Source: Deltaproteobacteria bacterium HGW-Deltaproteobacteria-13 (lineage in GTDB: Bacteria; Desulfobacterota; Syntrophia; Syntrophales; Smithellaceae). From it: a stretch of DNA of 64,000 nt. This document shows, piece by piece, positions 1-64,000 of the stretch. Under the pieces are notes generated by a model that made no database searches, was not told the DNA's origin, and was given only the letters and a program-made list of their open reading frames with translations. Each line of letters opens with the position of its first letter. Within the stretch, counting starts at the first letter, position 1. The DNA is taken from the NCBI GenBank assembly GCA_002840555.1, contig PHBJ01000005.1, forward strand, positions 471,902 to 535,901. The letters run 5' to 3'. Position numbers and translations under genes: made by a program.

Positions 1-20
1 TTATCCAGTCGATTCATCAT
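1..20 (-). CDS. Start of a gene cut by the window edge
   Basis: On the minus strand two ATG codons in tandem follow a GGAGG-type ribosome binding site, and six or so codons (M-M-N-R-L-D) are open to the window edge. It would be the gene downstream of the DUF2142 protein. Nothing can be said of its function. Confidence 0.3.
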
Positions 21-113
21 ATCCTCCGCAGGATTTCTTCGGAAGCGCCATATGCATTATTATTGCAATAACCGCTCTTGCATTTAAAGAGATTTTGACA
101 AGGTGCATAAAAA

Positions 114-1493
114 TCATCCGTAATACCTCGTGTAAACGGCAAGACAGGTTGCGCGAATCATCAATGCCGAATAGACGGTTACTATTCCACCTGTGAGCAG
201 GTTGATTTTCAAGGGTACGCGGCGATTTAAAAAAACAAGCATAACCGGAACAAGTAATGGAATAAAATACCGGCCCTGAACTCCTTCGATCATCAATGCT
301 CCTGCTTTAGTCCATACCAGATATTGAGAAACACAGATAAGGAAAAAGGAAAGAAGACATACGATAACCAGAGTTGCTTTTTCCCATAGATAAAAGACTC
401 TGTTTTTGTATGGCGGCTCAAGCAGAGACGTCGCAACAATGACTGGGAAAAAAGTCACATAGATCCAGTGCGGCAGCCAAGTATCCAGCCATCCCAAAAC
501 GCCGATGAAACTGTGGAAATAACCTTTCCCCTGTTCCTGTATTGAATTTGCAAGCAAACTCAGAAATTTCCAGGGGTCGGCGAAAATGCCGGCCAATTGC
601 AGCGACATATCGGAACCGTTAAGCGGGACATAAACCCTTCTTATCTCGAAAGCCCAGAGCAAAACCGCCAGCAGCGAAAGTCCAAGCACTGAGAAGACAT
701 AAACGACCCGCTTTCTATTTGAACCGAAGCTGCTCTCGGGAACCATCATTATAAGGGCCGCGATGGGCGCGTATACCAGTTTCATGATGGAAAGGGCTAT
801 AGCAATAACTCCAATACCCGCCCGTTTCCCCATCGTCATAAGTTCCTTGTCTTTGAATCGTTCATTCAACACCAGCCCTATGAACAAAACAGCGCAGGCA
901 TTAATCATAGCGTCCGCCGACAAAGTGGCGGCAAGATACAAGTTCATCGGCATGAGCCCGGCAAGAACCATGACCCATTTGAATACAGGTGTCATCCTGA
1001 TGGCCGCATACATCAAAACGATCCAGCACAGGAGGTTCATCATTCTTCCGGCGTACATCATTTTTAAAGGAGAAAGCCCACCCTGCCTTGCCGCATAGAT
1101 GCCTATGGCTTGCGGAAAATAACCCAGAGGAAAATTGAGAGCGGTATTCGGGAAGCTGACGAATATCCGTTCCTGTTCATTCAGGGGCTTCTGAAGTTCA
1201 GAGCTCAGAAATTCCTTCCTGATTCTTATTTCACTGTGGAAGGCACTATTTTTGAATGGAAGCTTAGAGTCATGTATTGCCGTTGGTAGTTCGCCTCCGG
1301 CTTCATTACCTATACGTTCAGAAAAGAAGCGGCCTTCGGATATTTGATATGCGCGATAAAAGTGGGAAGGTTCGTCAGGAGCCTGAAAGGGGCCGTTTGC
1401 GAAGACAAGAAAAAGCCCTGCTGAAAGGGCCATGACAACGAAAATGAATTCCGGACGCAATACCGGTATGATGATATTTTTAGTAAATATCAT
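114..1493 (-). CDS. DUF2142 family polytopic membrane protein
   Basis: An integral membrane protein of about 459 residues with many hydrophobic segments. It carries the characteristic early motif NGPFQAPDEPSHFYRAYQ after the first membrane span, which marks the DUF2142 family. These proteins occur in surface-polysaccharide clusters and resemble GT-C glycosyltransferases; the catalytic role here is an inference. An in-frame ATG lies 33 bases further upstream, but the ATG at 1493 has an AAAGGA site six bases before it and is preferred. The first 35 or so codons recur, degenerate, at 7,555-7,653, so part of this gene was duplicated. Confidence 0.75.
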   Translation of the reverse strand: MIFTKNIIIPVLRPEFIFVVMALSAGLFLVFANGPFQAPDEPSHFYRAYQISEGRFFSERIGNEAGGELPTAIHDSKLPFKNSAFHSEIRIRKEFLSSELQKPLNEQERIFVSFPNTALNFPLGYFPQAIGIYAARQGGLSPLKMMYAGRMMNLLCWIVLMYAAIRMTPVFKWVMVLAGLMPMNLYLAATLSADAMINACAVLFIGLVLNERFKDKELMTMGKRAGIGVIAIALSIMKLVYAPIAALIMMVPESSFGSNRKRVVYVFSVLGLSLLAVLLWAFEIRRVYVPLNGSDMSLQLAGIFADPWKFLSLLANSIQEQGKGYFHSFIGVLGWLDTWLPHWIYVTFFPVIVATSLLEPPYKNRVFYLWEKATLVIVCLLSFFLICVSQYLVWTKAGALMIEGVQGRYFIPLLVPVMLVFLNRRVPLKINLLTGGIVTVYSALMIRATCLAVYTRYYG

Positions 1494-1600
1494 TAAATCC
1501 TTTATGTTTCTTTTAAATATGACCATTTTTTCAATGCAGCCTTATCAGTTCCTCTGCCCGATCGAAGTCAAGCCGTGTGGACTCCTGTCCTTAGCTTATG

Positions 1601-4600
1601 TTACGCCTGCTTTCCGAAAGCGCCGTTCCCCGCATATTTGAATCCCTGATAGGGACAGCCGCAGCTTTCTGCCGGGCAGGGCGACGGGAGGTCGTCGAGA
1701 CGGTATCGTCCCAAAAGGAGGTTGCCATAGCCCACGGTTACGGTGTTGCAGCGGGTGAGGTTGCCGAACGGATCCATGTGCAGCGCTCGATAGCCTGCCC
1801 CACAGATGGAATTGTGCAGGCCGAAGTCGTTTTGCAGTACCCACTGTTCGAGAGGCGTCAGCCCGACCCGCTCCATGAGCCCTCTCTGCTGCGCGGTATA
1901 GGCAGAGGGGTAGGAGCGGCCCTCCCAGAGTCCGCGGAATATCTTGAGCGAGAAGCTCTCGATACCCTGCCCGCGCAGTCTTTCCAAATCCCGTTCCATC
2001 CGGCCAAAGAGGGATGGATGCGTGACATAGACCGCCCGAATTGCAAACCCCTTCTGCCGCAGGTACCGGAAACGTTCGCTGAACCTGTTCCATCCGCCTT
2101 CCACCCGGTCACGTTCGATGGGGTGCAGCGCAGCGTAGATATCGTGCACCTGTGCCGGGGAAACGGCATCCGCAAACGCGTAAGCCTCGTCTGTGGAGAG
2201 GTTGGTGTTAAGCGCGATCCTCTGCTCGAGTGCCAAAGCACGGCTGATCTCGACGAAACGCGGAGCAAGGAGTGGTTCCCCGCCCGTAAAAACTATTTTC
2301 CATGCGAACCCGCTGCTCTTGAGACGGGCCGCCAGCTCTTCCGGCTCGAAGCGGCCGCACGCCGGATGCTCCTGACCGCGAAAGTGGTCCACCGCCGACC
2401 GGAAGCAGTAGGAACAACGGAAGTTGCAGGCTTCGTTGAAGTGCCAATAGATCTCGACGCTAGGCCGAGGGACGTCAATGCGCGGTGCCGAGTATCCGGC
2501 TTCAATCAGTGCATAGCCCCGGTCGCCCTGTGGATCGGGCCATTGCTGAACCAGGAATTCCAGGTGTCTTGCCTGGAAGAGAGTTCGGCTGCGTTCCATA
2601 TCAACATTGTTCCCGGTCGGGGCCGGCAGTTCAGCGTTCATGGTTACCGCCGCTTCCCGATCAAAAATGCACCCGCGACCGATGCGGCGAAGCCGTAAAA
2701 AGTAGTCGGCTTCTGCGTAAGGTCCGTCCTCGAAGGCCTCGTCCAGGCCGCCGACCCGGTCCCAGAGATGTCGGGGTGTCATCAGGAAAGCGCGGGTCGC
2801 GAAATCCGCTTCGCGCGAACTGATGCGGTAACCATCACGCGCTAAATCGTCCCCGTCCCACGCGACGCGTCCGGTGTCGTAGATACGGCCCCGCTTGATA
2901 ACAAATTTCCCGTCCGGCGCCAGACCCGGTCCCCCGACAGCCCCTGCGTCGGGTAGCTCGGCCAGTAAGCGCAATGCCGACGCAACCGCTCCGGGCCTGA
3001 GTGCGGCCTCCTGCCCCAGCAGGAGCAGTGATGCACCCCGGGATGCGGCTGCCGCCTGATTGCATGCCCGGGAAAAACCCGCTGTCCGAGAATTTTTCAA
3101 AATATGCGCTCCATCTGTCCGCGCCAGAAGTTCCGGCGTCTCGTCCGTCGAGCCGTCGTCAACCACCACCACCTCGCAAGGAACATCGATCCAGGTCTTC
3201 AGTGCCGTCAGGCAGGCAAGGGTCAGGGCTGCCCGATTGTGAAGTATGAGGAGAACAGAAACCACCGGTGCCTGGTGCATGGGCAAGACGAGCCGGCCGG
3301 AACTTTCGAGGAATGTGTCAAGATCACGGCGCATGCGCGCCTGACGGAGGGGTTCAGTCATTTCATTGGTCAAAATCTGTAATTCCCGCATACCGGGAGT
3401 AACCGGAGGAAGGAGACGCATCGCATACCTGGCCGGTCGATCACCATGCCGCCCCTTTATAAACCACCGCGTTGTCTGAAACGCGTCCAGCGCCAAGCGC
3501 ATTGGTCGCGTAAGACGCCAAAACCGCGAAGCCAGCAGGGTTCGTATGGTTTCATTTCGAACATGAAGACTATGCCGCAACAGGGACTCTTGAGTGTCCG
3601 ACGGCAGAAGAATATGTTTGTCCTCGCCACGTTGCAACCGCAGCGCTTCGATTTCGGGGGCGCTCTGTGCGTTCGCAACGAACCAGCTTCCTGAGGCAAG
3701 TTCAAAGTTTACATTGCAGCAGCGGCAGCGTGCCAGTTTGTCCCGCTCACAGTTGACAGTGAGACGCAATCTGCGAAATTCGGGACTGTTCCAGAGACGG
3801 CTCACCGGCTGCTCGAAAGCGTTTCCGATCATCATTGCGCCGTCGAAGTCGTAGGAACATGGCACGAGATCGCCGTTGGAGTGGATGGTCGCGGTACCGG
3901 ACGTCCAAAGGCACGGCGCGCAGGCTTTGCGCCGCCGCGTCCATGATCCGTCCGCGTACGCGAAGCGGCGATAGGCCTCGGTCAAAGGGGCGAGTTCGTC
4001 GTCCTTCAGTTCAGTGTCTACGGTCGGGTTCAGCGTCTTTACCGAAAAGTGGTCGACGCCGAGCTGCAGGGCAAGCGTTCGGATATCTTCGAGATGGTTC
4101 TCATTGTACCTTGAGACCACGGTGCGCATATTGATTACAGTCGCGGCGCCCGAAGACCGTTTCCAGCGCACCACCCGCTCGACACCGGCGGTGATCCGGT
4201 CAAGTGAGCCGCCCTTGCGGAAGCGGGCATAAGATTCCTGTTCCACGGAGTCGACAGCCACGATCAGCGTCGAGAGCCCTGCCGCGAACAAGGCATGGAT
4301 GTACGGCTCATTGTCCAGCAGTTGACCGTTGGTGCTGGTCACGGTCCGGATATCCCTTTCCGTCGCGTAGCGCACCATCCGTGGAAGATCGCGGTTCAGG
4401 AACGGCTCACCCCAGTCCCAGAGGATCAGGAGCATCAGGGTATCTTCCAGATCGTCGACCACGGTACGGAACTCTTCAAAACTCAGATCGCGGTGCGGGC
4501 GCCGCAGATCCCGTTCGGCCCGGGGACAGTTGACGCACGCGAGGTTGCACCGGTTAGTCGGCTCGATCTGGAGAACGAACGGCCGAACCCGCGACTCCCC

Positions 4601-5398
4601 TTCTTCTCCCAATGGCGAGGGCTGTTGGGCCCGGATCCAGTTGGCCTGCTTGCGTGGCGGGAGAGAGTCCCAGGTGTAGGCTATCGTGTCGTGGACGAGG
4701 CGGGCCTGGCGGCGGAGCGCCTCATGTTTGCTTCTGACCTGCGCGTAGGCCGGATCAAAGTCCTCGGTGTTGCTGATGGTGCGGGGTTGAACGTCGCTGT
4801 AGTAATCGACGAGGACACGGGGCACAAAACAGGGTTCGACGTGCGAGAGTATGCGGAGAATAAAATCCCAATCGATCAGGCGTTTCAAATCCTCGTCGAA
4901 GAATCCGGCGACGTCGAGACACCTCCGGGAGTGTACGAAGGTGTTGAGGTCTATACGTGAGTGATCGAGGATATCGTTAACGTCGAAAGGTCCGCCGATC
5001 ATGCCGTCCTGGTAGATACGGCCCGAGCTTGGATCGTGGCGCAACCTCTTCGCCAGACAATGAGCAGCCTCGGGTGCGCGATCATTCCGACGGAGCGCCT
5101 GGGCCATAACGGCCAGGAAATCCGGGTGCCATTGATTGTCTGAATCGAGATAAGCGACGAAGGGCTGCACGGATTGGGCCAGGCCGTGATTCCTGGCCGC
5201 CGCGGCGCCCAAGTGAGGACGGCGAAGGCAGCGAACGCGATCCGAAAGAAAGGGGTCCACAGCCTTGGCCAAATCGTCCTCGGAACCATCGTCCACCACA
5301 AGCAACTCGTATTCCTTGAAAGTCTGGGCCAGGACCGACTCGATCGCCTCCCCGACGATTGACGCCCGATTCCACACGGGCATGATAACGCTGAACAT
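1601..5398 (-). CDS. Four-domain fusion: GT2 glycosyltransferase, radical SAM/SPASM, GT2, radical SAM
   Basis: A 1265-residue protein. Residues 1-210 form a GT2 glycosyltransferase with VVDDGSEDD and a DSDN nucleotide-sugar site. Residues 270-600 form a radical SAM domain whose CNLACVNC motif supplies Cys 284, 288 and 291, followed by a SPASM-like cysteine cluster near 480-570. About 715-940 is a second GT2 domain with VVVDDGSTDE, and the rest is a second radical SAM domain with CNFRCSYC. The start is supported by a GAGG site. The gene is strikingly GC-rich compared with its AT-rich neighbours, which suggests transfer and also creates long spurious antisense ORFs. Substrates are unknown; a role in making or modifying a glycosylated peptide or cell-surface polymer is an inference. 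Sequencing error joining two genes cannot be excluded, but the frame is open throughout. Confidence 0.8.
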   Translation of the reverse strand: MFSVIMPVWNRASIVGEAIESVLAQTFKEYELLVVDDGSEDDLAKAVDPFLSDRVRCLRRPHLGAAAARNHGLAQSVQPFVAYLDSDNQWHPDFLAVMAQALRRNDRAPEAAHCLAKRLRHDPSSGRIYQDGMIGGPFDVNDILDHSRIDLNTFVHSRRCLDVAGFFDEDLKRLIDWDFILRILSHVEPCFVPRVLVDYYSDVQPRTISNTEDFDPAYAQVRSKHEALRRQARLVHDTIAYTWDSLPPRKQANWIRAQQPSPLGEEGESRVRPFVLQIEPTNRCNLACVNCPRAERDLRRPHRDLSFEEFRTVVDDLEDTLMLLILWDWGEPFLNRDLPRMVRYATERDIRTVTSTNGQLLDNEPYIHALFAAGLSTLIVAVDSVEQESYARFRKGGSLDRITAGVERVVRWKRSSGAATVINMRTVVSRYNENHLEDIRTLALQLGVDHFSVKTLNPTVDTELKDDELAPLTEAYRRFAYADGSWTRRRKACAPCLWTSGTATIHSNGDLVPCSYDFDGAMMIGNAFEQPVSRLWNSPEFRRLRLTVNCERDKLARCRCCNVNFELASGSWFVANAQSAPEIEALRLQRGEDKHILLPSDTQESLLRHSLHVRNETIRTLLASRFWRLTRPMRLALDAFQTTRWFIKGRHGDRPARYAMRLLPPVTPGMRELQILTNEMTEPLRQARMRRDLDTFLESSGRLVLPMHQAPVVSVLLILHNRAALTLACLTALKTWIDVPCEVVVVDDGSTDETPELLARTDGAHILKNSRTAGFSRACNQAAAASRGASLLLLGQEAALRPGAVASALRLLAELPDAGAVGGPGLAPDGKFVIKRGRIYDTGRVAWDGDDLARDGYRISSREADFATRAFLMTPRHLWDRVGGLDEAFEDGPYAEADYFLRLRRIGRGCIFDREAAVTMNAELPAPTGNNVDMERSRTLFQARHLEFLVQQWPDPQGDRGYALIEAGYSAPRIDVPRPSVEIYWHFNEACNFRCSYCFRSAVDHFRGQEHPACGRFEPEELAARLKSSGFAWKIVFTGGEPLLAPRFVEISRALALEQRIALNTNLSTDEAYAFADAVSPAQVHDIYAALHPIERDRVEGGWNRFSERFRYLRQKGFAIRAVYVTHPSLFGRMERDLERLRGQGIESFSLKIFRGLWEGRSYPSAYTAQQRGLMERVGLTPLEQWVLQNDFGLHNSICGAGYRALHMDPFGNLTRCNTVTVGYGNLLLGRYRLDDLPSPCPAESCGCPYQGFKYAGNGAFGKQA

Positions 5399-5631
5399 GG
5401 TCTAATCTCCTCGCGGCGCCCTCATGACGATCGCGCAGTTGCGAATGAATTGATGGATAAGGACTTCCTTTTTGTGCCGTGGAGTATAGGGAACGACGTT
5501 TTGCATGTCAAGGAAATCTCCGCCACGAAAAGTCCGGGACTTTGTTTGTCACTATGGAAATATCCGGGATTGATCATCCTTGTCATTGCTGACAACCTTA
5601 TCTTCTTTCCCGATGCATCCATGAGATACGC

Positions 5632-6510
5632 TTATCCATGAAATTCAAATACGACATATCGTGCCGTCATCGCGCCATGATTGTCCATGCCATGGAGTTC
5701 CCCCTCACCGTAAAAAATAACCCCATGGGGTCTGACCCGTTTGCCGAGTGTTTCAACTTCTCCCTCGAGAACAATGATCGCCACACAATAGGGGTCTGCA
5801 TGCGGATCGTAGCCGGCTCCCGGTGTGAGTGTCGAAAAATGGCAGCGGAGTTTTTTCAGGTATTTCGTCGGTCCCTGAAACAGGAGATGCGGCCGGAAAC
5901 CCTCTTCAGTAAGAAGTGTCCTGTTTGATTCAATAATGTTATACAGCCCAAACGAAAGCGCCGGTTCACTCTTCATACCATCGGCTTTCCACTTGAACAT
6001 GAGGTAATTTGCCGGTGTTTCACTTACCGTTTGAAGTGTGTGAGGAAAATCCGCCGGATAGTAGACACATTGATTAGCGCTTAGCCGTACTCTGTTTCCA
6101 TCGTCAGCGCTTTGTAGATCGGGTAATATGAGATCAACTTCACCGGCAAGAAGAACCAGTATTTCCTCCTCATCGTGCGTATGGGGCGGATGGGGACTAT
6201 GGCCTTTTGTCAGTACCGACACATGGCTTGCCAGGCTCACATTCATTGCTTCGGTACTAAAGATGGGGTAGGGTCTGAAGCCAGTCTCTTCATCAGGCGG
6301 CAAGGGTATGGAAAGCGGATAAATGCCGCCCGCCGAGGAATTAACGGCTATTCCATCACCTTGAAGTTTCTGTTGGTCCGATTCCTCTGAATCCATATAA
6401 AACGACCTGACGATTTTTGCCGCCTTCATCCAATAATACTTTGCCTGTAAAATTGGATTCGCCAGCCACTGCCTGACTTTACTCCGTTTAATTTTATTTG
6501 CTGTCAACAT
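5632..6510 (-). CDS. Bicupin domain protein
   Basis: A 292-residue soluble protein with two cupin beta-barrels. The first is around residues 85-170 and contains an HPPHTHDEEE metal-binding signature (cupin motif 1) and a later PADFPHTLQ segment resembling motif 2. The second, in the C-terminal third, is weaker and contains YDPHADPYC, VLEGEVETL and GELHGMDN. Cupins of this type are small-molecule binding or dioxygenase-like proteins. Its place between glycosyltransferase/radical SAM genes on the same strand suggests a role in the same biosynthetic cluster. The substrate is not predictable. Confidence 0.65.
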   Translation of the reverse strand: MLTANKIKRSKVRQWLANPILQAKYYWMKAAKIVRSFYMDSEESDQQKLQGDGIAVNSSAGGIYPLSIPLPPDEETGFRPYPIFSTEAMNVSLASHVSVLTKGHSPHPPHTHDEEEILVLLAGEVDLILPDLQSADDGNRVRLSANQCVYYPADFPHTLQTVSETPANYLMFKWKADGMKSEPALSFGLYNIIESNRTLLTEEGFRPHLLFQGPTKYLKKLRCHFSTLTPGAGYDPHADPYCVAIIVLEGEVETLGKRVRPHGVIFYGEGELHGMDNHGAMTARYVVFEFHG

Positions 6511-6531
6511 TTGAAGTCCGTTTTACAAATA

Positions 6532-7653
6532 TTAATCGTCCGTCGATGTTAATTCTCCATTTTTAAGTCTATCTTCTAATCTCCAATTTTCGGATTTATA
6601 ATGTGTGAATGTGCAATGTTCACATAAATCAAAAGGAAACTTGTGAACAAAATTCAGAAATTTCTTTTTGTTCCATTTTTTTAAATCAAAAAAATATTCA
6701 TTATTCATCTCTAAAATTGATTTGTACTGAGAAATATTCCGAGCTCCACATGCTATTACACAACGTGTCATGATACCTTCGGGTCCAAGCGTATAACAGT
6801 TGGCTTTTTCTGTTGTACATATAGTGTTTATCGATTTTTTTTGTTTACGTAATTCCCAGGATGTAAAATTGGATTGGTTATAAACCTCAAAGTTAACATG
6901 AGGACAACTTTGTTTAAATAATTTCACCAGGGAATCAAATTGATCATTCCCGCCGCATTTTTCTAATATCGGAGGATACTTTGATATTACAAGATTATCT
7001 AAATTTTTTAATTTTGGCGCATAGTCTTTTATTGTTTCTTCATTGGCCCAGAAAAAATTAGTTGTTAAACGAATAATTTTATCCGGATAATTATATTTTA
7101 GTTCATCAACAAAATCGAAAATGTTTGGATGTAAAAAAGGTTCTCCGCCTGAAATGCTTATCGAAGTAAATTTTATATTTTTTTTTATCAAAAAATTGAG
7201 CCACGGTACGAATTCTGAAGCTGAATAGGATCTCTTTCTTTTTACAAAAGGTACGCCTCTGGAACAATATTTACAATTTGTATTACAGGCATCTGTTGAA
7301 TGGAGCACGATTTTATGAATATCATTTTGATTGATCATGAAATGAATTTTTAGATAATATTTGTCAATAAGCTTAAGAAGAAGCAGGATATTGGCGCGGG
7401 TTATTTCCATAACCCTTGATAAGAACTTTCTCAGACGCAGATATCCAATTGAATCGTGAACAAATATTATCAGCTTTGTTCGCATCCTGCTTCTCCTTAT
7501 CATAGTATCGAAAGACGCAATCATATTCCCGTCTATCGAGATTTTCCTGATCTTACCATCAGGAGCCTGAAAGGGTCCGTTTACGAGAATGAGAACCAAC
7601 CCTGCCGAAAAAGCTATTATGGCGAAAATGAATTCCGGCCGAGATACCGGCAT
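6532..7653 (-). CDS. Radical SAM protein with an N-terminus borrowed from a DUF2142 gene
   Basis: The C-terminal 260 residues form a radical SAM domain: CNTNCKYC iron-sulfur motif, SGGEPFLHP, and a cysteine-rich tail (CEHCTF). The gene is AT-rich and differs in composition from the adjacent GC-rich gene. Its first 32 codons match the start of the DUF2142 protein (RPEFIF...NGPFQAPD) and then switch abruptly to unrelated sequence, so the annotated start is a fusion made by rearrangement. A native start may be one of the internal ATGs near residues 44-56 or later. The biological substrate is unknown. Confidence 0.65.
   Translation of the reverse strand: MPVSRPEFIFAIIAFSAGLVLILVNGPFQAPDGKIRKISIDGNMIASFDTMIRRSRMRTKLIIFVHDSIGYLRLRKFLSRVMEITRANILLLLKLIDKYYLKIHFMINQNDIHKIVLHSTDACNTNCKYCSRGVPFVKRKRSYSASEFVPWLNFLIKKNIKFTSISISGGEPFLHPNIFDFVDELKYNYPDKIIRLTTNFFWANEETIKDYAPKLKNLDNLVISKYPPILEKCGGNDQFDSLVKLFKQSCPHVNFEVYNQSNFTSWELRKQKKSINTICTTEKANCYTLGPEGIMTRCVIACGARNISQYKSILEMNNEYFFDLKKWNKKKFLNFVHKFPFDLCEHCTFTHYKSENWRLEDRLKNGELTSTDD
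7555..7653 (-). pseudogene. Duplicated 5' fragment of the DUF2142 gene
   Basis: About 100 bases are clearly similar to 1,378-1,475 at DNA level, including the segments coding RPEFIF and NGPFQAPD. The homology stops at the codon after APD. It now supplies the start codon and leader of the radical SAM ORF on the same strand. Confidence 0.75.
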
Positions 7654-7710
7654 GATGGTTTTTTTTAATTACCATCATTCAGTTTCTCCTGCTTCTGCCC
7701 GGTATGCCAA

Positions 7711-9087
7711 TTATGGCGTCAGGAATGCTTTGAACCCGCAGTTGGCGCATGCCTTCGGGAACTGGCCTGAAAGCACCTCTCTTCGGAACGATTGGTATGG
7801 TTCCGATTCCCATATCTCGCGCAGCGGCCTTTCCAAAACGTTTCCGAAACGCAACACCATACCGTCCGGGTTATATCCCGGCTGCAACATCGGACAGGGA
7901 TATACTCCTCCATCCGGTGAGGTAAGAACCCGTTCAGTGCAAAAACAGCGCTCCACCGGGGAACGGCTAACGGGAGGTGTGCCGACATTGACGCCAATAT
8001 CCGCGCCTATCTGCGCCGCCTCCGCCAGCAAGGAACCCAATCGTTCCTCGCCAAAGGTGTTCAGTTCGTCCGAGTGGTGCCCGTGTTCGTAGCTGAGAGT
8101 CACATTTTCCACCCCGAGTGCAGCCGCGAGCCGAACAAAGGCCGGTATCTCATCTACATTTCCATCCATCATCACGAAATTCATCATGGTGCGGCAGGCA
8201 CTTGTGTATTCACGCGCAAGTTTTGTGAAACGCCTGATGTTGGCGCAGATTTCCGCAAAGCCGGCGCCAACCCGATAACGTTCATACGTTGCCTTGGCTG
8301 CGCCATCAACGGAAGCGTAAAGGAAACCGAGCCCGGCCTCGATCAGATCCCGTGCCATGGTTTCGTTCAGCAGCGTGGCGTTGGTTGTAATGCCTACTTC
8401 GCCCGCCACAGGCAGGCGCTCGCGGCAACGCCTGACCACATCCACGGTGTGAGGATACAGGAGCGGCTCACCCAATGCCATGATCATCACGCAGGAAACA
8501 TTCGGAACCTCTTTCAGCAGTGCCTCGAAGACACCTTCGGCCATATGGCTTGCCCCCGCCGGATAGCGTTCGTTATTGCGGGGACACATGGAACAGGTCA
8601 GATTGCAGGTATCCGTCACAGGAATATGAATCTGTTTCAAGGGAGAATCCAAACATTTATTTTCGGATTCTTCGGCCAAAAGAATAGAATAAGACCGGAT
8701 CTCCGTCATACGGGGTTCTCCCTTGCCGGTATCCCAATGTGAAAAATGTATGATTACATTCCCCTGCTCGGAGAAAGGGATCCGAAGCCCCTGTACTGTC
8801 CGCCACGCATCCTTTTGACTGCCATCCCGGAGTTTCAATGTTCCCTTATCGAGGTCCAAACGGGCTGACATCCTTTCGGTATGGACGATTTTCAAAGGGA
8901 TGTCCCAAAACCCGAAGTGGCGTTCATGAACCATCGGACGGACTCGAGGGTACAGATCCACCCTTAGAAATCCATCCTCCCTTCCATATAGAGAACGGTT
9001 TTTAACCACGATCTCCAAATCCATTGTACCATTAAAAGCCCAGGGCAATTCTAATGAAAATAGCTGAATGGTTGTCACTTCGGTCAT
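7711..9087 (-). CDS. Radical SAM/SPASM domain protein
   Basis: A 458-residue protein. The first 170 residues look like a beta-rich accessory domain. The radical SAM core follows with CNLTCSMC, a glycine-rich ALGEPLLYP segment and an ITTNATLL strand. The tail has the SPASM pattern: CFCTERVLTSPDGGVYPC, then a FGNVLERPLREIW segment, then CANC. SPASM proteins usually modify peptides or act in cofactor and sugar biosynthesis. An ATG preceded by GGAGG supports the start. It is co-directional with the preceding cluster. Confidence 0.8.
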   Translation of the reverse strand: MTEVTTIQLFSLELPWAFNGTMDLEIVVKNRSLYGREDGFLRVDLYPRVRPMVHERHFGFWDIPLKIVHTERMSARLDLDKGTLKLRDGSQKDAWRTVQGLRIPFSEQGNVIIHFSHWDTGKGEPRMTEIRSYSILLAEESENKCLDSPLKQIHIPVTDTCNLTCSMCPRNNERYPAGASHMAEGVFEALLKEVPNVSCVMIMALGEPLLYPHTVDVVRRCRERLPVAGEVGITTNATLLNETMARDLIEAGLGFLYASVDGAAKATYERYRVGAGFAEICANIRRFTKLAREYTSACRTMMNFVMMDGNVDEIPAFVRLAAALGVENVTLSYEHGHHSDELNTFGEERLGSLLAEAAQIGADIGVNVGTPPVSRSPVERCFCTERVLTSPDGGVYPCPMLQPGYNPDGMVLRFGNVLERPLREIWESEPYQSFRREVLSGQFPKACANCGFKAFLTP

Positions 9088-9115
9088 CCCTTATGGCTCC
9101 TCCATTTCACAAAAC

Positions 9116-9290
9116 CGCCTATGGAAGCCAATACGCATAACCCGTTCGGCAACCTCGCCCGCTGCAACACAGTGACAGCTGGCTATGGCAACCTCCTGCT
9201 GGGACGTACTTGTGCGCGGAAGACCTTGAGTGAGATGCGCTCTACACCCTGATCGCACAGCCTCTCCAAATCCCGTTCCATCCGGCCATT
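9116..9290. pseudogene. Scrambled remnants of the GT2/radical SAM fusion gene
   Basis: Bases 9,121-9,208 read on the plus strand encode NPFGNLARCNTVTAGYGNLL, which matches the C-terminal NLTRCNTVTVGYGNLLLGR of the 1265-residue protein in opposite orientation. Bases 9,250-9,290 match the DNA at 1,970-2,002 in the same orientation. These are inverted and rejoined scraps, not a gene. The rest of 9,088-9,455 is an AT-rich leader to selB with no other feature seen. Confidence 0.7.
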
Positions 9291-9455
9291 AAGTTCGGCT
9301 TTCTAACAATTCCACCTGCCATTTTCAAGGATTAATTTGCCGGGCGTTTTTCGCTGTAAAAAACAAAAAATTTATTTTAGATGAACGGCAAATATAAACT
9401 TGTGAAAAAATGAAGAGTTTGCTATTTTCCAACTTCATTTAATCAAGGTAAAAAC

Positions 9456-11369
9456 ATGAAACATTTCGTTCTCGGAACAGCCGGTCATGTCGATCATGGG
9501 AAAACTGCTTTAATTAAAGCTCTTACCGGGGTTGACACCGATCGTTTGAAAGAGGAAAAGAAAAGAGGCATTACCATTGAACTGGGCTTTGCCTCACTGA
9601 CTCTTCCTTCCGGACAAACACTTGGCATTGTGGATGTTCCCGGACATGAAAAATTCATCAAAAACATGGTTTCCGGCGCCGCCGGCATTGATCTGGTCAT
9701 GATGGTCATTGCCGCGGATGAGGGAATCATGCCTCAGACAAAAGAACATCTGCATATCTGTTCTCTTCTGGGAATCTCCAAAGGTCTCGTCGCCCTGACC
9801 AAAATCGATATGGTTGAAAAAGACTGGCTGAATCTGGTTCAATCGGAAATTACTGAATTTCTTCAGGGAACTTTTTTAGAGGGCGCGCCCATTGTGCCCG
9901 TCTCGGCAATTAAAGGTGAAGGCCTGACCGATCTCATTGGAGTCATTGATAATATCACAGGTAAGCTAGCCGAAAAAACAGATGACGGTATTTTCCGTTT
10001 GCCCGTGGATCGCGTCTTTACAATGAAAGGCTTCGGCACCGTCGTTACCGGTACACTGGTTTCCGACCACATTAAAACCGGAGAGGAAATTCAGATCCTT
10101 CCCGAAAATATTACCGCCCGCATCAGAGGCATCCATGTGCATAATCAGCCTGTGGAAGAAGCCTGGTCCGGTCAGCGCACGGCCATTAATTTGCAGGGGA
10201 TTGAAAAATCTACCCTTGAACGCGGCGATGTGCTTGTCCGCCCGCAAACCGTCTGGCCATCACAGCGTCTGGACGTCTTTGTGGAATTTCTCGCGTCTAA
10301 TTCCAAAAATATCAAAAACAGGTCTCTGGTCCGCCTGCACACAGGCACAAGCGAAATTATCGCTCGAATAATTCTTCTGGAAAAAGATGAACTGAAACCC
10401 GGCGAGAAAGAATTCGCGCAGCTTGTTCTGACGGATAAAGATGTCGTTGTCGCCGGAGATCATTTTGTTTTGCGAAGCTATTCTCCGATTACAACAATCG
10501 GCGGAGGCCGGATCATTGACCCGCTTCCGGCAAAACACAAAAGACTCAACAGCAAAATTATCGAAGATTTGAATTTACTGCAAAAAGGAACTTTGCCTGA
10601 AAAAATTTCCGTGATTCTGGAAAGAACGGGTTTTACAGGCATCAATCTGCGATGCCTGGCTTTTCGTCTGGGTATCAACGTTAAAAAAATCAGGGAAGAA
10701 CTGGAAATTTTATTTTCCGGCAAAAAAGCTTTCCTGCTGGATAGTGATGACACAACGGCCATTTCCGCCCACTTCTTCCATCAGTGCGAAGAGCTTATTA
10801 TCAAAAACATTACCGCTTATCATAAGAAAAATCCCCTGAAAGAAGGCATCTCCAAAGAAGAACTCAAAGCGTCATCGGGAAATGTTATTTCACCGAAACT
10901 TTTTAACATGTCCATAAATTCTCTAAACAAAAAGGGAACGATTGTCAGCGATAAAGACAGCGTTCGCCTGACAAAACATCAGGTGGAATTTTCCGGAGAA
11001 CTGGATTCTTTGCGCCGCGATATTGCAGGAATTTATCATGAAGCAGGCCTCACGCCTTTATCGCTGACGGAAGTGATGAACAAATTCAAAGATCAGAAAA
11101 CGAAAGCGCAAAGCATTATCAAACTCATGCTCAAAGAAGGAGATTTAATCCAGATCAATGAAGAATTATGTTTTGCCCGCGAAGCTCTGGAGAAACTGCG
11201 CAATGATTACAAGGCGCAACTGATCAGAGACGGCAAGGCCACACCGGCAAGTTTCAAAGACTTAACGGGCCTTTCCCGTAAATATATCATTCCTCTCATG
11301 GAATACTTTGATACAAACAAACTTACGGTGAGAGTCGGCGACCACCGCATTTTAAGAGAAAAGACATGA
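9456..11369 (+). CDS. selB: Selenocysteine-specific elongation factor SelB
   Basis: SelB is a GTPase that delivers selenocysteinyl-tRNA to UGA codons marked by a SECIS element. The 637-residue length fits the family. The N-terminal G domain has GHVDHGKT (G1), [18 protein letters not shown] (G3) and ALTKIDM (G4). Beta-barrel domains II and III follow, and the C-terminal 250 residues form the winged-helix SECIS-binding region. The start is preceded by an AAGGTAA site. It overlaps fdhD by four bases, consistent with a selenium-dependent formate dehydrogenase in the cell; no selC or selA was seen in this window. Confidence 0.96.
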
Positions 11370-12145
11370 CCGATTCCGATAAGATTATCAAAAAACTGAA
11401 AATATATTCCGCCGACGGCGCCTCCATGGCCAGGTCATCAGCTAAAGTAATTCAGGAAGTCACTCTGGCTATTGATGTTAATGGGACCCCCCTGGCAAAT
11501 ATTGCCTGCGCGGGCATTCATCTGGAAGAACTGGCCTCTGGATTTTTAAGATCGGAAAAAATTATCGCCGGCTGCGGGGAAATCGAAAACATTGAAATTA
11601 ACAAAAATAAATGCAGCGCAAACGTCACCTTGAAGAACAAAGCCTCTTTCCCCCGCGCATCTGTAAAAAATATCGCTTCCAGCGGCGCGCGCGGCAAAAG
11701 CAATATTAATATGCTTACACCGCTTAGCGTTCCCGCCGGTTTTACTATAAAAACCAGTCTGGCGTTAAAACTGATGGATAATCTTTTGAATGGTTCCTCG
11801 GTGCATAATCAAACGGGCGGCACACATTGTTCGGCGCTGGCTTTGAGAAATAAAATTGTCGCTTTGCGCGAGGATATCGGACGTCATAATACCATCGACA
11901 TGCTCGGAGGATATGCCCTTCTGCAGAAAATCAATCTCCATAGAGCAATCATTTTAACCACGGGAAGGATTTCTTCCGAAATTGTTTATAAAGTCTGGAA
12001 TCTGGGCATACCGGTCATCATTTCCCATTCGGCGCCGACGGCCAATGCTGTTGAACTGACGCGCAGGGCAAATATTTTACTGATCGGTTATGTCAGAAAA
12101 GGCAAAATGAATATTTATTCTCATGAAAGGCGGATAATAATTTGA
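11366..12145 (+). CDS. fdhD: Formate dehydrogenase accessory sulfurtransferase FdhD
   Basis: FdhD passes sulfur to the molybdenum cofactor before its insertion into formate dehydrogenase. The 259-residue protein has the family features TGGTHCSALAL, EDIGRHNTIDML and the C-terminal SAPTANAVELTRRANILLIG region with conserved SAPT. The usual CxxC pair is reduced to one cysteine in the GTHCSA segment, as in many FdhD proteins. The ATG overlaps the end of selB (ATGA type), so the two are translationally coupled. Confidence 0.93.
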   Translation: MTDSDKIIKKLKIYSADGASMARSSAKVIQEVTLAIDVNGTPLANIACAGIHLEELASGFLRSEKIIAGCGEIENIEINKNKCSANVTLKNKASFPRASVKNIASSGARGKSNINMLTPLSVPAGFTIKTSLALKLMDNLLNGSSVHNQTGGTHCSALALRNKIVALREDIGRHNTIDMLGGYALLQKINLHRAIILTTGRISSEIVYKVWNLGIPVIISHSAPTANAVELTRRANILLIGYVRKGKMNIYSHERRIII

Positions 12146-13122
12146 AGACTAAAGAAATTTATCTAAAAGATGTCAAGCAGGGCGATAAGGTCGTTTCTTC
12201 TTTTCTGGCAGCTGAGAAAAGCATGGCCTTTTCTCTTAAAGGTTCTCCTTATTTGAACATACGCCTGAAGGATAAAACCGGAGAACTTGACGGCAAGGTA
12301 TGGGATAATGCTGTTGAATTAGATCAACAGTTTAAAAAAGGCGATATCATATCCATTGAGGGACGGGCCGCGAGCTATAAAAACTCAATTCAAATATCGA
12401 TCGTCAAAATTAAAAAAAATGAATCGGAGGATATCGACCCCGCCGATTATTTACCCGCGGCCAAGGGCAATGTCGATGCGATGTTTAATGAAATACTTGT
12501 CTATGTTGCAAATATTCAGACAAAACCCCTGCAGGATTTATTGCAATCTTTCTTTCATGATGAAAAAACAGCTGAGCTTTTCAAGAGAGCTCCCGCCGCC
12601 AAAGGATTTCATCATATTTATCTGGGCGGACTTCTGGAACACACCCTCTCTGTTGTGCGTTTGTTGGACAAAGTATCAGAGCATTACCCCGACCTCAACA
12701 AAGATATGCTGATTACCGGAGGCATTCTTCATGACATCGGCAAAGTTTATGAATTCTCTTATAATAGTATAATTGAATACAGCGATGAAGGAAGGTTAAT
12801 CGGCCATATTGTTATGGGTGTGGAAATGATCAATAAAAAAATTGCCGTTATTCCGGACTTTCCAGGGCAACTGGCTCTGGAATTACGGCATATTATTTTG
12901 AGTCATCACGGGGAATTCGAATTCGGTTCCCCGAAACGTCCGAAAACTCTGGAAGCTCTGGTCGTCCATTATATTGATGATCTGGATGCCAAATTCAATG
13001 CTTTTCAAACATTTATCGCCGATTCTACCAATCCTGATTCGGACTGGACAAGCTATAACCGTCTTCTGGAACGTTACCTTTACAAGAAGAATTCAGGTGA
13101 ACCGAAGTTATTTGACCACTAG
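12142..13122 (+). CDS. YhaM-family OB-fold/HD-domain 3'-5' exoribonuclease
   Basis: Residues 1-100 form an OB-fold nucleic-acid-binding domain (DKTGELDGKVWDN). Residues 150-320 form an HD phosphohydrolase domain with HHIYLGGLLEHT, GGILHDIGK and ILSHHGEFEFGSPK as metal ligands. This architecture and length (326 residues) match YhaM-type 3'-5' exonucleases. It starts with TTG overlapping fdhD by four bases, so it is the third gene of the selB operon. Confidence 0.85.
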   Translation: MKTKEIYLKDVKQGDKVVSSFLAAEKSMAFSLKGSPYLNIRLKDKTGELDGKVWDNAVELDQQFKKGDIISIEGRAASYKNSIQISIVKIKKNESEDIDPADYLPAAKGNVDAMFNEILVYVANIQTKPLQDLLQSFFHDEKTAELFKRAPAAKGFHHIYLGGLLEHTLSVVRLLDKVSEHYPDLNKDMLITGGILHDIGKVYEFSYNSIIEYSDEGRLIGHIVMGVEMINKKIAVIPDFPGQLALELRHIILSHHGEFEFGSPKRPKTLEALVVHYIDDLDAKFNAFQTFIADSTNPDSDWTSYNRLLERYLYKKNSGEPKLFDH

Positions 13123-13259
13123 GTAAAATTTGAGCTTGATTTTTGGACGGAAAAGCGTATGAATGACGCGATCCAAAACAAAAAGCGAGCCGAAAAAGAA
13201 TAACTATTCATTTACTCATGATAGTTAATATTAATTATCTAAGGGGGGACAACGGAATC

Positions 13260-15269
13260 ATGGCTTACAGGACGGATACTTTATGTGGAATATTTCATAA
13301 TCAGGCTCTCCGTTATGGAGACCAGGTCGAGCTTCTTCGGGCCAAGTTCGATAAAAACGGCGACCTGAGCAGCGAATGGCATTCACGAACATGGAAAGAA
13401 ACCCGTGACGAAGCGATAGCTCTTGCCAAAGGTTTAATTGCTTTAGGTTTGAACAAGGGCGACAGAGTCGTCATGTTTTCCGAAAGCAGACCAAGATGGA
13501 TCATCACCGATCAGGCTATTCAGGCCTGCGGTGCAATCGGAGTTCCTCTTTATCCCACACTGACTCTGGAAGAACTGGGATATATGACAGCGGACAGCGG
13601 ATCAAAGATTGTCTTCGCCTCTACTCAGGACAGGGGCGAAATGGCTCTCAAGGCAAAGGCGAAGGGTGTTCCTATTGAAAAAATTATCATGATGTGTTCC
13701 TGGGACGGCGCAAAACCGGAAGGGGTTTACACTTTCGATGATGTGATGGCTTTAGGGAAAGGAAAGGTAAGCGATGAGAAATTGGACAAAAAGATAAACA
13801 GTGTCGCCCCCGAAGACATCGCGTCCATCATTTATACATCCGGAACCACAGGAAAGCAAAAAGGCGCCATCCTTACCCAGAAAAACTGGGTATCCAATCT
13901 TCATCAGGCCTCCAATTCCACGCTGCTGAAACGTCAGCGGGAACTGGGACTTCACCCGACATTCCTTGTTCATCTGCCCATGTGTCATGTTTTTGGCAGG
14001 ACAAGCGATTACCACGTGGGCGCCCTCCAACAAGGCGGTATCCTTATTTTTGCTGAAAGCTTTGAAAAAATACCGAAAAATCTTCAGGAAATAAGACCCA
14101 ATGTCATCGTCAGCATTCCCAGATTATGGGAAAAAATCTACGACACCACGAAATCCATCGTCTCCCGGCAAAACAAGAACACGCAAGCCATTTTTGCGTG
14201 GGCAATGAAACTGGGGGAAAAATACTCCGACGCCATGGCAACAGCGACAAGAATGGGTCAAATCGATTTACTTCAATTTGCGGCGGCAAATATGCTGGTT
14301 TTCAACAGAATTAAAAAAACGGCAGGGCTGGATCACGTTGTCCTGGGCATATCAGGCGGCGGAAAGCTTTCCAAAGATGTTTGCATATTTATTCGTTCAC
14401 TGGGCATTCAACTGAGCGAAGGCTACGGTCTGACGGAAACATCGCCGGTTATTAACTTCAACGAACCGGAATTCTCCAGCAGCTTCGACATCAGCAAAGC
14501 CGGCTGGTTCGACAATAAAATGATAGATTTGACGGTGGATTTGATGGTGACTAAACAAGCCAGGGGGCTGTCGCCTTACACCAATCCGATCCGGGCGCTG
14601 AGTCTTTCTTTAGCGTATAATACAGTTGCTCATAAGCTGCAAATCAAGCCCGGCACTGTCGGAAGACCGGTTATCTGGACGGAAGAAAAAATAGCGGAAG
14701 ATGGTGAAATTCTCGTCAGAGGCCCCCAGGTCACTCAAGGATACTGGAATCTGCCTGATGCAACAGCCGAAGCATTTACCGAGGATGGATGGTTCAAGAC
14801 AGGCGACATCGGAGAATTTGACAAGGAAGGATTTCTTCTGATTACCGACCGCAAAAAGGAACTATTTGTTTCTTCCGGCGGCAAGAATATAGCCCCGCAT
14901 CCTATTGAACTGGCGGTGACAGCCAAACCCTACATCGATCAGGTCTGCTTGCTTGGCGACGCGAGGAAATATATCACCGCGCTTATCGTTCCCGATTTCC
15001 AGGAGCTTCACCGTTTTTCCAAACACAACGGCATTCCGGCCTGTTCAGACAAAGACCTTGTTGAAAATCAGGCAATTAAAGATTTAATCAAGAAGCAGGT
15101 GGATGAGGTCAATGAGACACTGCCCCGTTATGAACAGATCAAGTACTATAAGGTGCTGGACAAACCCTTCAGTGTCGAGTCCGGGGAATTGACACCGACT
15201 TTGAAGTTGAAACGCAGAATCGTTCTGGAGAAATATAAAGACGAAATCGAAAGCTTGTACGTCAATTAA
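13260..15269 (+). CDS. Long-chain fatty acid-CoA ligase (AMP-forming)
   Basis: A 669-residue adenylate-forming enzyme that activates fatty acids to acyl-CoA. It has the P-loop-like IYTSGTTGKQKGA motif, LSEGYGLTETSP, GWFKTGDIGEFD and TDRKKELFVSSGGKNIAP. An insertion around residues 420-480 resembles the long-chain synthetase type. ATG 13,260 is chosen because AAGGGGGG lies just upstream, although the frame is open from 13,218. It stands alone and is closed by a strong terminator. Confidence 0.92.
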   Translation: MAYRTDTLCGIFHNQALRYGDQVELLRAKFDKNGDLSSEWHSRTWKETRDEAIALAKGLIALGLNKGDRVVMFSESRPRWIITDQAIQACGAIGVPLYPTLTLEELGYMTADSGSKIVFASTQDRGEMALKAKAKGVPIEKIIMMCSWDGAKPEGVYTFDDVMALGKGKVSDEKLDKKINSVAPEDIASIIYTSGTTGKQKGAILTQKNWVSNLHQASNSTLLKRQRELGLHPTFLVHLPMCHVFGRTSDYHVGALQQGGILIFAESFEKIPKNLQEIRPNVIVSIPRLWEKIYDTTKSIVSRQNKNTQAIFAWAMKLGEKYSDAMATATRMGQIDLLQFAAANMLVFNRIKKTAGLDHVVLGISGGGKLSKDVCIFIRSLGIQLSEGYGLTETSPVINFNEPEFSSSFDISKAGWFDNKMIDLTVDLMVTKQARGLSPYTNPIRALSLSLAYNTVAHKLQIKPGTVGRPVIWTEEKIAEDGEILVRGPQVTQGYWNLPDATAEAFTEDGWFKTGDIGEFDKEGFLLITDRKKELFVSSGGKNIAPHPIELAVTAKPYIDQVCLLGDARKYITALIVPDFQELHRFSKHNGIPACSDKDLVENQAIKDLIKKQVDEVNETLPRYEQIKYYKVLDKPFSVESGELTPTLKLKRRIVLEKYKDEIESLYVN

Positions 15270-15334
15270 CAGATTTTAACCCAGCCTTTCCTGTATTTGA
15301 AGAATAGTGAAAGTCTGGCAAGAACCAAAAAGTA

Positions 15335-15373
15335 AGCGGCGCGCTCAATCATGAACGCGCCGCTTTTTATTTT
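15335..15373 (+). terminator. Rho-independent terminator after the acyl-CoA ligase
   Basis: A nine-base-pair stem AGCGGCGCG/CGCGCCGCT is followed directly by a T-rich run. It lies about 65 bases after the stop codon. Confidence 0.85.
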
Positions 15374-15378
15374 TATCT

Positions 15379-15470
15379 CTGGATGCCGGAATCAAGTCCA
15401 GCATGACAGAAGTATTGTACTCGTATTTTTCTCAAATCGTCATACCGGTCCCGCATACACGGGAATAAAC
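15379..15470. repeat. Extragenic palindromic repeat pair
   Basis: Two short imperfect palindromes lie in the intergenic space: one built on GGATGCCGG...CCAGCATGAC and one on CCGGTCCCG...CGGGA. Their form is that of dispersed extragenic repeats seen in many Proteobacteria. No coding content. Confidence 0.45.
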
Positions 15471-15498
15471 GCCCCAAAGTCCGGCGCCTGCTTCGCCG

Positions 15499-16308
15499 CT
15501 ATGGTTGTTTCTTCAATTCCAGCACGTAACCCGGCGTCTCCTGCCGGTCGGTCTGCCAGCAAACAAGTTCAGCCGATAAAAATGACTTGAACTCCATTTT
15601 GTATTCGAGAATCACGCGGTTATAAACGATACGCATCTGCCCGGCGGCAACATCGATGGTACCCTCGAAACTGCCCTTGCGCTCCGGGAGAATACAGTGC
15701 TTTGAGCCCTTCCCCGCCGCCTGCACGTACTGACCGGAAATTTTATCGCCAACCATTATGCCGGAAAAAACCAATGGCGGCGCGTCCGTCATCGGGCCGG
15801 TATAGGTTTTGCCCATTGACTTTAAATGGAGGATGTCTTCACCCTGATCTCTTATCAACTGCAGGCGTGACCCATCCAGCAGGAGTTTAAACTTGTGACC
15901 GTTGGAGGCGGTCCAGGTACCGGCAATAGTTGTGGCCAATTTATCCCGATCGCGCCGGTATTCCAGCTTATAAATTTCATCCCGTACCTTTGCAGCATCC
16001 GGCGACTGCGGCGCCAGTTCCAGGTAGCGTTGGTAATTTTTCATGGCGGATGTATAATCGCCGATTTTTGCCTGTACACCACCCAGGTTAAAATAGACTT
16101 CCGGCCAATCAGGAGCAAGTCTTGCCGCTTGCTCAAACTCCGGAATTGCCAGAGCATAATCGCCCGGTGTCTTGGCCATCTCAATCGCGGTAACCCCCCG
16201 CGTCATGTAACGCTTCGCCTCTTCGGACACCGTCGCGGCAAGCGTCACAGAAGCCCAAGCGAACAATATCACCGCACAGATCAAACGCCCAATTTGTCTT
16301 CCAGCCAT
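15499..16308 (-). CDS. Secreted TPR-repeat protein
   Basis: A 269-residue protein with an N-terminal signal peptide (hydrophobic core LICAVILFAWA, cleavage probably after TLA). Residues 45-110 contain TPR units (YFNLGGVQAKIGDYTSAMKN, YQRYLELAPQ). The C-terminal 150 residues are beta-rich and unidentified. Its first 110 residues are closely similar to those of the next gene, so the pair arose by duplication. A periplasmic scaffold role is an inference. Confidence 0.7.
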   Translation of the reverse strand: MAGRQIGRLICAVILFAWASVTLAATVSEEAKRYMTRGVTAIEMAKTPGDYALAIPEFEQAARLAPDWPEVYFNLGGVQAKIGDYTSAMKNYQRYLELAPQSPDAAKVRDEIYKLEYRRDRDKLATTIAGTWTASNGHKFKLLLDGSRLQLIRDQGEDILHLKSMGKTYTGPMTDAPPLVFSGIMVGDKISGQYVQAAGKGSKHCILPERKGSFEGTIDVAAGQMRIVYNRVILEYKMEFKSFLSAELVCWQTDRQETPGYVLELKKQP

Positions 16309-16415
16309 ATTCTATCCTCTCTCTTCCTTTCCAAACTATACAATTAGCGATTCTCTCATGACCAAAGTTTTAGTCTTGAGCATGGTTTAATGATTCTTAG
16401 AGTTACTTGCTCAAA

Positions 16416-17498
16416 TCAGTTACATCTTATAGCAAAGTCAAGCGGCACTTTATTTTCCAAATTCCCCGTGAACTGCTTGCCATTACCACAAGTGAAAGTT
16501 CCTTTGCTCGTGAATTTGCCATCAACAAATTCACCTATATATTTATCGCCGTTTGCATAGGTATAAGTTCCCTTACCGTTGAATTGGCGATTAGTAAAGT
16601 CACCTTCGTATTTATCGCCATTTTCATAGTTGCGAACTCCTTTGTATGAACCGGTCTTGTATGCAGCAAAAAAGCTGGCAGCAGCAGCGCTCCCCGGCAA
16701 AGGATTATTGTCTTCTATTTTAGCTGAACGCACCGGGAGAGCCCGAGTGGCTAAACCGCCTGACTGGGGATCCAATTTATACCTGCCGGAGAAGAAACCA
16801 ACAGTTACAGCATCGGGACCGCGTGTTTCTGAAGTCCAAACCCAAGTAGAAGTAAGGTGAATCAATTCCGTTAAATGGACAACTACATCTAGATGGAGAT
16901 CATAAGCGAGATCAGGTTTATAACTTTTACCGGCATCATACAACCCTCCCAATTCATCCAGCGTCGGCAACCGCCAGTCCGTATAACCGCCGCCACGGTA
17001 ATTCTCACAATAGGTCTTGGCAGCCTGCCAGTTTATATTCGACCCATTGTCCTTTGCCGCCCACATCAGGTCCGTCTTCGTGTCCAGGACTGTATCATTG
17101 ATATAAGCAATGAAACGATTTTTTACCCTCTTCTCTTCCTCTGCCCGATATTCCAGCTTGTAGATCTCCGCGCGGACATTCGCTGCGTCGGGCGCATTGG
17201 GGACGAGTTCGAGATAACGTTTGTAGTGCCGCATGGCCTCACCGTAGTTTCCGGCCTTGGCCTGCACGGAGCCAAGGTTGAAATAAGCGTCCGGCCAGTT
17301 TGGCTCGAGCTTCGCCGCCTGTTCAAACTCGCGGACAGCACGTTCGTAGTCCTTCGGCGTCTTGGCCATCTCAATCGCGGCCATCCCGCGCGCCATGTAA
17401 CGTTGCGCTTCTTCGGACACGGTATCTGCAAGTGTCACCGAAACACAAACCAGCAATACTAAAACACCTGTCAAACACCCTATCCGCCTTCGATACAT
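16416..17498 (-). CDS. Secreted protein with TPR, DUF1566 (Lcl) and MORN repeats
   Basis: A 360-residue protein. A signal peptide is followed by TPR units nearly identical to those of the neighbouring gene. Residues 130-235 form a DUF1566/Lcl_C lectin-like domain (TKTDLMWAAKDNG, YTDWRLPTLDELGGL). The C-terminal 90 residues hold three MORN repeats (YENGDKYEGDF, YANGDKYIGEF, FTCGNGKQFTGN). All modules suggest an exported, surface or periplasmic protein; the ligand is unknown. Confidence 0.75.
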   Translation of the reverse strand: MYRRRIGCLTGVLVLLVCVSVTLADTVSEEAQRYMARGMAAIEMAKTPKDYERAVREFEQAAKLEPNWPDAYFNLGSVQAKAGNYGEAMRHYKRYLELVPNAPDAANVRAEIYKLEYRAEEEKRVKNRFIAYINDTVLDTKTDLMWAAKDNGSNINWQAAKTYCENYRGGGYTDWRLPTLDELGGLYDAGKSYKPDLAYDLHLDVVVHLTELIHLTSTWVWTSETRGPDAVTVGFFSGRYKLDPQSGGLATRALPVRSAKIEDNNPLPGSAAAASFFAAYKTGSYKGVRNYENGDKYEGDFTNRQFNGKGTYTYANGDKYIGEFVDGKFTSKGTFTCGNGKQFTGNLENKVPLDFAIRCN

Positions 17499-17600
17499 TT
17501 TCTATTCTCCTTAAATCTACTTTCCTTTTTTTCTTTGTCAGCCTTTAGCCTTTAATAAAAAAAGTTCACCGCCTATTAACATAATTGATTATTGGAGTAT

Positions 17601-18944
17601 TTACCATAAAGGAGTAACCATGAAGTATTTTGAGTTGTAAAAGTCTGAAGGGCTAAAATTAAGACCTAAGGCTAACTTTAGTATATTATCAGAATGTGGA
17701 ATCGTGCGACCGGTAGCATTGATTATTGCCCAGTCGGATTCGGAGCAGACTACATTATTTTTGCCCCACGCGCCATAGTTCGTATCAGTTAACAGGTATT
17801 TACCGAACCAGGTATCTTTATTGATTAGTTGCTTATTGTTCCTTTGCGCCATTTCCACTGCCGCCGTGAAAAGCTGTTTTCCTTCCTTTTCGTTCAGTGG
17901 CTGTGCCAGTTTGGCCACATCAGCCCCACGGTGTCCATACAACCTTAGGAACTCTTCTTCCGAAATAATACGAGGTCCTTCATGCGGTTGATTATCCAGG
18001 AAGAGTTTCTTGCCGTTAACCTCCTTGAGATAAATAACGGTATGCGATGCCTTCGACGCATTGTTCCCGGCGGATAATTTGTTGTCAACGTAAGCGATGG
18101 CGCTTCCTTCAATGAGCAGCACATCACCGGGCTGAAGTTCATTAAACGTCTTCCAGGGCGGGGGCGGGGCGTTCGTCTTCAGCGATTTATAGATTGCACC
18201 GGCATATTTGTTTGGTTCTTTGAGTCTCTGTTCAACAAGCTGTTTCTGTTTCTTCATCCATTCGGCATTCCTGTTCTCAAAATCAGACTGCTCCTTTAGA
18301 ATCTGCGGATTAACCAACCCCGTGCCGGTCTTCAGCTCAAGCTTATCTGTACCGCTACCCCGGAGAATTCCACAGTACGTATTAGGAAATTTCCCGATAC
18401 AACTATAAGGCGCACAGCAAGGTTTACCATTCAAAACACAGGCACGGTCTTTTTCTATACAACCGGAAAGCGTACCTGTACCAGACCCTTTGAGAGTTCC
18501 CAGAAGTTTGTCCTTTTCTTCGGCAAACATCTTCTGTCGAGCCAGTTCCTGTTCCCTTTCCTGTTGTTCCTTTTGCAGCTTTTTTTCCTTCTCGAGCGCG
18601 GCGGCGCCTTCGTCACCCGCGGGGCTTCCCGGCGCGGAAGGTTTTTGAGACGGGGCATCAAAACCCGAGCAGTAGGAGTTATTCCTTTCAAATCCCGCGC
18701 TGGAACTTATGTAGGCATCGCATTGCGCGCGGGTTGAAAAATTTCCTCTCCCGCCGTACCCGAACATTCCTGCCGCTTTCCCTGTATAGTAAACCTGCCA
18801 TCCGGCAAGGGCGGCAGTGGGTACAATGACCGACAGCATCAGAATGAGGATACCGATAATTTTGATTTGGGAGCTTGCATGTATATCTTTTATCTTGTCA
18901 GTTATACTATTCATGCCATTCCTGCTTCGTCTTTTACAATTCAT
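17601..18944 (-). CDS. Membrane-anchored or exported protein with NlpC/P60-like hydrolase domain
   Basis: A 447-residue protein. A hydrophobic segment near residues 28-47 anchors or exports it. Residues 100-160 are charged and coiled-coil-like (EKEKKLQKEQQEREQE), and a cysteine-rich patch follows. The C-terminal part starts with LQPGDVLLIEG and continues with SHTVIYL and VVCSESDWA. This is the order expected for a circularly permuted NlpC/P60 (YiiX-like) papain fold, where His precedes Cys. A cell-wall or lipid hydrolase role is likely but not certain. Confidence 0.6.
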   Translation of the reverse strand: MNCKRRSRNGMNSITDKIKDIHASSQIKIIGILILMLSVIVPTAALAGWQVYYTGKAAGMFGYGGRGNFSTRAQCDAYISSSAGFERNNSYCSGFDAPSQKPSAPGSPAGDEGAAALEKEKKLQKEQQEREQELARQKMFAEEKDKLLGTLKGSGTGTLSGCIEKDRACVLNGKPCCAPYSCIGKFPNTYCGILRGSGTDKLELKTGTGLVNPQILKEQSDFENRNAEWMKKQKQLVEQRLKEPNKYAGAIYKSLKTNAPPPPWKTFNELQPGDVLLIEGSAIAYVDNKLSAGNNASKASHTVIYLKEVNGKKLFLDNQPHEGPRIISEEEFLRLYGHRGADVAKLAQPLNEKEGKQLFTAAVEMAQRNNKQLINKDTWFGKYLLTDTNYGAWGKNNVVCSESDWAIINATGRTIPHSDNILKLALGLNFSPSDFYNSKYFMVTPLW

Positions 18945-19130
18945 CTCTTCATTGATCAGAACCTGCTTAAAACTAAAAGAAGCATAGGAGTGCTGTTTTT
19001 GCTTGTCAAGGTATTGTTTGGATCATGATTTACGTCGAATAGCAGCTACGGCTGCTCAAACAGCTTCTCCAGCACTGCCAGGATCATGGAGACACCCCCT
19101 CATGTCTGATGGACAGCATACTAAATTATT

Positions 19131-19170
19131 GAAGAAGCCGATGACCCGGCATACGCCGGGCAGTTTCTTC
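19131..19170 (-). terminator. Strong stem-loop after the crotonase gene
   Basis: GAAGAA/TTCTTC encloses CCCGGC/GCCGGG with a four-base loop, 40 bases past the crotonase stop. There is no T-run, so it may be a terminator or an mRNA 3' end structure. Confidence 0.45.
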
Positions 19171-19210
19171 CAACAAAGATAGCCGAATGAAGGCCGGCTT
19201 GGCTTGGCGC

Positions 19211-20011
19211 TTATTCTCCCTTAAAATTGGGAGCTCTTTTCTCCATAAAGGCGATGAAGGCTTCCTGTAAATCTTTCGTTGTCAGCAAGAACATATTCTT
19301 TTGTATCGCCAGAGCCATTCCTTCGCTGACGCTTGTATGGCGGCTGAAATTGAGAACTTCTTTTGAGCACTCAATAGCAAGAGGAGAATTTTCGGTTATC
19401 TGCACGGCCAGTTGCCGGGCGGCCGCATAAAGAGCAGCTTGATCAGAATAAACATTATTGACAAGTCCCATTTTCTCGGCCTGGCGCGCGGAATAATCGG
19501 CCACCGTGAACGCTATCTCCCTTGTAAATCCCTGACCGATTATCAGAGGAAGTCTTTGCAGCGCGCCCATGTCGGCGCACAATCCGATTTTCGGTTCTTT
19601 AAGACAGAAAGTCGCGTCTTCCGTGCAGATACGGATATCACAGGCGGATATAATATGAAGTCCGCCGCCGATGCATTTACCGTGCACTGCCGCGATGACG
19701 GGTTTGGGACATTCTTCAATGGCATTGCAGCAGTCAAACAACGGCTGTGATTTTTTAATCATGTCAAAAGGCCCCCGCGGCGTTCCGGTAAATCCTCCGG
19801 CGGCATCCTTCAAATCCAGACCGGCGCAGAAAATTCTTGCCTTGCTCTTCAGGATAATGGCCCTTACATCATTCATAGCGCCCAGTGCTTTAAAAACACC
19901 GGCGATCTCCGCGGCAAATTCCAGGCTCAAGGCATTGAGGCTCTTTTCCCTGGCCATGGTCACTGTTGCTATATAATCTTTAATCTCCAATTCAATATAT
20001 TTATAAGTCAT
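19211..20011 (-). CDS. Enoyl-CoA hydratase/isomerase (crotonase) family protein
   Basis: A 266-residue crotonase-fold enzyme acting on acyl-CoA thioesters. The oxyanion-hole segments are present: ARIFCAGLDLKDAAGG and VHGKCIGGGLHIISACD. The sequence ADMGALQRLP carries an acidic Asp and is close to the catalytic loop. It is likely part of fatty-acid or aromatic-acid degradation, in keeping with the acyl-CoA ligase nearby. The exact substrate is not predictable. Confidence 0.88.
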   Translation of the reverse strand: MTYKYIELEIKDYIATVTMAREKSLNALSLEFAAEIAGVFKALGAMNDVRAIILKSKARIFCAGLDLKDAAGGFTGTPRGPFDMIKKSQPLFDCCNAIEECPKPVIAAVHGKCIGGGLHIISACDIRICTEDATFCLKEPKIGLCADMGALQRLPLIIGQGFTREIAFTVADYSARQAEKMGLVNNVYSDQAALYAAARQLAVQITENSPLAIECSKEVLNFSRHTSVSEGMALAIQKNMFLLTTKDLQEAFIAFMEKRAPNFKGE

Positions 20012-20067
20012 CTTCTTCTCCTTAAATAATTGTTAATTTGTTTAATGTTCGTTAAAATTTTTGCCTG

Positions 20068-20715
20068 CTATTTTTTGTACAAAGAATTTTTCGCGATGTA
20101 CTGCCTGACTTTATCCGGTGTAAGATACCTTATGGATCTGCCCTCTTTAAACATATCTCTCATTCTTGATGAAGAGATATCCAGAAAGCTTGTATGACGG
20201 AAATAAATGGTATGCCCCGTCGGTCCTGTGAATCCGTCAATTTTTTCATCGTAAGTAAATTTCGCGGCGAATTCTTTCGGCAGAATTTCCGTGAGTCTCA
20301 TATCGTCATATCCGGGACGGGTCATTACGGCAAAATTGCACAACAGCAAGAGTCTCTCCCAGTCTTTCCAGGTCGTGACCGCCTGAAAAGCGTCCTGCCC
20401 GACAATGAAGTACAGTTCCAGATCTTCCATATACTTGTTGAGAATGTATTCCACCGTTTCCACGGAATAGGATTTTCCGGCGCGTAATTTTTCCACTTCG
20501 GAAAAAGAAAAATTTACATTATCTTCGATCGCCAGACGGATCATCTGTTCGCGATGATTAAAAGCCGTGATTTCCGCTTCCAGTTTATGCGGCGGCCGTG
20601 ATGATGGAACAAAAATAATGCGGTTCAGATTAAAGATTCCCATCATTTCTTCCGCGCCGCGCAAATGGCCGAAATGAATCGGATCAAACGTTCCCCCTAA
20701 AAGCCCCCATCTCAT
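20068..20715 (-). CDS. nadD: Nicotinate-nucleotide adenylyltransferase NadD
   Basis: NadD forms deamido-NAD from nicotinate mononucleotide and ATP. The 215-residue protein has the nucleotidyltransferase signature [12 protein letters not shown], the [10 protein letters not shown] substrate loop and the C-terminal ISSSRMRDM (SxxxR-type) motif. It overlaps proA by four bases, so the two are coupled. Confidence 0.95.
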
Positions 20716-21968
20716 GTTCTCACCTGTCCATTACCGTAAATTATAAATTTTGTTGTTGTTAATTCTTCCAGCCCCATGGGGCCGAAAGCGTGAAGTTTGG
20801 TCGTGGAGATGCCGATCTCAGCGCCCAATCCCAGTTCAAAGCCATCGCTGAAACGGGTTGAAGCATTAACCAGCACGGTCGACGAATTAACCTCGTTCAA
20901 GAAGCGCTGCGAATTAACATAATCATTTGTGATGATGGATTCCGTGTGTAAAGAGCCGTATTTCTCAATATGAGCAATAGCCTCATCAATATTATCCACA
21001 ACCTTTACGGCCAGGATCAAATCAAGATATTCCGCATACCAATCATTTTCTCCGGCTTTTTCAATCTTTTTCAGAATTAACTTCGTCCTTTCACATCCCC
21101 GGATCACAACACCCGCTTTTTTAAATTTATTCGCCGCCAGAGGCAGAAATTTACCGGCAATATCTTTATGCACCAGCATTGTTTCCATGGCATTGCATAC
21201 ACCCGGACGCTGAGTTTTGGCGTTCAAACAAATATTGACGGCCATGTCCATATCGGCCTGAGCGTCTACAAAAATATGGCACACTCCCTTATAGTGTTTG
21301 AGTACAGGTATTTTGGACTGGGCAACTACGGCGCGAATCAATTCTTCTCCGCCGCGTGGAATGATTAAATCAATGTACTCATCCAATTGCAGCATTTCTG
21401 AAACCGCTTCACGATCTGTCACCGGAATGACCTGAACCGCGCCGACAGGTATTGTTGTTTTTTTCAAAACTCCCCGCAGGATGGAAGCAATCGCCAAATT
21501 GGATTTGATGGATTCGGAACCACCCCGCAGGATAACGGCGTTACCCGATTTAAGGCAAAGAGCCGAAGCATCAACGGTGACATTGGGGCGTGACTCATAA
21601 ATGATGCCGATGACTCCCAGAGGAATGCGCATCCGGCCCACCAGAAGGCCATTGGGTCTGCGCCACATGGAGGTTACCTTGCCTACGGGATCAGGCAGCG
21701 CGGCGACTTCTCTTAATCCCCTGGCCATCTGTTCAATGGTGGCCTGTTTCAGCGTCAGGCGTTCCAGCATGGCTTTGGCAATGCCTGATTTCCTGGCTTT
21801 GATTACATCTTTGGAATTTTCCGCCAGAAGAAATTTACAGTTCTTCTCCAGTTCATCCGCCATTTGCAGAAGGGCGTTATTTTTTTCCGCCTCTGTTACG
21901 CGTGAAAGTTTTCTTGCCGCCAACACGGCGTCCCGGGCGATCTGTTGTATAGAATTTTTTATATCCAC
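20712..21968 (-). CDS. proA: Gamma-glutamyl phosphate reductase ProA
   Basis: ProA reduces gamma-glutamyl phosphate to glutamate semialdehyde in proline biosynthesis. The 418-residue length and motifs [29 protein letters not shown], the catalytic-cysteine region [12 protein letters not shown], and the C-terminal [20 protein letters not shown] all fit. It precedes nadD, a common arrangement in this phylum. Confidence 0.96.
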
Positions 21969-22149
21969 GATATAACCCTAAAAATAAATTTACTTGCATT
22001 TTCGCCAATTATTGATAAAAACTGCCCCGCTTAGAGAATCATCATCTGAAGAGATTGGCAGTCTTCATTTTCTAGCAATAAGCATTAACGAAGTCAATTT
22101 ACAAGACAAAAGTTTACGTGTCAAGGCCTTTGCCCAAGCATAAAATACT

Positions 22150-23217
22150 ATGAGCAGAATACGAATTAAAGCCGGTAAGAAAATCTACCAGATAATCAAA
22201 GATGGCGGATTTAATTTTAATTCTGTTTCAACCTATTTCGGGCCGGCAGTAGGGCCACGATGGCTTATTGCCAGCGGATTTGATCTGACTCTCCTGAAAG
22301 GCGGTTTTCTGGGACGTTCCAAACCGGTGCAACTGGTAGGCTCCTCCGCGGGAGCGTTTCGTTTTGCCGCCTGGCTCCAGCCTCAGGCGATCGAATCTTA
22401 TCATAAACTATTAGATGCTTATATAAATGTTAGATTCACGAAAAGTGACACACCGGCAACGGCATTGGAAAGAATTACCGGCATTATTAATGACTATCTG
22501 GAAGATGACGCGCTTTCGTTTGCCCTGGCCAATAAAAAATACCGTCTGGTTGTAATTACCGCACGATCACGCGGCCTTGTCGCTTTTCAAAACATCTGGT
22601 TACAAAAACTGGGATTGGCAACCTGTTTTGTATTTAATTATTTCAGCCGTGAAAACATTTATAAATTCGCGGACAGAATTGTTTTTTATAACGCTTCCAA
22701 ACCGCCGGCATTTTGTCTGAGATCGCAATTCCGCGGAAATTATATACCAATGAATGAGGTTAATTTTAAATATGCCGTCATTGCCTCCGGCGCTATCCCT
22801 CTTGTGATTGACGGCGTGCATGATATTTACGGCGCTCCCCGCGGAGTCTATCGCGACGGCGGCCTTATTGATTACCATCTGAGCCACCAGTTTGCCGCCA
22901 AGGAAAATGAAATCGTGCTTTTCTTTCATCATCAGGAGAGAATAATTCCCGGCTGGCTGGATAAAAAAATAACACGCCGCATGCCGGAACCTCATACCTT
23001 GAACAATGTTTTAATGGTTTTCCCCTCGCAGAGCTTTATAGAAAATCTTCCGGGAGAAAAAGTGCCCGACCGCACTGACTTTGTTACATATAGTAATGAT
23101 CAGGAAACAAGGATCAGGAACTGGCGCAAGGCAGTGGAACTCTCCGCGCCGCTCGGCGAAGATTTTTTAGAACTAGTGGAAAGCGGCAAAATTAAAGACA
23201 TAGTAGAGAAGATTTAA
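22150..23217 (+). CDS. Patatin-like phospholipase
   Basis: A 355-residue protein with the patatin nucleophile elbow VGSSAGAF (GxSxG) and the aspartate motif RDGGLIDY, forming the Ser-Asp dyad of patatin-type lipid acyl hydrolases. No signal peptide is evident. It stands alone on the plus strand and ends in a long hairpin. Confidence 0.8.
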   Translation: MSRIRIKAGKKIYQIIKDGGFNFNSVSTYFGPAVGPRWLIASGFDLTLLKGGFLGRSKPVQLVGSSAGAFRFAAWLQPQAIESYHKLLDAYINVRFTKSDTPATALERITGIINDYLEDDALSFALANKKYRLVVITARSRGLVAFQNIWLQKLGLATCFVFNYFSRENIYKFADRIVFYNASKPPAFCLRSQFRGNYIPMNEVNFKYAVIASGAIPLVIDGVHDIYGAPRGVYRDGGLIDYHLSHQFAAKENEIVLFFHHQERIIPGWLDKKITRRMPEPHTLNNVLMVFPSQSFIENLPGEKVPDRTDFVTYSNDQETRIRNWRKAVELSAPLGEDFLELVESGKIKDIVEKI

Positions 23218-23288
23218 GGGTTAAGTAATTAAGTTTTAAGAAAAAAGAATTGCGCGAAGCGCCTCAATTATACTTAATTACTTAAACC
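23218..23288 (+). terminator. Long palindromic hairpin between the patatin and radical SAM genes
   Basis: GGTTAAGTAATTAAGT (23,219-23,234) pairs with ACTTAATTACTTAAACC (23,272-23,288) with one mismatch, and an inner GCGC-GAA-GCGC stem sits in the loop. It begins right after the patatin stop. It could be a terminator or a small miniature inverted-repeat element. Confidence 0.5.
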
Positions 23289-23315
23289 TTAACTACTTAA
23301 AGCTATTGGTTTTCT

Positions 23316-24230
23316 ATGATCATTCAGTCCCTTTTAGACATCTACAAATCCTGCACCCTTTGTCCACGTGCCTGTAAAGTTGACCGGACAAAAAGCGAAC
23401 TGGGCTATTGCCGTCTGCCTGCCGATATTGTCATGGATTGCACACTTCCCCATCATGGAGAAGAACCGCCTCTGTCCGGAACAAAAGGGGCCGGAACAAT
23501 TTTTCTTTCATCCTGCAACCTCGGCTGCGTCTATTGCCAGAACTATCAGATTTCTCATGAAACGAGGGGACGTCATCTGACGGTATTGCAATTGGCAGCC
23601 GTCATGCTCGATCTGCAAAGAAAAGGCTGCCATAATGTTGAACCGGTCACACCGACGCCGCAAGCGCCATTGATCATGGAGGCCCTGTGCCTGGCGCGCG
23701 CGCAGGGGCTTACTGTCCCTTTTGTTTACAATTGCGGCGGTTATGAAAATCCGAACGTTATCCGGCTGCTGGAAGATATGGTGGATATTTATCTGCCGGA
23801 TTTCAAATACGGTCTGGAAAAAGATGCTGTGGAATTTTCTTCCGCGCCGGGATATCCCCGCTTCGCGCTGGATTCAATAAAAGAAATGGTGAAGCAGGTC
23901 GGTGATGGGCTGGAACTGAACAACGGTGTCGCGCAGAAAGGAATAATCATTCGCCATCTGGTTTTACCCGACAGAATTGAAAATTCCAAAGCAGTTTTAA
24001 GACTGATCAAAAAAGAAATATCCACGTCGGTTTTCTTAAGCCTCATGTCCCAATATACCCCGATTGCCAAGGTACGAAATCATCCAAATTTGGGACGCAG
24101 AATAACCAGGAATGAATATGAACAGGTTTCAGACTATGCTCTTAAATTAGGTTTTGAAAACATTTTTATCCAGGAAGTCAACGACTACGAACTGACACCG
24201 GATTTTGACAAAGACAATCCCTTTGATTAA
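23316..24230 (+). CDS. PflA-like radical SAM protein
   Basis: A 304-residue radical SAM enzyme. The N-terminal CTLCPRACKVDR motif and the core SSCNLGCVYCQN (CxxxCxxC) are typical of the pyruvate-formate-lyase-activating-enzyme-like YgiQ/PflX group. Several of these act as glycyl radical activators, but no glycyl radical enzyme is adjacent, so the target is unknown. Confidence 0.82.
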   Translation: MIIQSLLDIYKSCTLCPRACKVDRTKSELGYCRLPADIVMDCTLPHHGEEPPLSGTKGAGTIFLSSCNLGCVYCQNYQISHETRGRHLTVLQLAAVMLDLQRKGCHNVEPVTPTPQAPLIMEALCLARAQGLTVPFVYNCGGYENPNVIRLLEDMVDIYLPDFKYGLEKDAVEFSSAPGYPRFALDSIKEMVKQVGDGLELNNGVAQKGIIIRHLVLPDRIENSKAVLRLIKKEISTSVFLSLMSQYTPIAKVRNHPNLGRRITRNEYEQVSDYALKLGFENIFIQEVNDYELTPDFDKDNPFD

Positions 24231-24316
24231 CATTAATGGCTCTCTTGAATGGATAATGCAAAAATCAGCCAGAGCGTAGCGATCGGTTGGATTGATTTTG
24301 TTGGGTAGTTCTCATA

Positions 24317-25120
24317 TTAAAAATTCTCAACGAAGGGATATAGTGGCCATTTGGTGATGAAACTATTTATAAATTTTTCTTTGGGTATTGCTAATCTTTT
24401 CTCAATTTGATTCGCAACGTTTCCATACAAAGAATAGATTCGCTCCATTTTAGTATTCTCATTTACATACTGTTTCATGTAAATTTCATTTATAATTGAT
24501 AGGCTTTCTTCCTTATATAATCCAGCATTGTGGGTTATCCGGAATAGGGCTAATTCTTCTTCAGCACATTTAATTGAGTAAAGACGAGCTGATTTATGCA
24601 AACTACCATTTTCCCTTTGAGGACTATACCAACAACCATCCCAGTCAGAATAGTCTACATAGAGAGGCATCTCTCTTAAATATTTTGTATCATGAGGCAT
24701 ATCAGGCTCACCTGATTCTGGAGCTGACGGCCACCACTTCTTAACATCATTTTCCCACATCTCTTTTACCTCTTCCATATTACCTAATCTGGGTAGGCTG
24801 AGCACATTATAATATGCATATTTAGCAATATGGCTATAGTATGCTCTACAAAGACGTTTCAGCACGCTCTCATGACGAGAAAAATTCAATCTGCATGCAT
24901 CTATAAGTATATGTACTTTAGCCATTTCTTCACGTGCAGTTGAACCGAGAAATGAAGCTGTCATATACCCATCGGTATCCTTAAGAAGGTTAGCATCTTT
25001 AACTAGCCGTTCTACATTCGCCAAGAGGATATCAAATCCATCTGAAAGAATTGTAAAAGTATTGTTGCTCACAAAGAGATTCTTGTAAAGCATGTCCCAC
25101 GGTGCAGGTTGATTTTCCAA
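24317..25120 (-). CDS. AbiV-like HEPN domain protein
   Basis: A 267-residue protein. Residues 25-85 resemble the AbiV abortive-infection family (DILLANVERLVKD, then STAREEMAKVHILID). A possible HEPN motif RAYYSH (R-x4-H) follows at about residue 100. AbiV family proteins block phage translation. The gene is more AT-rich than its chromosomal neighbours and lies in a two-gene insert. The family call is from pattern recognition and needs profile confirmation. Confidence 0.5.
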   Translation of the reverse strand: MENQPAPWDMLYKNLFVSNNTFTILSDGFDILLANVERLVKDANLLKDTDGYMTASFLGSTAREEMAKVHILIDACRLNFSRHESVLKRLCRAYYSHIAKYAYYNVLSLPRLGNMEEVKEMWENDVKKWWPSAPESGEPDMPHDTKYLREMPLYVDYSDWDGCWYSPQRENGSLHKSARLYSIKCAEEELALFRITHNAGLYKEESLSIINEIYMKQYVNENTKMERIYSLYGNVANQIEKRLAIPKEKFINSFITKWPLYPFVENF

Positions 25121-25194
25121 TGATTCTATCCCTTATTATACAATTTATGTTAGAAGGTTAACATAGCATTATATTGGGTATACACCCAATCCAG

Positions 25195-25950
25195 CTACCG
25201 ATGGATGGCCGGGTTATCATTTTTTTTATTTACCATTTTCTTAAATTCTCTTTCAATTTGTTCTGTGCTAAGATTTATAAAAGCATCTTCATAATACGAC
25301 ACACCAATGTTTTTATATTCTTTCACGTTGTTTATGACTTTTTCTACATCTGCTATCTTTAAAATTTTACCTAATCTATAGGCATAGTATCTTTCTATGT
25401 TAAATTTTTTATTATATTTCCTTTCTTCTTCTGCTAATATTTTATTATCTTCCTCAACAAAGGCATCTAGTGTTCGCCAAAGATCTTCTTTAGTGTTTAT
25501 CTGTGAATCATAAATTCCATCATCTTCTATTTCATTTCTTTCATCATTATTTAAATAATTTATCCCCCAAAATTTATCATAATTATCATTATACTCAGGC
25601 GCATAATAATCTTGAAAAAGATCAACTAAAAAACGTGATTCTTTTTCGTTTCCTATGGCTTGCGCAAAACCATAAGCAATACCTACCTTATATGAAATAT
25701 TTAATTCATGAGTTTCATTAGTCCATCCATGAGCTTTTTCAATATCATTGCGCAGACGATTTAGTACGAAAGAGATAATATACCCAATAATTTCTAAGAA
25801 AATTTTTCTATCTCGTTCTTGAAAGCGAACATCTTCAATCCACGAACTTATAGCTGTTAGTGAAAATATTTGACGAGTTGATGCTATCGTTTTTTCTGCC
25901 AGCCACCAACCCCGTAAAAAAATTTCTTTTTTATCTTTTAAAAAATTCAT
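25195..25950 (-). CDS. Hypothetical protein, partner of the AbiV-like gene
   Basis: A 251-residue, highly charged, AT-rich soluble protein rich in Asn, Lys and Glu. No family is recognised. It lies 74 bases upstream of the AbiV-like gene on the same strand, so the two may be one transcription unit. A defence role is only suggested by that neighbour. Confidence 0.55.
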   Translation of the reverse strand: MNFLKDKKEIFLRGWWLAEKTIASTRQIFSLTAISSWIEDVRFQERDRKIFLEIIGYIISFVLNRLRNDIEKAHGWTNETHELNISYKVGIAYGFAQAIGNEKESRFLVDLFQDYYAPEYNDNYDKFWGINYLNNDERNEIEDDGIYDSQINTKEDLWRTLDAFVEEDNKILAEEERKYNKKFNIERYYAYRLGKILKIADVEKVINNVKEYKNIGVSYYEDAFINLSTEQIEREFKKMVNKKNDNPAIHR

Positions 25951-26024
25951 GGTTTTATTTTTTATGATAATAATTAATATGCTTTATGGGTTTTTTCCGA
26001 AATGTGGTGCAATCTTATTTCATT

Positions 26025-26855
26025 TTACAAAAAATAAAAAGAGAAAATTATGAATAATGGGGGCTGTTCAAAAATGTTCAGATGCAAGGCGCGCGAGTAT
26101 CGCGGAGTGAGGCCTACTTTTTCGTAGGTCGCAGCGACGCGAACGGAGCGCAACGCCGCCCCCACCGGAGGCTGGAACTGGAATCTTTTTTGCGCCAGTC
26201 CCGTATTGACGGAAATATTGGAAAATTTCAGTGTGGTGGAATTGCCCATAATATCATCGAAACTTATCTGCATAATATAAAAATTGCTTTTATCAATTGT
26301 AAGATTAATGGAATTGCAGGCGGCTGTCTTTTCCTTAGGGTACAAAACGAGCAAATAATTACTGTCTTTGTCTAAAGCCTTGGGTTCGGCATATTTGATT
26401 ATAAAATCATCTTTCAGTTTTCCCGTTCCGGAAAAAAAATTAATTAAAAATTTCGACTGAAAAACACTTTCTGATTTCTGCTTATAAGCAACTTTTTCAT
26501 TAGCAAGATAGAGCCACGCCGTTTGACTGTTAAGCACCAGTTTTTTCCCCTGCGGTTTTGTGTACTCCCAGAGCATGCTCTTCGGATTTTTGAAAAAAAT
26601 CCTGCCTGATTCCCTTTCCGTTTTCTTGATTGACTTGATGGTCGCTTCCTGAACGAAATCAGCCTTCAGGTCTTTTGTTTTCTCATAAGCGCTCTGAAGT
26701 TTTTGCGCAACATCTCCAACCGCCGGAAGTTCTTCGGAAAAAACAAAGGAAGGCAGCGATAACAGCGATAAAATAAGGAAAAGAGCAATCCCGATTACCG
26801 TAAATAGCTTATTTTTTTTGCAAAATTTTTTTGTCATTTTCTTATAAAAAAACAT
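26025..26855 (-). CDS. lolA: Outer membrane lipoprotein carrier protein LolA, altered C-terminus
   Basis: LolA carries lipoproteins across the periplasm to LolB. The protein has an N-terminal hydrophobic signal segment and the family pattern KTKDLKADFVQEA, GRIFFKNPKSMLWEY and QKRFQFQPPVG near the usual end. The last 45 residues (from AALRSVRVAAT onward) are coded by a dispersed repeat, not by lolA sequence. Signal peptide start is uncertain because two Met codons precede the hydrophobic core. Confidence 0.85.
   Translation of the reverse strand: MFFYKKMTKKFCKKNKLFTVIGIALFLILSLLSLPSFVFSEELPAVGDVAQKLQSAYEKTKDLKADFVQEATIKSIKKTERESGRIFFKNPKSMLWEYTKPQGKKLVLNSQTAWLYLANEKVAYKQKSESVFQSKFLINFFSGTGKLKDDFIIKYAEPKALDKDSNYLLVLYPKEKTAACNSINLTIDKSNFYIMQISFDDIMGNSTTLKFSNISVNTGLAQKRFQFQPPVGAALRSVRVAATYEKVGLTPRYSRALHLNIFEQPPLFIIFSFYFL
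26050..26165. repeat. Dispersed GC-rich repeat at the 3' end of lolA
   Basis: The segment opens with GGGCTGTTCAAAAATGTTCAG and contains the hairpin CCTAC-TTTTTC-GTAGG plus GCG-rich flanks. It differs sharply in composition from its surroundings and has the look of a chromosomal extragenic repeat. It replaces the natural lolA stop region. Confidence 0.5.
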
Positions 26856-26970
26856 GCCATCGGCGGCGCACTTTTTCCGGGGTAGTTAATATCTGTCTTT
26901 ACCATTGTGACATAAGTGGCGACTATCAAAGGATATATTCAAAAGTTATTGATTATATTGAATATTTAAG

Positions 26971-27071
26971 TTGCACAAACCTTGTGCAATTTGGTGTAAA
27001 ATCGCAACAATTACGTACTTACAAAGATTATCAACAGAGTTATCAACAACCATTTCCACAGTCTTGTGGAA
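26971..27071. promoter_or_regulatory. Cluster of DnaA-box-like 9-mers and small dyads
   Basis: Two copies of TTATCAACA lie at 27,028-27,036 and 27,040-27,048. They are one mismatch from the DnaA box TTATCCACA. A TTTCCACA/TTGTGGAA dyad follows at 27,053-27,071, and a perfect TTGCACAA/TTGTGCAA dyad lies at 26,971-26,989. This may be a DnaA-titration site or a regulatory region upstream of lolA. Confidence 0.3.
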
Positions 27072-27112
27072 TACAAATCCAAGTGCCCGTATATAAGAAG
27101 AAAAATAAAAAT

Positions 27113-28210
27113 TTACTTCTTAGCGGTCTTTTTCCCGTCTAATATTTTGACACGCCAGCCGAAAGGATCATCCTTCAATCCATACTGAATTTGAAGAATT
27201 TCATTATATAATTTTTCCGCCAGAGCGCCGGTCTTGCCGCCGTTGATCGCATATTCTTTACCGCGGAAATGAATATGTCCTACAGGGGAAACGACTGCCG
27301 CCGTCCCGGAAGCAAAAGATTCTTTTAATGAACCATTTTTGGAAGCGGCAATAACTTCATCAATGGATATTTGTCTTTCGACAACCTTGATGCCCAGATG
27401 TTTGGCCAGCTTAATCACCGAGTTTCGCGTAACACCCGGCAAAATTGATCCGCCCAGATGAGGGGTGACTAATTCATCGCCGATCACAAAAAAGATATTG
27501 CTGGTGCCGACCTCTTCCACATATCTTTTCTCGGAGGAATCCAGCCAGAGAACCTGCGTGTAGCCCATGCCCGTAGCAATTTTGCTGGCGTAAAGACTGG
27601 CGGCATAATTGCCGGCGGCTTTAATGTGACCAATCCCGCCGCGCACCGCGCGGGAGTATTCCTCCGAAACAAACATCTTGGTCGGGGCAAAACCGCTGGC
27701 ATAATAGGCACCCACCGGCCCGACAACGATAAAAAAGAGATATTCATTGGCAGGATGAACACCCAAAGCCGCTTCCGTTGCAATCATGGTCGGACGGATA
27801 TACATGGAAGTCCCGACTCCGCGGGGAATCCAGTCTTTTTCCAGAATGATCAGTTTTTTCATGGCTTCCATGAAGAGATTCTCATCGATTGTCGGCATGC
27901 AGAGTCTTTCCGCCGACGAATTCATTCTTTTAATGTTTTCCTGCGGACGGAAAAGATAAATTGCGCCGTCCTGACCTCGATAGGCTTTAAGGCCTTCAAA
28001 AATCTCCTGTGCGTAATGCAGGCACATTGCCGTGGGATCCAGCTGCAATTTACGGTATGGTTCGATGACCGGCTCATACCAGCCCTTGCCTTCCTTATAT
28101 TTCACATTGAAAAAGTGATCGGTAAAAACTTTCCCGAAACCAAGCTTCGTTTCATCAGTAGGTTTAGTTTTTCTATTTTTGAGTGGCGCTTTCTTGATTT
28201 TAATTTCCAT
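27113..28210 (-). CDS. ilvE: Branched-chain amino acid aminotransferase
   Basis: A 365-residue class IV PLP aminotransferase of the longer IlvE type. It has YAQEIFEGLKAYRG, FRPQENIKRMN, the PLP-lysine region IKAAGNYAASL, VEEVGTSNIFF and GSILPGVTRNSVI. It makes or degrades Leu, Ile and Val. ATG 28,210, preceded by AGAGG, is preferred over an ATG 15 bases upstream. Confidence 0.94.
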   Translation of the reverse strand: MEIKIKKAPLKNRKTKPTDETKLGFGKVFTDHFFNVKYKEGKGWYEPVIEPYRKLQLDPTAMCLHYAQEIFEGLKAYRGQDGAIYLFRPQENIKRMNSSAERLCMPTIDENLFMEAMKKLIILEKDWIPRGVGTSMYIRPTMIATEAALGVHPANEYLFFIVVGPVGAYYASGFAPTKMFVSEEYSRAVRGGIGHIKAAGNYAASLYASKIATGMGYTQVLWLDSSEKRYVEEVGTSNIFFVIGDELVTPHLGGSILPGVTRNSVIKLAKHLGIKVVERQISIDEVIAASKNGSLKESFASGTAAVVSPVGHIHFRGKEYAINGGKTGALAEKLYNEILQIQYGLKDDPFGWRVKILDGKKTAKK

Positions 28211-28300
28211 AAATGCCTCTTTCACCAGGCTGCTACCTTGTTCATATCTTTATTGCCCCGGGAGTCGGTCTGGTATTAAAATTTTTATTTTCACATAGCA

Positions 28301-28778
28301 CTAAATTAAACTTCTATCAAGGCTTCGATACTGAATTGCTTCGGCGACATGGGATGATTTTATCGCTTCGTTATTTTCCAGATCGGCAATGGTGCGGGAA
28401 ACTTTTAATACCCGGTTTACCGCCCGTGCGCTTAATCCCAGTTTTTCAATGGCCATTTCGATGAGTTTGTGCGCTTCTTCATCAATCTGGCAGAAATCCC
28501 TGATTTGTTTTTCCGTCATCCGGGCGTTGCACACAACACCATTGCGGCCAAAACGTTTTTTTTGCAGATCGCGAGCTTTGTTGACGCGCTTCCTGACGTC
28601 TGCGGAAGATTCGCCCATTTCTTTATCGGACAGGGCACGATATTTAACCGAAGGAACTTCAATATGCAAATCTATTCGATCCAACAGCGGCCCCGATATT
28701 TTCGATTGATACTGACGGATTTGCTGCGGCGTACAGCGGCAGGCATGGACACGGTCGCCGAAATAACCGCAGGGACAT
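28301..28778 (-). pseudogene. yifB: 3' part of yifB/comM, separated by the island
   Basis: On the minus strand from the island edge the frame reads CPCGYFGDRVHACRC, then LLDRIDLHIEVP and the C-terminal lid domain (SARAVNRVLKVSRTIADLE). This is the C-terminal part of the YifB/ComM Mg-chelatase-like AAA+ protein. It has no start of its own, so it is a fragment. The 5' part is at 59,528-60,583. Joining the two at the shared CAT restores the frame without a gap. Confidence 0.95.
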
Positions 28779-28797
28779 TCCGGCGTTGCCTTTCTGC
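28776..28797. other. Left attachment junction (hybrid att site)
   Basis: The CAT core at 28,776 is preceded by yifB sequence and followed by the island arm GCGTTGCCTTTCTGC (28,783-28,797). This arm is the inverted partner of the arm at the right end, with 13 of 15 bases matching. Confidence 0.85.
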
Positions 28798-29241
28798 AAA
28801 ATTAGCCTAAAAGCGCGTAAACCCATTCCGTCCGCCTATCCTAAGTATCTAAAAACACTTGGAGATCATTTGAGAAAGAACCGTTTGGATAAAAAACTAC
28901 TTCAAAGAGAAGTTGGCCGTCAATTTGGAGTTGAAAAAGACACCATCACTAATTGGGAAATAAACCGAACGTTTCCATCACTTTCTCATATACCAAAAAT
29001 CATAAAATTCATAGGTTATATTCCTTGGGAAGTATCGGCTCAAAACATCAAACTTTGTCGTAAAACAATGGGAATAAGTCAAAAATCACTGGCCAAACAG
29101 ATAGGTGTCGATCCGAGCACACTAAGTCGTTGGGAAAAAGGAATAAAAGCCCCTTCAAAGGAAAAACTGAAAATGCTGTCGAAATGCTTCGCTTCATTTT
29201 CTTTATCCTTCGTACAGACTGAAGAAAAATCTTTTCTGTAA
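28786..29241 (+). CDS. Double helix-turn-helix protein; in-frame continuation of the integrase in the circular form
   Basis: A 151-residue protein starting with TTG inside the attachment arm. It contains two XRE-like HTH units: residues 24-75 (LGDHLRKNRLDKKLLQREVG, then TITNWEINR) and residues 85-135 (LCRKTMGISQKSLAKQIG, then STLSRWEKG). If the island ends are joined, codons run without a stop from the integrase through the core into this frame, giving one 645-residue protein. In the integrated state it would be expressed separately, if at all, from a start in the att arm. No good ribosome binding site is visible before the TTG, which supports the split-gene view. Confidence 0.8.
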   Translation: MPFCKISLKARKPIPSAYPKYLKTLGDHLRKNRLDKKLLQREVGRQFGVEKDTITNWEINRTFPSLSHIPKIIKFIGYIPWEVSAQNIKLCRKTMGISQKSLAKQIGVDPSTLSRWEKGIKAPSKEKLKMLSKCFASFSLSFVQTEEKSFL

Positions 29242-29256
29242 AACCTAAAGGTAAGC

Positions 29257-29556
29257 CTAATGCTTTGTGGAAGGGTCCTTAGTGCCCTCTTTCCCCGTGT
29301 AGGGATTCACATTGCCTTTAGTTGACCAGTTGTCGTACTTGCTATGGTTCAGATTTGTTGCGTGCGATGGCGCAACGTATGTACCGTTCTTCTTAACATA
29401 TCCTCTGATTCTGTGGCTTCCTCCAGTGGAGCTGTTTTTTATGCTTGAGTGGCTACCGCTGCGATGACCACCACCGAAATGCCCGCCTCCCCCCCTCGCA
29501 AAAACCGTCGCGGATGCAAATATCAGAATTACAAAGACAATCACAACTTTTTTCAT
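29257..29556 (-). CDS. Small secreted Gly/His/Ser-rich protein
   Basis: A 99-residue protein with a clear signal peptide (MKKVVIVFVILIFASATVFA). The mature part begins with glycine and histidine runs (GGGGHFGGGHRSGSH), followed by a basic segment with YVKKNGTYV. The ATG at 29,556 is preceded by GGAGGG and is preferred to an upstream ATG. Histidine richness could bind metal; the function is unknown. Confidence 0.65.
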   Translation of the reverse strand: MKKVVIVFVILIFASATVFARGGGGHFGGGHRSGSHSSIKNSSTGGSHRIRGYVKKNGTYVAPSHATNLNHSKYDNWSTKGNVNPYTGKEGTKDPSTKH

Positions 29557-29649
29557 GGTTCCCTCCTTTGTTGAAAAAGGGCTGTACATCAAAATGTAAT
29601 GCCCATTTTTAGATCAAGTTCTGTTCATTGCATTTTTACCTGTCGAAAA

Positions 29650-31773
29650 TTATTTCTCTTCTTTCATCCTCCTCAATGCTTGTAAAATAACTTGTCCCAC
29701 CGCCTCGCGCCGGGTGTTTTTCTCGGTTTCTGCAACTGGTTGGTACTGCACCTTGACCCGGTAACCTTTAACTCTTTCTTCTTTCCCCGACATCGATGCC
29801 GCCTCTTTTTCCAGGTAGAAAAAAAGATCGTCAGGCTGGAGGAAGAGTACCTTTTCCTGATTGACGGCCTTGATCCTCTGCGACGCAAGGGATTTTACTT
29901 TTTCCAGAAACTTTTTCTCCGTGGAGCACATGATTACCATGTCATAACCGGCAGCTAAGCACTTTTCGATATTGCCCAGTTCATGATTATCGCTTGTGGT
30001 CACGGAAATCTCACAGGCGATTTTTCTGCCATCACGTTCAAGGCTGACATCCACTCTCCCGGCACCATCTGCGACGGATTTTTCCAAAACCACTCGAAAA
30101 CCCTTATTTTCGGCCATCCGCTTGATCAGAGTCTGAAGATAACGATGCTGCGATTTTCCCTTTTGCGGAGTGTCCGGCATGATTACCCCGGATTCTTCTA
30201 AATGCGCGGGAATTGGTTTTTTAGCCTCCGACCTTTCAGGTTTTTCCCGTGCGGGCATAGGAAGCACTTCGACTATATGTTTTTCTACGGCAGGTTTATC
30301 TTCAACGACCTTTGCAGACAACTTTTGTCTCTTTTGGGTATGAGCAATAAGCTCCTTGCGAGACACCAAGTAATTTTTCCCAAACGGATACGATAAAAGG
30401 AAGTGCGCGTATTCATCTTCTTCCATCCCCAATACTTCCCAGGCGGGCTCGATCTCCACTGTCTGCAAAGGAATAACGCCACCTTCAATTTTATGCTTGG
30501 CGTAACAGCATCTTGGCGCTAAATCTTGCAACTCTTCCGTATAATGTTCCCACTCTCCACCCGGATAGATTTTAGCCCCTTCTCCCGAATATCTGAAGGT
30601 TTCTTTGGCTAAAAGCTGGGCATCCTGACGATTGACCCGAAAGCATACCTGCATGCCGGTGTTTCCCAAAATGAGACTACGAAGCTCGGCGGAAATTTGC
30701 GCTAACGTCTGATGAGCCATAATCAGAGACAGGCCGTATTTTCTGGCTTCCGACAAAATTACAGCAAAGGATTCCGTAGCAAAGTTCTGAAACTCATCAA
30801 TGTACATATAGAAAGGAACTCGTTTGCTTTGGGGGATATCCGATCGGGAAAATGCGGCTATCTGAATTTTTGCCATAAGCAGTGATCCCAACAAATCGGC
30901 GGAGTCTTTGAGCTTGCCCTTGTCCAGTCTGACCAAAAGCATCTTTCTGTTGTCCATTATTTCCCGCATATGAAATGTGCTTTTGGTCGAAGAAAACATT
31001 TGTCTTATCCGCTCTTCAGCCAGAAAAGCATTTATCTTGTTCATCACTGGCTCGATCCATGTTATTTGCGTCCGGTCAGTCATCATATCGAACCGGGCAA
31101 AGTAATCGCGGGTCAGCGGATGCTCTACTTTATCAAGAACATTTTTTCTGAATGAGCGGCCAGTCAAGAAAGCTGGCAGTTCGGCCAGACTCAGTTCCGC
31201 TTCTCCGAGAGCTATCAGGGAATTTCGCATGAGGTCTTCCATTCTCACGCCCCAGGCTTCAGCCCAGATTCTGCGGAATGAGCCTACCAGCTCGTTGACC
31301 TGTTCGGAAATGGAGACGCCGGGCAGTTTTTCCAAGGGATTAAAGGTAACTGTAAACGTCTTGTCGGTCGGATCAATGAGAACAATCTTTTTGGATATAT
31401 CCTCATCATCATAACTATAGTGAAGGGAGAAAATGCCTTTGATGTCCTCAATCAAATCTCCATGCGGATCAATGACACCGAAGCCGTTGCCTTTCTCGAT
31501 ATCTTGCAGAATCAGATACTCTAAAAACTTCGTTTTCCCCGTACCAGACGCACCAATAACGTAAAGGTGTGTAGCTCTGTCCTTCTGATTGATTTTGGCC
31601 ATCTGGAACTCGTTTTTGTTCTTACTATAGTACCAGCCGAGATCCAAAGTGCCGGGAATCTCTTCATTATAAAATCCGGGTTCTGAGATGACATGTTGAA
31701 CAGAAGTATCTACCAATTTATCTTTTGAAGATCCCTGCTTTTCGTCACCAAAAAGTTTCTTCCATAAGCTCAT
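29650..31773 (-). CDS. VirD4/TraG-type coupling ATPase with C-terminal nuclease-like domain
   Basis: A 707-residue protein. Walker A is GASGTGKT at residues 74-81, followed by FGVIDPHGDLIEDI. Walker B is YMYIDEFQNF near residue 310, with the downstream IMAHQTLAQ typical of TraD/TraG/VirD4 DNA pumps. No membrane segment is seen at its N-terminus. Residues 545-660 look like a PD-(D/E)xK fold: GRVDVSLERDGRKIACEISV, with Asp, Glu and beta-strands in the usual order. It would move or process element DNA during transfer. It is 11 bases downstream of a membrane protein gene that may anchor it. Confidence 0.75.
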   Translation of the reverse strand: MSLWKKLFGDEKQGSSKDKLVDTSVQHVISEPGFYNEEIPGTLDLGWYYSKNKNEFQMAKINQKDRATHLYVIGASGTGKTKFLEYLILQDIEKGNGFGVIDPHGDLIEDIKGIFSLHYSYDDEDISKKIVLIDPTDKTFTVTFNPLEKLPGVSISEQVNELVGSFRRIWAEAWGVRMEDLMRNSLIALGEAELSLAELPAFLTGRSFRKNVLDKVEHPLTRDYFARFDMMTDRTQITWIEPVMNKINAFLAEERIRQMFSSTKSTFHMREIMDNRKMLLVRLDKGKLKDSADLLGSLLMAKIQIAAFSRSDIPQSKRVPFYMYIDEFQNFATESFAVILSEARKYGLSLIMAHQTLAQISAELRSLILGNTGMQVCFRVNRQDAQLLAKETFRYSGEGAKIYPGGEWEHYTEELQDLAPRCCYAKHKIEGGVIPLQTVEIEPAWEVLGMEEDEYAHFLLSYPFGKNYLVSRKELIAHTQKRQKLSAKVVEDKPAVEKHIVEVLPMPAREKPERSEAKKPIPAHLEESGVIMPDTPQKGKSQHRYLQTLIKRMAENKGFRVVLEKSVADGAGRVDVSLERDGRKIACEISVTTSDNHELGNIEKCLAAGYDMVIMCSTEKKFLEKVKSLASQRIKAVNQEKVLFLQPDDLFFYLEKEAASMSGKEERVKGYRVKVQYQPVAETEKNTRREAVGQVILQALRRMKEEK

Positions 31774-31784
31774 TCTATTTTATC

Positions 31785-32441
31785 CTATGAGATACCCAGG
31801 AATCCTCTGGACTTTCTTTCTATCTTGGATGGATCTTGCTTGAGATCAAGCATCAACTTATCGACGCTTTTCAATACCGCATGATGGACAACAGTGGCGT
31901 AGGCCCGTAAATCCTGCTGGTCGAAAAGGTCAAGTTCTCTCAGTGCCTCCGATGCCGTTTTTACGAAAGGAATAAGTGAAGCAAGCGCTTGCCATATGGA
32001 TGGTCTGTAAGTCAAATACCAAGACACATCAAGGTGATTGCCGAAGTCTCTGGCATTCACGAATATCTGGTATGGTTTGAGCCTGAAACTTCCCGAATAA
32101 ACAACTACTAAAAATTCTCTTGCCTTTCCGAACATGCTACTGACAAATCCTGGAGAAATCGATTCGTTTGTTATGCAAAGAGGATCTACATTATTTTCTT
32201 TTATGAAAGCCTCTGCGCTGTGAAAAACTCCCTCTGCCTTTCCTTGAGCATTCTCAATGAGCGTACACCAGGAATCTTCAACCTGATCTTTCCTTAAGAT
32301 GCTATCCGGTTTTAGCGCCATGAAGATTGCTATGCCCATCATTACAATACCAATTACGACCAAATTTCTGCTAAACAAAATACCCATTAAAAAGAAAACG
32401 GAACCGACTGCAAGAAGAAACGACATTACTGATTTTGGCAT
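31785..32441 (-). CDS. Membrane protein encoded with the coupling ATPase
   Basis: A 218-residue protein with two hydrophobic segments in its first 45 residues (FLLAVGSVFFLMGILF and LVVIGIVMMGIAIFMAL). The rest is soluble and presumably cytoplasmic. No family is recognised. The close spacing to the TraG-like gene suggests a membrane partner that replaces the missing N-terminal anchor of that ATPase. Confidence 0.6.
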   Translation of the reverse strand: MPKSVMSFLLAVGSVFFLMGILFSRNLVVIGIVMMGIAIFMALKPDSILRKDQVEDSWCTLIENAQGKAEGVFHSAEAFIKENNVDPLCITNESISPGFVSSMFGKAREFLVVVYSGSFRLKPYQIFVNARDFGNHLDVSWYLTYRPSIWQALASLIPFVKTASEALRELDLFDQQDLRAYATVVHHAVLKSVDKLMLDLKQDPSKIERKSRGFLGIS

Positions 32442-32661
32442 TTTGCCCTCCTATCATATTGGCTATTCGCCTGAATTTAATAAGTGGGAATAAACTTAAA
32501 ACTTTATCTTTCAACCATTCGGCATGGATATAATGCGCGGACCAGTTGAAGTGGAGGAATTCATGAATCATTAGTTATTATTGAACATGGAATATAAACT
32601 ATGTTAGAGAAATAGAGTCAAGAAAATTTTAATTTTCATTTGGAAATATATTGTGGCTTAT

Positions 32662-32712
32662 TTAAAGCACAGGCAAAAATTGAGGGAGAGTTTTTGGCTT
32701 GCTATAAAATGA
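32662..32712 (+). pseudogene. Remnant of a serine recombinase 3' end
   Basis: Seventeen codons (LKHRQKLRESFWLAIK, stop) match the last codons of the recombinase at 41,596-43,182 (LKHWQELRESFWLTA, stop), with strong DNA identity. Nothing upstream is coding. Confidence 0.7.
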
Positions 32713-32720
32713 AATAACTT

Positions 32721-33245
32721 TTAGCGGCAGTATCCTTTTTTCTTAGCCCATGTCAATAAGTCACAATATTTTAATACGCACGCTCTTTCTGCATCAAGGC
32801 AGCCGATCTTTTTGTCTCCGTGTTCCAGATGTACTGATCCTCTGTTGTTATAAAATTGCGCAGCATTTGAATCAAAAAGAATGGCTTCATCAAAATCTTT
32901 GATTGCCTCTTTATAATGGCCAGTTTTTTCGTAAATAGTTCCCCGGTTATTATAATAATCGGCATTTGTTGGATTTAACTGAATTGCTTTGTTGAAGTCA
33001 TCATAGGCCAGTTGATTTTTACCTGTAGTCATATAGATACTGCCGCGCATGTTATATGTGTCGGCATTATCCGGTTGAAGTTGAATTGCTTTGGTTAAAT
33101 ATTCAATTGCCTTTTGCGGTTCCTTAAATTTCTCACTCAATAATGCGTTTGCTTTGTTGATCAAGTCCGACGCCGTTTCGCTTTTTCCTGAACAGGAACA
33201 TAGAAAGGCCAGAAAAAGAAAGATGGGAATAATGATTTTGTGCAT
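32721..33245 (-). CDS. TPR-repeat lipoprotein
   Basis: A 174-residue protein. The N-terminus MHKIIIPIFLFLAFLCSCSG is a lipoprotein signal with a Cys near residue 17. Three TPR units follow (AIEYLTKAIQLQPDNADTYN, YDDFNKAIQLNPTNADYYN, IKDFDEAILFDSNAAQFYN), then a cysteine-containing tail. It is likely a periplasmic protein-protein adaptor. A damaged partial copy lies at 36.2 kb. Confidence 0.75.
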   Translation of the reverse strand: MHKIIIPIFLFLAFLCSCSGKSETASDLINKANALLSEKFKEPQKAIEYLTKAIQLQPDNADTYNMRGSIYMTTGKNQLAYDDFNKAIQLNPTNADYYNNRGTIYEKTGHYKEAIKDFDEAILFDSNAAQFYNNRGSVHLEHGDKKIGCLDAERACVLKYCDLLTWAKKKGYCR

Positions 33246-33321
33246 AACACATCCTTTGCCTCAGTTTTTTTCACAATTAGCAAGATCATAATACTAAGCA
33301 ACTATTTACTTTTCAAATGTT

Positions 33322-33372
33322 AATTTGAAGCGCTGGCAAGAATTGAGACAGTGTTTTTCACCTAAATTTTGA
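33322..33372 (+). pseudogene. Second remnant of a serine recombinase 3' end
   Basis: Seventeen codons (NLKRWQELRQCFSPKF, stop) resemble the recombinase C-terminus LKHWQELRESFW. It lies 610 bases after the previous remnant. The stretch 33,373-33,817 is AT-rich and I see no gene in it; it presumably holds the promoter of the next gene. Confidence 0.55.
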
Positions 33373-33817
33373 ATGCTTTCAGAAGACTGGAACAGAACAA
33401 TCTTAAAGATTTAAACCCAATATTGATTCTTTTTATAAAAAAATAATGAATATAAAATAGTCTTTTCTATTCAAAAATTCCTCTTTCGAGGGATTGACAG
33501 TTCTTATATTTTATAATAATGATGATACGTATTTCACGTATAAATAATACACCTTATTTCTTACAAGGGGTATGACCTGATTAGCTTCAATTTCGATTCA
33601 TGAAATTGTTAAGTTAAATGTCACACATTATGCAGAGGGTATTGATGATACCTTTGGTTTTTGCATGTTTCACTAAAATAAGTTTGTAGTGTTCGAGATA
33701 GGACTGAATGTTTGTTTTTCAGACCGATTCAGTGTTTTGGTTTGAAATAAACATAGAGTAGTGTCTATCAGTCAAACTTTGCCGTTATCTTAATGTATCA
33801 AAAAAAAGGAGGCTCTC

Positions 33818-35908
33818 ATGAATAAAAAGTTTAGATTTATCTTACTTTTGATTCTCTTCTCAGTATCAATTTCTTTAATCAGACCGGATTTTATATATGC
33901 CGATGGCGTATATCCCACTGGACCAACATGTTCAAAATTATCCACGGCAAAATGGGAGGACACAAATCTTTTTGATTTGACATATGGTTGTATTCCTGCC
34001 GGCTGGGATGCTTTTTTTGAGACAAAGGATGTTCGGGCACAGGTCAAAAATATATCCGATACAATTCAACACCAAGTTGACCAGGGATATAAAATCGGTC
34101 CAGCAATCGGTAACACTTTCAGAGCATTGTACCTTGTCAAACCGTCAGAAATAAAAGCTGTTATTATGGGACAAGATCCGGCCCCCCAACCCGGTTTAGC
34201 TACGGGTCTTGCATTTTCGACAGAACCAGGAGTTAGTTCATCTAAAGTAGCTTCCATTCAGCGTGTCCTTCTTGAAGTACAGAATGAAGGAATGTGCATA
34301 AATCTCAACGATGGAGATTTGAGAAAATGGACTCAGAACGGTGTACTGTTATTGAATATGGCCCTCTCCATTCCCTGTCCTCCCGAAGATTCGAGTTGTA
34401 CGATTGGAGGGCATGTTGCATTATGGGGACTCTTTACAAAATATCTGGTTAACTACATCGATGATAATGCGGGTGCGTCCTCGTTTATTTTGTGGGGTAG
34501 TCGGGCCGGAGCTTACGAGAAAGATGTAAAAAACAAACTACACAATGTTATCAAGGGTGGTCACCCGTCACCACGAGTTCCCGGAGTAAATTTCTTCTGC
34601 AAAAATTATTTTAATTGTGCAAATCAATGGTTGGAAGCAAACAGTCGTGAGGACATCAATTGGAACCTGATCAGTAGTTGTAAATCCTCCCAGCCGTGCA
34701 TTTGGGCATGGCATAGCGGATCGGGAACATCAACATGCAGTCAAAGTTGTACTCTTCAGAAATGTACCGCAACAAATATTCTCGATGTTAAAACAGATCA
34801 ACCGTTCGATGTTGATATTCAGTCATTTACGGGGAAAGCAACTTTTCTGGATATGCTATTAAAAGTTAAGCCTGAGTATATTGATAAGGACTATGACAGA
34901 TCATTTCAGATCATAGGCGGAGATGCATATATTGCTAAATTGAATTCAGACTTCGATCCAAGTGTTTTTAAAAAAATAGTCAATGAATTTAACGGTGACC
35001 AGAACAAACTTGAGCAGGCAATTGATTCCATAAAAGGTCAAACGTCAACACCCGGAACCGTTTATAATGTGATTCTCAAAGCTGTAACTAATGTTGCAAC
35101 AGATCCCAAAATGGCAGCAGAGCTAATCGCGCCAACTCTTTCAATTGCTTCCGGCGCGGGAACAACTATTCATTTCGGTAGTGTTATTGCTGACGAGGTG
35201 GGATATGCGTCGCCTAATGCAAAAGTGAAGAATCCGGAGAAAACCGGTCGCGGGTATGCAAGCGCCCTTCCGGCGCGGAAACTTCTTGACGCTTCCGATG
35301 TTTATTATCTGAAAGAAATCAATAAAATCCTGCAAGCTGGTGATACGAATGACCCCCAGTCTTTCTTTAGTGCAATCATGAATGTTTTGACTCAATGCAA
35401 TGCTGGCAATATTAGCTCACTTAACGATCAAGACAGAGAAGGCGTTGGTGATTTTCTGGCAGTATATTTTGCAGAGGCTGATCGCAATGCCATGAGTAAT
35501 CTTAAACAGCATTCATGGCAGAAGGATCTTCTTCATGCATCCTGTCTGGGCAGTTATGTTGCCAGTGCCGGAGGAGATACAACTAAATTCTGGGCGAAGG
35601 GAAAGTCAGGCAGTGGCATTGGTAATACCAGAACGGCTCGTCACAAATTAGCTATGCAAGTATGTAATGCTGAAAAGAAGATAAACTCAACTGTATTTAA
35701 CGCCCTTCAGAATCTTATCGGTGGTGAAATCAAATCATATGGAGGCGACTTGTTTCAGCAGTTGGCCGATTATCTTAATAACCCCAAGAATTCGGCAGCC
35801 ATTCTTGCCAATGCTGACAAAATTTCCAAAGCAGCTACAGACTTTATGGTCGCGATTCATGATGATGCACAACAAATTAAGGATACCGGAGTTCCAATAA
35901 ATATTTAG
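33818..35908 (+). CDS. Secreted uracil-DNA-glycosylase-like protein
   Basis: A 696-residue protein. Residues 1-28 are a signal peptide. Residues 90-265 match family-1 uracil-DNA glycosylase in order: AVIMGQDPAP (motif A, Asp120), GLAFS (Phe133), GVLLLNMALS (Asn180), FILWGSRA and GGHPSPR (His239), then a FFCKNYFNCANQWL segment. The motif-A Tyr of GQDPYH is Ala here, and its His is Pro. A Cys-rich linker (about 277-315) and a 380-residue C-terminal region of unknown fold follow. Known UNG enzymes are cytoplasmic; export of one is odd. AAGGAGG precedes the ATG. Role unknown; it may act on foreign or extracellular DNA, or be a delivered effector. Confidence 0.8.
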   Translation: MNKKFRFILLLILFSVSISLIRPDFIYADGVYPTGPTCSKLSTAKWEDTNLFDLTYGCIPAGWDAFFETKDVRAQVKNISDTIQHQVDQGYKIGPAIGNTFRALYLVKPSEIKAVIMGQDPAPQPGLATGLAFSTEPGVSSSKVASIQRVLLEVQNEGMCINLNDGDLRKWTQNGVLLLNMALSIPCPPEDSSCTIGGHVALWGLFTKYLVNYIDDNAGASSFILWGSRAGAYEKDVKNKLHNVIKGGHPSPRVPGVNFFCKNYFNCANQWLEANSREDINWNLISSCKSSQPCIWAWHSGSGTSTCSQSCTLQKCTATNILDVKTDQPFDVDIQSFTGKATFLDMLLKVKPEYIDKDYDRSFQIIGGDAYIAKLNSDFDPSVFKKIVNEFNGDQNKLEQAIDSIKGQTSTPGTVYNVILKAVTNVATDPKMAAELIAPTLSIASGAGTTIHFGSVIADEVGYASPNAKVKNPEKTGRGYASALPARKLLDASDVYYLKEINKILQAGDTNDPQSFFSAIMNVLTQCNAGNISSLNDQDREGVGDFLAVYFAEADRNAMSNLKQHSWQKDLLHASCLGSYVASAGGDTTKFWAKGKSGSGIGNTRTARHKLAMQVCNAEKKINSTVFNALQNLIGGEIKSYGGDLFQQLADYLNNPKNSAAILANADKISKAATDFMVAIHDDAQQIKDTGVPINI

Positions 35909-35971
35909 GTGTTATTGGATTATACGAAGATATAACAATAGTGATCATTAAAAATATTTAGGAGAAATTAA

Positions 35972-36178
35972 ATGGCTAGAGATAAAGCAAAAGATGATAA
36001 GTATTTTAATTGCAGTCAAGCTTATGAATTAAATTATGTCGCAAGTCTTTATTCAGAAGAACAAAAAGTTTTAGATTTCCTAAAGAAAAAGTGTGCTGAT
36101 GGCACAATCAAGTATTTCAAACATATTCAAGTGTATGAGTTAATTAAGAAGGAGCTTGGCTATCCGATCCCTGTATAA
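35972..36178 (+). CDS. Small protein downstream of the UDG-like gene
   Basis: A 68-residue soluble protein, 63 bases after the UDG-like gene and preceded by AGGAGA. It shares its length and a YELNY segment near its start with the 68-residue protein at 51,498, so the two may be distant relatives. Its position would fit a partner or immunity protein, but there is no direct evidence. Confidence 0.5.
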   Translation: MARDKAKDDKYFNCSQAYELNYVASLYSEEQKVLDFLKKKCADGTIKYFKHIQVYELIKKELGYPIPV

Positions 36179-36228
36179 AATACAGGAAATCACTATTTAG
36201 CAACGAATGAATCACGTTGGGCGAACGG

Positions 36229-36340
36229 CTTGATAGTAGATAGTTTTATCATCAACATTCATTGGATTTAGCTGAATTGCGTTGGTTAAATATTCAATTG
36301 CCTTTTGCGGTTCGTTAAATTCTTTCTCACTCAATATGCA
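36229..36340 (-). pseudogene. Damaged partial copy of the TPR lipoprotein gene
   Basis: Bases 36,270-36,330 are nearly identical to part of the TPR gene at 33,070-33,140 (coding EPQKAIEYLT-AIQL). Both flanks are lost and there is no signal peptide. Confidence 0.7.
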
Positions 36341-36448
36341 TTTGCAAAGAAAATTCACGCCATCAGACAGAAAATGCTCGCCCAATCCGAAGAACTCGAA
36401 AATCAATTCTAAGCCCTGATGCAAAAGGCATTCAAGGGCGAATTGTAA
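36341..36448 (+). pseudogene. Remnant of a type I restriction HsdS 3' end
   Basis: In one plus-strand frame the bases encode KIHAIRQKMLAQSEELENQF, a stop, then ALMQKAFKGEL and a final stop. This matches the C-terminus typical of HsdS specificity subunits. The rest of the gene and hsdR/hsdM are absent. Confidence 0.65.
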
Positions 36449-36581
36449 TTCGTGTCGCTCTACTCAAAAATATAAATTATTTTTCGCCATAAAAATGCCC
36501 CATAATGTTTGGGTATTTTTTATGTCACAAAATCCACCCAATCTCGCTATAATGTAAAAAGTGGACAAGAGATGGCAACCA

Positions 36582-36609
36582 TTGACGAATCCCGTGGCGG
36601 TTGTATAAT
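36582..36609 (+). promoter_or_regulatory. Sigma-70-type promoter
   Basis: TTGACG and TATAAT are separated by 16 bases. It reads toward a structured segment that ends in a terminator, not directly toward a gene. Confidence 0.6.
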
Positions 36610-36615
36610 CTTGAG

Positions 36616-36877
36616 TCCCTGTTCTTTATATCAACAATTTAATACTCTACCCTTTCCGGTTTAATCGCCCGAAAGTGGCTTCATATGCACCATAAGAAGC
36701 CTGAATGGTAATAAAAAAAACAACAATGCTTGGTATGTTTTCGCATATCACCGGAAGTTGTTTTTCTTTATTACCCCCAGACTTTTTTAGCATAACTACA
36801 AGCCAGTGGTAATAAAAAAAATGTACTTCATCGGACAACTTCCGCGAAGCCTTTTTTATTATCACTGGCTTTTTTTG
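36616..36877 (+). ncRNA. Candidate structured small RNA with two related hairpins
   Basis: The segment lies between the promoter at 36,582 and a terminator. It holds GGCTTC/GAAGCC and TTCCGGT/ACCGGAA pairs and a long hairpin GGTAATAAA...TTTATTACC. A second long hairpin with the same GGTAATAAAAAAA stem start follows. No convincing protein gene is present, and the stem repeats argue for an RNA product or leader. Confidence 0.45.
36801..36877 (+). terminator. Long terminator hairpin
   Basis: AGCCAGTGGTAATAAAAAA (36,801-36,819) pairs with TTTTTTATTATCACTGGCT (36,852-36,870), one mismatch, with an inner CTTC/GAAG and CGG/CCG stem. Seven T residues follow. It can work on the plus strand. Confidence 0.7.
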
Positions 36878-36909
36878 TGCCTTAATTTTTAATCTTTGAC
36901 TCAAAATAT

Positions 36910-37230
36910 ATGAACATCATCTACAAGCACGTTCCCGTAAAAGTAATTTCATTGGATGAACTGCGGGAAAAGGAGAATGACGAAGACGAATCCACATCCT
37001 TTGAACACAAGCTGGGAGCCTTTTGCGAAATGGATACGGAGTCTATCGGTATAAGGGCTGATCTTTCGAGACTTTTTAAAATGGGCTTTTTTTCTACAAG
37101 CGAGAGACGGGCGCTAACTAAAAAGTTAGGCGACTTCAAATTGAATCCTACCGAAAGGAAGGCTTATCAGCGAGCCGTGGAAAAACTTAAGAATTATTAT
37201 ACCAAATTATGCTTACCCTCGAACAAATGA
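36910..37230 (+). CDS. Hypothetical protein of the mobilization region
   Basis: A 106-residue, charged, soluble protein. An acidic stretch (EKENDEDESTS) lies near residues 20-30 and the C-terminal half is basic and helical (SERRALTKKLGDFKLNPTER), suggesting nucleic-acid or protein binding. No family is recognised. It overlaps the next gene by 22 bases. Confidence 0.5.
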   Translation: MNIIYKHVPVKVISLDELREKENDEDESTSFEHKLGAFCEMDTESIGIRADLSRLFKMGFFSTSERRALTKKLGDFKLNPTERKAYQRAVEKLKNYYTKLCLPSNK

Positions 37231-37421
37231 AAAAACTGCTGGACGATCCGTCCATTCCCGACGAGCAGGTTTTGGAAATCCGCGACCAGCTTTATGCCCT
37301 GGCTGAGATCATCTATGAGAAGTGGCAACAGGACAAGAAAGCTGGCAAGCTGCCGGGCAGAAAACCTCCGGAACTGGAAGATTGGTACAGTAGAAAAAAC
37401 AGTATTCCTTCAGGTAGATAA
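37209..37421 (+). CDS. Small helical hypothetical protein
   Basis: A 70-residue protein, mostly helical, starting MLTLEQMKKLLDDPSIPDEQ. Its start lies inside the previous gene, which implies coupled translation. It is the last gene before the palindromic oriT candidate. Function unknown. Confidence 0.5.
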   Translation: MLTLEQMKKLLDDPSIPDEQVLEIRDQLYALAEIIYEKWQQDKKAGKLPGRKPPELEDWYSRKNSIPSGR

Positions 37422-37504
37422 TACTACTACCCGCTTAATTATTCCCCGTATATGGCACGGCACTTTTAAAGCGATAAAAGGGCGTCCTAGCCGTGTTTTA
37501 TGTT

Positions 37505-37623
37505 GGGGCAAAGGGAGTCTGGGGCTTGCAAGCAGGGCATTGCAAATCCCCAGATATTAGCTTCGGACACTATGACGACACGAACCTAATATCTGGGGCT
37601 TCCGCCCACAGACCCCTTGCCCC
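37505..37623. other. Large nested palindrome, candidate oriT
   Basis: Outer arms GGGGCAAAGGGAGTCTGGGGC (37,505-37,525, shown in two parts by structure) and GCCCACAGACCCCTTGCCCC (37,604-37,623) pair with few mismatches. Inside lie a TTGCAA/TTGCAA hairpin and perfect 13-base arms CCCCAGATATTAG/CTAATATCTGGGG (37,548-37,560 and 37,586-37,598), whose loop has TTCG/CGAA. It lies directly before a relaxase-like gene. The shape fits a transfer or single-strand replication origin; no nick site can be assigned. Confidence 0.45.
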
Positions 37624-37637
37624 GTTTTCTCACATTT

Positions 37638-38261
37638 ATGACATCAAAAAGAGACCTGATTCGGTGGTTCGTTAAAGAAGTTCGTTGGGCGACGCCTGCC
37701 AATGTCGCCTATTTCATGGAGGGCAGATGCGATGGCCGCCTCAGGCGCGTCTATTCGTCCGAGCTTTCCGAAATGTGCAGTGTCAAAGACCGGATTCTCC
37801 GCCTGAGACGGATCAGAAACCAAGATGGCAAACAGGCCTACACGGTTAAGGCCAAAACTTTGCCGACCTCTCTGTTCAACCATGATGTTTGTGTCAGGAA
37901 CATTATCGGCAAGTTTCTGCACGACAGAGAAATACAGGAAGTGTCTTTTGAACGACCGGCTGACGCTTCCATAAGTCAGTACCGTTTTGAACTGGACAAC
38001 GGCCACATGAACGAAAGCCAACTCAAAGAAAAGCTGGTCAAGCATTATACCCGTATGCCTGTCCAAGTCATATTCATCATGAGACACCGTGAATATCCAC
38101 GCCTTGAAGCCAAACGGCTCAATAAAATTTTTGAGATTTCGGCAGAGGTGTTTCCGCACCAGCCGAACAAGGTTTTAGGTGCCTGTTATACCAGCTACCT
38201 TGAAAACGGAACCGTTTTCAATCGCAAAGGACAGGCGAAGATAAAACCAATCTACGTTTAA
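37638..38261 (+). CDS. Winged-helix protein, possibly replication-relaxation/relaxase-like
   Basis: A 207-residue protein. Residues 1-70 look like a winged helix (DLIRWFVKEVRWATPANVAYFM, then RILRLRRI). The rest alternates beta strands and helices with ISQYRFELDNGH and a PVQVIFIMRH strand. The layout resembles replication-relaxation proteins of mobile elements (wHTH plus nuclease-like fold), but I cannot see a decisive catalytic motif. The ATG at 37,638 is preferred to an upstream TTG. Its place next to the palindrome supports a mobilization role. Confidence 0.45.
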   Translation: MTSKRDLIRWFVKEVRWATPANVAYFMEGRCDGRLRRVYSSELSEMCSVKDRILRLRRIRNQDGKQAYTVKAKTLPTSLFNHDVCVRNIIGKFLHDREIQEVSFERPADASISQYRFELDNGHMNESQLKEKLVKHYTRMPVQVIFIMRHREYPRLEAKRLNKIFEISAEVFPHQPNKVLGACYTSYLENGTVFNRKGQAKIKPIYV

Positions 38262-38295
38262 CCAAGCTTAACCAAATTAATAGAAAGGAGGTTTT

Positions 38296-38484
38296 ATGTA
38301 TTCACCCAAAATATCCGAGGAGCTTATCCCGCACCTTTACCGGTGGGCGAAAAGCGACGGAGTCAAAATGACCGTATTAGTTAACCGCATAATCAAAAAT
38401 GAAATCGAAAAAAAACAAAGAGAGGAGAAAAGACATGAGCACGAGGATCAGCGAAACCCTCAGTGGAATACTACAAATATTTAA
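38296..38484 (+). CDS. Small ribbon-helix-helix-like protein
   Basis: A 62-residue protein with strong AAAGGAGG site. The pattern MYSPKISEELIPHLYRWAKSDGVKMT followed by VLVNRIIKNEIEKK (in short: beta strand, helix, turn, helix) is that of a ribbon-helix-helix DNA-binding protein, often an accessory mobilization or autoregulatory protein. It overlaps the ArdC-like gene. Confidence 0.55.
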   Translation: MYSPKISEELIPHLYRWAKSDGVKMTVLVNRIIKNEIEKKQREEKRHEHEDQRNPQWNTTNI

Positions 38485-39223
38485 GTCCGGGCAGATACCG
38501 GAGGCTATTTCCTACGCGGCCTTTCCTTCTTTTGACATTCCTTCGGAACAGTGGAGCTACCTTAACCGCATCATCACGTGGATGAACAACACAAATGACG
38601 CCAGAGGCTACCGCCAATGGCTGGAAGCGGGAAGGCATGTCAAAAAAGGAGCGCAGGCTTTCCATATTTTTGCGCCTCGGTTCAAAAAGGAGAAGAATGA
38701 AGAAGGCGAAGAGGATTTCAGCTTGATGGGTTATCTGCAAGTTCCTGTCTTCCGCTACGAGGATACAGAAGGAGAACCGCTGAATTACAGCAAGACTAAA
38801 ATAGGGTCATTTCATCTATTGGACAGGGCCAAGGAGTGGGGTTTGGATGTCCACGCCGTTTCGGAGAACGGGAAGTTCTGGGGCAGCTATGACGGAGGCA
38901 GTTACATAAAACTGGCGACGCCGGAGGAATCCGTCTTTTTCCATGAACTGGCACACCACGCTCATAAGCTGGTTTTGGGAAAGCTTGAATCCGGGCAGAA
39001 CTGGAAGCAGGAGATCGTGGCGGAACTGTCAGCTGAAGCCCTTACCCGTATTTTGGGGCTAGAAAGAGAGACTACCGGGAATTCATACAGGTACATTGAG
39101 GGCTACGCAGCCCAAGCAGGGCTGACGCCCGTGGCCGCCTGTTTGCAGGTATTGGGCGACACGGGAAAGGTTCTGAAACTCATTTTGCAGGATGAGAAGC
39201 TAGAAAGCAAAATGGCGGGCTAA
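38435..39223 (+). CDS. ArdC-type antirestriction protein with zincin domain
   Basis: A 262-residue protein. Residues 1-140 form an ArdC-like ssDNA-binding domain (RQWLEAGRHVKKGAQAFHIF and YLQVPVFRYEDTEG). The HELAHH zinc-metallopeptidase motif is at residues 170-175, followed by QEIVAELSAEALTRILG with a Glu ligand. Such proteins shield incoming ssDNA of mobile elements from restriction during transfer. ATG 38,435 has GAGGAGA upstream. It fits the adjacent oriT candidate. Confidence 0.85.
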   Translation: MSTRISETLSGILQIFKSGQIPEAISYAAFPSFDIPSEQWSYLNRIITWMNNTNDARGYRQWLEAGRHVKKGAQAFHIFAPRFKKEKNEEGEEDFSLMGYLQVPVFRYEDTEGEPLNYSKTKIGSFHLLDRAKEWGLDVHAVSENGKFWGSYDGGSYIKLATPEESVFFHELAHHAHKLVLGKLESGQNWKQEIVAELSAEALTRILGLERETTGNSYRYIEGYAAQAGLTPVAACLQVLGDTGKVLKLILQDEKLESKMAG

Positions 39224-39520
39224 AGGCAATTGAGCCGATATCAGTAGAACCCCAACGTAAAGCTAAGCCACCTTGGTTTACGATGGAGTCCTACCAACCA
39301 GCCTGAATTACCATGAGGGCTGAAAGGTGTTCGTTAGTAGCCCCTCTTAATGGATGCGGGTGAAAACCCTTTGGTAGAAATATCGATAGGCCGATGCCGA
39401 AAAGGACTTTCGCGATGGCGAACATGGCGAACGTGTCTTTGGTGAAAGAAAGACGCGTAACCCTAAAGGACTATGGAACTCCAGCCCTCTTAAGAGGGCT
39501 GGGGAAAACCCATGAGTCAA
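39224..39520 (+). ncRNA. Orphan HEARO/omega-RNA-like structured RNA
   Basis: About 300 bases between two genes hold dense pairing. CGATAT (39,236) pairs with ATATCG (39,380); GGG-TGAAAA-CCC forms a tight hairpin at 39,358; TTGGT/ACCAA and CAGCC/GGCTG stems occur. A perfect hairpin CCAGCCCTC-TTAA-GAGGGCTGG (39,481-39,502) is nested in a GACTATGG/CCCATGAGTC stem. The 3' end has ATGA, the kind of site that HEARO elements are known to abut. Overall layout and short conserved-looking stretches resemble the RNAs partnered with IscB/IsrB. No IscB, IsrB or TnpA gene is in the window, so the copy is orphan. Confidence 0.55.
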
Positions 39521-39564
39521 GATGGAATGAATAAGATTGAAAACAAACCTAAAGGAGGAAAAAC

Positions 39565-40338
39565 ATGAATTACAAAGAAACGTTAAAAAGTATTGATACG
39601 GAAAAAGCTTTAGGCTTAATCGGTGTCGAGTTTGAATCACAGGGAGCTTATGCGAAATTCGCTTGCCCCCGGCCTGATTGCGACGGCAAAGCCGCCATAA
39701 AAGAGTATGGTGACAAGAAGAATCTTTATTACTGTCCGAAATGTAAATCAAGCGGCCATATCATTTGTTTGACTATGAAAGTGAAAGGATTGGGATGGAA
39801 GGACGCCAATGATTTTCTACTCAAGGCTCACAGTAGCAATGCCAAAAGAATTACCCAGGAACTCAACATTAATTATGAATTGTTTTATAACGATTTCATA
39901 AAATCCAAAGGCATTGAAGAAGAAATGTGCAAGTTGCTTGAGGTTGGAGTTCCTAAAGGCAAAACCATGCTGGCCGGGAGCGTTGCTTTTGCAGTCAGGG
40001 ATGCCAAAGGAATGAAAGTCGCTTATTACGGAATTAAAATGAAAGACGGCAAGCCTGTCTTCCATAGCAGCTTCAATCCCGAACTGTACCTTTACAATTT
40101 CTGCAACATTGATTTCAGCGAGCCGGTCTATTTTACAAACGATATGTTCCGTTGTGTCTATAATATAGAAAACGGAAGACAATGCGTCTGCAATTTCGGA
40201 CTGCCTTATCTTTCCGATGCACAGCTTGAACTTTTGCATCAGATTGAACACATTGTTTTGCTTGTCGATGAATCACTTGTAAAACCATTGGCAATTCAGA
40301 TGGCAGAAAAAAAAATGAATTACTTCCGATTTGAATAA
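39565..40338 (+). CDS. Zinc-ribbon primase-like protein
   Basis: A 257-residue protein. Residues 30-75 form a CHC2-like zinc ribbon (FACPRPDC, then YYCPKCKSSGHII). The middle and end resemble the catalytic core of phage or plasmid DnaG-type primases (VAFAVRDAKGMKVAYYGIK, and HIVLLVDES as a Toprim-like strand), though shortened. AAGGAGG precedes the ATG. It could prime the element's strand during transfer or replication. Confidence 0.6.
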   Translation: MNYKETLKSIDTEKALGLIGVEFESQGAYAKFACPRPDCDGKAAIKEYGDKKNLYYCPKCKSSGHIICLTMKVKGLGWKDANDFLLKAHSSNAKRITQELNINYELFYNDFIKSKGIEEEMCKLLEVGVPKGKTMLAGSVAFAVRDAKGMKVAYYGIKMKDGKPVFHSSFNPELYLYNFCNIDFSEPVYFTNDMFRCVYNIENGRQCVCNFGLPYLSDAQLELLHQIEHIVLLVDESLVKPLAIQMAEKKMNYFRFE

Positions 40339-40342
40339 ACTA

Positions 40343-40380
40343 AAACGGGCTTTTCCTATCATGGATGAGCCCGTTTCTCT
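40343..40380 (+). terminator. Rho-independent terminator
   Basis: AAACGGGCT/AGCCCGTTT with a loop of 16 bases and a T-rich tail directly follow the primase-like stop. Confidence 0.7.
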
Positions 40381-40570
40381 TTATAATATCTAAAGATAAT
40401 CATGTATCCTACCAGCAAGAAACTTATTGATTATTCATTGATATTAAGTTATCAATTTTAAAACTATTTATTTCATACGACATAATTACACCTTGTAAGA
40501 GAACGATTTTTTTATAGTATATTATTTATTTAGGTAAATAATCTTTAGCATCCCCAAGGAGGCTTTGATT

Positions 40571-41269
40571 ATGGATTATGTTAAGATTTTTCTACAATGT
40601 CTTTCCTCTATTGCATGGCCGCTTGTAGTTATATTTCTTGTATTGTTTTATAAACAACAACTTGAAAGCTTGCTCACTAATCTTTGTAAAATTGTTGAAC
40701 GAATATCTAAGGAACCGGTGGATATTGAGCTTGGAGAAAAATTTAGGATGAGATTCGGCAATGCAATTAGAGAGGTGCAGGAACGTGCAAAACCTTTACT
40801 GCCTAAGGGTATACCAGGTGTCGACATGCCGCCCTATGAACAATCTCAGAAAATTGTTGAAAAAACACCCCTTCCACCAAATTATGCTCCCCCATCTATA
40901 AGTTCTTACAAATACCTGTATTCATTAGCTGAAATATCTGCTAGATCTGCAATTATAGAAGCTTGGGTTGAGATTGAACTTTCTGTGCTGCAGTTACATG
41001 AAACCAAGGAAAATTTATCAAGTTCTAGCCAAATTATCTCCACTACAATTATTGTAGGAAAACTTGCCGAACAAAAGGTTATTGGCGATGATACTTTTAC
41101 TCTTTTTGAAGAACTTCGCCATCTCCGTAACCAAGTTGTACACGCAGTTGATTACCAGCCATTAGCAGAACAAGCAAAAGCTTACATAGACCTTGCTCTC
41201 CGTCTAGTTGCATTTTTCCGTAATTTACATCTGAAGATTGTTGAAGATTCACAAAGAGATAGGAAATAA
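40571..41269 (+). CDS. Membrane-anchored HEPN/DUF4145-like protein
   Basis: A 232-residue protein with one N-terminal membrane segment (IAWPLVVIFLVLFY). A Pro-rich linker (PLPPNYAPPS) leads to a helical domain of residues 115-232. That domain contains LRHLRNQVVHAVDY, an R-x4-H motif like that of HEPN and DUF4145 proteins. AGGAGG lies eight bases before ATG 40,571. Possible RNase or nucleotide-sensing activity at the membrane; defence role is an inference. Confidence 0.6.
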   Translation: MDYVKIFLQCLSSIAWPLVVIFLVLFYKQQLESLLTNLCKIVERISKEPVDIELGEKFRMRFGNAIREVQERAKPLLPKGIPGVDMPPYEQSQKIVEKTPLPPNYAPPSISSYKYLYSLAEISARSAIIEAWVEIELSVLQLHETKENLSSSSQIISTTIIVGKLAEQKVIGDDTFTLFEELRHLRNQVVHAVDYQPLAEQAKAYIDLALRLVAFFRNLHLKIVEDSQRDRK

Positions 41270-41460
41270 AGAGCTATATAATACGAGCGCGTTGCCTTCT
41301 AAATTAATCTATTTATATTAATTCAACCATACATTTTTATATAGGCTAGTCTGAATTAATTGATCAGTTGTAAAATAAATAAATTACGTATAATGCAAAA
41401 TATCATATATCCACACCGCTGGCTTTGCTAAAAATATCTATTCCATTTATAATATAAATG

Positions 41461-41577
41461 TCGCCCAATTCAATTTAATCTCCGATTTTTCATACGTATC
41501 CTTGCCTTAAAGGGGCAGTCTGCCAATGATGCGTATCTTCGGAGAGCTGATTTGGGCGACCAGACTGTCCTTTTAAG
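41461..41577 (+). other. Pseudoknotted inverted-repeat region before the second recombinase
   Basis: TCGCCCAA (41,461) pairs with TTGGGCGA (41,552-41,559), enclosing TCTCCGA/TCGGAGA. A second stem joins CTTAAAGGGGCAGTCTG (ending 41,522) with CAGACTGTCCTTTTAAG (41,561-41,577). The two stems interleave, giving a pseudoknot if transcribed. It abuts the recombinase start and may be a control RNA or recombination site. The rest of 41,270-41,460 is AT-rich with no gene seen. Confidence 0.5.
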
Positions 41578-41595
41578 TTGTCTAAAAATAAAAAT

Positions 41596-43182
41596 ATGAA
41601 AGGAATAATTTATGTAAGGGTATCAAGTGAAGAACAAGTCAAAGGAACATCCTTGGAAAATCAGGATGAACTTTGCCGTGCCTATTGCCAAAGCAAGGGC
41701 ATTGAGGTTTTAGGTATTTATCGCGAAGAAGGAGCCTCAGCCAAAACAGCCCAGAGAGCAGAGTTTTTACGAGCCATTGAATTCTGCCGGAAGAATAAAG
41801 GCAAGGTCGACGCTTTTGTTGTTTATAAAGTAGACCGTTTCGCCCGAAACACCGAAGATCATTTTTACGTCAGAAAAATGCTTATTGAATATGGCGTAAC
41901 CCTTCACTCTGTTACGGAACCTATCGGCAACAATCCCGCCGAGAAATTTATTGAAACAGTTTTAGCCGGAAGCGCTGAATTTGATAATGCTGTCAGAGCT
42001 CAAAGAAGCATTAGTGGGATGATAGCCAAAATCAATCAGGGCATAACTCCTTTCAAGCCACCTATCGGCTATGAATGCCAACATGCAAGAAAAAGAGGTG
42101 AAAAGAAACTCGTAGCCGATAAACCGGATACACAAATCTTCCCTATCATTCAAAAAGCATTAAAAGAATTTTCTAAAGGAATATATACGCAAGTGGATAT
42201 GATCCAGCTTTTAGATAAGCAGGGCTTAAGCAAAATCAGAGGTAAAGAAACAAGTCCTCAGTTAGTCAGCAAAATTTTTGTTAAGTATCTGAAATATTAT
42301 GCCGGTATCATTGTGAATCCTTGGACTAACGAAGAAGTTCAAGGCATACATGAACCGATGATAACCAAAGAAGAATATTTTAAAATACATTTTATTTTAT
42401 CAGGAAAATCAAACAGAGTTAAAAGAATCAGGAGGAATCCTAATTTCCCATTGAGGCAAACCGTTAAATGCGGACACTGCGGACAGCCATTAACTGGGAG
42501 CTGTTCAACTGGTAGAAACGAGAAATATTATTACTACCATTGCTTCAATAAAGAATGTTTAATGTACGGCAAGGCCATAAGCAAGCAAAAACTGGAAGAT
42601 GACTTTGTCGAATATTTGAAAGACATAACACCAAAAAAAGATTTCTTGGATGTATTCAAGGCAGTTGTTTTGAGTTTGTGGAACAGACAGGATTTAGACC
42701 TAAAAACAGAAGCTCAAAACTATGAAAAGCAATTAACAATATTAGATGAAAAAAGAAAAAGAATTTTTGAAATGCGGGAAGAAGGATCATACACGCCCGA
42801 AGAGTTTAAAGAGCGAAAAGAAGAAATTGAAAATCAGATTATGGCAATAAAAATATCCTTGAATGAAACAAGGATTGATCAGTTTGATATTGAAGGCGTA
42901 TTATCTTACGCGAATGCTTTTATTGCCGATCTTGGCAGACAATGGCTTGATTTAGCCACTTCTCATTTGCGGTTCCAAAAAATGGTTTTCCCGGAAGGAA
43001 TTTCTTATAAAAGAAATGAAGGATTTGGAACCGCCAAATTGGGGCTTATTTACGAGCTTAATAGGACTTTTGGAAATGAAAAATCCCCTTTGGTGGACTA
43101 CGCGTTCACCCATTGGAATCAGATTATCATAGAATTAAAGCACTGGCAAGAGTTGAGGGAGAGCTTTTGGCTTACTGCATAG
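41596..43182 (+). CDS. Large serine recombinase (second in the island)
   Basis: About 528 residues. The resolvase catalytic domain has YVRVSSEEQ with the active-site Ser, then YKVDRFARN. The Recombinase domain covers about 160-275, and a zinc ribbon (KCGHCGQPL, later CFNKEC) covers about 295-335. A long coiled coil (YEKQLTILDEKRKRIFEMREE) follows. A TTG 18 bases upstream is in frame, but ATG 41,596 gives the usual family start. It lies internal to the island, so it may serve a nested element. Its 3' end recurs as remnants at three other places. Confidence 0.85.
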   Translation: MKGIIYVRVSSEEQVKGTSLENQDELCRAYCQSKGIEVLGIYREEGASAKTAQRAEFLRAIEFCRKNKGKVDAFVVYKVDRFARNTEDHFYVRKMLIEYGVTLHSVTEPIGNNPAEKFIETVLAGSAEFDNAVRAQRSISGMIAKINQGITPFKPPIGYECQHARKRGEKKLVADKPDTQIFPIIQKALKEFSKGIYTQVDMIQLLDKQGLSKIRGKETSPQLVSKIFVKYLKYYAGIIVNPWTNEEVQGIHEPMITKEEYFKIHFILSGKSNRVKRIRRNPNFPLRQTVKCGHCGQPLTGSCSTGRNEKYYYYHCFNKECLMYGKAISKQKLEDDFVEYLKDITPKKDFLDVFKAVVLSLWNRQDLDLKTEAQNYEKQLTILDEKRKRIFEMREEGSYTPEEFKERKEEIENQIMAIKISLNETRIDQFDIEGVLSYANAFIADLGRQWLDLATSHLRFQKMVFPEGISYKRNEGFGTAKLGLIYELNRTFGNEKSPLVDYAFTHWNQIIIELKHWQELRESFWLTA

Positions 43183-43220
43183 GAAAATGAGCAAGCGATT
43201 CAGAAAAGCTGTTTTAAAAA

Positions 43221-43835
43221 TTACAAATTTTGTGTGATTTCCTTTGATATAAATTTAACAGAGATATCCCCCGTCGTTTTACGACTCGTCCAATACTCAC
43301 CCTCTAATTTCTTATTCGGCTCAAGTATGATTTTTAATATAGCAGCTCCATCATGGATAGCGCTCCTATCGCGTACATTCGCTCGAGATCGGTTAGTATA
43401 ATTATAGCTCAAACGAAACACGCCGCTTTCATCGTCTTCGATGATCTGTGCTGTTGTACTGTAACTATCGGATTCATCCGTATACATCAAGCAACTAATA
43501 TTTGAGAATGTTTGTTTGATGGCTATAGAAACCTCCTTTAAAGGCGGTTTCTGACCACTAATAGAATCAACCCATGTACTTTGGAAAGTGCCTTTCCATG
43601 TGCCTTCTATATCCGGGAATGGAACTAACCAACCCTTGAATATAGGAAGCCTCCATGCCCATTTCGTGAAAATTAGAGCGAGAATGACATAAATTGTTAT
43701 TGCGTCTGGCAACTTTTTTATAGCTTCCCATCCAATTACCAATGGAACTTTCGAAACGAGAAGTACACTCGCCCATATTACAACAAATGAGCCAAGCTGT
43801 AGCCATACTTTAATTTCTTTGCGTATATTTTTCAT
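43221..43835 (-). CDS. cap15: Cap15 CBASS effector (2TM beta-barrel)
   Basis: A 204-residue protein. Two membrane segments lie in residues 12-65. The remainder is a beta-rich domain opening with FPDIEGTWKGTFQSTW and continuing with VSIAIKQTFSNISCLMYTDES and RLSYNYTNRS. This is the pattern of the S-2TMbeta (Cap15) family, which binds a cyclic oligonucleotide and disrupts the inner membrane to abort phage infection. It starts three bases after the CD-NTase stop, so the two form a type I CBASS pair. Confidence 0.85.
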   Translation of the reverse strand: MKNIRKEIKVWLQLGSFVVIWASVLLVSKVPLVIGWEAIKKLPDAITIYVILALIFTKWAWRLPIFKGWLVPFPDIEGTWKGTFQSTWVDSISGQKPPLKEVSIAIKQTFSNISCLMYTDESDSYSTTAQIIEDDESGVFRLSYNYTNRSRANVRDRSAIHDGAAILKIILEPNKKLEGEYWTSRKTTGDISVKFISKEITQNL

Positions 43836-43838
43836 ATA

Positions 43839-44729
43839 TTACTCAAAACCAATATAATCCCATGCAGCCGATAGAAAATTATGAGCTTGTATCCTACTCC
43901 ATGGCTGGGAAGGTCTAAATAAATATTTTATCTCATTTACCTCGCCCCATTCATTGCATTTTTCATCGGTGAGTGTTTCATTGAAAGTATGAGCCAAGAC
44001 ATATCTAACATCATCAGTTAGATTTAAATGACCAAATCCTTTATTTGGAGTATTCCAAACAAGACACTCAATTAAAAAAGAAGCAATGTCGTTAGCCGCA
44101 GTAATTTTATTTTCCTGCATATCGTTACGAAGATTTTTTAGGATTCTGATCATCTTTTTATAACGGCGGGATGTAGCATTATTTTTATCTACCCCATTTG
44201 AGTATGTTTGATCAGGCCAATTCATTATTCTTGCGCCCTTATCAGTATCAAATGCTACTCCGGCTGGTTTTCTGTAATCATCACAGCCATCTTCAAAACA
44301 ATGGTATGCAAATGCCGGTACAACATCGGCGTCAACTCTATAGGAGTTTGAATGAATATCAAATGCCTTATTTCCACGAGTTACATATTGCGATCCAAAA
44401 TAATCATTTAATGCTTCATTGATTAAATTTTTATATTCAGCAAATCTAATGCTTCCATCAGTATAGCCATAGTCTGCATTATTTTTCCCTTCTGGATATC
44501 TTGTAAAAACAGTTGAATTAAGGCGTACGCATACGTCAACATCGCTATCTTGCTTCACGGTTGTATTTGCCTGATAGGAACCTTGGGCAAATACAGTAAT
44601 ATCCATATCAGAGAGGCGATCATGTTTAGCAATGGCCTTTTTAATTGCGGCTTCGGCATTATTCATTTTATCCTGCTCTGTTTGTCCGGGTGGTTTACAC
44701 CACGAATTAAATGTATCTTCCCAGCTCAT
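43839..44729 (-). CDS. CD-NTase (cGAS/DncV-like nucleotidyltransferase) of CBASS
   Basis: A 296-residue enzyme that would make a cyclic di- or trinucleotide on phage sensing. The active site is FAQGSYQANTTVKQDSDVDVCV (GS then DxD), with the third Asp in YRVDADVVPA. The helical C-terminal part has SRRYKKMIRILKNLRN, typical of SMODS nucleotidyltransferases. The product cannot be assigned from sequence alone. It is followed by cap15 and preceded by a HEPN gene nine bases upstream. Confidence 0.9.
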   Translation of the reverse strand: MSWEDTFNSWCKPPGQTEQDKMNNAEAAIKKAIAKHDRLSDMDITVFAQGSYQANTTVKQDSDVDVCVRLNSTVFTRYPEGKNNADYGYTDGSIRFAEYKNLINEALNDYFGSQYVTRGNKAFDIHSNSYRVDADVVPAFAYHCFEDGCDDYRKPAGVAFDTDKGARIMNWPDQTYSNGVDKNNATSRRYKKMIRILKNLRNDMQENKITAANDIASFLIECLVWNTPNKGFGHLNLTDDVRYVLAHTFNETLTDEKCNEWGEVNEIKYLFRPSQPWSRIQAHNFLSAAWDYIGFE

Positions 44730-44738
44730 AATTATTGA

Positions 44739-45206
44739 TCATTTATTTCCTGTTTTTTCTTTAAGGGTTTGTTCCCAGCCAAATGCTTTCAAGAGAATTT
44801 TTTCGTGTTCTCGAAATTTCTCCATTACTTCGTCATTTAAAATTAATCTCTTAAAAGTGTTTGGATTACAAATCACAATTTCATTTTCATTGCTCATCTT
44901 TTCATCTAAATCCCAATGAGCTAAGGCGTTTCTCAGTTGTTGAACAAATCTTAAAGAACTTTTTATTTTTGAATATTGTTTCAATTTTTTGAAATACGGA
45001 ATTTGTTCATAGAGTGAAATCTTTTTATCAAAACTAAAGTGAGATGTTTCTATAATATAATAAAGAAAATCCGAGGCTTGTTGATTAGTTTTTGGAAAAA
45101 AATATGTTCTTAACTTCCATCCAAGTGCTCTTTCTATTACAGTTGCATCTGAAATAATGATACCCCTAAATAAGCTTAATTTCTCTCTGATTATTTTTTT
45201 ATCCAT
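44739..45206 (-). CDS. HEPN-like protein in the CBASS operon
   Basis: A 155-residue helical protein with LRNALAHWD near residue 95, an R-x4-H motif as in HEPN ribonucleases. It lies between the Mrr-like gene (23 bases away) and the CD-NTase (nine bases). It may be a third effector, an RNase linked to the cyclic-nucleotide signal, or a separate defence gene. Confidence 0.6.
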   Translation of the reverse strand: MDKKIIREKLSLFRGIIISDATVIERALGWKLRTYFFPKTNQQASDFLYYIIETSHFSFDKKISLYEQIPYFKKLKQYSKIKSSLRFVQQLRNALAHWDLDEKMSNENEIVICNPNTFKRLILNDEVMEKFREHEKILLKAFGWEQTLKEKTGNK

Positions 45207-45229
45207 ATTAACATTTCATATGATATAAG

Positions 45230-46717
45230 TTATTTATCTTCAAATTGCCATTCATGAACTCTTCTGAACTCATAAACATTAATTTCTTCGTCTTCATCTA
45301 ACTCTCGTCCTAATTGTTTTTGGATACTATTTTTTGTGTTCCATGAATCTGCTGAATCTTCTACATGATTTTTAATTTTTGATTTAAATATATGTGTTAT
45401 CTGGATATAGTCCTGTTCCGTTTCGCTTTGTGGATTATCGATTAATATGACGTCTTTTGGCTTTAAAAAAGAATATTTCCCATCTGTTTCATAAAGCGTG
45501 TCTAGTTTATAATCTTTAAACTGTTTTTGACTTTCGGCGTTCAATAGAATCTTTTTGTCTTTATAGATTTTTTTAAATTTTTCTTTCTCAAATTTTTTAG
45601 GAAATATGCTGATTCTTTTATATTCTTTTGTAAGCTTTATTCCCTTGTTATTTATTTTTATAGTATTCCAAGATCCAGCAAACGGGCCCATGTCACCGAA
45701 AAAATCTACATAAAGGTGGGGGAAATTATAATAAACATCCCCCTTTTCATCTACTATTGCAATGTCGGAATATTTTATAATACAATCAATAGCAGAGTAA
45801 CCTTTATTTTTTCTTGGCAGAAAATCCCAAAAATCATTAACTGAAGTTCTTTTTTTATGTGCTATTTGGCGATCTTCCTGATCTTCTATTTGTCTGTTAA
45901 CCAGGTCAATTTCTTTGGTAAAATCCCACTCCTTTTTTTCTGTATCTACATAGGCAAAATATTCATGGCTATGACACATTAAACCAAGCGGATGATGATC
46001 GAAAGCTATATATTCTCTCCACCGAGGTTTTGTTTCAAAATCTTTATATTCCACTCGATATGGATAATGTGTATCTTTTAAATCTCTCACTAAAATTGAT
46101 TGATGGAATTGACGTCCTTCTCCGACTGTCCTGAATAATTTGTTTTTTACGCTTACTGTTGAACGTATTTCTGTTGCTCTTGTCCTTCTTTTGCTTACTA
46201 ACGAAATGCCAAAAAATGTAAACAATATGCGGTCATTTTTGGGCAAGTGCAGCATATCTTCAAGTTCTGCTTTTCCCCATAGATAAAATTCCATTACCCC
46301 CTTCTTTCGCAGTTCTTCACGAAATATGTCGTAGGAGTCTTTGGAAAAATTTGCTGATGCGGCCAAAATATATCCATACGGAGGGATTTCAGGATTTATA
46401 TCAGAAAGAATTGAGCTTATCTTTTTGGGACCGATCTCTTTTTCCCTTTTCCCCTGGATCATCCATAAATTACCTTCCATTGGATGAACTTGTTCTTCCT
46501 CGATATTATTTTCATTTTCAGAAGTTGTAATTATTTCCGCTTTCTCGTATGCGCGTATATCAAAACCTTCATCATTTCCACTTCTGCCGGTAGCCTCAAT
46601 ACTTTGCCAATCTTTAAAATCGTAAATCAGCTCTCGAATCATATCCTCAAAACGATGAGGGTCTAAATCCTCAAAATGGATAGGTCCGTATGTTCTTGTA
46701 ATTTTTTGTTTAGGCAT
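45230..46717 (-). CDS. Mrr-like restriction endonuclease
   Basis: A 495-residue protein. The first 150 residues hold an Mrr-cat PD-(D/E)xK fold: FEDMIRELIYDF, GRSGNDEGFDIRAYE (Asp) and WMIQGKRE (Q-x-K). The long C-terminal part is highly charged and unidentified; it may be the recognition or sensor part. It belongs to a six-gene minus-strand run ending in CBASS. A degenerate copy of its 5' end lies at 48.36 kb. Confidence 0.7.
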   Translation of the reverse strand: MPKQKITRTYGPIHFEDLDPHRFEDMIRELIYDFKDWQSIEATGRSGNDEGFDIRAYEKAEIITTSENENNIEEEQVHPMEGNLWMIQGKREKEIGPKKISSILSDINPEIPPYGYILAASANFSKDSYDIFREELRKKGVMEFYLWGKAELEDMLHLPKNDRILFTFFGISLVSKRRTRATEIRSTVSVKNKLFRTVGEGRQFHQSILVRDLKDTHYPYRVEYKDFETKPRWREYIAFDHHPLGLMCHSHEYFAYVDTEKKEWDFTKEIDLVNRQIEDQEDRQIAHKKRTSVNDFWDFLPRKNKGYSAIDCIIKYSDIAIVDEKGDVYYNFPHLYVDFFGDMGPFAGSWNTIKINNKGIKLTKEYKRISIFPKKFEKEKFKKIYKDKKILLNAESQKQFKDYKLDTLYETDGKYSFLKPKDVILIDNPQSETEQDYIQITHIFKSKIKNHVEDSADSWNTKNSIQKQLGRELDEDEEINVYEFRRVHEWQFEDK

Positions 46718-46784
46718 GAGAACAGTATTTATAATGCAACGCTTATTTTTGTACTTTAATGTTAAAGACTATCAAATACTGCTT

Positions 46785-47852
46785 TTATTCATCTGCGAAT
46801 TTCAGTCTCGATCTTAGAGTTGAAACTTTATTCCAATTTACTTTTCCATCATGACATAATCGACCAGCAACAATTCCGGAATGAATACCAAAACTATTGG
46901 CGAATTCAATAATTCCTTGGAATGATAATGGTTTTTTTAAAAAATCTGTGTAACTCTTTTCCGGGATTAATTCATCACTAGCAAATCTGTCTGCTTCATT
47001 TTCTTTTTCTTTAGCCGTAACTAAATCTCGATCATCATACTCAATAAATTTTTCTTTCTTTCCATGTAATATCAAATGTCCGATTTCATGGTACAAGGTG
47101 AACCAAAAAATATCTGCCCAAGCATTATAAATACTTAGTTGAATAAGAGGATTATTATTAATCCATCTCACAGCACCGCTAACACCAATGCCGGGGAAAT
47201 GGGGTATGTAAACTAAATAGACTCCACACGTATTTAAAATATCTCTTATTTCCTTCGAATATTCTTCGGGATTCTTTACAGACAATAATTTAATTTTGGG
47301 TAATGACTGTTTTAATTTTTTGTCTGAGTATTCTGGAAGAGTAACCTTTTTCGATTCTATTTCGCCACATCTTAACCATGCTGCTATGCCGTCTTTTTTA
47401 ACTTCTACGCCATTTTTTTTGCGATAAACAACTGGCTCGGTATTCTCAATATATGATAAGGAATTAACACCAAAAAATCGCCAAAGATTTTCAACCTTAT
47501 TCTCATTACTGGATGTTTGCGGGACATATCCTCTTTTAGCCAATTCGTTGTAAAAGAATTTAGGTACCAAACTTATCTCTTTTTTAACTAAAGACATGCG
47601 TTCTAAACGAGCATTTGTCTCTTGATAGTTTTTTTCAAGATTAATCCAAAAAGAGGCAGATCCTCCCAAGGCGTTTTCTAAAAGAAGTGCCGTTTCAACA
47701 GTAATAGAAGCCGATCCATTTATTATTTGGCTTAAATGTTTTTCAGATAATCCAGTTCTTGCACAAAGATTTTTTTGGGGCATTCCTTCCCGTTCCAAAG
47801 CTTTGGCAATGGTGTGTCCTGGATGTACTGCTTTATTTGGTATGTAAGCCAT
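46785..47852 (-). CDS. XRE/HigA-type antitoxin fused to ImmA/IrrE metallopeptidase
   Basis: A 355-residue protein. The N-terminal 90 residues are a HigA-like HTH (HPGHTIAKALEREGMPQKNL, then SGSASITVETALLLE-like repeats of the family). The C-terminal half is an ImmA/IrrE zincin with LYHEIGHLILHG (HExxH). It starts four bases after the HigB-like gene. It would repress its operon and neutralise the toxin, with the peptidase able to relieve that. Confidence 0.8.
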   Translation of the reverse strand: MAYIPNKAVHPGHTIAKALEREGMPQKNLCARTGLSEKHLSQIINGSASITVETALLLENALGGSASFWINLEKNYQETNARLERMSLVKKEISLVPKFFYNELAKRGYVPQTSSNENKVENLWRFFGVNSLSYIENTEPVVYRKKNGVEVKKDGIAAWLRCGEIESKKVTLPEYSDKKLKQSLPKIKLLSVKNPEEYSKEIRDILNTCGVYLVYIPHFPGIGVSGAVRWINNNPLIQLSIYNAWADIFWFTLYHEIGHLILHGKKEKFIEYDDRDLVTAKEKENEADRFASDELIPEKSYTDFLKKPLSFQGIIEFANSFGIHSGIVAGRLCHDGKVNWNKVSTLRSRLKFADE

Positions 47853-47855
47853 AGT

Positions 47856-48194
47856 TTAATCGTGATAATCTTTAAATATTTCTATTATTATAATTGATTT
47901 AATCGTTTTATAATTATCTATTCTAAATTCAGGATCTCCGTCATGATTAGGCCTGAAAATCACTCTATGTTTATCTGTGACATCTACTGCAAAATAGCCT
48001 TTATATTTACCTTTAAGCGGATGAGGGCGAAAGCTGCGTGGAACATCAAATAACGTATCGGCTGCAATTAATATATCTATTGTAGCTATAATATCTTTTG
48101 CAAAGTCAAAACCTTTCTTGTTAAATTTTCTACACAAAGCCTCATAGTTATTTAAAAGAGTTTCGTGTTTTAGATTATCGAAGTCTAGATTCAT
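47856..48194 (-). CDS. higB: RelE/HigB-type toxin
   Basis: A 112-residue protein with the HigB/RelE fold signature HPLKGKYKGYFAVDVTDKHRV then IIEIFKDYH. Such toxins are ribosome-dependent mRNA interferases. Toxin-first order ahead of the HTH/ImmA gene is the HigBA arrangement. Exact catalytic residues are not assigned. Confidence 0.75.
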   Translation of the reverse strand: MNLDFDNLKHETLLNNYEALCRKFNKKGFDFAKDIIATIDILIAADTLFDVPRSFRPHPLKGKYKGYFAVDVTDKHRVIFRPNHDGDPEFRIDNYKTIKSIIIIEIFKDYHD

Positions 48195-48360
48195 GATAGC
48201 ATGTATTTATAATATTGCAAGAAAATACTTTACCAACTTGGTAAATAAAATAATGGCCCTTTTGCCTTTAAGCAGCCGTCCTTAACCCTTTAATTCCACT
48301 CTGTTTAATAATTTCAATCTTCATGTGAAAGCGTTAAATGGTTGACCTTTTCTTCTATGC

Positions 48361-48448
48361 TCCGCCAATCTTTAAAATATAAACCAACTTTCGAACTTAA
48401 TCCTCAAAACGGATAGAACCACGTACTCTTGCTACTTTTTGTTTGAGG
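48361..48448 (-). pseudogene. Remnant of the 5' end of an Mrr-like gene
   Basis: This DNA aligns with 46,605-46,717, including CCAATCTTTAAAAT, TCCTCAAAA-GGATAG and CTTTTTGTTT-AGG, but with gaps and no open frame. It is a decayed relative of the neighbouring nuclease gene. Apart from this and the next remnant, 48,195-48,886 holds no gene that I can see. Confidence 0.6.
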
Positions 48449-48620
48449 ATTGAAGACTTCTACTAAATATAAGTTTCTAATTCAACACTTATTTCTTTGT
48501 ATATTCACGATTTTAAATTATTTTAAGTTTATGCTTAGTCAAGAAGAATCGCAAGGATAGTTCAAAACAATGGATTAGCCTTGTTTTGATGCATAGAACC
48601 TCTCTCTCGTTAGTTCAAAC

Positions 48621-48683
48621 CAAATTATAGCTGAGTTGAAGCAATGGCAAGCATTGAAGCAAGGTTTCAGTCTTGCTGTTTGA
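48621..48683 (+). pseudogene. Third remnant of a serine recombinase 3' end
   Basis: Twenty-one codons QIIAELKQWQALKQGFSLAV and stop match the recombinase C-terminus QIIIELKHWQELRESFWLTA. No upstream coding. Confidence 0.7.
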
Positions 48684-48886
48684 AAAAAGCAGTGGAAAGT
48701 TTTTTAACTTAGATGTTGTAAATCGGAATTACCTTGACGATTGGTGTCTAGCTATATGCAATTATTAGCTGATAATTATGTAACCTTTTCCTTTCAAGAA
48801 AAAAGAGGTTATGTTATTTTGATACTCAAAATATCGGGAAAAGCGAAGATCGTATACTAATTGTTATTTTATAAGGAGCTATTAAA

Positions 48887-49258
48887 ATGGAAAATTATAT
48901 TCCGCTTCTCTCTGGTTTAATCGGTGCTTTAATCGGAGCCACTGCATCAATAGCAACAATCATAGTCCAATCTCGATCACAAAATAAACGAGAAAGAATA
49001 AAAATGGCTGCTCAAATAGCAATGGAAGATGTAAAGATATCGATGGAAATTGCATTTAAATCTGGGAAACGAACAGCGATTCCAGCCCCAACTGTTTACT
49101 TGCATTATCATATGAAGCTCATGGAATTGCTAGAGAACAACAATCTTGATTCAGTTACACTTCGTCTTCTTACTGAAGAAAACAGGAAAATAATAGACTC
49201 TTTAAAATTACTCAACAGTGAACGAGAAGAACAATTACGGGTTCAGAAAGATCAGTGA
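48887..49258 (+). CDS. Small single-span membrane protein
   Basis: A 123-residue protein with one N-terminal hydrophobic segment (LIGALIGATASIATIIVQS) and a charged cytoplasmic helical tail. AAGGAG precedes the ATG. No family recognised. It lies upstream of the Swt1/HEPN-like gene on the same strand and may act with it. Confidence 0.55.
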   Translation: MENYIPLLSGLIGALIGATASIATIIVQSRSQNKRERIKMAAQIAMEDVKISMEIAFKSGKRTAIPAPTVYLHYHMKLMELLENNNLDSVTLRLLTEENRKIIDSLKLLNSEREEQLRVQKDQ

Positions 49259-49375
49259 ATAATAATTTTCAAATAACTTTCCAAATCAACCGTCCACCGC
49301 GCCGGTTGATTTTTTTAGTGGATCACAATAAATGAAAGTATCTTGTCTTTAGTTTTTATCACTTGGTGATACGAT

Positions 49376-51205
49376 ATGATAATTGACTTAAAAAACCGTT
49401 CACTGTTGCACAATTTTGATTTCGACAGTAACGCAATAGGAACAATTCGATGTGAGTCAGTGAGCTACAACAATCAATCAACATTGGCCAAAATGCTCGA
49501 ATTACCAAAAGTGAGTAGTTTAGAGTTTACCAGGCAATTGCTGCGTTTGCTCTGCAAAAAGATAGTGGCATTTAGCGGTCAAGAAGATTCGAATGTCCAT
49601 GGAGATTGTTTAACCGATGGAGAAATCAATCTGATTACAGATGAAGAGATTGAGACCTTTTCTCTGAAATTCATCACTTACAACGGATGGCTTTTTGAAT
49701 CCTATAAAGACGGTGAACGGCAGGTTCGACCTAACGAGAAGGGAGAAACGATTGTCTCCTTTACGCCCAAAATCATCGACCTTCCTAAGGAAGAAGCAGA
49801 GAGTAGCAACGACTATTTGTTTCGCCTTTTTCGTCACTTCTTCAAACGGGAGAGTGCACAACTGAAAATAACAACGAATAAAACAAAACATCAATTAACC
49901 CAAGGCCTCTTTGGGGATGCTAACCGATACCTCACAGAGAACTCCGCAATATCTACCATGGAACGAATTATAAAGCGCGAGCAAGAGCTAATGCAAATAA
50001 ATGATCCACTCAGAGATACGATAAATCATGTGGACTTAGTAAATAAATATATTACTTCGCAATACCAACATGAGCAAGACCTGATGTGGAAAGCTACCAG
50101 CCAGGCCGAAGAGGCTAGACGCCAGCTTGAGGAAGTCACACAAAGTTTAATATTGTCAGAAGCAATCTACCACAACGAAAGTTTGGCAAGGGATATTGCT
50201 CTAAGGGCAGCCCAGATGGAGGCCATATCGGCTGCCAAGATCGTAAATGATATGCAAAAACAACAGTTGGAAACTCGTGAGTTGATAAAACGCCACGAAA
50301 TGATGTTCCGGCTTCCTCAGACGTTTGAGATAGATCATCTCCTTAATAGTTATGAAAGTGGTGTAGTTGTCAAGTTCGCCCAACAGCATGGAGTTCCCAT
50401 GCTTGATATACAAAGAACCCTTGAAACGATCACAACTCCTTGGCTGCATAGAGTAGAAGCTGAGCGGTCTGTTTCAGCCATCCTTGAATTGTATGGTATC
50501 GGGAATGCTCTCAAGACAGTAAATGGATTTGATCCTGAATTTACCGTGGCTCTTCGTTATGATCTTGGTGACTGGAGAGACAAAATCACTTTCCCTGAAG
50601 CTGTTTTCATCGATCCCGTTGCTCGGAATGATTTCTATATAGATCGTGGTTTTAACTCGGCACTCACTGATTTCCCAGAAGCAGCTTTTCATGCGGGTCT
50701 CGACATTGCTGGTCTTAATGACGCGTCTCTAGATTTGGAATTATTCGGGATAGTTAAGTTGCGGTCGGCTAATCCAGAAGAAGAGGCTGGCCTTCAAAGA
50801 ACAAACAAGTGCCATGATCTTTTACAGAGGTTTGAAAGGTTGCTGCGTAAATTCATTGACGAGAAAATGACTACCCAATACGGCCTTGATTGGCCGAAGA
50901 AGAGACTTGCACCAAAGATTTATGAGGAGTGGAAATTCAAGAAAGAAAAAGCTGAAAAAAACGGAGAAATTTTAGATTACATTGAAGTAGCTGATTTCAC
51001 CGACTATGAGACGATTATTTGCAAGAAAGATCATTGGCGAGAAGTCTTTCAAGGAAGTTTCAAGAGAATGGAAAGTGTCCGTGAGTCACTACAGCGTCTT
51101 CAACCAATCCGTATAGCTTCCATGCATGCTCGGATTGTCACTAAAGAAGACGAGCTATATCTTATTGCGGAAATCATACGATTGCGAAGTGCAATGAAAA
51201 CTTGA
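49376..51205 (+). CDS. Large protein with C-terminal Swt1/HEPN-like domain
   Basis: A 609-residue protein. The N-terminal 190 residues are unidentified, residues 195-310 are coiled-coil-like (EEARRQLEEVTQSL), and residues 445-609 resemble the Swt1-type HEPN domain (RLLRKFIDEKM, YGLDWPKKRLA, then LQPIRIASMHARI with R-x4-H near the end). Genes of this type often accompany defence islands. A phage-induced RNase role is an inference. Confidence 0.55.
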   Translation: MIIDLKNRSLLHNFDFDSNAIGTIRCESVSYNNQSTLAKMLELPKVSSLEFTRQLLRLLCKKIVAFSGQEDSNVHGDCLTDGEINLITDEEIETFSLKFITYNGWLFESYKDGERQVRPNEKGETIVSFTPKIIDLPKEEAESSNDYLFRLFRHFFKRESAQLKITTNKTKHQLTQGLFGDANRYLTENSAISTMERIIKREQELMQINDPLRDTINHVDLVNKYITSQYQHEQDLMWKATSQAEEARRQLEEVTQSLILSEAIYHNESLARDIALRAAQMEAISAAKIVNDMQKQQLETRELIKRHEMMFRLPQTFEIDHLLNSYESGVVVKFAQQHGVPMLDIQRTLETITTPWLHRVEAERSVSAILELYGIGNALKTVNGFDPEFTVALRYDLGDWRDKITFPEAVFIDPVARNDFYIDRGFNSALTDFPEAAFHAGLDIAGLNDASLDLELFGIVKLRSANPEEEAGLQRTNKCHDLLQRFERLLRKFIDEKMTTQYGLDWPKKRLAPKIYEEWKFKKEKAEKNGEILDYIEVADFTDYETIICKKDHWREVFQGSFKRMESVRESLQRLQPIRIASMHARIVTKEDELYLIAEIIRLRSAMKT

Positions 51206-51497
51206 TATAAATTTCCACACGCTCTTGAACGCTGACGCTGCACAGGCCAAGCGCAACAACATTACTTTCTTTTGATCCGCAATACACAGTATATATAAAT
51301 GTCCTCAACTGAAACTTTATAGCTATAGCAAGTAAGCACTTTCCTCTGAAGTGATTAAAAATCGCAAATAATAATGCTTGATTTCGGCGTGCACTTTGGA
51401 CAAGTTATGGCTGATATAATCAATGTTCGTTTTATCTAACAGCAGTGTTAATGAAAATGACAAAGAGTAATGGAATAAAAGCCGAAAGGAGTAAACT

Positions 51498-51704
51498 ATG
51501 AGTGATTGGTCTCAGCTTTCTTTACAAGATTATGAATTGAATTACATCTTAAAAAAAATTAACAAGAAAGAATCAGAAGCAAACCGACAAATTTTACGAA
51601 ATTGGGAGAAAAAATTTAAGGATACCAAGGGAGGTCAGGGAACAAAATCTTATACAAAAGAAGAATTTTACGATTATCTTAAAAGCAACAAAGTGGAATC
51701 ATAG
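51498..51704 (+). CDS. Small charged hypothetical protein
   Basis: A 68-residue, lysine-rich protein with AAAGGAG upstream. It has YELNYILKKINKKE near its start and resembles in length and pattern the small protein at 35,972. Function unknown. Confidence 0.5.
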   Translation: MSDWSQLSLQDYELNYILKKINKKESEANRQILRNWEKKFKDTKGGQGTKSYTKEEFYDYLKSNKVES

Positions 51705-51774
51705 TTGGACTAGTTTTTATAAATCCATTACTCTTTGTCAAATTGAAAAAACATTTTTTGTTGAGTGCTCGTAG

Positions 51775-52311
51775 TCACTCAGAAAACTCTGTATGCTTAT
51801 TAGCAACAAAACACTTAGGAAGCCAACACGGAACAATAATCGAATATTTTTTATAAGCATCTCCGAAATGATTATGGAGATACGGTTCTTCAAATTTTCC
51901 GATATAGATAACTGAAAAGCGAATGAAGACAAGCAGCCAAAAGAATGTAAACGAAGAACTGTACATCAACGTTTCTCCGAATAATACAAAGAAAAGCGAC
52001 CACATCATAGGATGGCGAACTTGGCTGAACGGTCCAGAGGTAACCAGCGCTTTTGGTTTGAAAAAAGGGATAACCGAACTTAAGCGATTGGTTGACATGA
52101 GTACTGAGCACCAAACAGCGATAATCAGTCCAATCCACATCAATACGACGCCTGATATTTCAAAGAAGTAAATTTTTCGTAATTCGATACCAAAATAAGG
52201 CTCTATCCTGCGGAAGAACAACGGGATGATATACAAAACATTAAAAGGTCCTATGAAAAAATATATCAAAGAATCTATTCCGCCCAATATTAAAGAAACA
52301 AATCTAGTCAT
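51775..52311 (-). CDS. ICMT/PEMT-like membrane methyltransferase
   Basis: A 178-residue polytopic membrane protein with four or five hydrophobic segments. The motif ALVTSGPFSQVRHPMMWS and the C-terminal EEPYLHNHFGDAYKKY segment are those of the isoprenylcysteine carboxyl methyltransferase/phospholipid methyltransferase superfamily (SAM-dependent). Substrate unknown; it is an unusual cargo gene. Confidence 0.75.
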   Translation of the reverse strand: MTRFVSLILGGIDSLIYFFIGPFNVLYIIPLFFRRIEPYFGIELRKIYFFEISGVVLMWIGLIIAVWCSVLMSTNRLSSVIPFFKPKALVTSGPFSQVRHPMMWSLFFVLFGETLMYSSSFTFFWLLVFIRFSVIYIGKFEEPYLHNHFGDAYKKYSIIVPCWLPKCFVANKHTEFSE

Positions 52312-52380
52312 TTTTCCGCTCCTTTTAAATCCTTCAGATTAATGGACAAATTGACATTCTTGCCTTAGTCTTAATTGGTA

Positions 52381-52402
52381 AGCGCCTCTTTACAAAGAGA
52401 CG
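52381..52402. repeat. Left palindromic site flanking recombinase three
   Basis: GCGCCTCTTT-AC-AAAGAGACGC is a 22-base near-palindrome centred on AC, the form of a serine-recombinase crossover site. Its right 16 bases recur inverted at 53,190-53,205. Confidence 0.65.
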
Positions 52403-52429
52403 CTGAAATAACGGTTAACCATCGACTAC

Positions 52430-53182
52430 ATGGAAAAAAAGAAACTTGTAGCGGCGTATTGCCGGGTAAGCACTCTTGAACAGAAAAAGAAAGGCTATGG
52501 AATTGACATTCAGAAACGGGATATTGAGAAATATGCGGAAAATCAGAGTTTACTTGTGGATTCCTTCTACCTGGACGAGGCTAAAAGCGGAGTGTCTGAA
52601 AGGCGTACGGCGCTCAATAAGCTTGTCAGAAACTGCAAAAGCGGCGAGGTCGGCACGATTATCGTCTCTTCGCTGGATCGTTTGTCCCGCGATCTTCGAT
52701 TCACGGAAAATTTGCTTCACGATTTGAATAAGGTAGGTGTAACGGTATTTATTGCCGATATGCCCAATTATGACGGTAATGACAGGAAGGATGTGCTAAT
52801 CAGACAAATTAAAGAAGCCATTGCTGAAGAAAACCGTAAAGAAATTATTGAAAGACTCAAGAAAGGTCGGGAAGAAAGAGCACGAAAGGGCTGTATTGCT
52901 GGCGGCACCCTGCCTTACGGATACATGAGACAAGGCAAAGAAATAAAGAAAAATCCGAAGGAAGTGGAAATTGTAAAAGCTATTTACTCATTGAGTAAGC
53001 AGCATAAAACAGACAGTGAAATAACCGACCGCCTTAACGGACGCGGCTATTACCGCCGGAACGGAAAACACTGGACACAACGGCAAGTGAGCGCCGTTTT
53101 AAGCAGAGAAAATCTTTATCGAAAAGGTATTGTTAAATACGGGGAAATAAGCGGAGAAAACGCTGATTTAATTATCATTTAG
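52430..53182 (+). CDS. Short serine recombinase (third in the island)
   Basis: A 250-residue protein: resolvase catalytic domain (AAYCRVSTLEQ with the Ser, then SSLDRLSRDLRF) and part of the Recombinase domain (TLPYGYMRQGKEIKKNP, WTQRQVSAVLSRENLY). It has no zinc ribbon and is shorter than typical large serine integrases. It is tightly bracketed by 16-base inverted repeats with a two-base palindrome centre, suggesting it inverts or moves the intervening segment. Confidence 0.8.
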   Translation: MEKKKLVAAYCRVSTLEQKKKGYGIDIQKRDIEKYAENQSLLVDSFYLDEAKSGVSERRTALNKLVRNCKSGEVGTIIVSSLDRLSRDLRFTENLLHDLNKVGVTVFIADMPNYDGNDRKDVLIRQIKEAIAEENRKEIIERLKKGREERARKGCIAGGTLPYGYMRQGKEIKKNPKEVEIVKAIYSLSKQHKTDSEITDRLNGRGYYRRNGKHWTQRQVSAVLSRENLYRKGIVKYGEISGENADLIII

Positions 53183-53189
53183 AGGTTTG

Positions 53190-53205
53190 GCGTCTCTTTG
53201 TAAAG
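53190..53205. repeat. Right inverted site flanking recombinase three
   Basis: GCGTCTCTTTGTAAAG is the exact reverse complement of 52,387-52,402. The outer arm has diverged. Confidence 0.65.
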
Positions 53206-53468
53206 CGGAACCGTAGTTTCTTTTTTCTATCAAAATGGGAGAAAAAATACAAGTTAAAATTTATAAAATATACCACTGCGAATTATCGCAATGATTTGTT
53301 AATTATAAAATATTTCTCTTTCAATCATTGAGAAATAATTTATTATTAAATAGAAAGAAAGACAGGAAGCAAGAAAGCATTTTAGCATTTTTCAGAGGAA
53401 AAATAATTTTCTTTGTCCTAACAAATTATATGTTGCACGTTTAAGATTATCTAGTGTTTTTTTAGTCA

Positions 53469-54416
53469 TTATTTTTCCTCCACCGAGTCCGGTTCCTCAT
53501 AAATTACTGAGTAGCCAACAACTGCTGCTTCTTCTGGCGTAAGCAATTCACGCAAATTTTTATAGAAATTATACAATTCTATATCCATCAATTTTACAAA
53601 TTCATCATCTGGCAAGATTCCCATATTGCTTTGTGTTCGTCGTTCTTTATTAATACGCTCATGTTCTTTTTGATAGTCAATAATTTTTTGAAGTTTTTCA
53701 TAAGGCACAATAGAAAAAAGCTCTTTTTCTGATGTTATATCTTTATCTATACTTAATTCTCCAAATGCTTCTGATTGCGGCCAATACAACCCTTCCACAT
53801 CATCATACGGGTGTGGTTTTTCCCGTAATTGCCACTTCGCAATACCTAACATAATTTGAAATTGTTCTTCCGTAAAATTTTTAAGAAGGAATTCATGAAA
53901 CCTTTTTTCTATTTCCCATCCGGCTACAGAAAATGTTCCGTAGCTGGCATTTCTTTGCTCAAGATTGTAAGTTGCTAATGTCATTGTTGCTCGAAAACGT
54001 TTTAATTGTTCAACAATGGAAGGAGTCAAATTAAACGACTCAATAATATCCTGCATATCTCGATCTACACCATTGATATAATCGGGATCAATGCTTTGTG
54101 CTTCTTTGATTATTTCTTCGTTGGATTTTTTATCAAGCTCCTCAAACAATTGCTTAGCTTCTTCTTCAGCTTTTTCTCTACTGGTTCTTAAAATACTGAA
54201 TGTAGGAGAAATCTTTTCGTTATTTATATCTGTTGATACGGCCATTTGTCTTGGTATCGGTGTAGAAAGTTTAATGGTGTCAATAGGATTGCCTGCTAAC
54301 CAATTTATTTGAGCAAATACCCCTCTTTTCCCGGATTGCAATATGCCTCGGTGATACCAGCCAATCAAAGCAATTAATATAATTAATGATAGGAGTATTA
54401 TTTTATATTTTTTCAT
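53469..54416 (-). CDS. Membrane-anchored hypothetical protein
   Basis: A 315-residue protein with an N-terminal hydrophobic anchor (KIILLSLIILIALIGWY) and a mostly helical periplasmic or cytoplasmic part rich in Glu and Lys. No family recognised. Confidence 0.55.
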   Translation of the reverse strand: MKKYKIILLSLIILIALIGWYHRGILQSGKRGVFAQINWLAGNPIDTIKLSTPIPRQMAVSTDINNEKISPTFSILRTSREKAEEEAKQLFEELDKKSNEEIIKEAQSIDPDYINGVDRDMQDIIESFNLTPSIVEQLKRFRATMTLATYNLEQRNASYGTFSVAGWEIEKRFHEFLLKNFTEEQFQIMLGIAKWQLREKPHPYDDVEGLYWPQSEAFGELSIDKDITSEKELFSIVPYEKLQKIIDYQKEHERINKERRTQSNMGILPDDEFVKLMDIELYNFYKNLRELLTPEEAAVVGYSVIYEEPDSVEEK

Positions 54417-54506
54417 AATTTCTGCAAAACAATCTGCCCTTGTCTGTGTTAGGGGTGCAACGTAATATTACACGGGCAATGGAGATGATTTTAATGACTT
54501 ATAATA

Positions 54507-55028
54507 TTATTGATTACATTTGGCCTTACAGTCTTTTTCAAGACCATCCTTACCATAAGTTCCATAAACCATTTTTGTCACCCAATAACCTTTTGCATCA
54601 GAGACAGTTGGCCCACCATTTTTTCCCGTTCGTAGTCCATGGTTTGTTTCCTGATGGCATGTCCCTCTTCGATTAGCGGGATTGCTTATATACTGCTTGA
54701 CATCACAAGCGCCTCCTTTTTTTGCGTTGTCATAGACGCATTTTACATTGGTGTTATTTTCATTTGAGGTCGTATTTGATAATTTCTTTCCTTCTTCACT
54801 TCGTCCTGTACGAGAATAGCATTTCTCAGTTCCGCTTGATTTTTTCTTCTCGCAATAATAAGTATGATGTGCCTCTTTTAAACCCCAAAGTGTTACCCAA
54901 TCTTTCTCTTCAAGGGGAAGGTAACGTGCATAAACTTCATATTTTTTTTCGCTGGCCTGTGCCGAAATAACAGCCATTATAGTGATAAAGAAACATGCGC
55001 ACATCATGGAAATAATGATTTTTTTCAT
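54507..55028 (-). CDS. Secreted hypothetical protein
   Basis: A 173-residue protein with a signal peptide (MKKIIISMMCACFFITIMAV, cleavage probably after AQA). The mature part has six or so Cys, suggesting disulfides, and a C-terminal CKAKCNQ. AGGAGG precedes the ATG. No family recognised. Confidence 0.6.
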   Translation of the reverse strand: MKKIIISMMCACFFITIMAVISAQASEKKYEVYARYLPLEEKDWVTLWGLKEAHHTYYCEKKKSSGTEKCYSRTGRSEEGKKLSNTTSNENNTNVKCVYDNAKKGGACDVKQYISNPANRRGTCHQETNHGLRTGKNGGPTVSDAKGYWVTKMVYGTYGKDGLEKDCKAKCNQ

Positions 55029-55140
55029 ATAACCTCCTTATAATGTATGCTATATTTTGACGTACTATAATTAAGTTATCATGGAAATTAAAATGTGACA
55101 AGAATCGATGAAATATCCTTGATTTAGCGCCCTTCACACA

Positions 55141-55437
55141 TTAAGGCGTTCTGCGACCCCAGGCCCAGTCTCCTCCCACCGCGACGAAAATCTCTCCATG
55201 AATGTTATTTCTTGTGAAGACAGCTTGTGTATCTGTGCATAGAGAATCCCGCACTGTAGCTGCACTCTGCCCTGTAAATTCGCCAGCGGTGGTCGTCGTC
55301 GGTAACATTATGGCTTTCCCGTTGTCTGGCGTGATTGTCTTCTTCAATCCTATGGCCTCGAATCCTTTGTAAACATTATCGTAATCGTCTGCGTCTCCAT
55401 TCTTGATATCAAACGATACGATTGCAAGATAACTCAT
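55141..55437 (-). CDS. Small unknown protein, last gene of the regulated operon
   Basis: A 98-residue soluble protein with alternating strands (YLAIVSFDIKNGD, IMLPTTTTAGEF, GEIFVAVGGDWAWG), a small ferredoxin-like fold reminiscent of Cas2-type proteins by shape only. GGAGG precedes the ATG. No function is known. Confidence 0.55.
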   Translation of the reverse strand: MSYLAIVSFDIKNGDADDYDNVYKGFEAIGLKKTITPDNGKAIMLPTTTTAGEFTGQSAATVRDSLCTDTQAVFTRNNIHGEIFVAVGGDWAWGRRTP

Positions 55438-55595
55438 GGTTTCCTCCTTTGCTAACTCAACATATTTGTATGGATCTTTTTAATTTTGTAAACATCAACA
55501 ATTTTGTCGACAATATTTTTTATCAGCCTTGTATTATCTGATCCAATTTCTGACTATCGATATTACTATAGAAAGAATTGGAGATAATAGTCTGA

Positions 55596-55901
55596 TTAAA
55601 ACTCAGGAAGATTGTCGAGATTGTCTATGGCCTTCCCGTTATCAACAGTTTTAATGTACTCAACTCCATTTATTTTAATAATGTAAACAGATTGACCCTT
55701 CTGCCATTTTCCGTCACTGCCCTTAAATATTGTTACAAATGTTGTACCTTTTTTAATTGCGTTAACTATGTCCATTCTTGTTTGTTCAAAAAAAGCACCT
55801 ATAGAATCACCATTGTCAGGATGTACTCTAACCTTATTAATGTGGGTGTGTCCTTCATTAAATTTAACCGCTGAAATTCCGTAATCAGCCCATTTGCTCA
55901 T
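55596..55901 (-). CDS. DUF3892 domain protein
   Basis: A 101-residue protein. The pattern WADYGISAVKFNEGHTHI, then ATGTTFVTIF-like and GVEYIKT strands, matches DUF3892. Function unknown. It is preceded by GGAGGG and belongs to the small-gene operon behind the promoter at 56,461-56,489. Confidence 0.65.
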   Translation of the reverse strand: MSKWADYGISAVKFNEGHTHINKVRVHPDNGDSIGAFFEQTRMDIVNAIKKGTTFVTIFKGSDGKWQKGQSVYIIKINGVEYIKTVDNGKAIDNLDNLPEF

Positions 55902-55966
55902 AATTCCCTCCTTTTGTTAATTAGATGATTAGTTTTTTTCTCATTCAATAATATGTGTATCCCACA

Positions 55967-56227
55967 TTAATTTACCGTATATTCTTTCCAAGGAATCGCA
56001 TGTAATGGAACACTTGCAAGAAAACGAGAAATATCTTGACGTCCATAATATTCTGCCCTTCCTTGATGATTCTGCGCCATCAGTACAATAGGAATGCCAG
56101 GAAATATTGGCTGAAATCCTTGCATTGCTCTATTTGCCTCTATTCTGTTGTCTAAAACTGACTTTTTTACAACCACAACTGCAAATGTAACTCCCTGTTC
56201 TTTTATCACAGCTCCCTGAAGTTTCAT
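55967..56227 (-). CDS. Small unknown protein of the DUF3892 operon
   Basis: An 86-residue protein with beta-rich start (VIKEQGVTFAVVVVKKSVL) and a C-terminal segment YYGRQDISRFLASVP. It lies 12 bases after the preceding small gene. No family recognised. Confidence 0.55.
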   Translation of the reverse strand: MKLQGAVIKEQGVTFAVVVVKKSVLDNRIEANRAMQGFQPIFPGIPIVLMAQNHQGRAEYYGRQDISRFLASVPLHAIPWKEYTVN

Positions 56228-56239
56228 AAAAGGTCCCTC

Positions 56240-56413
56240 CTATTTTTCTTTCCGAACGCCTTTGAAGGGTTCATCATCAGATTTTTGGTCAATAAATTGT
56301 CCGGTTTCATTATCTCTTTTGGTCCAGCGATTGTTCTTGGGATTATAAGTCTGAGAACGTTCTTTTACTGCACCATGCCTGTGCCCGTCTCCATAAGGTG
56401 GATTTTTTGCCAT
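56240..56413 (-). CDS. Small basic protein, first gene of the DUF3892 operon
   Basis: A 57-residue hydrophilic protein (MAKNPPYGDGHRHGAVKERS; ending KSDDEPFKGVRKEK). I recall very similar small proteins, of unknown role, in many unrelated bacteria. GGAGG lies before ATG 56,413, which is preferred over an ATG five codons upstream. The first gene behind the operator-promoter. Confidence 0.65.
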   Translation of the reverse strand: MAKNPPYGDGHRHGAVKERSQTYNPKNNRWTKRDNETGQFIDQKSDDEPFKGVRKEK

Positions 56414-56437
56414 GTTCAATACCTCCATAATTTTAAT

Positions 56438-56489
56438 TTCGCTATACGCGATTGCGATACTGTATAGCGAACTTTTAAAAATATGTCAA
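56438..56489 (-). promoter_or_regulatory. Promoter with overlapping palindromic operator
   Basis: On the minus strand TTGACA (56,489-56,484) and TATACA (56,466-56,461) are spaced by 17 bases, an excellent sigma-70 promoter for the small-gene operon. A perfect 10-base inverted repeat TTCGCTATAC (56,438-56,447)/GTATAGCGAA (56,462-56,471) covers the -10 element, so the XRE protein encoded next door probably represses here. Confidence 0.75.
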
Positions 56490-56499
56490 GAATTTTTTG

Positions 56500-56528
56500 T
56501 TGCATTGCGTAATATAGTAATGTATAAA
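56500..56528 (+). promoter_or_regulatory. Promoter of the XRE regulator
   Basis: TTGCAT and TATAAA with a 17-base spacer, divergent from the operator promoter. AGGAGG at 56,544 precedes the TTG start. Confidence 0.55.
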
Positions 56529-56557
56529 GAACTAAGTTTTTTTAGGAGGACTGAATA

Positions 56558-56962
56558 TTGACTACAGGTGATAGAATCCGTGAGATCAGAGAGAAGAGAG
56601 GCCTTACTCAGGAGAAGCTTGCAAAAATGGCTAACATTAGTAAGGGGTTTTTATGTGATGTTGAGAATAATAAAAGAAATATCGGTTCGCAAGGCATATT
56701 AAGCATAGCCAATAGTTTGGGTGCATCTGTTGATTATTTACTAAGTGGTGAGGTGAAAGAAAATATAGAAAATGAGCAAATTTTAATACCACCGGATTTA
56801 TCTCAAGCAGCCAAGGACATGAATCTTAGTTATAGTGACACGCTTGATCTACTTAAGACTTTTAACTCAGCTGTTGCCAGAAGAAGTAACAAATACCATA
56901 AGTCTCTTACCGTTGATGAATGGAAAAAGTTTTATACAGCGATAAAGGAGGTATTCAAATAA
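56558..56962 (+). CDS. XRE-family repressor (ImmR-like)
   Basis: A 134-residue protein starting with TTG behind AGGAGG. The HTH is in residues 5-60 (IREIREKRGLTQEKLAKMAN, then GFLCDVENNKRN). Its TAA stop is followed directly by the GTG of the ImmA-like gene, so the two are coupled. By analogy with ImmR/ImmA of ICEBs1 it would repress the element and be cleaved by its partner; that is an inference. Confidence 0.85.
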   Translation: MTTGDRIREIREKRGLTQEKLAKMANISKGFLCDVENNKRNIGSQGILSIANSLGASVDYLLSGEVKENIENEQILIPPDLSQAAKDMNLSYSDTLDLLKTFNSAVARRSNKYHKSLTVDEWKKFYTAIKEVFK

Positions 56963-57985
56963 GTGACGACAAGATTAAGGCAGTCAACAAAGATTTGGAA
57001 ATTAGCCAAAGATTTAGGCATTAAGACGAGTAACGATCCAGTTTCTGATATTTTGAACTTCTGCGAAAAAAGAATAAAAAATTTGTTAAAAGAAGCAACT
57101 GATTGTCATTCATTATCAGATTTTCTTAGTTGGATTGCCGGTAAGCTTGGAACTTCTTTTGAGGAAATTTATAGTGATAACGATCTAATGCAAGTTAAAG
57201 AAAAATACTTAAAGCAAGGTGAAAAAATATTTGTAACTTTGGATCATGAATTATCTGATGATATGCCGGGTATAACATATCGGAGATCAAACAGAGAACC
57301 TTGGGAATTTCCATTTGTATCTATAATTGATTGTCGTGGCAAAAATGTTAAAAGAGCATACTACACTAAATGGCATGAAGTGGCTCATCTTCTTGTGCTC
57401 ACAGATCAATCACGTCTATGTTTTACGAGAACATTACATCTTCCCGAAAAAGATCCTGAAGAACAAATGGTTGATATCATTGCTGGCAAATTTGGATTTT
57501 ATAGCCCATTCATAAAACCACATATAAAAAGTGAAATATCTTTTGAAAAAATAGATTCTCTTAGACAATCTCTGTGTCCGGATGCAAGCAACCAATCTTC
57601 TCTTATTGGTTTCGTTAAGGCATGGCCTGAACCATGTATACTTCTCTTGTGCAAAGCAGGTTTAAAAATGTCGGAGATAAGACAAGCTATACAAACCAGT
57701 TTCTTTGATACGCCAGCACCTGTATTACGTGCAGTAAAAGTCACCGCGAACGAAGCAGCGAAGGAAATGGATATTAAAATATTCGAGAACATGCGTGTAC
57801 CCAAGCATTCTATAATATACGACGTTCATAATTGCATAACTGATTATGCTGAAGCATTGGAAGATTTATCATGGTGGGAAACTAGTAATGGCACTATTCT
57901 GCAAAAACGTAAAATTTTAGTTAAAGCAAAAAATTATTGGGGAGACACCTATGTCCTGATAATTCCAAAATCTTACAATTCTTAA
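56963..57985 (+). CDS. ImmA/IrrE-family metallopeptidase
   Basis: A 340-residue protein starting with GTG right after the repressor stop. TKWHEVAHLLVL gives the HExxH zinc motif, with DPEEQMVDIIAGKF downstream as the third-ligand region. Family members cleave the XRE repressor they are paired with. The extra 130-residue C-terminus is unidentified. Confidence 0.85.
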   Translation: MTTRLRQSTKIWKLAKDLGIKTSNDPVSDILNFCEKRIKNLLKEATDCHSLSDFLSWIAGKLGTSFEEIYSDNDLMQVKEKYLKQGEKIFVTLDHELSDDMPGITYRRSNREPWEFPFVSIIDCRGKNVKRAYYTKWHEVAHLLVLTDQSRLCFTRTLHLPEKDPEEQMVDIIAGKFGFYSPFIKPHIKSEISFEKIDSLRQSLCPDASNQSSLIGFVKAWPEPCILLLCKAGLKMSEIRQAIQTSFFDTPAPVLRAVKVTANEAAKEMDIKIFENMRVPKHSIIYDVHNCITDYAEALEDLSWWETSNGTILQKRKILVKAKNYWGDTYVLIIPKSYNS

Positions 57986-58056
57986 CGTCATTAGATGAAT
58001 TTCAGATTTCATCTGAGATCAATTACTACTCCTTTTTAAACGAGGATGGATATTGA

Positions 58057-59556
58057 ATGGAAAAGTCCAAGTCCGTCGGTATTTGGATTCGGGTCTCAAC
58101 AGAAGACCAGGCCAGAGGCGAAAGCCCTGAGCACCACGAGAAACGAGCGCGCTTCTATGCTGAAGCCAAAGGCTGGCACGTGCGGGAGGTTTACCATCTG
58201 GAAGCGGTTAGCGGTAAATCTGTCATGGGGCAACCCGAAACGCAACGAATGCTGGAGCATATAGAGAACGGCCATATCACCGGCCTCATTTTTTCTAAAC
58301 TTGCGCGTCTGGCCCGCAACACCAAAGAGCTTCTTGATTTTGCTGATATATTCAGGAAATACGACGCCGACCTCATTTCTCTTCAAGAATCCATTGACAC
58401 CTCAACCCCCGCTGGCAGACTCTTTTACACTATGATTGCTGCCATGGCCCAGTGGGAGCGTGAAGAAATCTCAGAACGGGTAGCAGCTTCGGTGCCGATT
58501 CGGGCAAAGCTCGGTAAGCCTCTCGGCGGCCAAGCTCCTCTTGGCTATAGCTGGAAAGATAGAAAGCTAGTGCCTGATCCTATAGAAGCCCCGGTTAGAA
58601 AGCTTCTCCACGAGCTATTTTTGGAACATAAGAGGAAGAAAACCGTGGCCCGGTTACTGAATGAAATGGGATACCGGACAAGAAATGGGTCCAATTTCTC
58701 AGATACCACCGTCCTAAGGCTGCTGCGCGATCCCTCGGCTAAAGGGCTTTATCGACAAAACTATACTAAAAGCCTTGGCGACAATAAGAAGTGGGTTACA
58801 AAGCCAAAAGAAGAATGGATATTTACCGAAATCGAACCAATTGTCTCCGAGGAGTTATGGAATCAGTGCAACGCAATCCTTGATGATCAGGAAAAGAAAA
58901 ACAAGAGACCGACCAAAAAGCCGGTTCATTTGTTTACCGGTTTTGCCTTTTGTAATTGTGGAAATAAAATGTATGTACCTTCAAATTCTCCAAAATATAC
59001 CTGCTATAAATGTCGAAATAAAATAGGTGTCACTGATCTTGAAGACATCTTTCATCACCAACTCAGGGACTTCTTTTTCTCTCAATCTGATATCGCCGGA
59101 TATTTAGATAAAGCCGACCAAATGATTAAGGAAAAAGAAGCGCTCTCAAAGGCACTCCTTGACGAAAAGAAAAAGACTGAACGGGAGATGGACAAGATAT
59201 ATAGATCGTACATGGACGAAGAGATAGATTCAAAAACCTTCGGAAGTCTTTATCGCCCAAAAACAGAAAGAGTGAATCAAATAGATGCTCAGTTCCCTGA
59301 CCTTCAAGGAGAGATCGACTTCCTAAGGATTCAATACCTTTCCAGTGATCATATTCTCAATGAAGCTAAAGACCTTTATTCTCGCTGGCCGAAACTTGCT
59401 ATTGAAGAGAAACAAAAGATTATCGAAAACATCACTGATAAAATCATCATAGGATCAGAAGACGTAACCATCAACCTCTGCTACCTTCCGCCATCATCTG
59501 AAATGATGGCAGATAAGCAACGCAACTTCATGGATTCATCGCCGCCACCAGCATAA
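58057..59556 (+). CDS. Large serine integrase; its last codons are host yifB DNA
   Basis: A 499-residue recombinase as integrated. The catalytic domain has [11 protein letters not shown] with the Ser, then [10 protein letters not shown]. The Recombinase domain covers about 155-265, a zinc ribbon ([20 protein letters not shown]) about 305-335, and a coiled coil about 360-400. The CAT core lies in codons 491-492, so the last seven residues and stop (DSSPPPA) are antisense yifB sequence. In the circle the frame continues into the double-HTH ORF. It is the only recombinase at an island edge and thus the likely integrase. Confidence 0.92.
59509..59531. other. Right attachment junction (hybrid att site)
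   Basis: The island arm GCAGATAAGCAACGC (59,509-59,523) precedes the CAT core, and yifB follows. It pairs with the left-end arm in inverted orientation, with a 12-base spacer in the joined site. Confidence 0.85.
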
Positions 59557-60583
59557 ATTTCGCGGGAAAGGAAGCGGTTACGGAAGAGCGCGTTATTGTT
59601 ATCGTGCCATCCTCCAAAGGCTGGCGCAGAGCTTCCAGGGCGTTTTTTTTGAACTCGGGAAGCTCGTCCAGAAAAAGAACGCCCAGATGAGCAAGACTGA
59701 TCTCACCCGGACGCGGTGTCTGGCCGCCACCAACCAGGCCCGCATCGGATATCGTATGATGCGGCGAGCGAAACGGACGCACGGCGATTAACATTTCATC
59801 TTTATTCAAGGAACCGGCAATGGAAAATACTTTGGTTACCTCAATCGCTTCATCAAAGGAAAGATCGGGCAAAACAGTCGGCATCCTTTTTGCCAGCATA
59901 CTTTTTCCGGAACCTGGAGGACCGATCATCAACACATTATGGCCTCCTGCCGCCGCAATTTCCAACGCTCTTTTTGCCTGCTTTTGGCCCTTTATTTCAT
60001 TAAAATCCAAATCATATTTGCGCGTTTTTTGAAAAATATTGTCCATATCCAGAGAAAGCGGTTCAATATGACTCCGGCCTCCCAAAAATTCCACGACATC
60101 GGGCAGGGTTTTCACGGGGAAAACCTTAATCCCTTCCACCATAGCGGCTTCCGCGGCGTTTTCTTCGGGAACAAAAACTGATTTGATGCCCATTTCTTTC
60201 GCTTTAAAGGCAGCGGGAAGAACACCGTTTACACCTTTAATGCTGCCATCAAGAGAGAGCTCTCCGATAAAAAAACAATCCTGCAAATCAGCTTCTTTAA
60301 TTAATTCTTCCGCAGCCAGAATGCCCACCGCAATAGGCAGATCAAAACCAGTTCCTTCTTTTTTAACGTCAGCGGGAGCCAGGTTGACGGTGACATGGCT
60401 GCGGGGGAAACGATAACCGGAATTTTTTATGGCGGCCTTGATCCGATCCCGGCTTTCTTTAACCGAAGCGTCAGGGAGGCCGACTGTTGCAAACTGAGGC
60501 AGCCCCTGTGATGTGTCCACCTCCACAAACACCGGGTATGACTCCATGCCAATGACGCTCATGCTGATTACTTTAACGAACAT
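59528..60583 (-). pseudogene. yifB: 5' part of yifB/comM, truncated by the island
   Basis: About 351 residues remain: the N-terminal domain ([20 protein letters not shown]), Walker A GPPGSGKS, the Walker B region LFLDELPEF and the AAA+ core to AAMNP, where a TGA created at the junction ends it. YifB/ComM is an AAA+ branch-migration helicase in natural transformation. The ATG at 60,583 has GAAGG upstream. With the 3' part at 28.3-28.8 kb the intact gene would code for about 509 residues, normal for the family. Confidence 0.95.
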
Positions 60584-60692
60584 CACGCCTTCTTTAATTA
60601 AAATTTTGTTGAGATACTAGCTAATTGGAATATTTATATCAAGATATTTCATTATAAAATATCGGCTAACGAATACTTTAAAATTTCAATGA

Positions 60693-61958
60693 TCAGGGAT
60701 TGCCATCCCAGCCGGCAATACGGGCAAGCATCCACCAAAACGCGAAGGATTTACGGTTGGCCGTTATATGTTGAGTATTGTGCTGACCATATGACACCGA
60801 ACCTCCGGGGCTGTCCAAGTTGTTATACCAATCCGTGCCAAGAATATGTACCGTCTGCCAATCTTGATAAAAATTACCGCCATAAGTGGTGGAAACAGCA
60901 TCATCGTTGACGTCTTCATAATAGGTATCATCCATCGCATGACTATCAATTGCATAGTAATCAATACAGTAATAACCGTGTGCTGTGCAGTAGTCAGTAA
61001 TCAGCTTAGCTTGATCGCGGGGATTTCCTGCACCGGTATTTGCATCGCCTACAGCATGACCTGTCATAAATATAAACGTAACCGAAGTTGTTCTGGTTTT
61101 TCCTGTTCCCGTGCCGATTTTTGTTCCACCTGAACCGTATTCATCAATTAGGGTTTGCATAGAGCTCAGATAAGAGGGAACCGAATGTCCGGTAATATCA
61201 CACCAGGACCACATCATGACATTAATATCGGCGTTTGCCGCATTATCAAGGTATGCGCGAACCTGATCACGCCATGCAGCCCAATCCGCATCAGCTGTAG
61301 AAAGGTCAGAATAGGTGCCGCCAATCTCGTTGTCATGAAAATCTAGTTTGGTCGGGTCAGCAGCAGCGGCATTCATTGTTACACCGAATTTGGTTGCATC
61401 ACCTGTCTTGAATCCCGGTAAGCCATATACACCGTAACTGACGTGAGTACCGTGCGAAGTATGATTGTACGCAACATGAAAGGTAGTCCGTGCAGTATTA
61501 ATATAGGCATTGGGAATTGTTCTAAGAACGGAGTCTTTGGCAACCGTGTGATCCGCTATATAGCTGCCGGTAGCGGGTGTCGTTGTAACCGTGAAGCTTC
61601 CGGAACTGGTCGCAGTTCCACCGGGAGTAGACGCGGTAATTGTACCAGTGGTAGTCCCTGAGGGTACTGTAGCAGTTATCTGAGTGGCATTCACAACCGT
61701 GAAGGACGTGGCGGTCGTACCGTGGAATTCGATTGATGTGGCACCGGTGAGGTTGGTTCCAGTGATGGTCACCAGGGTACCCACGGGACCGGATATCGGA
61801 TTAAAGGACGTTATGGTGGGTGAGCTTACCTCAGGCGCGCCATCATTCCCTCCGCCACCGCCGCTGCAATTACTCATGAACAGCAAAGACACCATCAGAC
61901 AAAGAATATAAACAACGTTAAACGATTTACGGGGTGTTTTTGAAATAATAATTTCCAA
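60693..61958 (-). CDS. Secreted lipoprotein with IPT/TIG domain
   Basis: A 421-residue protein. A hydrophobic leader ends in MSNC (lipobox-like) followed by a glycine run. Residues 47-125 form an IPT/TIG Ig-like domain (PTITSFNPISGPVGTLVTIT). The remaining 290 residues look like an SGNH-hydrolase-related or carbohydrate-acting domain (INVMMWSWCDITGH, FIFMTGHAVGDANTG) but no catalytic set is certain. Probably a surface protein. Confidence 0.65.
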   Translation of the reverse strand: MEIIISKTPRKSFNVVYILCLMVSLLFMSNCSGGGGGNDGAPEVSSPTITSFNPISGPVGTLVTITGTNLTGATSIEFHGTTATSFTVVNATQITATVPSGTTTGTITASTPGGTATSSGSFTVTTTPATGSYIADHTVAKDSVLRTIPNAYINTARTTFHVAYNHTSHGTHVSYGVYGLPGFKTGDATKFGVTMNAAAADPTKLDFHDNEIGGTYSDLSTADADWAAWRDQVRAYLDNAANADINVMMWSWCDITGHSVPSYLSSMQTLIDEYGSGGTKIGTGTGKTRTTSVTFIFMTGHAVGDANTGAGNPRDQAKLITDYCTAHGYYCIDYYAIDSHAMDDTYYEDVNDDAVSTTYGGNFYQDWQTVHILGTDWYNNLDSPGGSVSYGQHNTQHITANRKSFAFWWMLARIAGWDGNP

Positions 61959-62228
61959 TTCTATTTGCTCTCCAAATTCTTTGTGTGATTTGTACTAATG
62001 ATTATAAATGTTTTTAACAGAATATTTTTCATCATGAGGAAATATAATGAGAACAATCCCTTATGTCAATTACTATTTATTACAAAACATGCGCCGCAGG
62101 GGAAAATAAATCCGGGATGATACCGCTTAAGCCGGACGGATAAAAATATTTTTACGTTTCTTGACTCATTAATTGGCCTATGTTAGAGTTCGCCAAAATC
62201 AATTGATTCCATAAAAAGTCCAGAGAAA

Positions 62229-62717
62229 ATGACTGCCATGAAAAAATTATCCCATGTCAATAATGAAGGCGATGTCCAAATGGTGGACGTTACAGCCAAG
62301 ACCAATACCATCCGCAAGGCGAAAGCCCGCGGAATTGTCCAAATGGATAGCGATACTCTAAAATTGATTGAAAAAGGCCAAATTGCCAAGGGAAATGTTT
62401 TGACAACGGCAAAAATTGCGGGCATTATGGCCGCAAAAAAAACGGGAGAACTTATTCCACTTTGTCATCCGCTGGAATTAACAGGAATCGACTTAAAATT
62501 AAGTATTGATCCTGAAAGTTCGCAAATTATAATCGTGTCTGAAGTGCAAACTGCGGGGAAAACCGGCGTGGAAATGGAAGCGCTGACGGCAGTTAGCATC
62601 GCCGCTTTGACGATTTACGATATGTGTAAAGCGGTAAATAAGAAAATAATGATCGGGGACATCATGCTTTTAGAAAAAAGCGGCGGTAAAAGCGGAACTT
62701 TTATCAGAAACAAGTGA
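62229..62717 (+). CDS. moaC: Cyclic pyranopterin monophosphate synthase MoaC
   Basis: MoaC makes cyclic pyranopterin monophosphate, the first molybdenum-cofactor intermediate after MoaA. The 162-residue length and motifs MVDVTAKTNTIRKAKARG, GIMAAKKTGELIPLCHP, TGVEMEALTAVSIAALTIYDMCKA fit. It supplies cofactor for formate dehydrogenase, matching selB-fdhD. Confidence 0.95.
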   Translation: MTAMKKLSHVNNEGDVQMVDVTAKTNTIRKAKARGIVQMDSDTLKLIEKGQIAKGNVLTTAKIAGIMAAKKTGELIPLCHPLELTGIDLKLSIDPESSQIIIVSEVQTAGKTGVEMEALTAVSIAALTIYDMCKAVNKKIMIGDIMLLEKSGGKSGTFIRNK

Positions 62718-62778
62718 CATGATCCCCCAAAAACAATTTTTGCATTATTGTGTAACCAAACAAACCGGGAAATAAAAA

Positions 62779-63294
62779 ATGGAACAAAATATTTTTAAAA
62801 CGAAAAGGGCCTTCCTTGTGCCCTTCATTGCTATTGTTGCGCTTCTTTGTTTATTGTTAATCCTGAGTTTATTCAAAGGTCAATCCGTAGAGAAAATTGT
62901 TCTGGCTATTTCTTTTTTCGGCACCTTGTTAGTGGGAATAGAAGCATCAAAAAGGGAAATTATTGTAACGAAGGACGGTTTAAAAATAAAAAAGTTTTTC
63001 CGGACAAAGGATTTTATCTGGCCGGAAATTACCCATTTAGGGGTTGTTGATCTGCGCAACAAAACATACTTTTTATTAACAACCACTAAAGGTTTTTATT
63101 TTTTTTCCAATATGTTCGAAAACCACGCTTTACTTATTCGCTCTATTGTGGATAAACTTGGCGATGAAAAAGTCGAAATAGAAGTAAAAAATTATTTAGA
63201 CCATCCCTCGGAACGACGTTCCCTGATAGTTATTTGCTGGGTCATTGTTTTAATTATTAGCGCCTTTATAATTTTAAAATTGTTTTCAGCTTAA
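62779..63294 (+). CDS. Small membrane protein with PH-like middle domain
   Basis: A 171-residue protein with two hydrophobic segments at the N-terminus, a strand-rich middle (ITVTKDGLKIKKFFRTKDFIWPEI is the typical bPH opening) and a C-terminal membrane span (VICWVIVLIISAFIIL). Function unknown. Confidence 0.6.
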   Translation: MEQNIFKTKRAFLVPFIAIVALLCLLLILSLFKGQSVEKIVLAISFFGTLLVGIEASKREIIVTKDGLKIKKFFRTKDFIWPEITHLGVVDLRNKTYFLLTTTKGFYFFSNMFENHALLIRSIVDKLGDEKVEIEVKNYLDHPSERRSLIVICWVIVLIISAFIILKLFSA

Positions 63295-63355
63295 ATTTAA
63301 ATTAATAATGATACACTTTTTAGTAAATCTTGCCGGGAAGGAGTAAGCTTTAATA

Positions 63356-63661
63356 ATGCGGTCGAAAAAAAAGAATGCCTCGGAAATTATCATGAATGTG
63401 AAGGCGACACCTTACGCGGCTGTTGAAGAAATCATGGAGAAGAAGCTGGAAGATATTGCCACAATTTTATCTTCGTCCGGTAATCGTAAAAGTAAACTTT
63501 ACGAAGAAGTTATGACGATGGTGGAAAAGGGATTATTTAAAATTGCTCTGCGCCGGTCAAATGGCGTGAAAAGTACAGCAGCGGTTTTTCTGGGCATCAA
63601 CCGCAATACTTTTACCGATAAAATGGCCAAACTGGGTATAACCTGTGGAAAAAATAAATAG
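63356..63661 (+). CDS. Fis-type DNA-binding protein
   Basis: A 101-residue protein whose C-terminal half matches the Fis helix-turn-helix (VEKGLFKIALRRSNGVKSTAA, then FLGINRNTFTDKM). GGAAGGAG precedes the ATG. It is probably a nucleoid-type regulator and overlaps nothing. Confidence 0.8.
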   Translation: MRSKKKNASEIIMNVKATPYAAVEEIMEKKLEDIATILSSSGNRKSKLYEEVMTMVEKGLFKIALRRSNGVKSTAAVFLGINRNTFTDKMAKLGITCGKNK

Positions 63662-63679
63662 CGGTTCCAAAAAACATTT

Positions 63680-64000
63680 ATGACCAGAACAATTAAAAAA
63701 ACTGCAACTTTACCTCCAAAGGTAAATGGTCTCTTAAAAAAAGGGGTTCGGATGACGGCCCCTTTTTCTGTAGAAATCGGCGATGAAGTTAATCCGGAGA
63801 GAATTTCCGGTTCTTTAATCATTTACGGCGCGGTAAGGATTGGCGGCAAGGATACATCGATCGGCCGGAATGTAAAGCTGGGATATGAAGCGCCTGTAAC
63901 TTTAATGGACTGTCAACTGGGTCCGGATGTTGAACTCAGGGGAGGATACTTTGCCAATTCCGTTTTTTTGAATAAAGCGGCCATGGGCAGCAACGCGCAA
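63680..64000 (+). CDS. Left-handed beta-helix (hexapeptide repeat) protein, partial
   Basis: At least 107 residues are open to the window edge. Segments RMTAPFSVEIGDEV, RISGSLIIYGAVRIGG and LGYEAPVTLMDCQLGPDVEL show the hexapeptide pattern of LbH acyl- or nucleotidyltransferase-related proteins. The ATG follows the Fis gene by 18 bases. The catalytic part lies outside the window. Confidence 0.65.
   Translation, partial: MTRTIKKTATLPPKVNGLLKKGVRMTAPFSVEIGDEVNPERISGSLIIYGAVRIGGKDTSIGRNVKLGYEAPVTLMDCQLGPDVELRGGYFANSVFLNKAAMGSNAQ

Follow-up and report, generated by a model that had tools for sequence, protein, structure and literature searches.

The 64,000-nucleotide window of Deltaproteobacteria bacterium HGW-Deltaproteobacteria-13 analysed here contains an integrated island. 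Its extent, about 30.75 kb, follows from a split comM (yifB) gene, whose N-terminal part lies at 59528-60586 and C-terminal part at 28301-28684, and from an ATG shared by both junctions (59529-59531 and 28776-28778). Close to its right end, within 55141-57985, a repressor/peptidase gene pair diverges from four small genes across an intergenic region of 144 bases (Table 1). A serine integrase gene in the same orientation begins 71 bases beyond the peptidase gene and is possibly co-transcribed with the pair, which the sequence-only reading had already placed beside the integrase. The island also encodes a CBASS pair (PADLOC Cyclase 4.6e-123 and 2TM effector 2.1e-73; Pfam Cap15_CD_rec and SMODS), directly beside which no CapH/CapP-like pair was identified; at 46785-48194, a HigA-M78 protein that resembles PD-Lambda-2_B and, after it, a YafQ/RelE-like protein; and, at 49376-51205, a protein of 609 aa that has a Swt1-like HEPN domain and weakly matches the PADLOC candidate PDC-M34B. 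The CBASS pair, the HigA-M78 protein and the Swt1-like HEPN protein together mark the island as defence-bearing. Two more serine recombinases (41578-43182 and 52430-53182, the latter of only 250 aa) suggest nested or decayed insertions. No relaxase, secretion, transfer or excisionase genes were found among the island proteins tested, which are a subset of its ORFs.

Table 1 Features of the divergent locus and of the island that carries it (window coordinates)
Feature	Position	Strand	Basis or remark
Small gene 4 ('s98'), 98 aa, phrog_22820	55141..55437	-	Operon membership uncertain
Small gene 3, DUF3892 protein, 101 aa	55596..55901	-	PF13031 1e-12; phrog_32719 4e-45
Small gene 2 ('s86'), 86 aa, phrog_23950, compact alpha/beta fold predicted	55967..56227	-	
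Small gene 1 ('s62'), 57 aa, phrog_12550, no Pfam/NCBIfam family	56240..56413	-	
Putative operator dyad TTCGCTATAC-N14-GTATAGCGAA	56438..56471		Over -10 of small-gene promoter
Small-gene promoter TTGACA-17-TATACA	56461..56489	-	Sequence; conserved in L010
Repressor promoter region TTGCAT-17-TATAAA with third operator half site TGTATAAAGAAC	56498..56533	+	Sequence, conservation
Repressor, XRE helix-turn-helix, 134 aa, CapH/ImmR-like, TTG start	56558..56962	+	Pfam, PADLOC
Peptidase, CapP/ImmA-like zinc metallopeptidase, 340 aa, very divergent, GTG start	56963..57985	+	Motif, hhalign
Large serine integrase, right end of island	58057..59556	+	Resolvase, Recombinase Pfam; phrog_95 1.7e-104
CBASS pair: CD-NTase and 2TM/Cap15-type effector	43221..44729	-	PADLOC, Pfam
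Integrated island, about 30.75 kb, splits comM (yifB)	28776..59531		comM halves, junctions

The repressor is matched by Pfam HTH_19 (9e-13) and also by HTH_3. Its match to PADLOC capH (1.5e-10) comes from a profile that is not specific among XRE proteins, as generic control-protein models score equally well and such matches are indistinguishable from those of other XRE repressors. A homolog at locus L010 is 75% identical, and at locus L074 capH is the best PADLOC match of a distant relative (1e-10). The repressor's TAA is directly followed by the peptidase GTG in one frame; the stop/GTG join described earlier is thus present, but the two genes are not fused, because the stop codon precedes the GTG and the peptidase has its own GGAGG Shine-Dalgarno sequence. 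The peptidase contains KWHEVAHLL (HExxH) and, 25 residues further on, an EExxxDxIA stretch, and H138, E139, H142 and E167 are invariant across four homologs with identity down to 31%. It is matched by none of the Pfam M78, NCBIfam or PADLOC capP models, a PDB sequence search with it gave nothing credible, and its homolog at locus L011 has a weak PADLOC capP match (0.0015). An earlier hhalign comparison with three sequences was negative (prob 0.6), whereas one that took in the distant homolog from L074 and more M78 proteins aligned the family with the M78/ImmA set (prob 84, E 7.6e-6), with HExxH and the downstream glutamate in register. The AF2 model built from a three-sequence alignment reached a pLDDT of 35 and was not used. 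Given this model and the missing Pfam M78, NCBIfam and PADLOC capP matches, a CapP fold is left unclaimed, and the protein is termed CapP/ImmA-like on its sequence features rather than a proven CapP.

The small-gene promoter has its -35 element TTGACA at 56484-56489 and its -10 element TATACA at 56461-56466, with a 17-base spacer; our promoter scan demands a T at the last -10 position and thus did not list it. The dyad arms, TTCGCTATAC (56438-56447) and GTATAGCGAA (56462-56471), are separated by 14 bases and complementary at 10 of 10 positions, and the right arm overlaps the -10 element. Both arms are identical at L010, where the pair is 75% identical; this locus also keeps the -35 element and, with one change, the half site on the repressor promoter. 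The promoter and the perfect 10-base dyad of the sequence-only reading were both confirmed. Since a perfect arm of at least 10 bases arose in 29 of 2000 dinucleotide shuffles of the 144-base region, the dyad alone would be moderate evidence only; the case for an operator comes from the conservation of the arms at L010 and from the single occurrence of the full site in the 3.5-Mb host genome. The third half site, TGTATAAAGAAC near 56520, sits on the -10 element of the repressor's own promoter, and the more distant relative L011 carries TTGCGAAC and TTAGCGAAC repeats within its intergenic region. Homology and the conserved operator support the proposed autoregulation of the pair and its control of the small genes; the ImmR/ImmA label originally given to this arrangement fits less well than CapH/CapP, for reasons given below.

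Each of the four small ORFs has a strong Shine-Dalgarno sequence, and consecutive genes are spaced by 12, 65 and 158 bases. The first three therefore look like one operon, whereas gene 4, after the 158-base gap, may have its own promoter and may lie outside it. Gene 1 most likely starts at 56413, giving 57 aa, rather than at 56428. Its product aligns over its full length with phrog_12550 (8.2e-21, positions 1-56 of 56), shares the conserved motif MAxNPPxGDGHRxGAV...FKGVRKEK with its relatives and is matched by no Pfam or NCBIfam model. The predicted structure of the gene 2 product has a pLDDT of 94; its best Foldseek E-value was 0.011 and its VIA Z did not exceed 6.5, which chance arrangements also reach, and the model was not used to assign a function. 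Gene 3 was correctly assigned to DUF3892 (PF13031), at 48.8 bits against a Pfam gathering cut-off of 22.3; our literature search returned no relevant papers on DUF3892 in defence. All four genes have PHROG families, and none of the small proteins matched an excisionase family in Pfam or PHROG, or a toxin family in Pfam, PHROG, NCBIfam or PADLOC. Among 297 genomes of the phylum, host counted, gene 1 was found in 10 and genes 2, 3 and 4 in two each. No other of these genomes has two of the families, and the four-gene set was rejected as a conserved unit for the phylum.

Of the named relatives of the pair, the closest belongs to a Syntrophaceae metagenome bacterium. Three relatives were found, each of which faces an operon of immune type and has no integrase directly behind the pair. 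At L011 it is divergent from AAA, bacHORMA_2 (3.7e-70) and CD-NTase (1e-125) genes, which form a type III CBASS system. At L010/L049 it is divergent from the same 57-aa gene together with Multi_ubiq, DUF6791-ThiF and DUF6527 genes, an operon that resembles the ubiquitin-like operons of the CapKS paper (PMC13373217), and at L074 from E2/E1 and JAB genes. These contexts shift the weight from excision control of the ImmR/ImmA type towards a controller of an immune operon. ImmR/ImmA-type pairs control excision on DNA damage in ICEBs1 and TnSmu1 (PMC10233336), and the window pair is similar in combining an XRE repressor and an HExxH peptidase near an integrase in a mobile element, here one bounded by comM halves; it differs in its long, divergent peptidase. 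By analogy, the pair would quiet the island and trigger its excision upon DNA damage, with the small genes as excision or transfer factors. However, the relatives of the pair are not tied to an integrase, no second good operator copy was found at the integrase of the island, a search of the tested island proteins revealed no relaxase, secretion or other transfer gene, and the small genes gave no match to an excisionase family. We therefore consider excision control or mobilization, as proposed in the sequence-only reading, rather unlikely.

The neighbourhoods of gene 1 point in the same direction as the relatives of the pair. Relatives 60-81% identical were found in Desulfobacterota, Proteobacteria, Bacteroidota, Cyanobacteria, Actinomycetota, Deinococcota and Firmicutes phages; a DNA similarity search found none in E. 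coli genomes. On plasmids of Klebsiella, Marinobacter, Serratia, Citrobacter and Burkholderia, gene 1 adjoins WYL regulators, followed by CBASS genes in Burkholderia and by yegP in Marinobacter, and in Vibrio gigantis it lies between an HTH gene and SAVED/nucleotidyltransferase genes. A WYL (CapW-like) or HTH+M78 regulator was found within 2.5 kb of gene 1 at 21 of 36 non-redundant loci from several phyla, compared with 10 of 383 control positions, all of the latter in L094, itself a gene-1 locus. This is a strong enrichment but an uncalibrated statistic, because the 36 loci (which exclude the viral-contig scan) include those used to build the profiles, the sample is non-random and the control positions are not independent of one another. 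Among loci outside those used for profile building, an HTH+M78 pair or fusion stood directly beside gene 1 in seven of eight, all of the host's own family. As to the survey of the four-gene set that had been proposed as a check, the set is not conserved, and its members occur without this pair, but often with other immune-type regulators. No earlier description of the gene 1 family was found in the open-licence papers searched, and one may exist elsewhere; a word search of the main text of the CapW and BrxR papers (PMC9122588, PMC9122601) did not turn up the 57-aa gene.

In viral contigs, gene 1 accompanies such regulators in only three of 33 clusters, and phages carry it under other control. 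Gene 2 likewise occurs in many viral contigs, DUF3892 relatives, those on plasmids among them, include genes downstream of terminase in enterobacterial prophages, and all four genes belong to PHROG families; the viral-contig search returned no relatives of DUF3892, s98 or the peptidase. The small genes could on these grounds be phage-derived accessory or counter-defence genes that came under the island repressor by chance. This seems unlikely, as outside phages gene 1 lies regularly beside immune-type regulators and inside CBASS and ubiquitin-like loci, and gene 2 lies beside a WYL gene and a CD-NTase-like gene. Even less probable, to a degree that we regard as very unlikely, is a toxin-antitoxin-like addiction module in which the HTH and M78 proteins would be combined with a small toxic protein. 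Modules of HTH and M78 proteins are sometimes annotated as toxin-antitoxin systems, and the same island holds a separate HigA-M78/YafQ-like pair; nevertheless, the small proteins match no toxin family, and gene 1 is common to immune operons that have their own effectors.

Gene 2 shows comparable surroundings. At L045 it diverges from a WYL gene and has downstream of it a gene that, judged by eye, is CD-NTase-like, and on plasmids it adjoins ImmA/IrrE (L063), HTH/CopG, or S8 peptidase and AAA genes (L064 and L069), with DUF2188 accompanying it in two cases. The S8 peptidase and AAA ATPase genes, which stand beside s86/DUF2188 operons on Rhizobium and Leptolyngbya plasmids, are possibly another controller type. 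A protein of 88-92 aa without a Pfam family (L055:4015-4278 and L063:3705-3980) has relatives in 89 plasmid records. It comes after gene 1 in Citrobacter and Serratia plasmids and before s86 in Fuscovulum, and thereby links the gene-1 and s86 small-gene operons. A relationship, suspected by eye, between the product of gene 4 and the 88-aa protein encoded after gene 1 in the Citrobacter and Serratia plasmids was not supported (hhalign prob 2.8). YegP, DUF2188, DUF1883 and KTSC proteins are neighbours of genes 1 and 2, which are thus part of a loose pool of small proteins recurring at such places.

The arrangement in the window can be compared with several known controllers. CapH and CapP are an HTH repressor and an ssDNA-activated metallopeptidase that control CBASS and other immune operons (Lau et al. 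2022, as cited in PMC13373217 and PMC10904395). The window locus shares with them a repressor-peptidase pair divergent from an operon, a candidate operator at the promoter, and relatives that face CBASS and ubiquitin-like operons; it differs in its peptidase of about 340 aa, which lies below detection by the capP and M78 models, and in an operon of four small genes that is no known effector system. The CapKS study names CBASS and Bub among the immune operons controlled by CapW and CapH+CapP, and describes ubiquitin-like operons as often under CapW or CapH+CapP (PMC13373217). CapW/BrxR (WYL) and CapK/CapS are likewise divergent from or upstream of immune operons (PMC9122588, PMC9122601, PMC13373217), although they belong to regulator families other than those of the window pair. 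The 57-aa gene directly adjoins WYL regulators in several plasmids, and yegP, which follows CapKS in 57 reported cases (PMC13373217), follows a WYL gene and the 57-aa gene in Marinobacter. DdrO/PprI (IrrE) of Deinococcus is similar in that a metallopeptidase cuts a repressor after DNA damage (PMC10904395), but serves a regulon of DNA-damage response genes rather than one adjacent operon.

Taken together, the locus is probably a CapHP-like switch, a divergent controller of an adjacent pathway, that would derepress the small-protein operon upon DNA damage or phage infection. The repressor would bind the dyad over the small-gene promoter and the half site at its own promoter, and both promoters would have low activity as long as it is bound. 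Once ssDNA arises through DNA damage, phage replication or incoming DNA, the metallopeptidase would be activated and would cut the repressor, by analogy with CapH/CapP and PprI/DdrO (PMC13373217, PMC10904395), and a burst of expression of the small-gene operon would follow. That operon would be an immune or stress operon, in which gene 1 is the part recurrent beside WYL and HTH+M78 regulators and the genes behind it vary by locus. The explanation is built on homology, the zinc-ligand residues, the conserved operator and the recurrent neighbourhoods, from which we infer binding, cleavage, the ssDNA signal and protection; of the roles considered for the small genes, a protective one fits best, judging by the neighbourhood. 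Several points speak against the CapHP-like explanation: the capH match is not specific among XRE repressors, the peptidase lacks Pfam M78, NCBIfam and capP matches, the four-gene set was found in no other of the 297 genomes, gene 1 in viral contigs and the prophage relatives of DUF3892 would also suit phage accessory genes, and the integrase directly downstream leaves some room for excision control.

The regulator is thus of an ordinary kind, and what is new is the divergence of the peptidase and the genes under control. DNA-damage controllers of immune operons have come to light only recently and their number is growing, and the divergent peptidase family extends CapP-like controllers beyond current profile detection. 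We put forward only tentatively, as possible rather than probable, the combined proposal that damage-controlled immune operons across phyla have in common, as a component not recognised so far, the 57-aa protein, which is carried by plasmids, islands and phages, and that the four proteins of the window form a minimal immune or stress module under a CapHP-like switch. What can be carried over to other systems is the repeated occurrence of the 57-aa family next to immune controllers. The position of this strongly conserved small protein beside controllers as different in architecture as WYL proteins, HTH+M78 pairs and HTH-M78 fusions offers a handle for finding new Cap-controlled systems, and raises the question of whether it serves as a component, in self-protection or as an effector.
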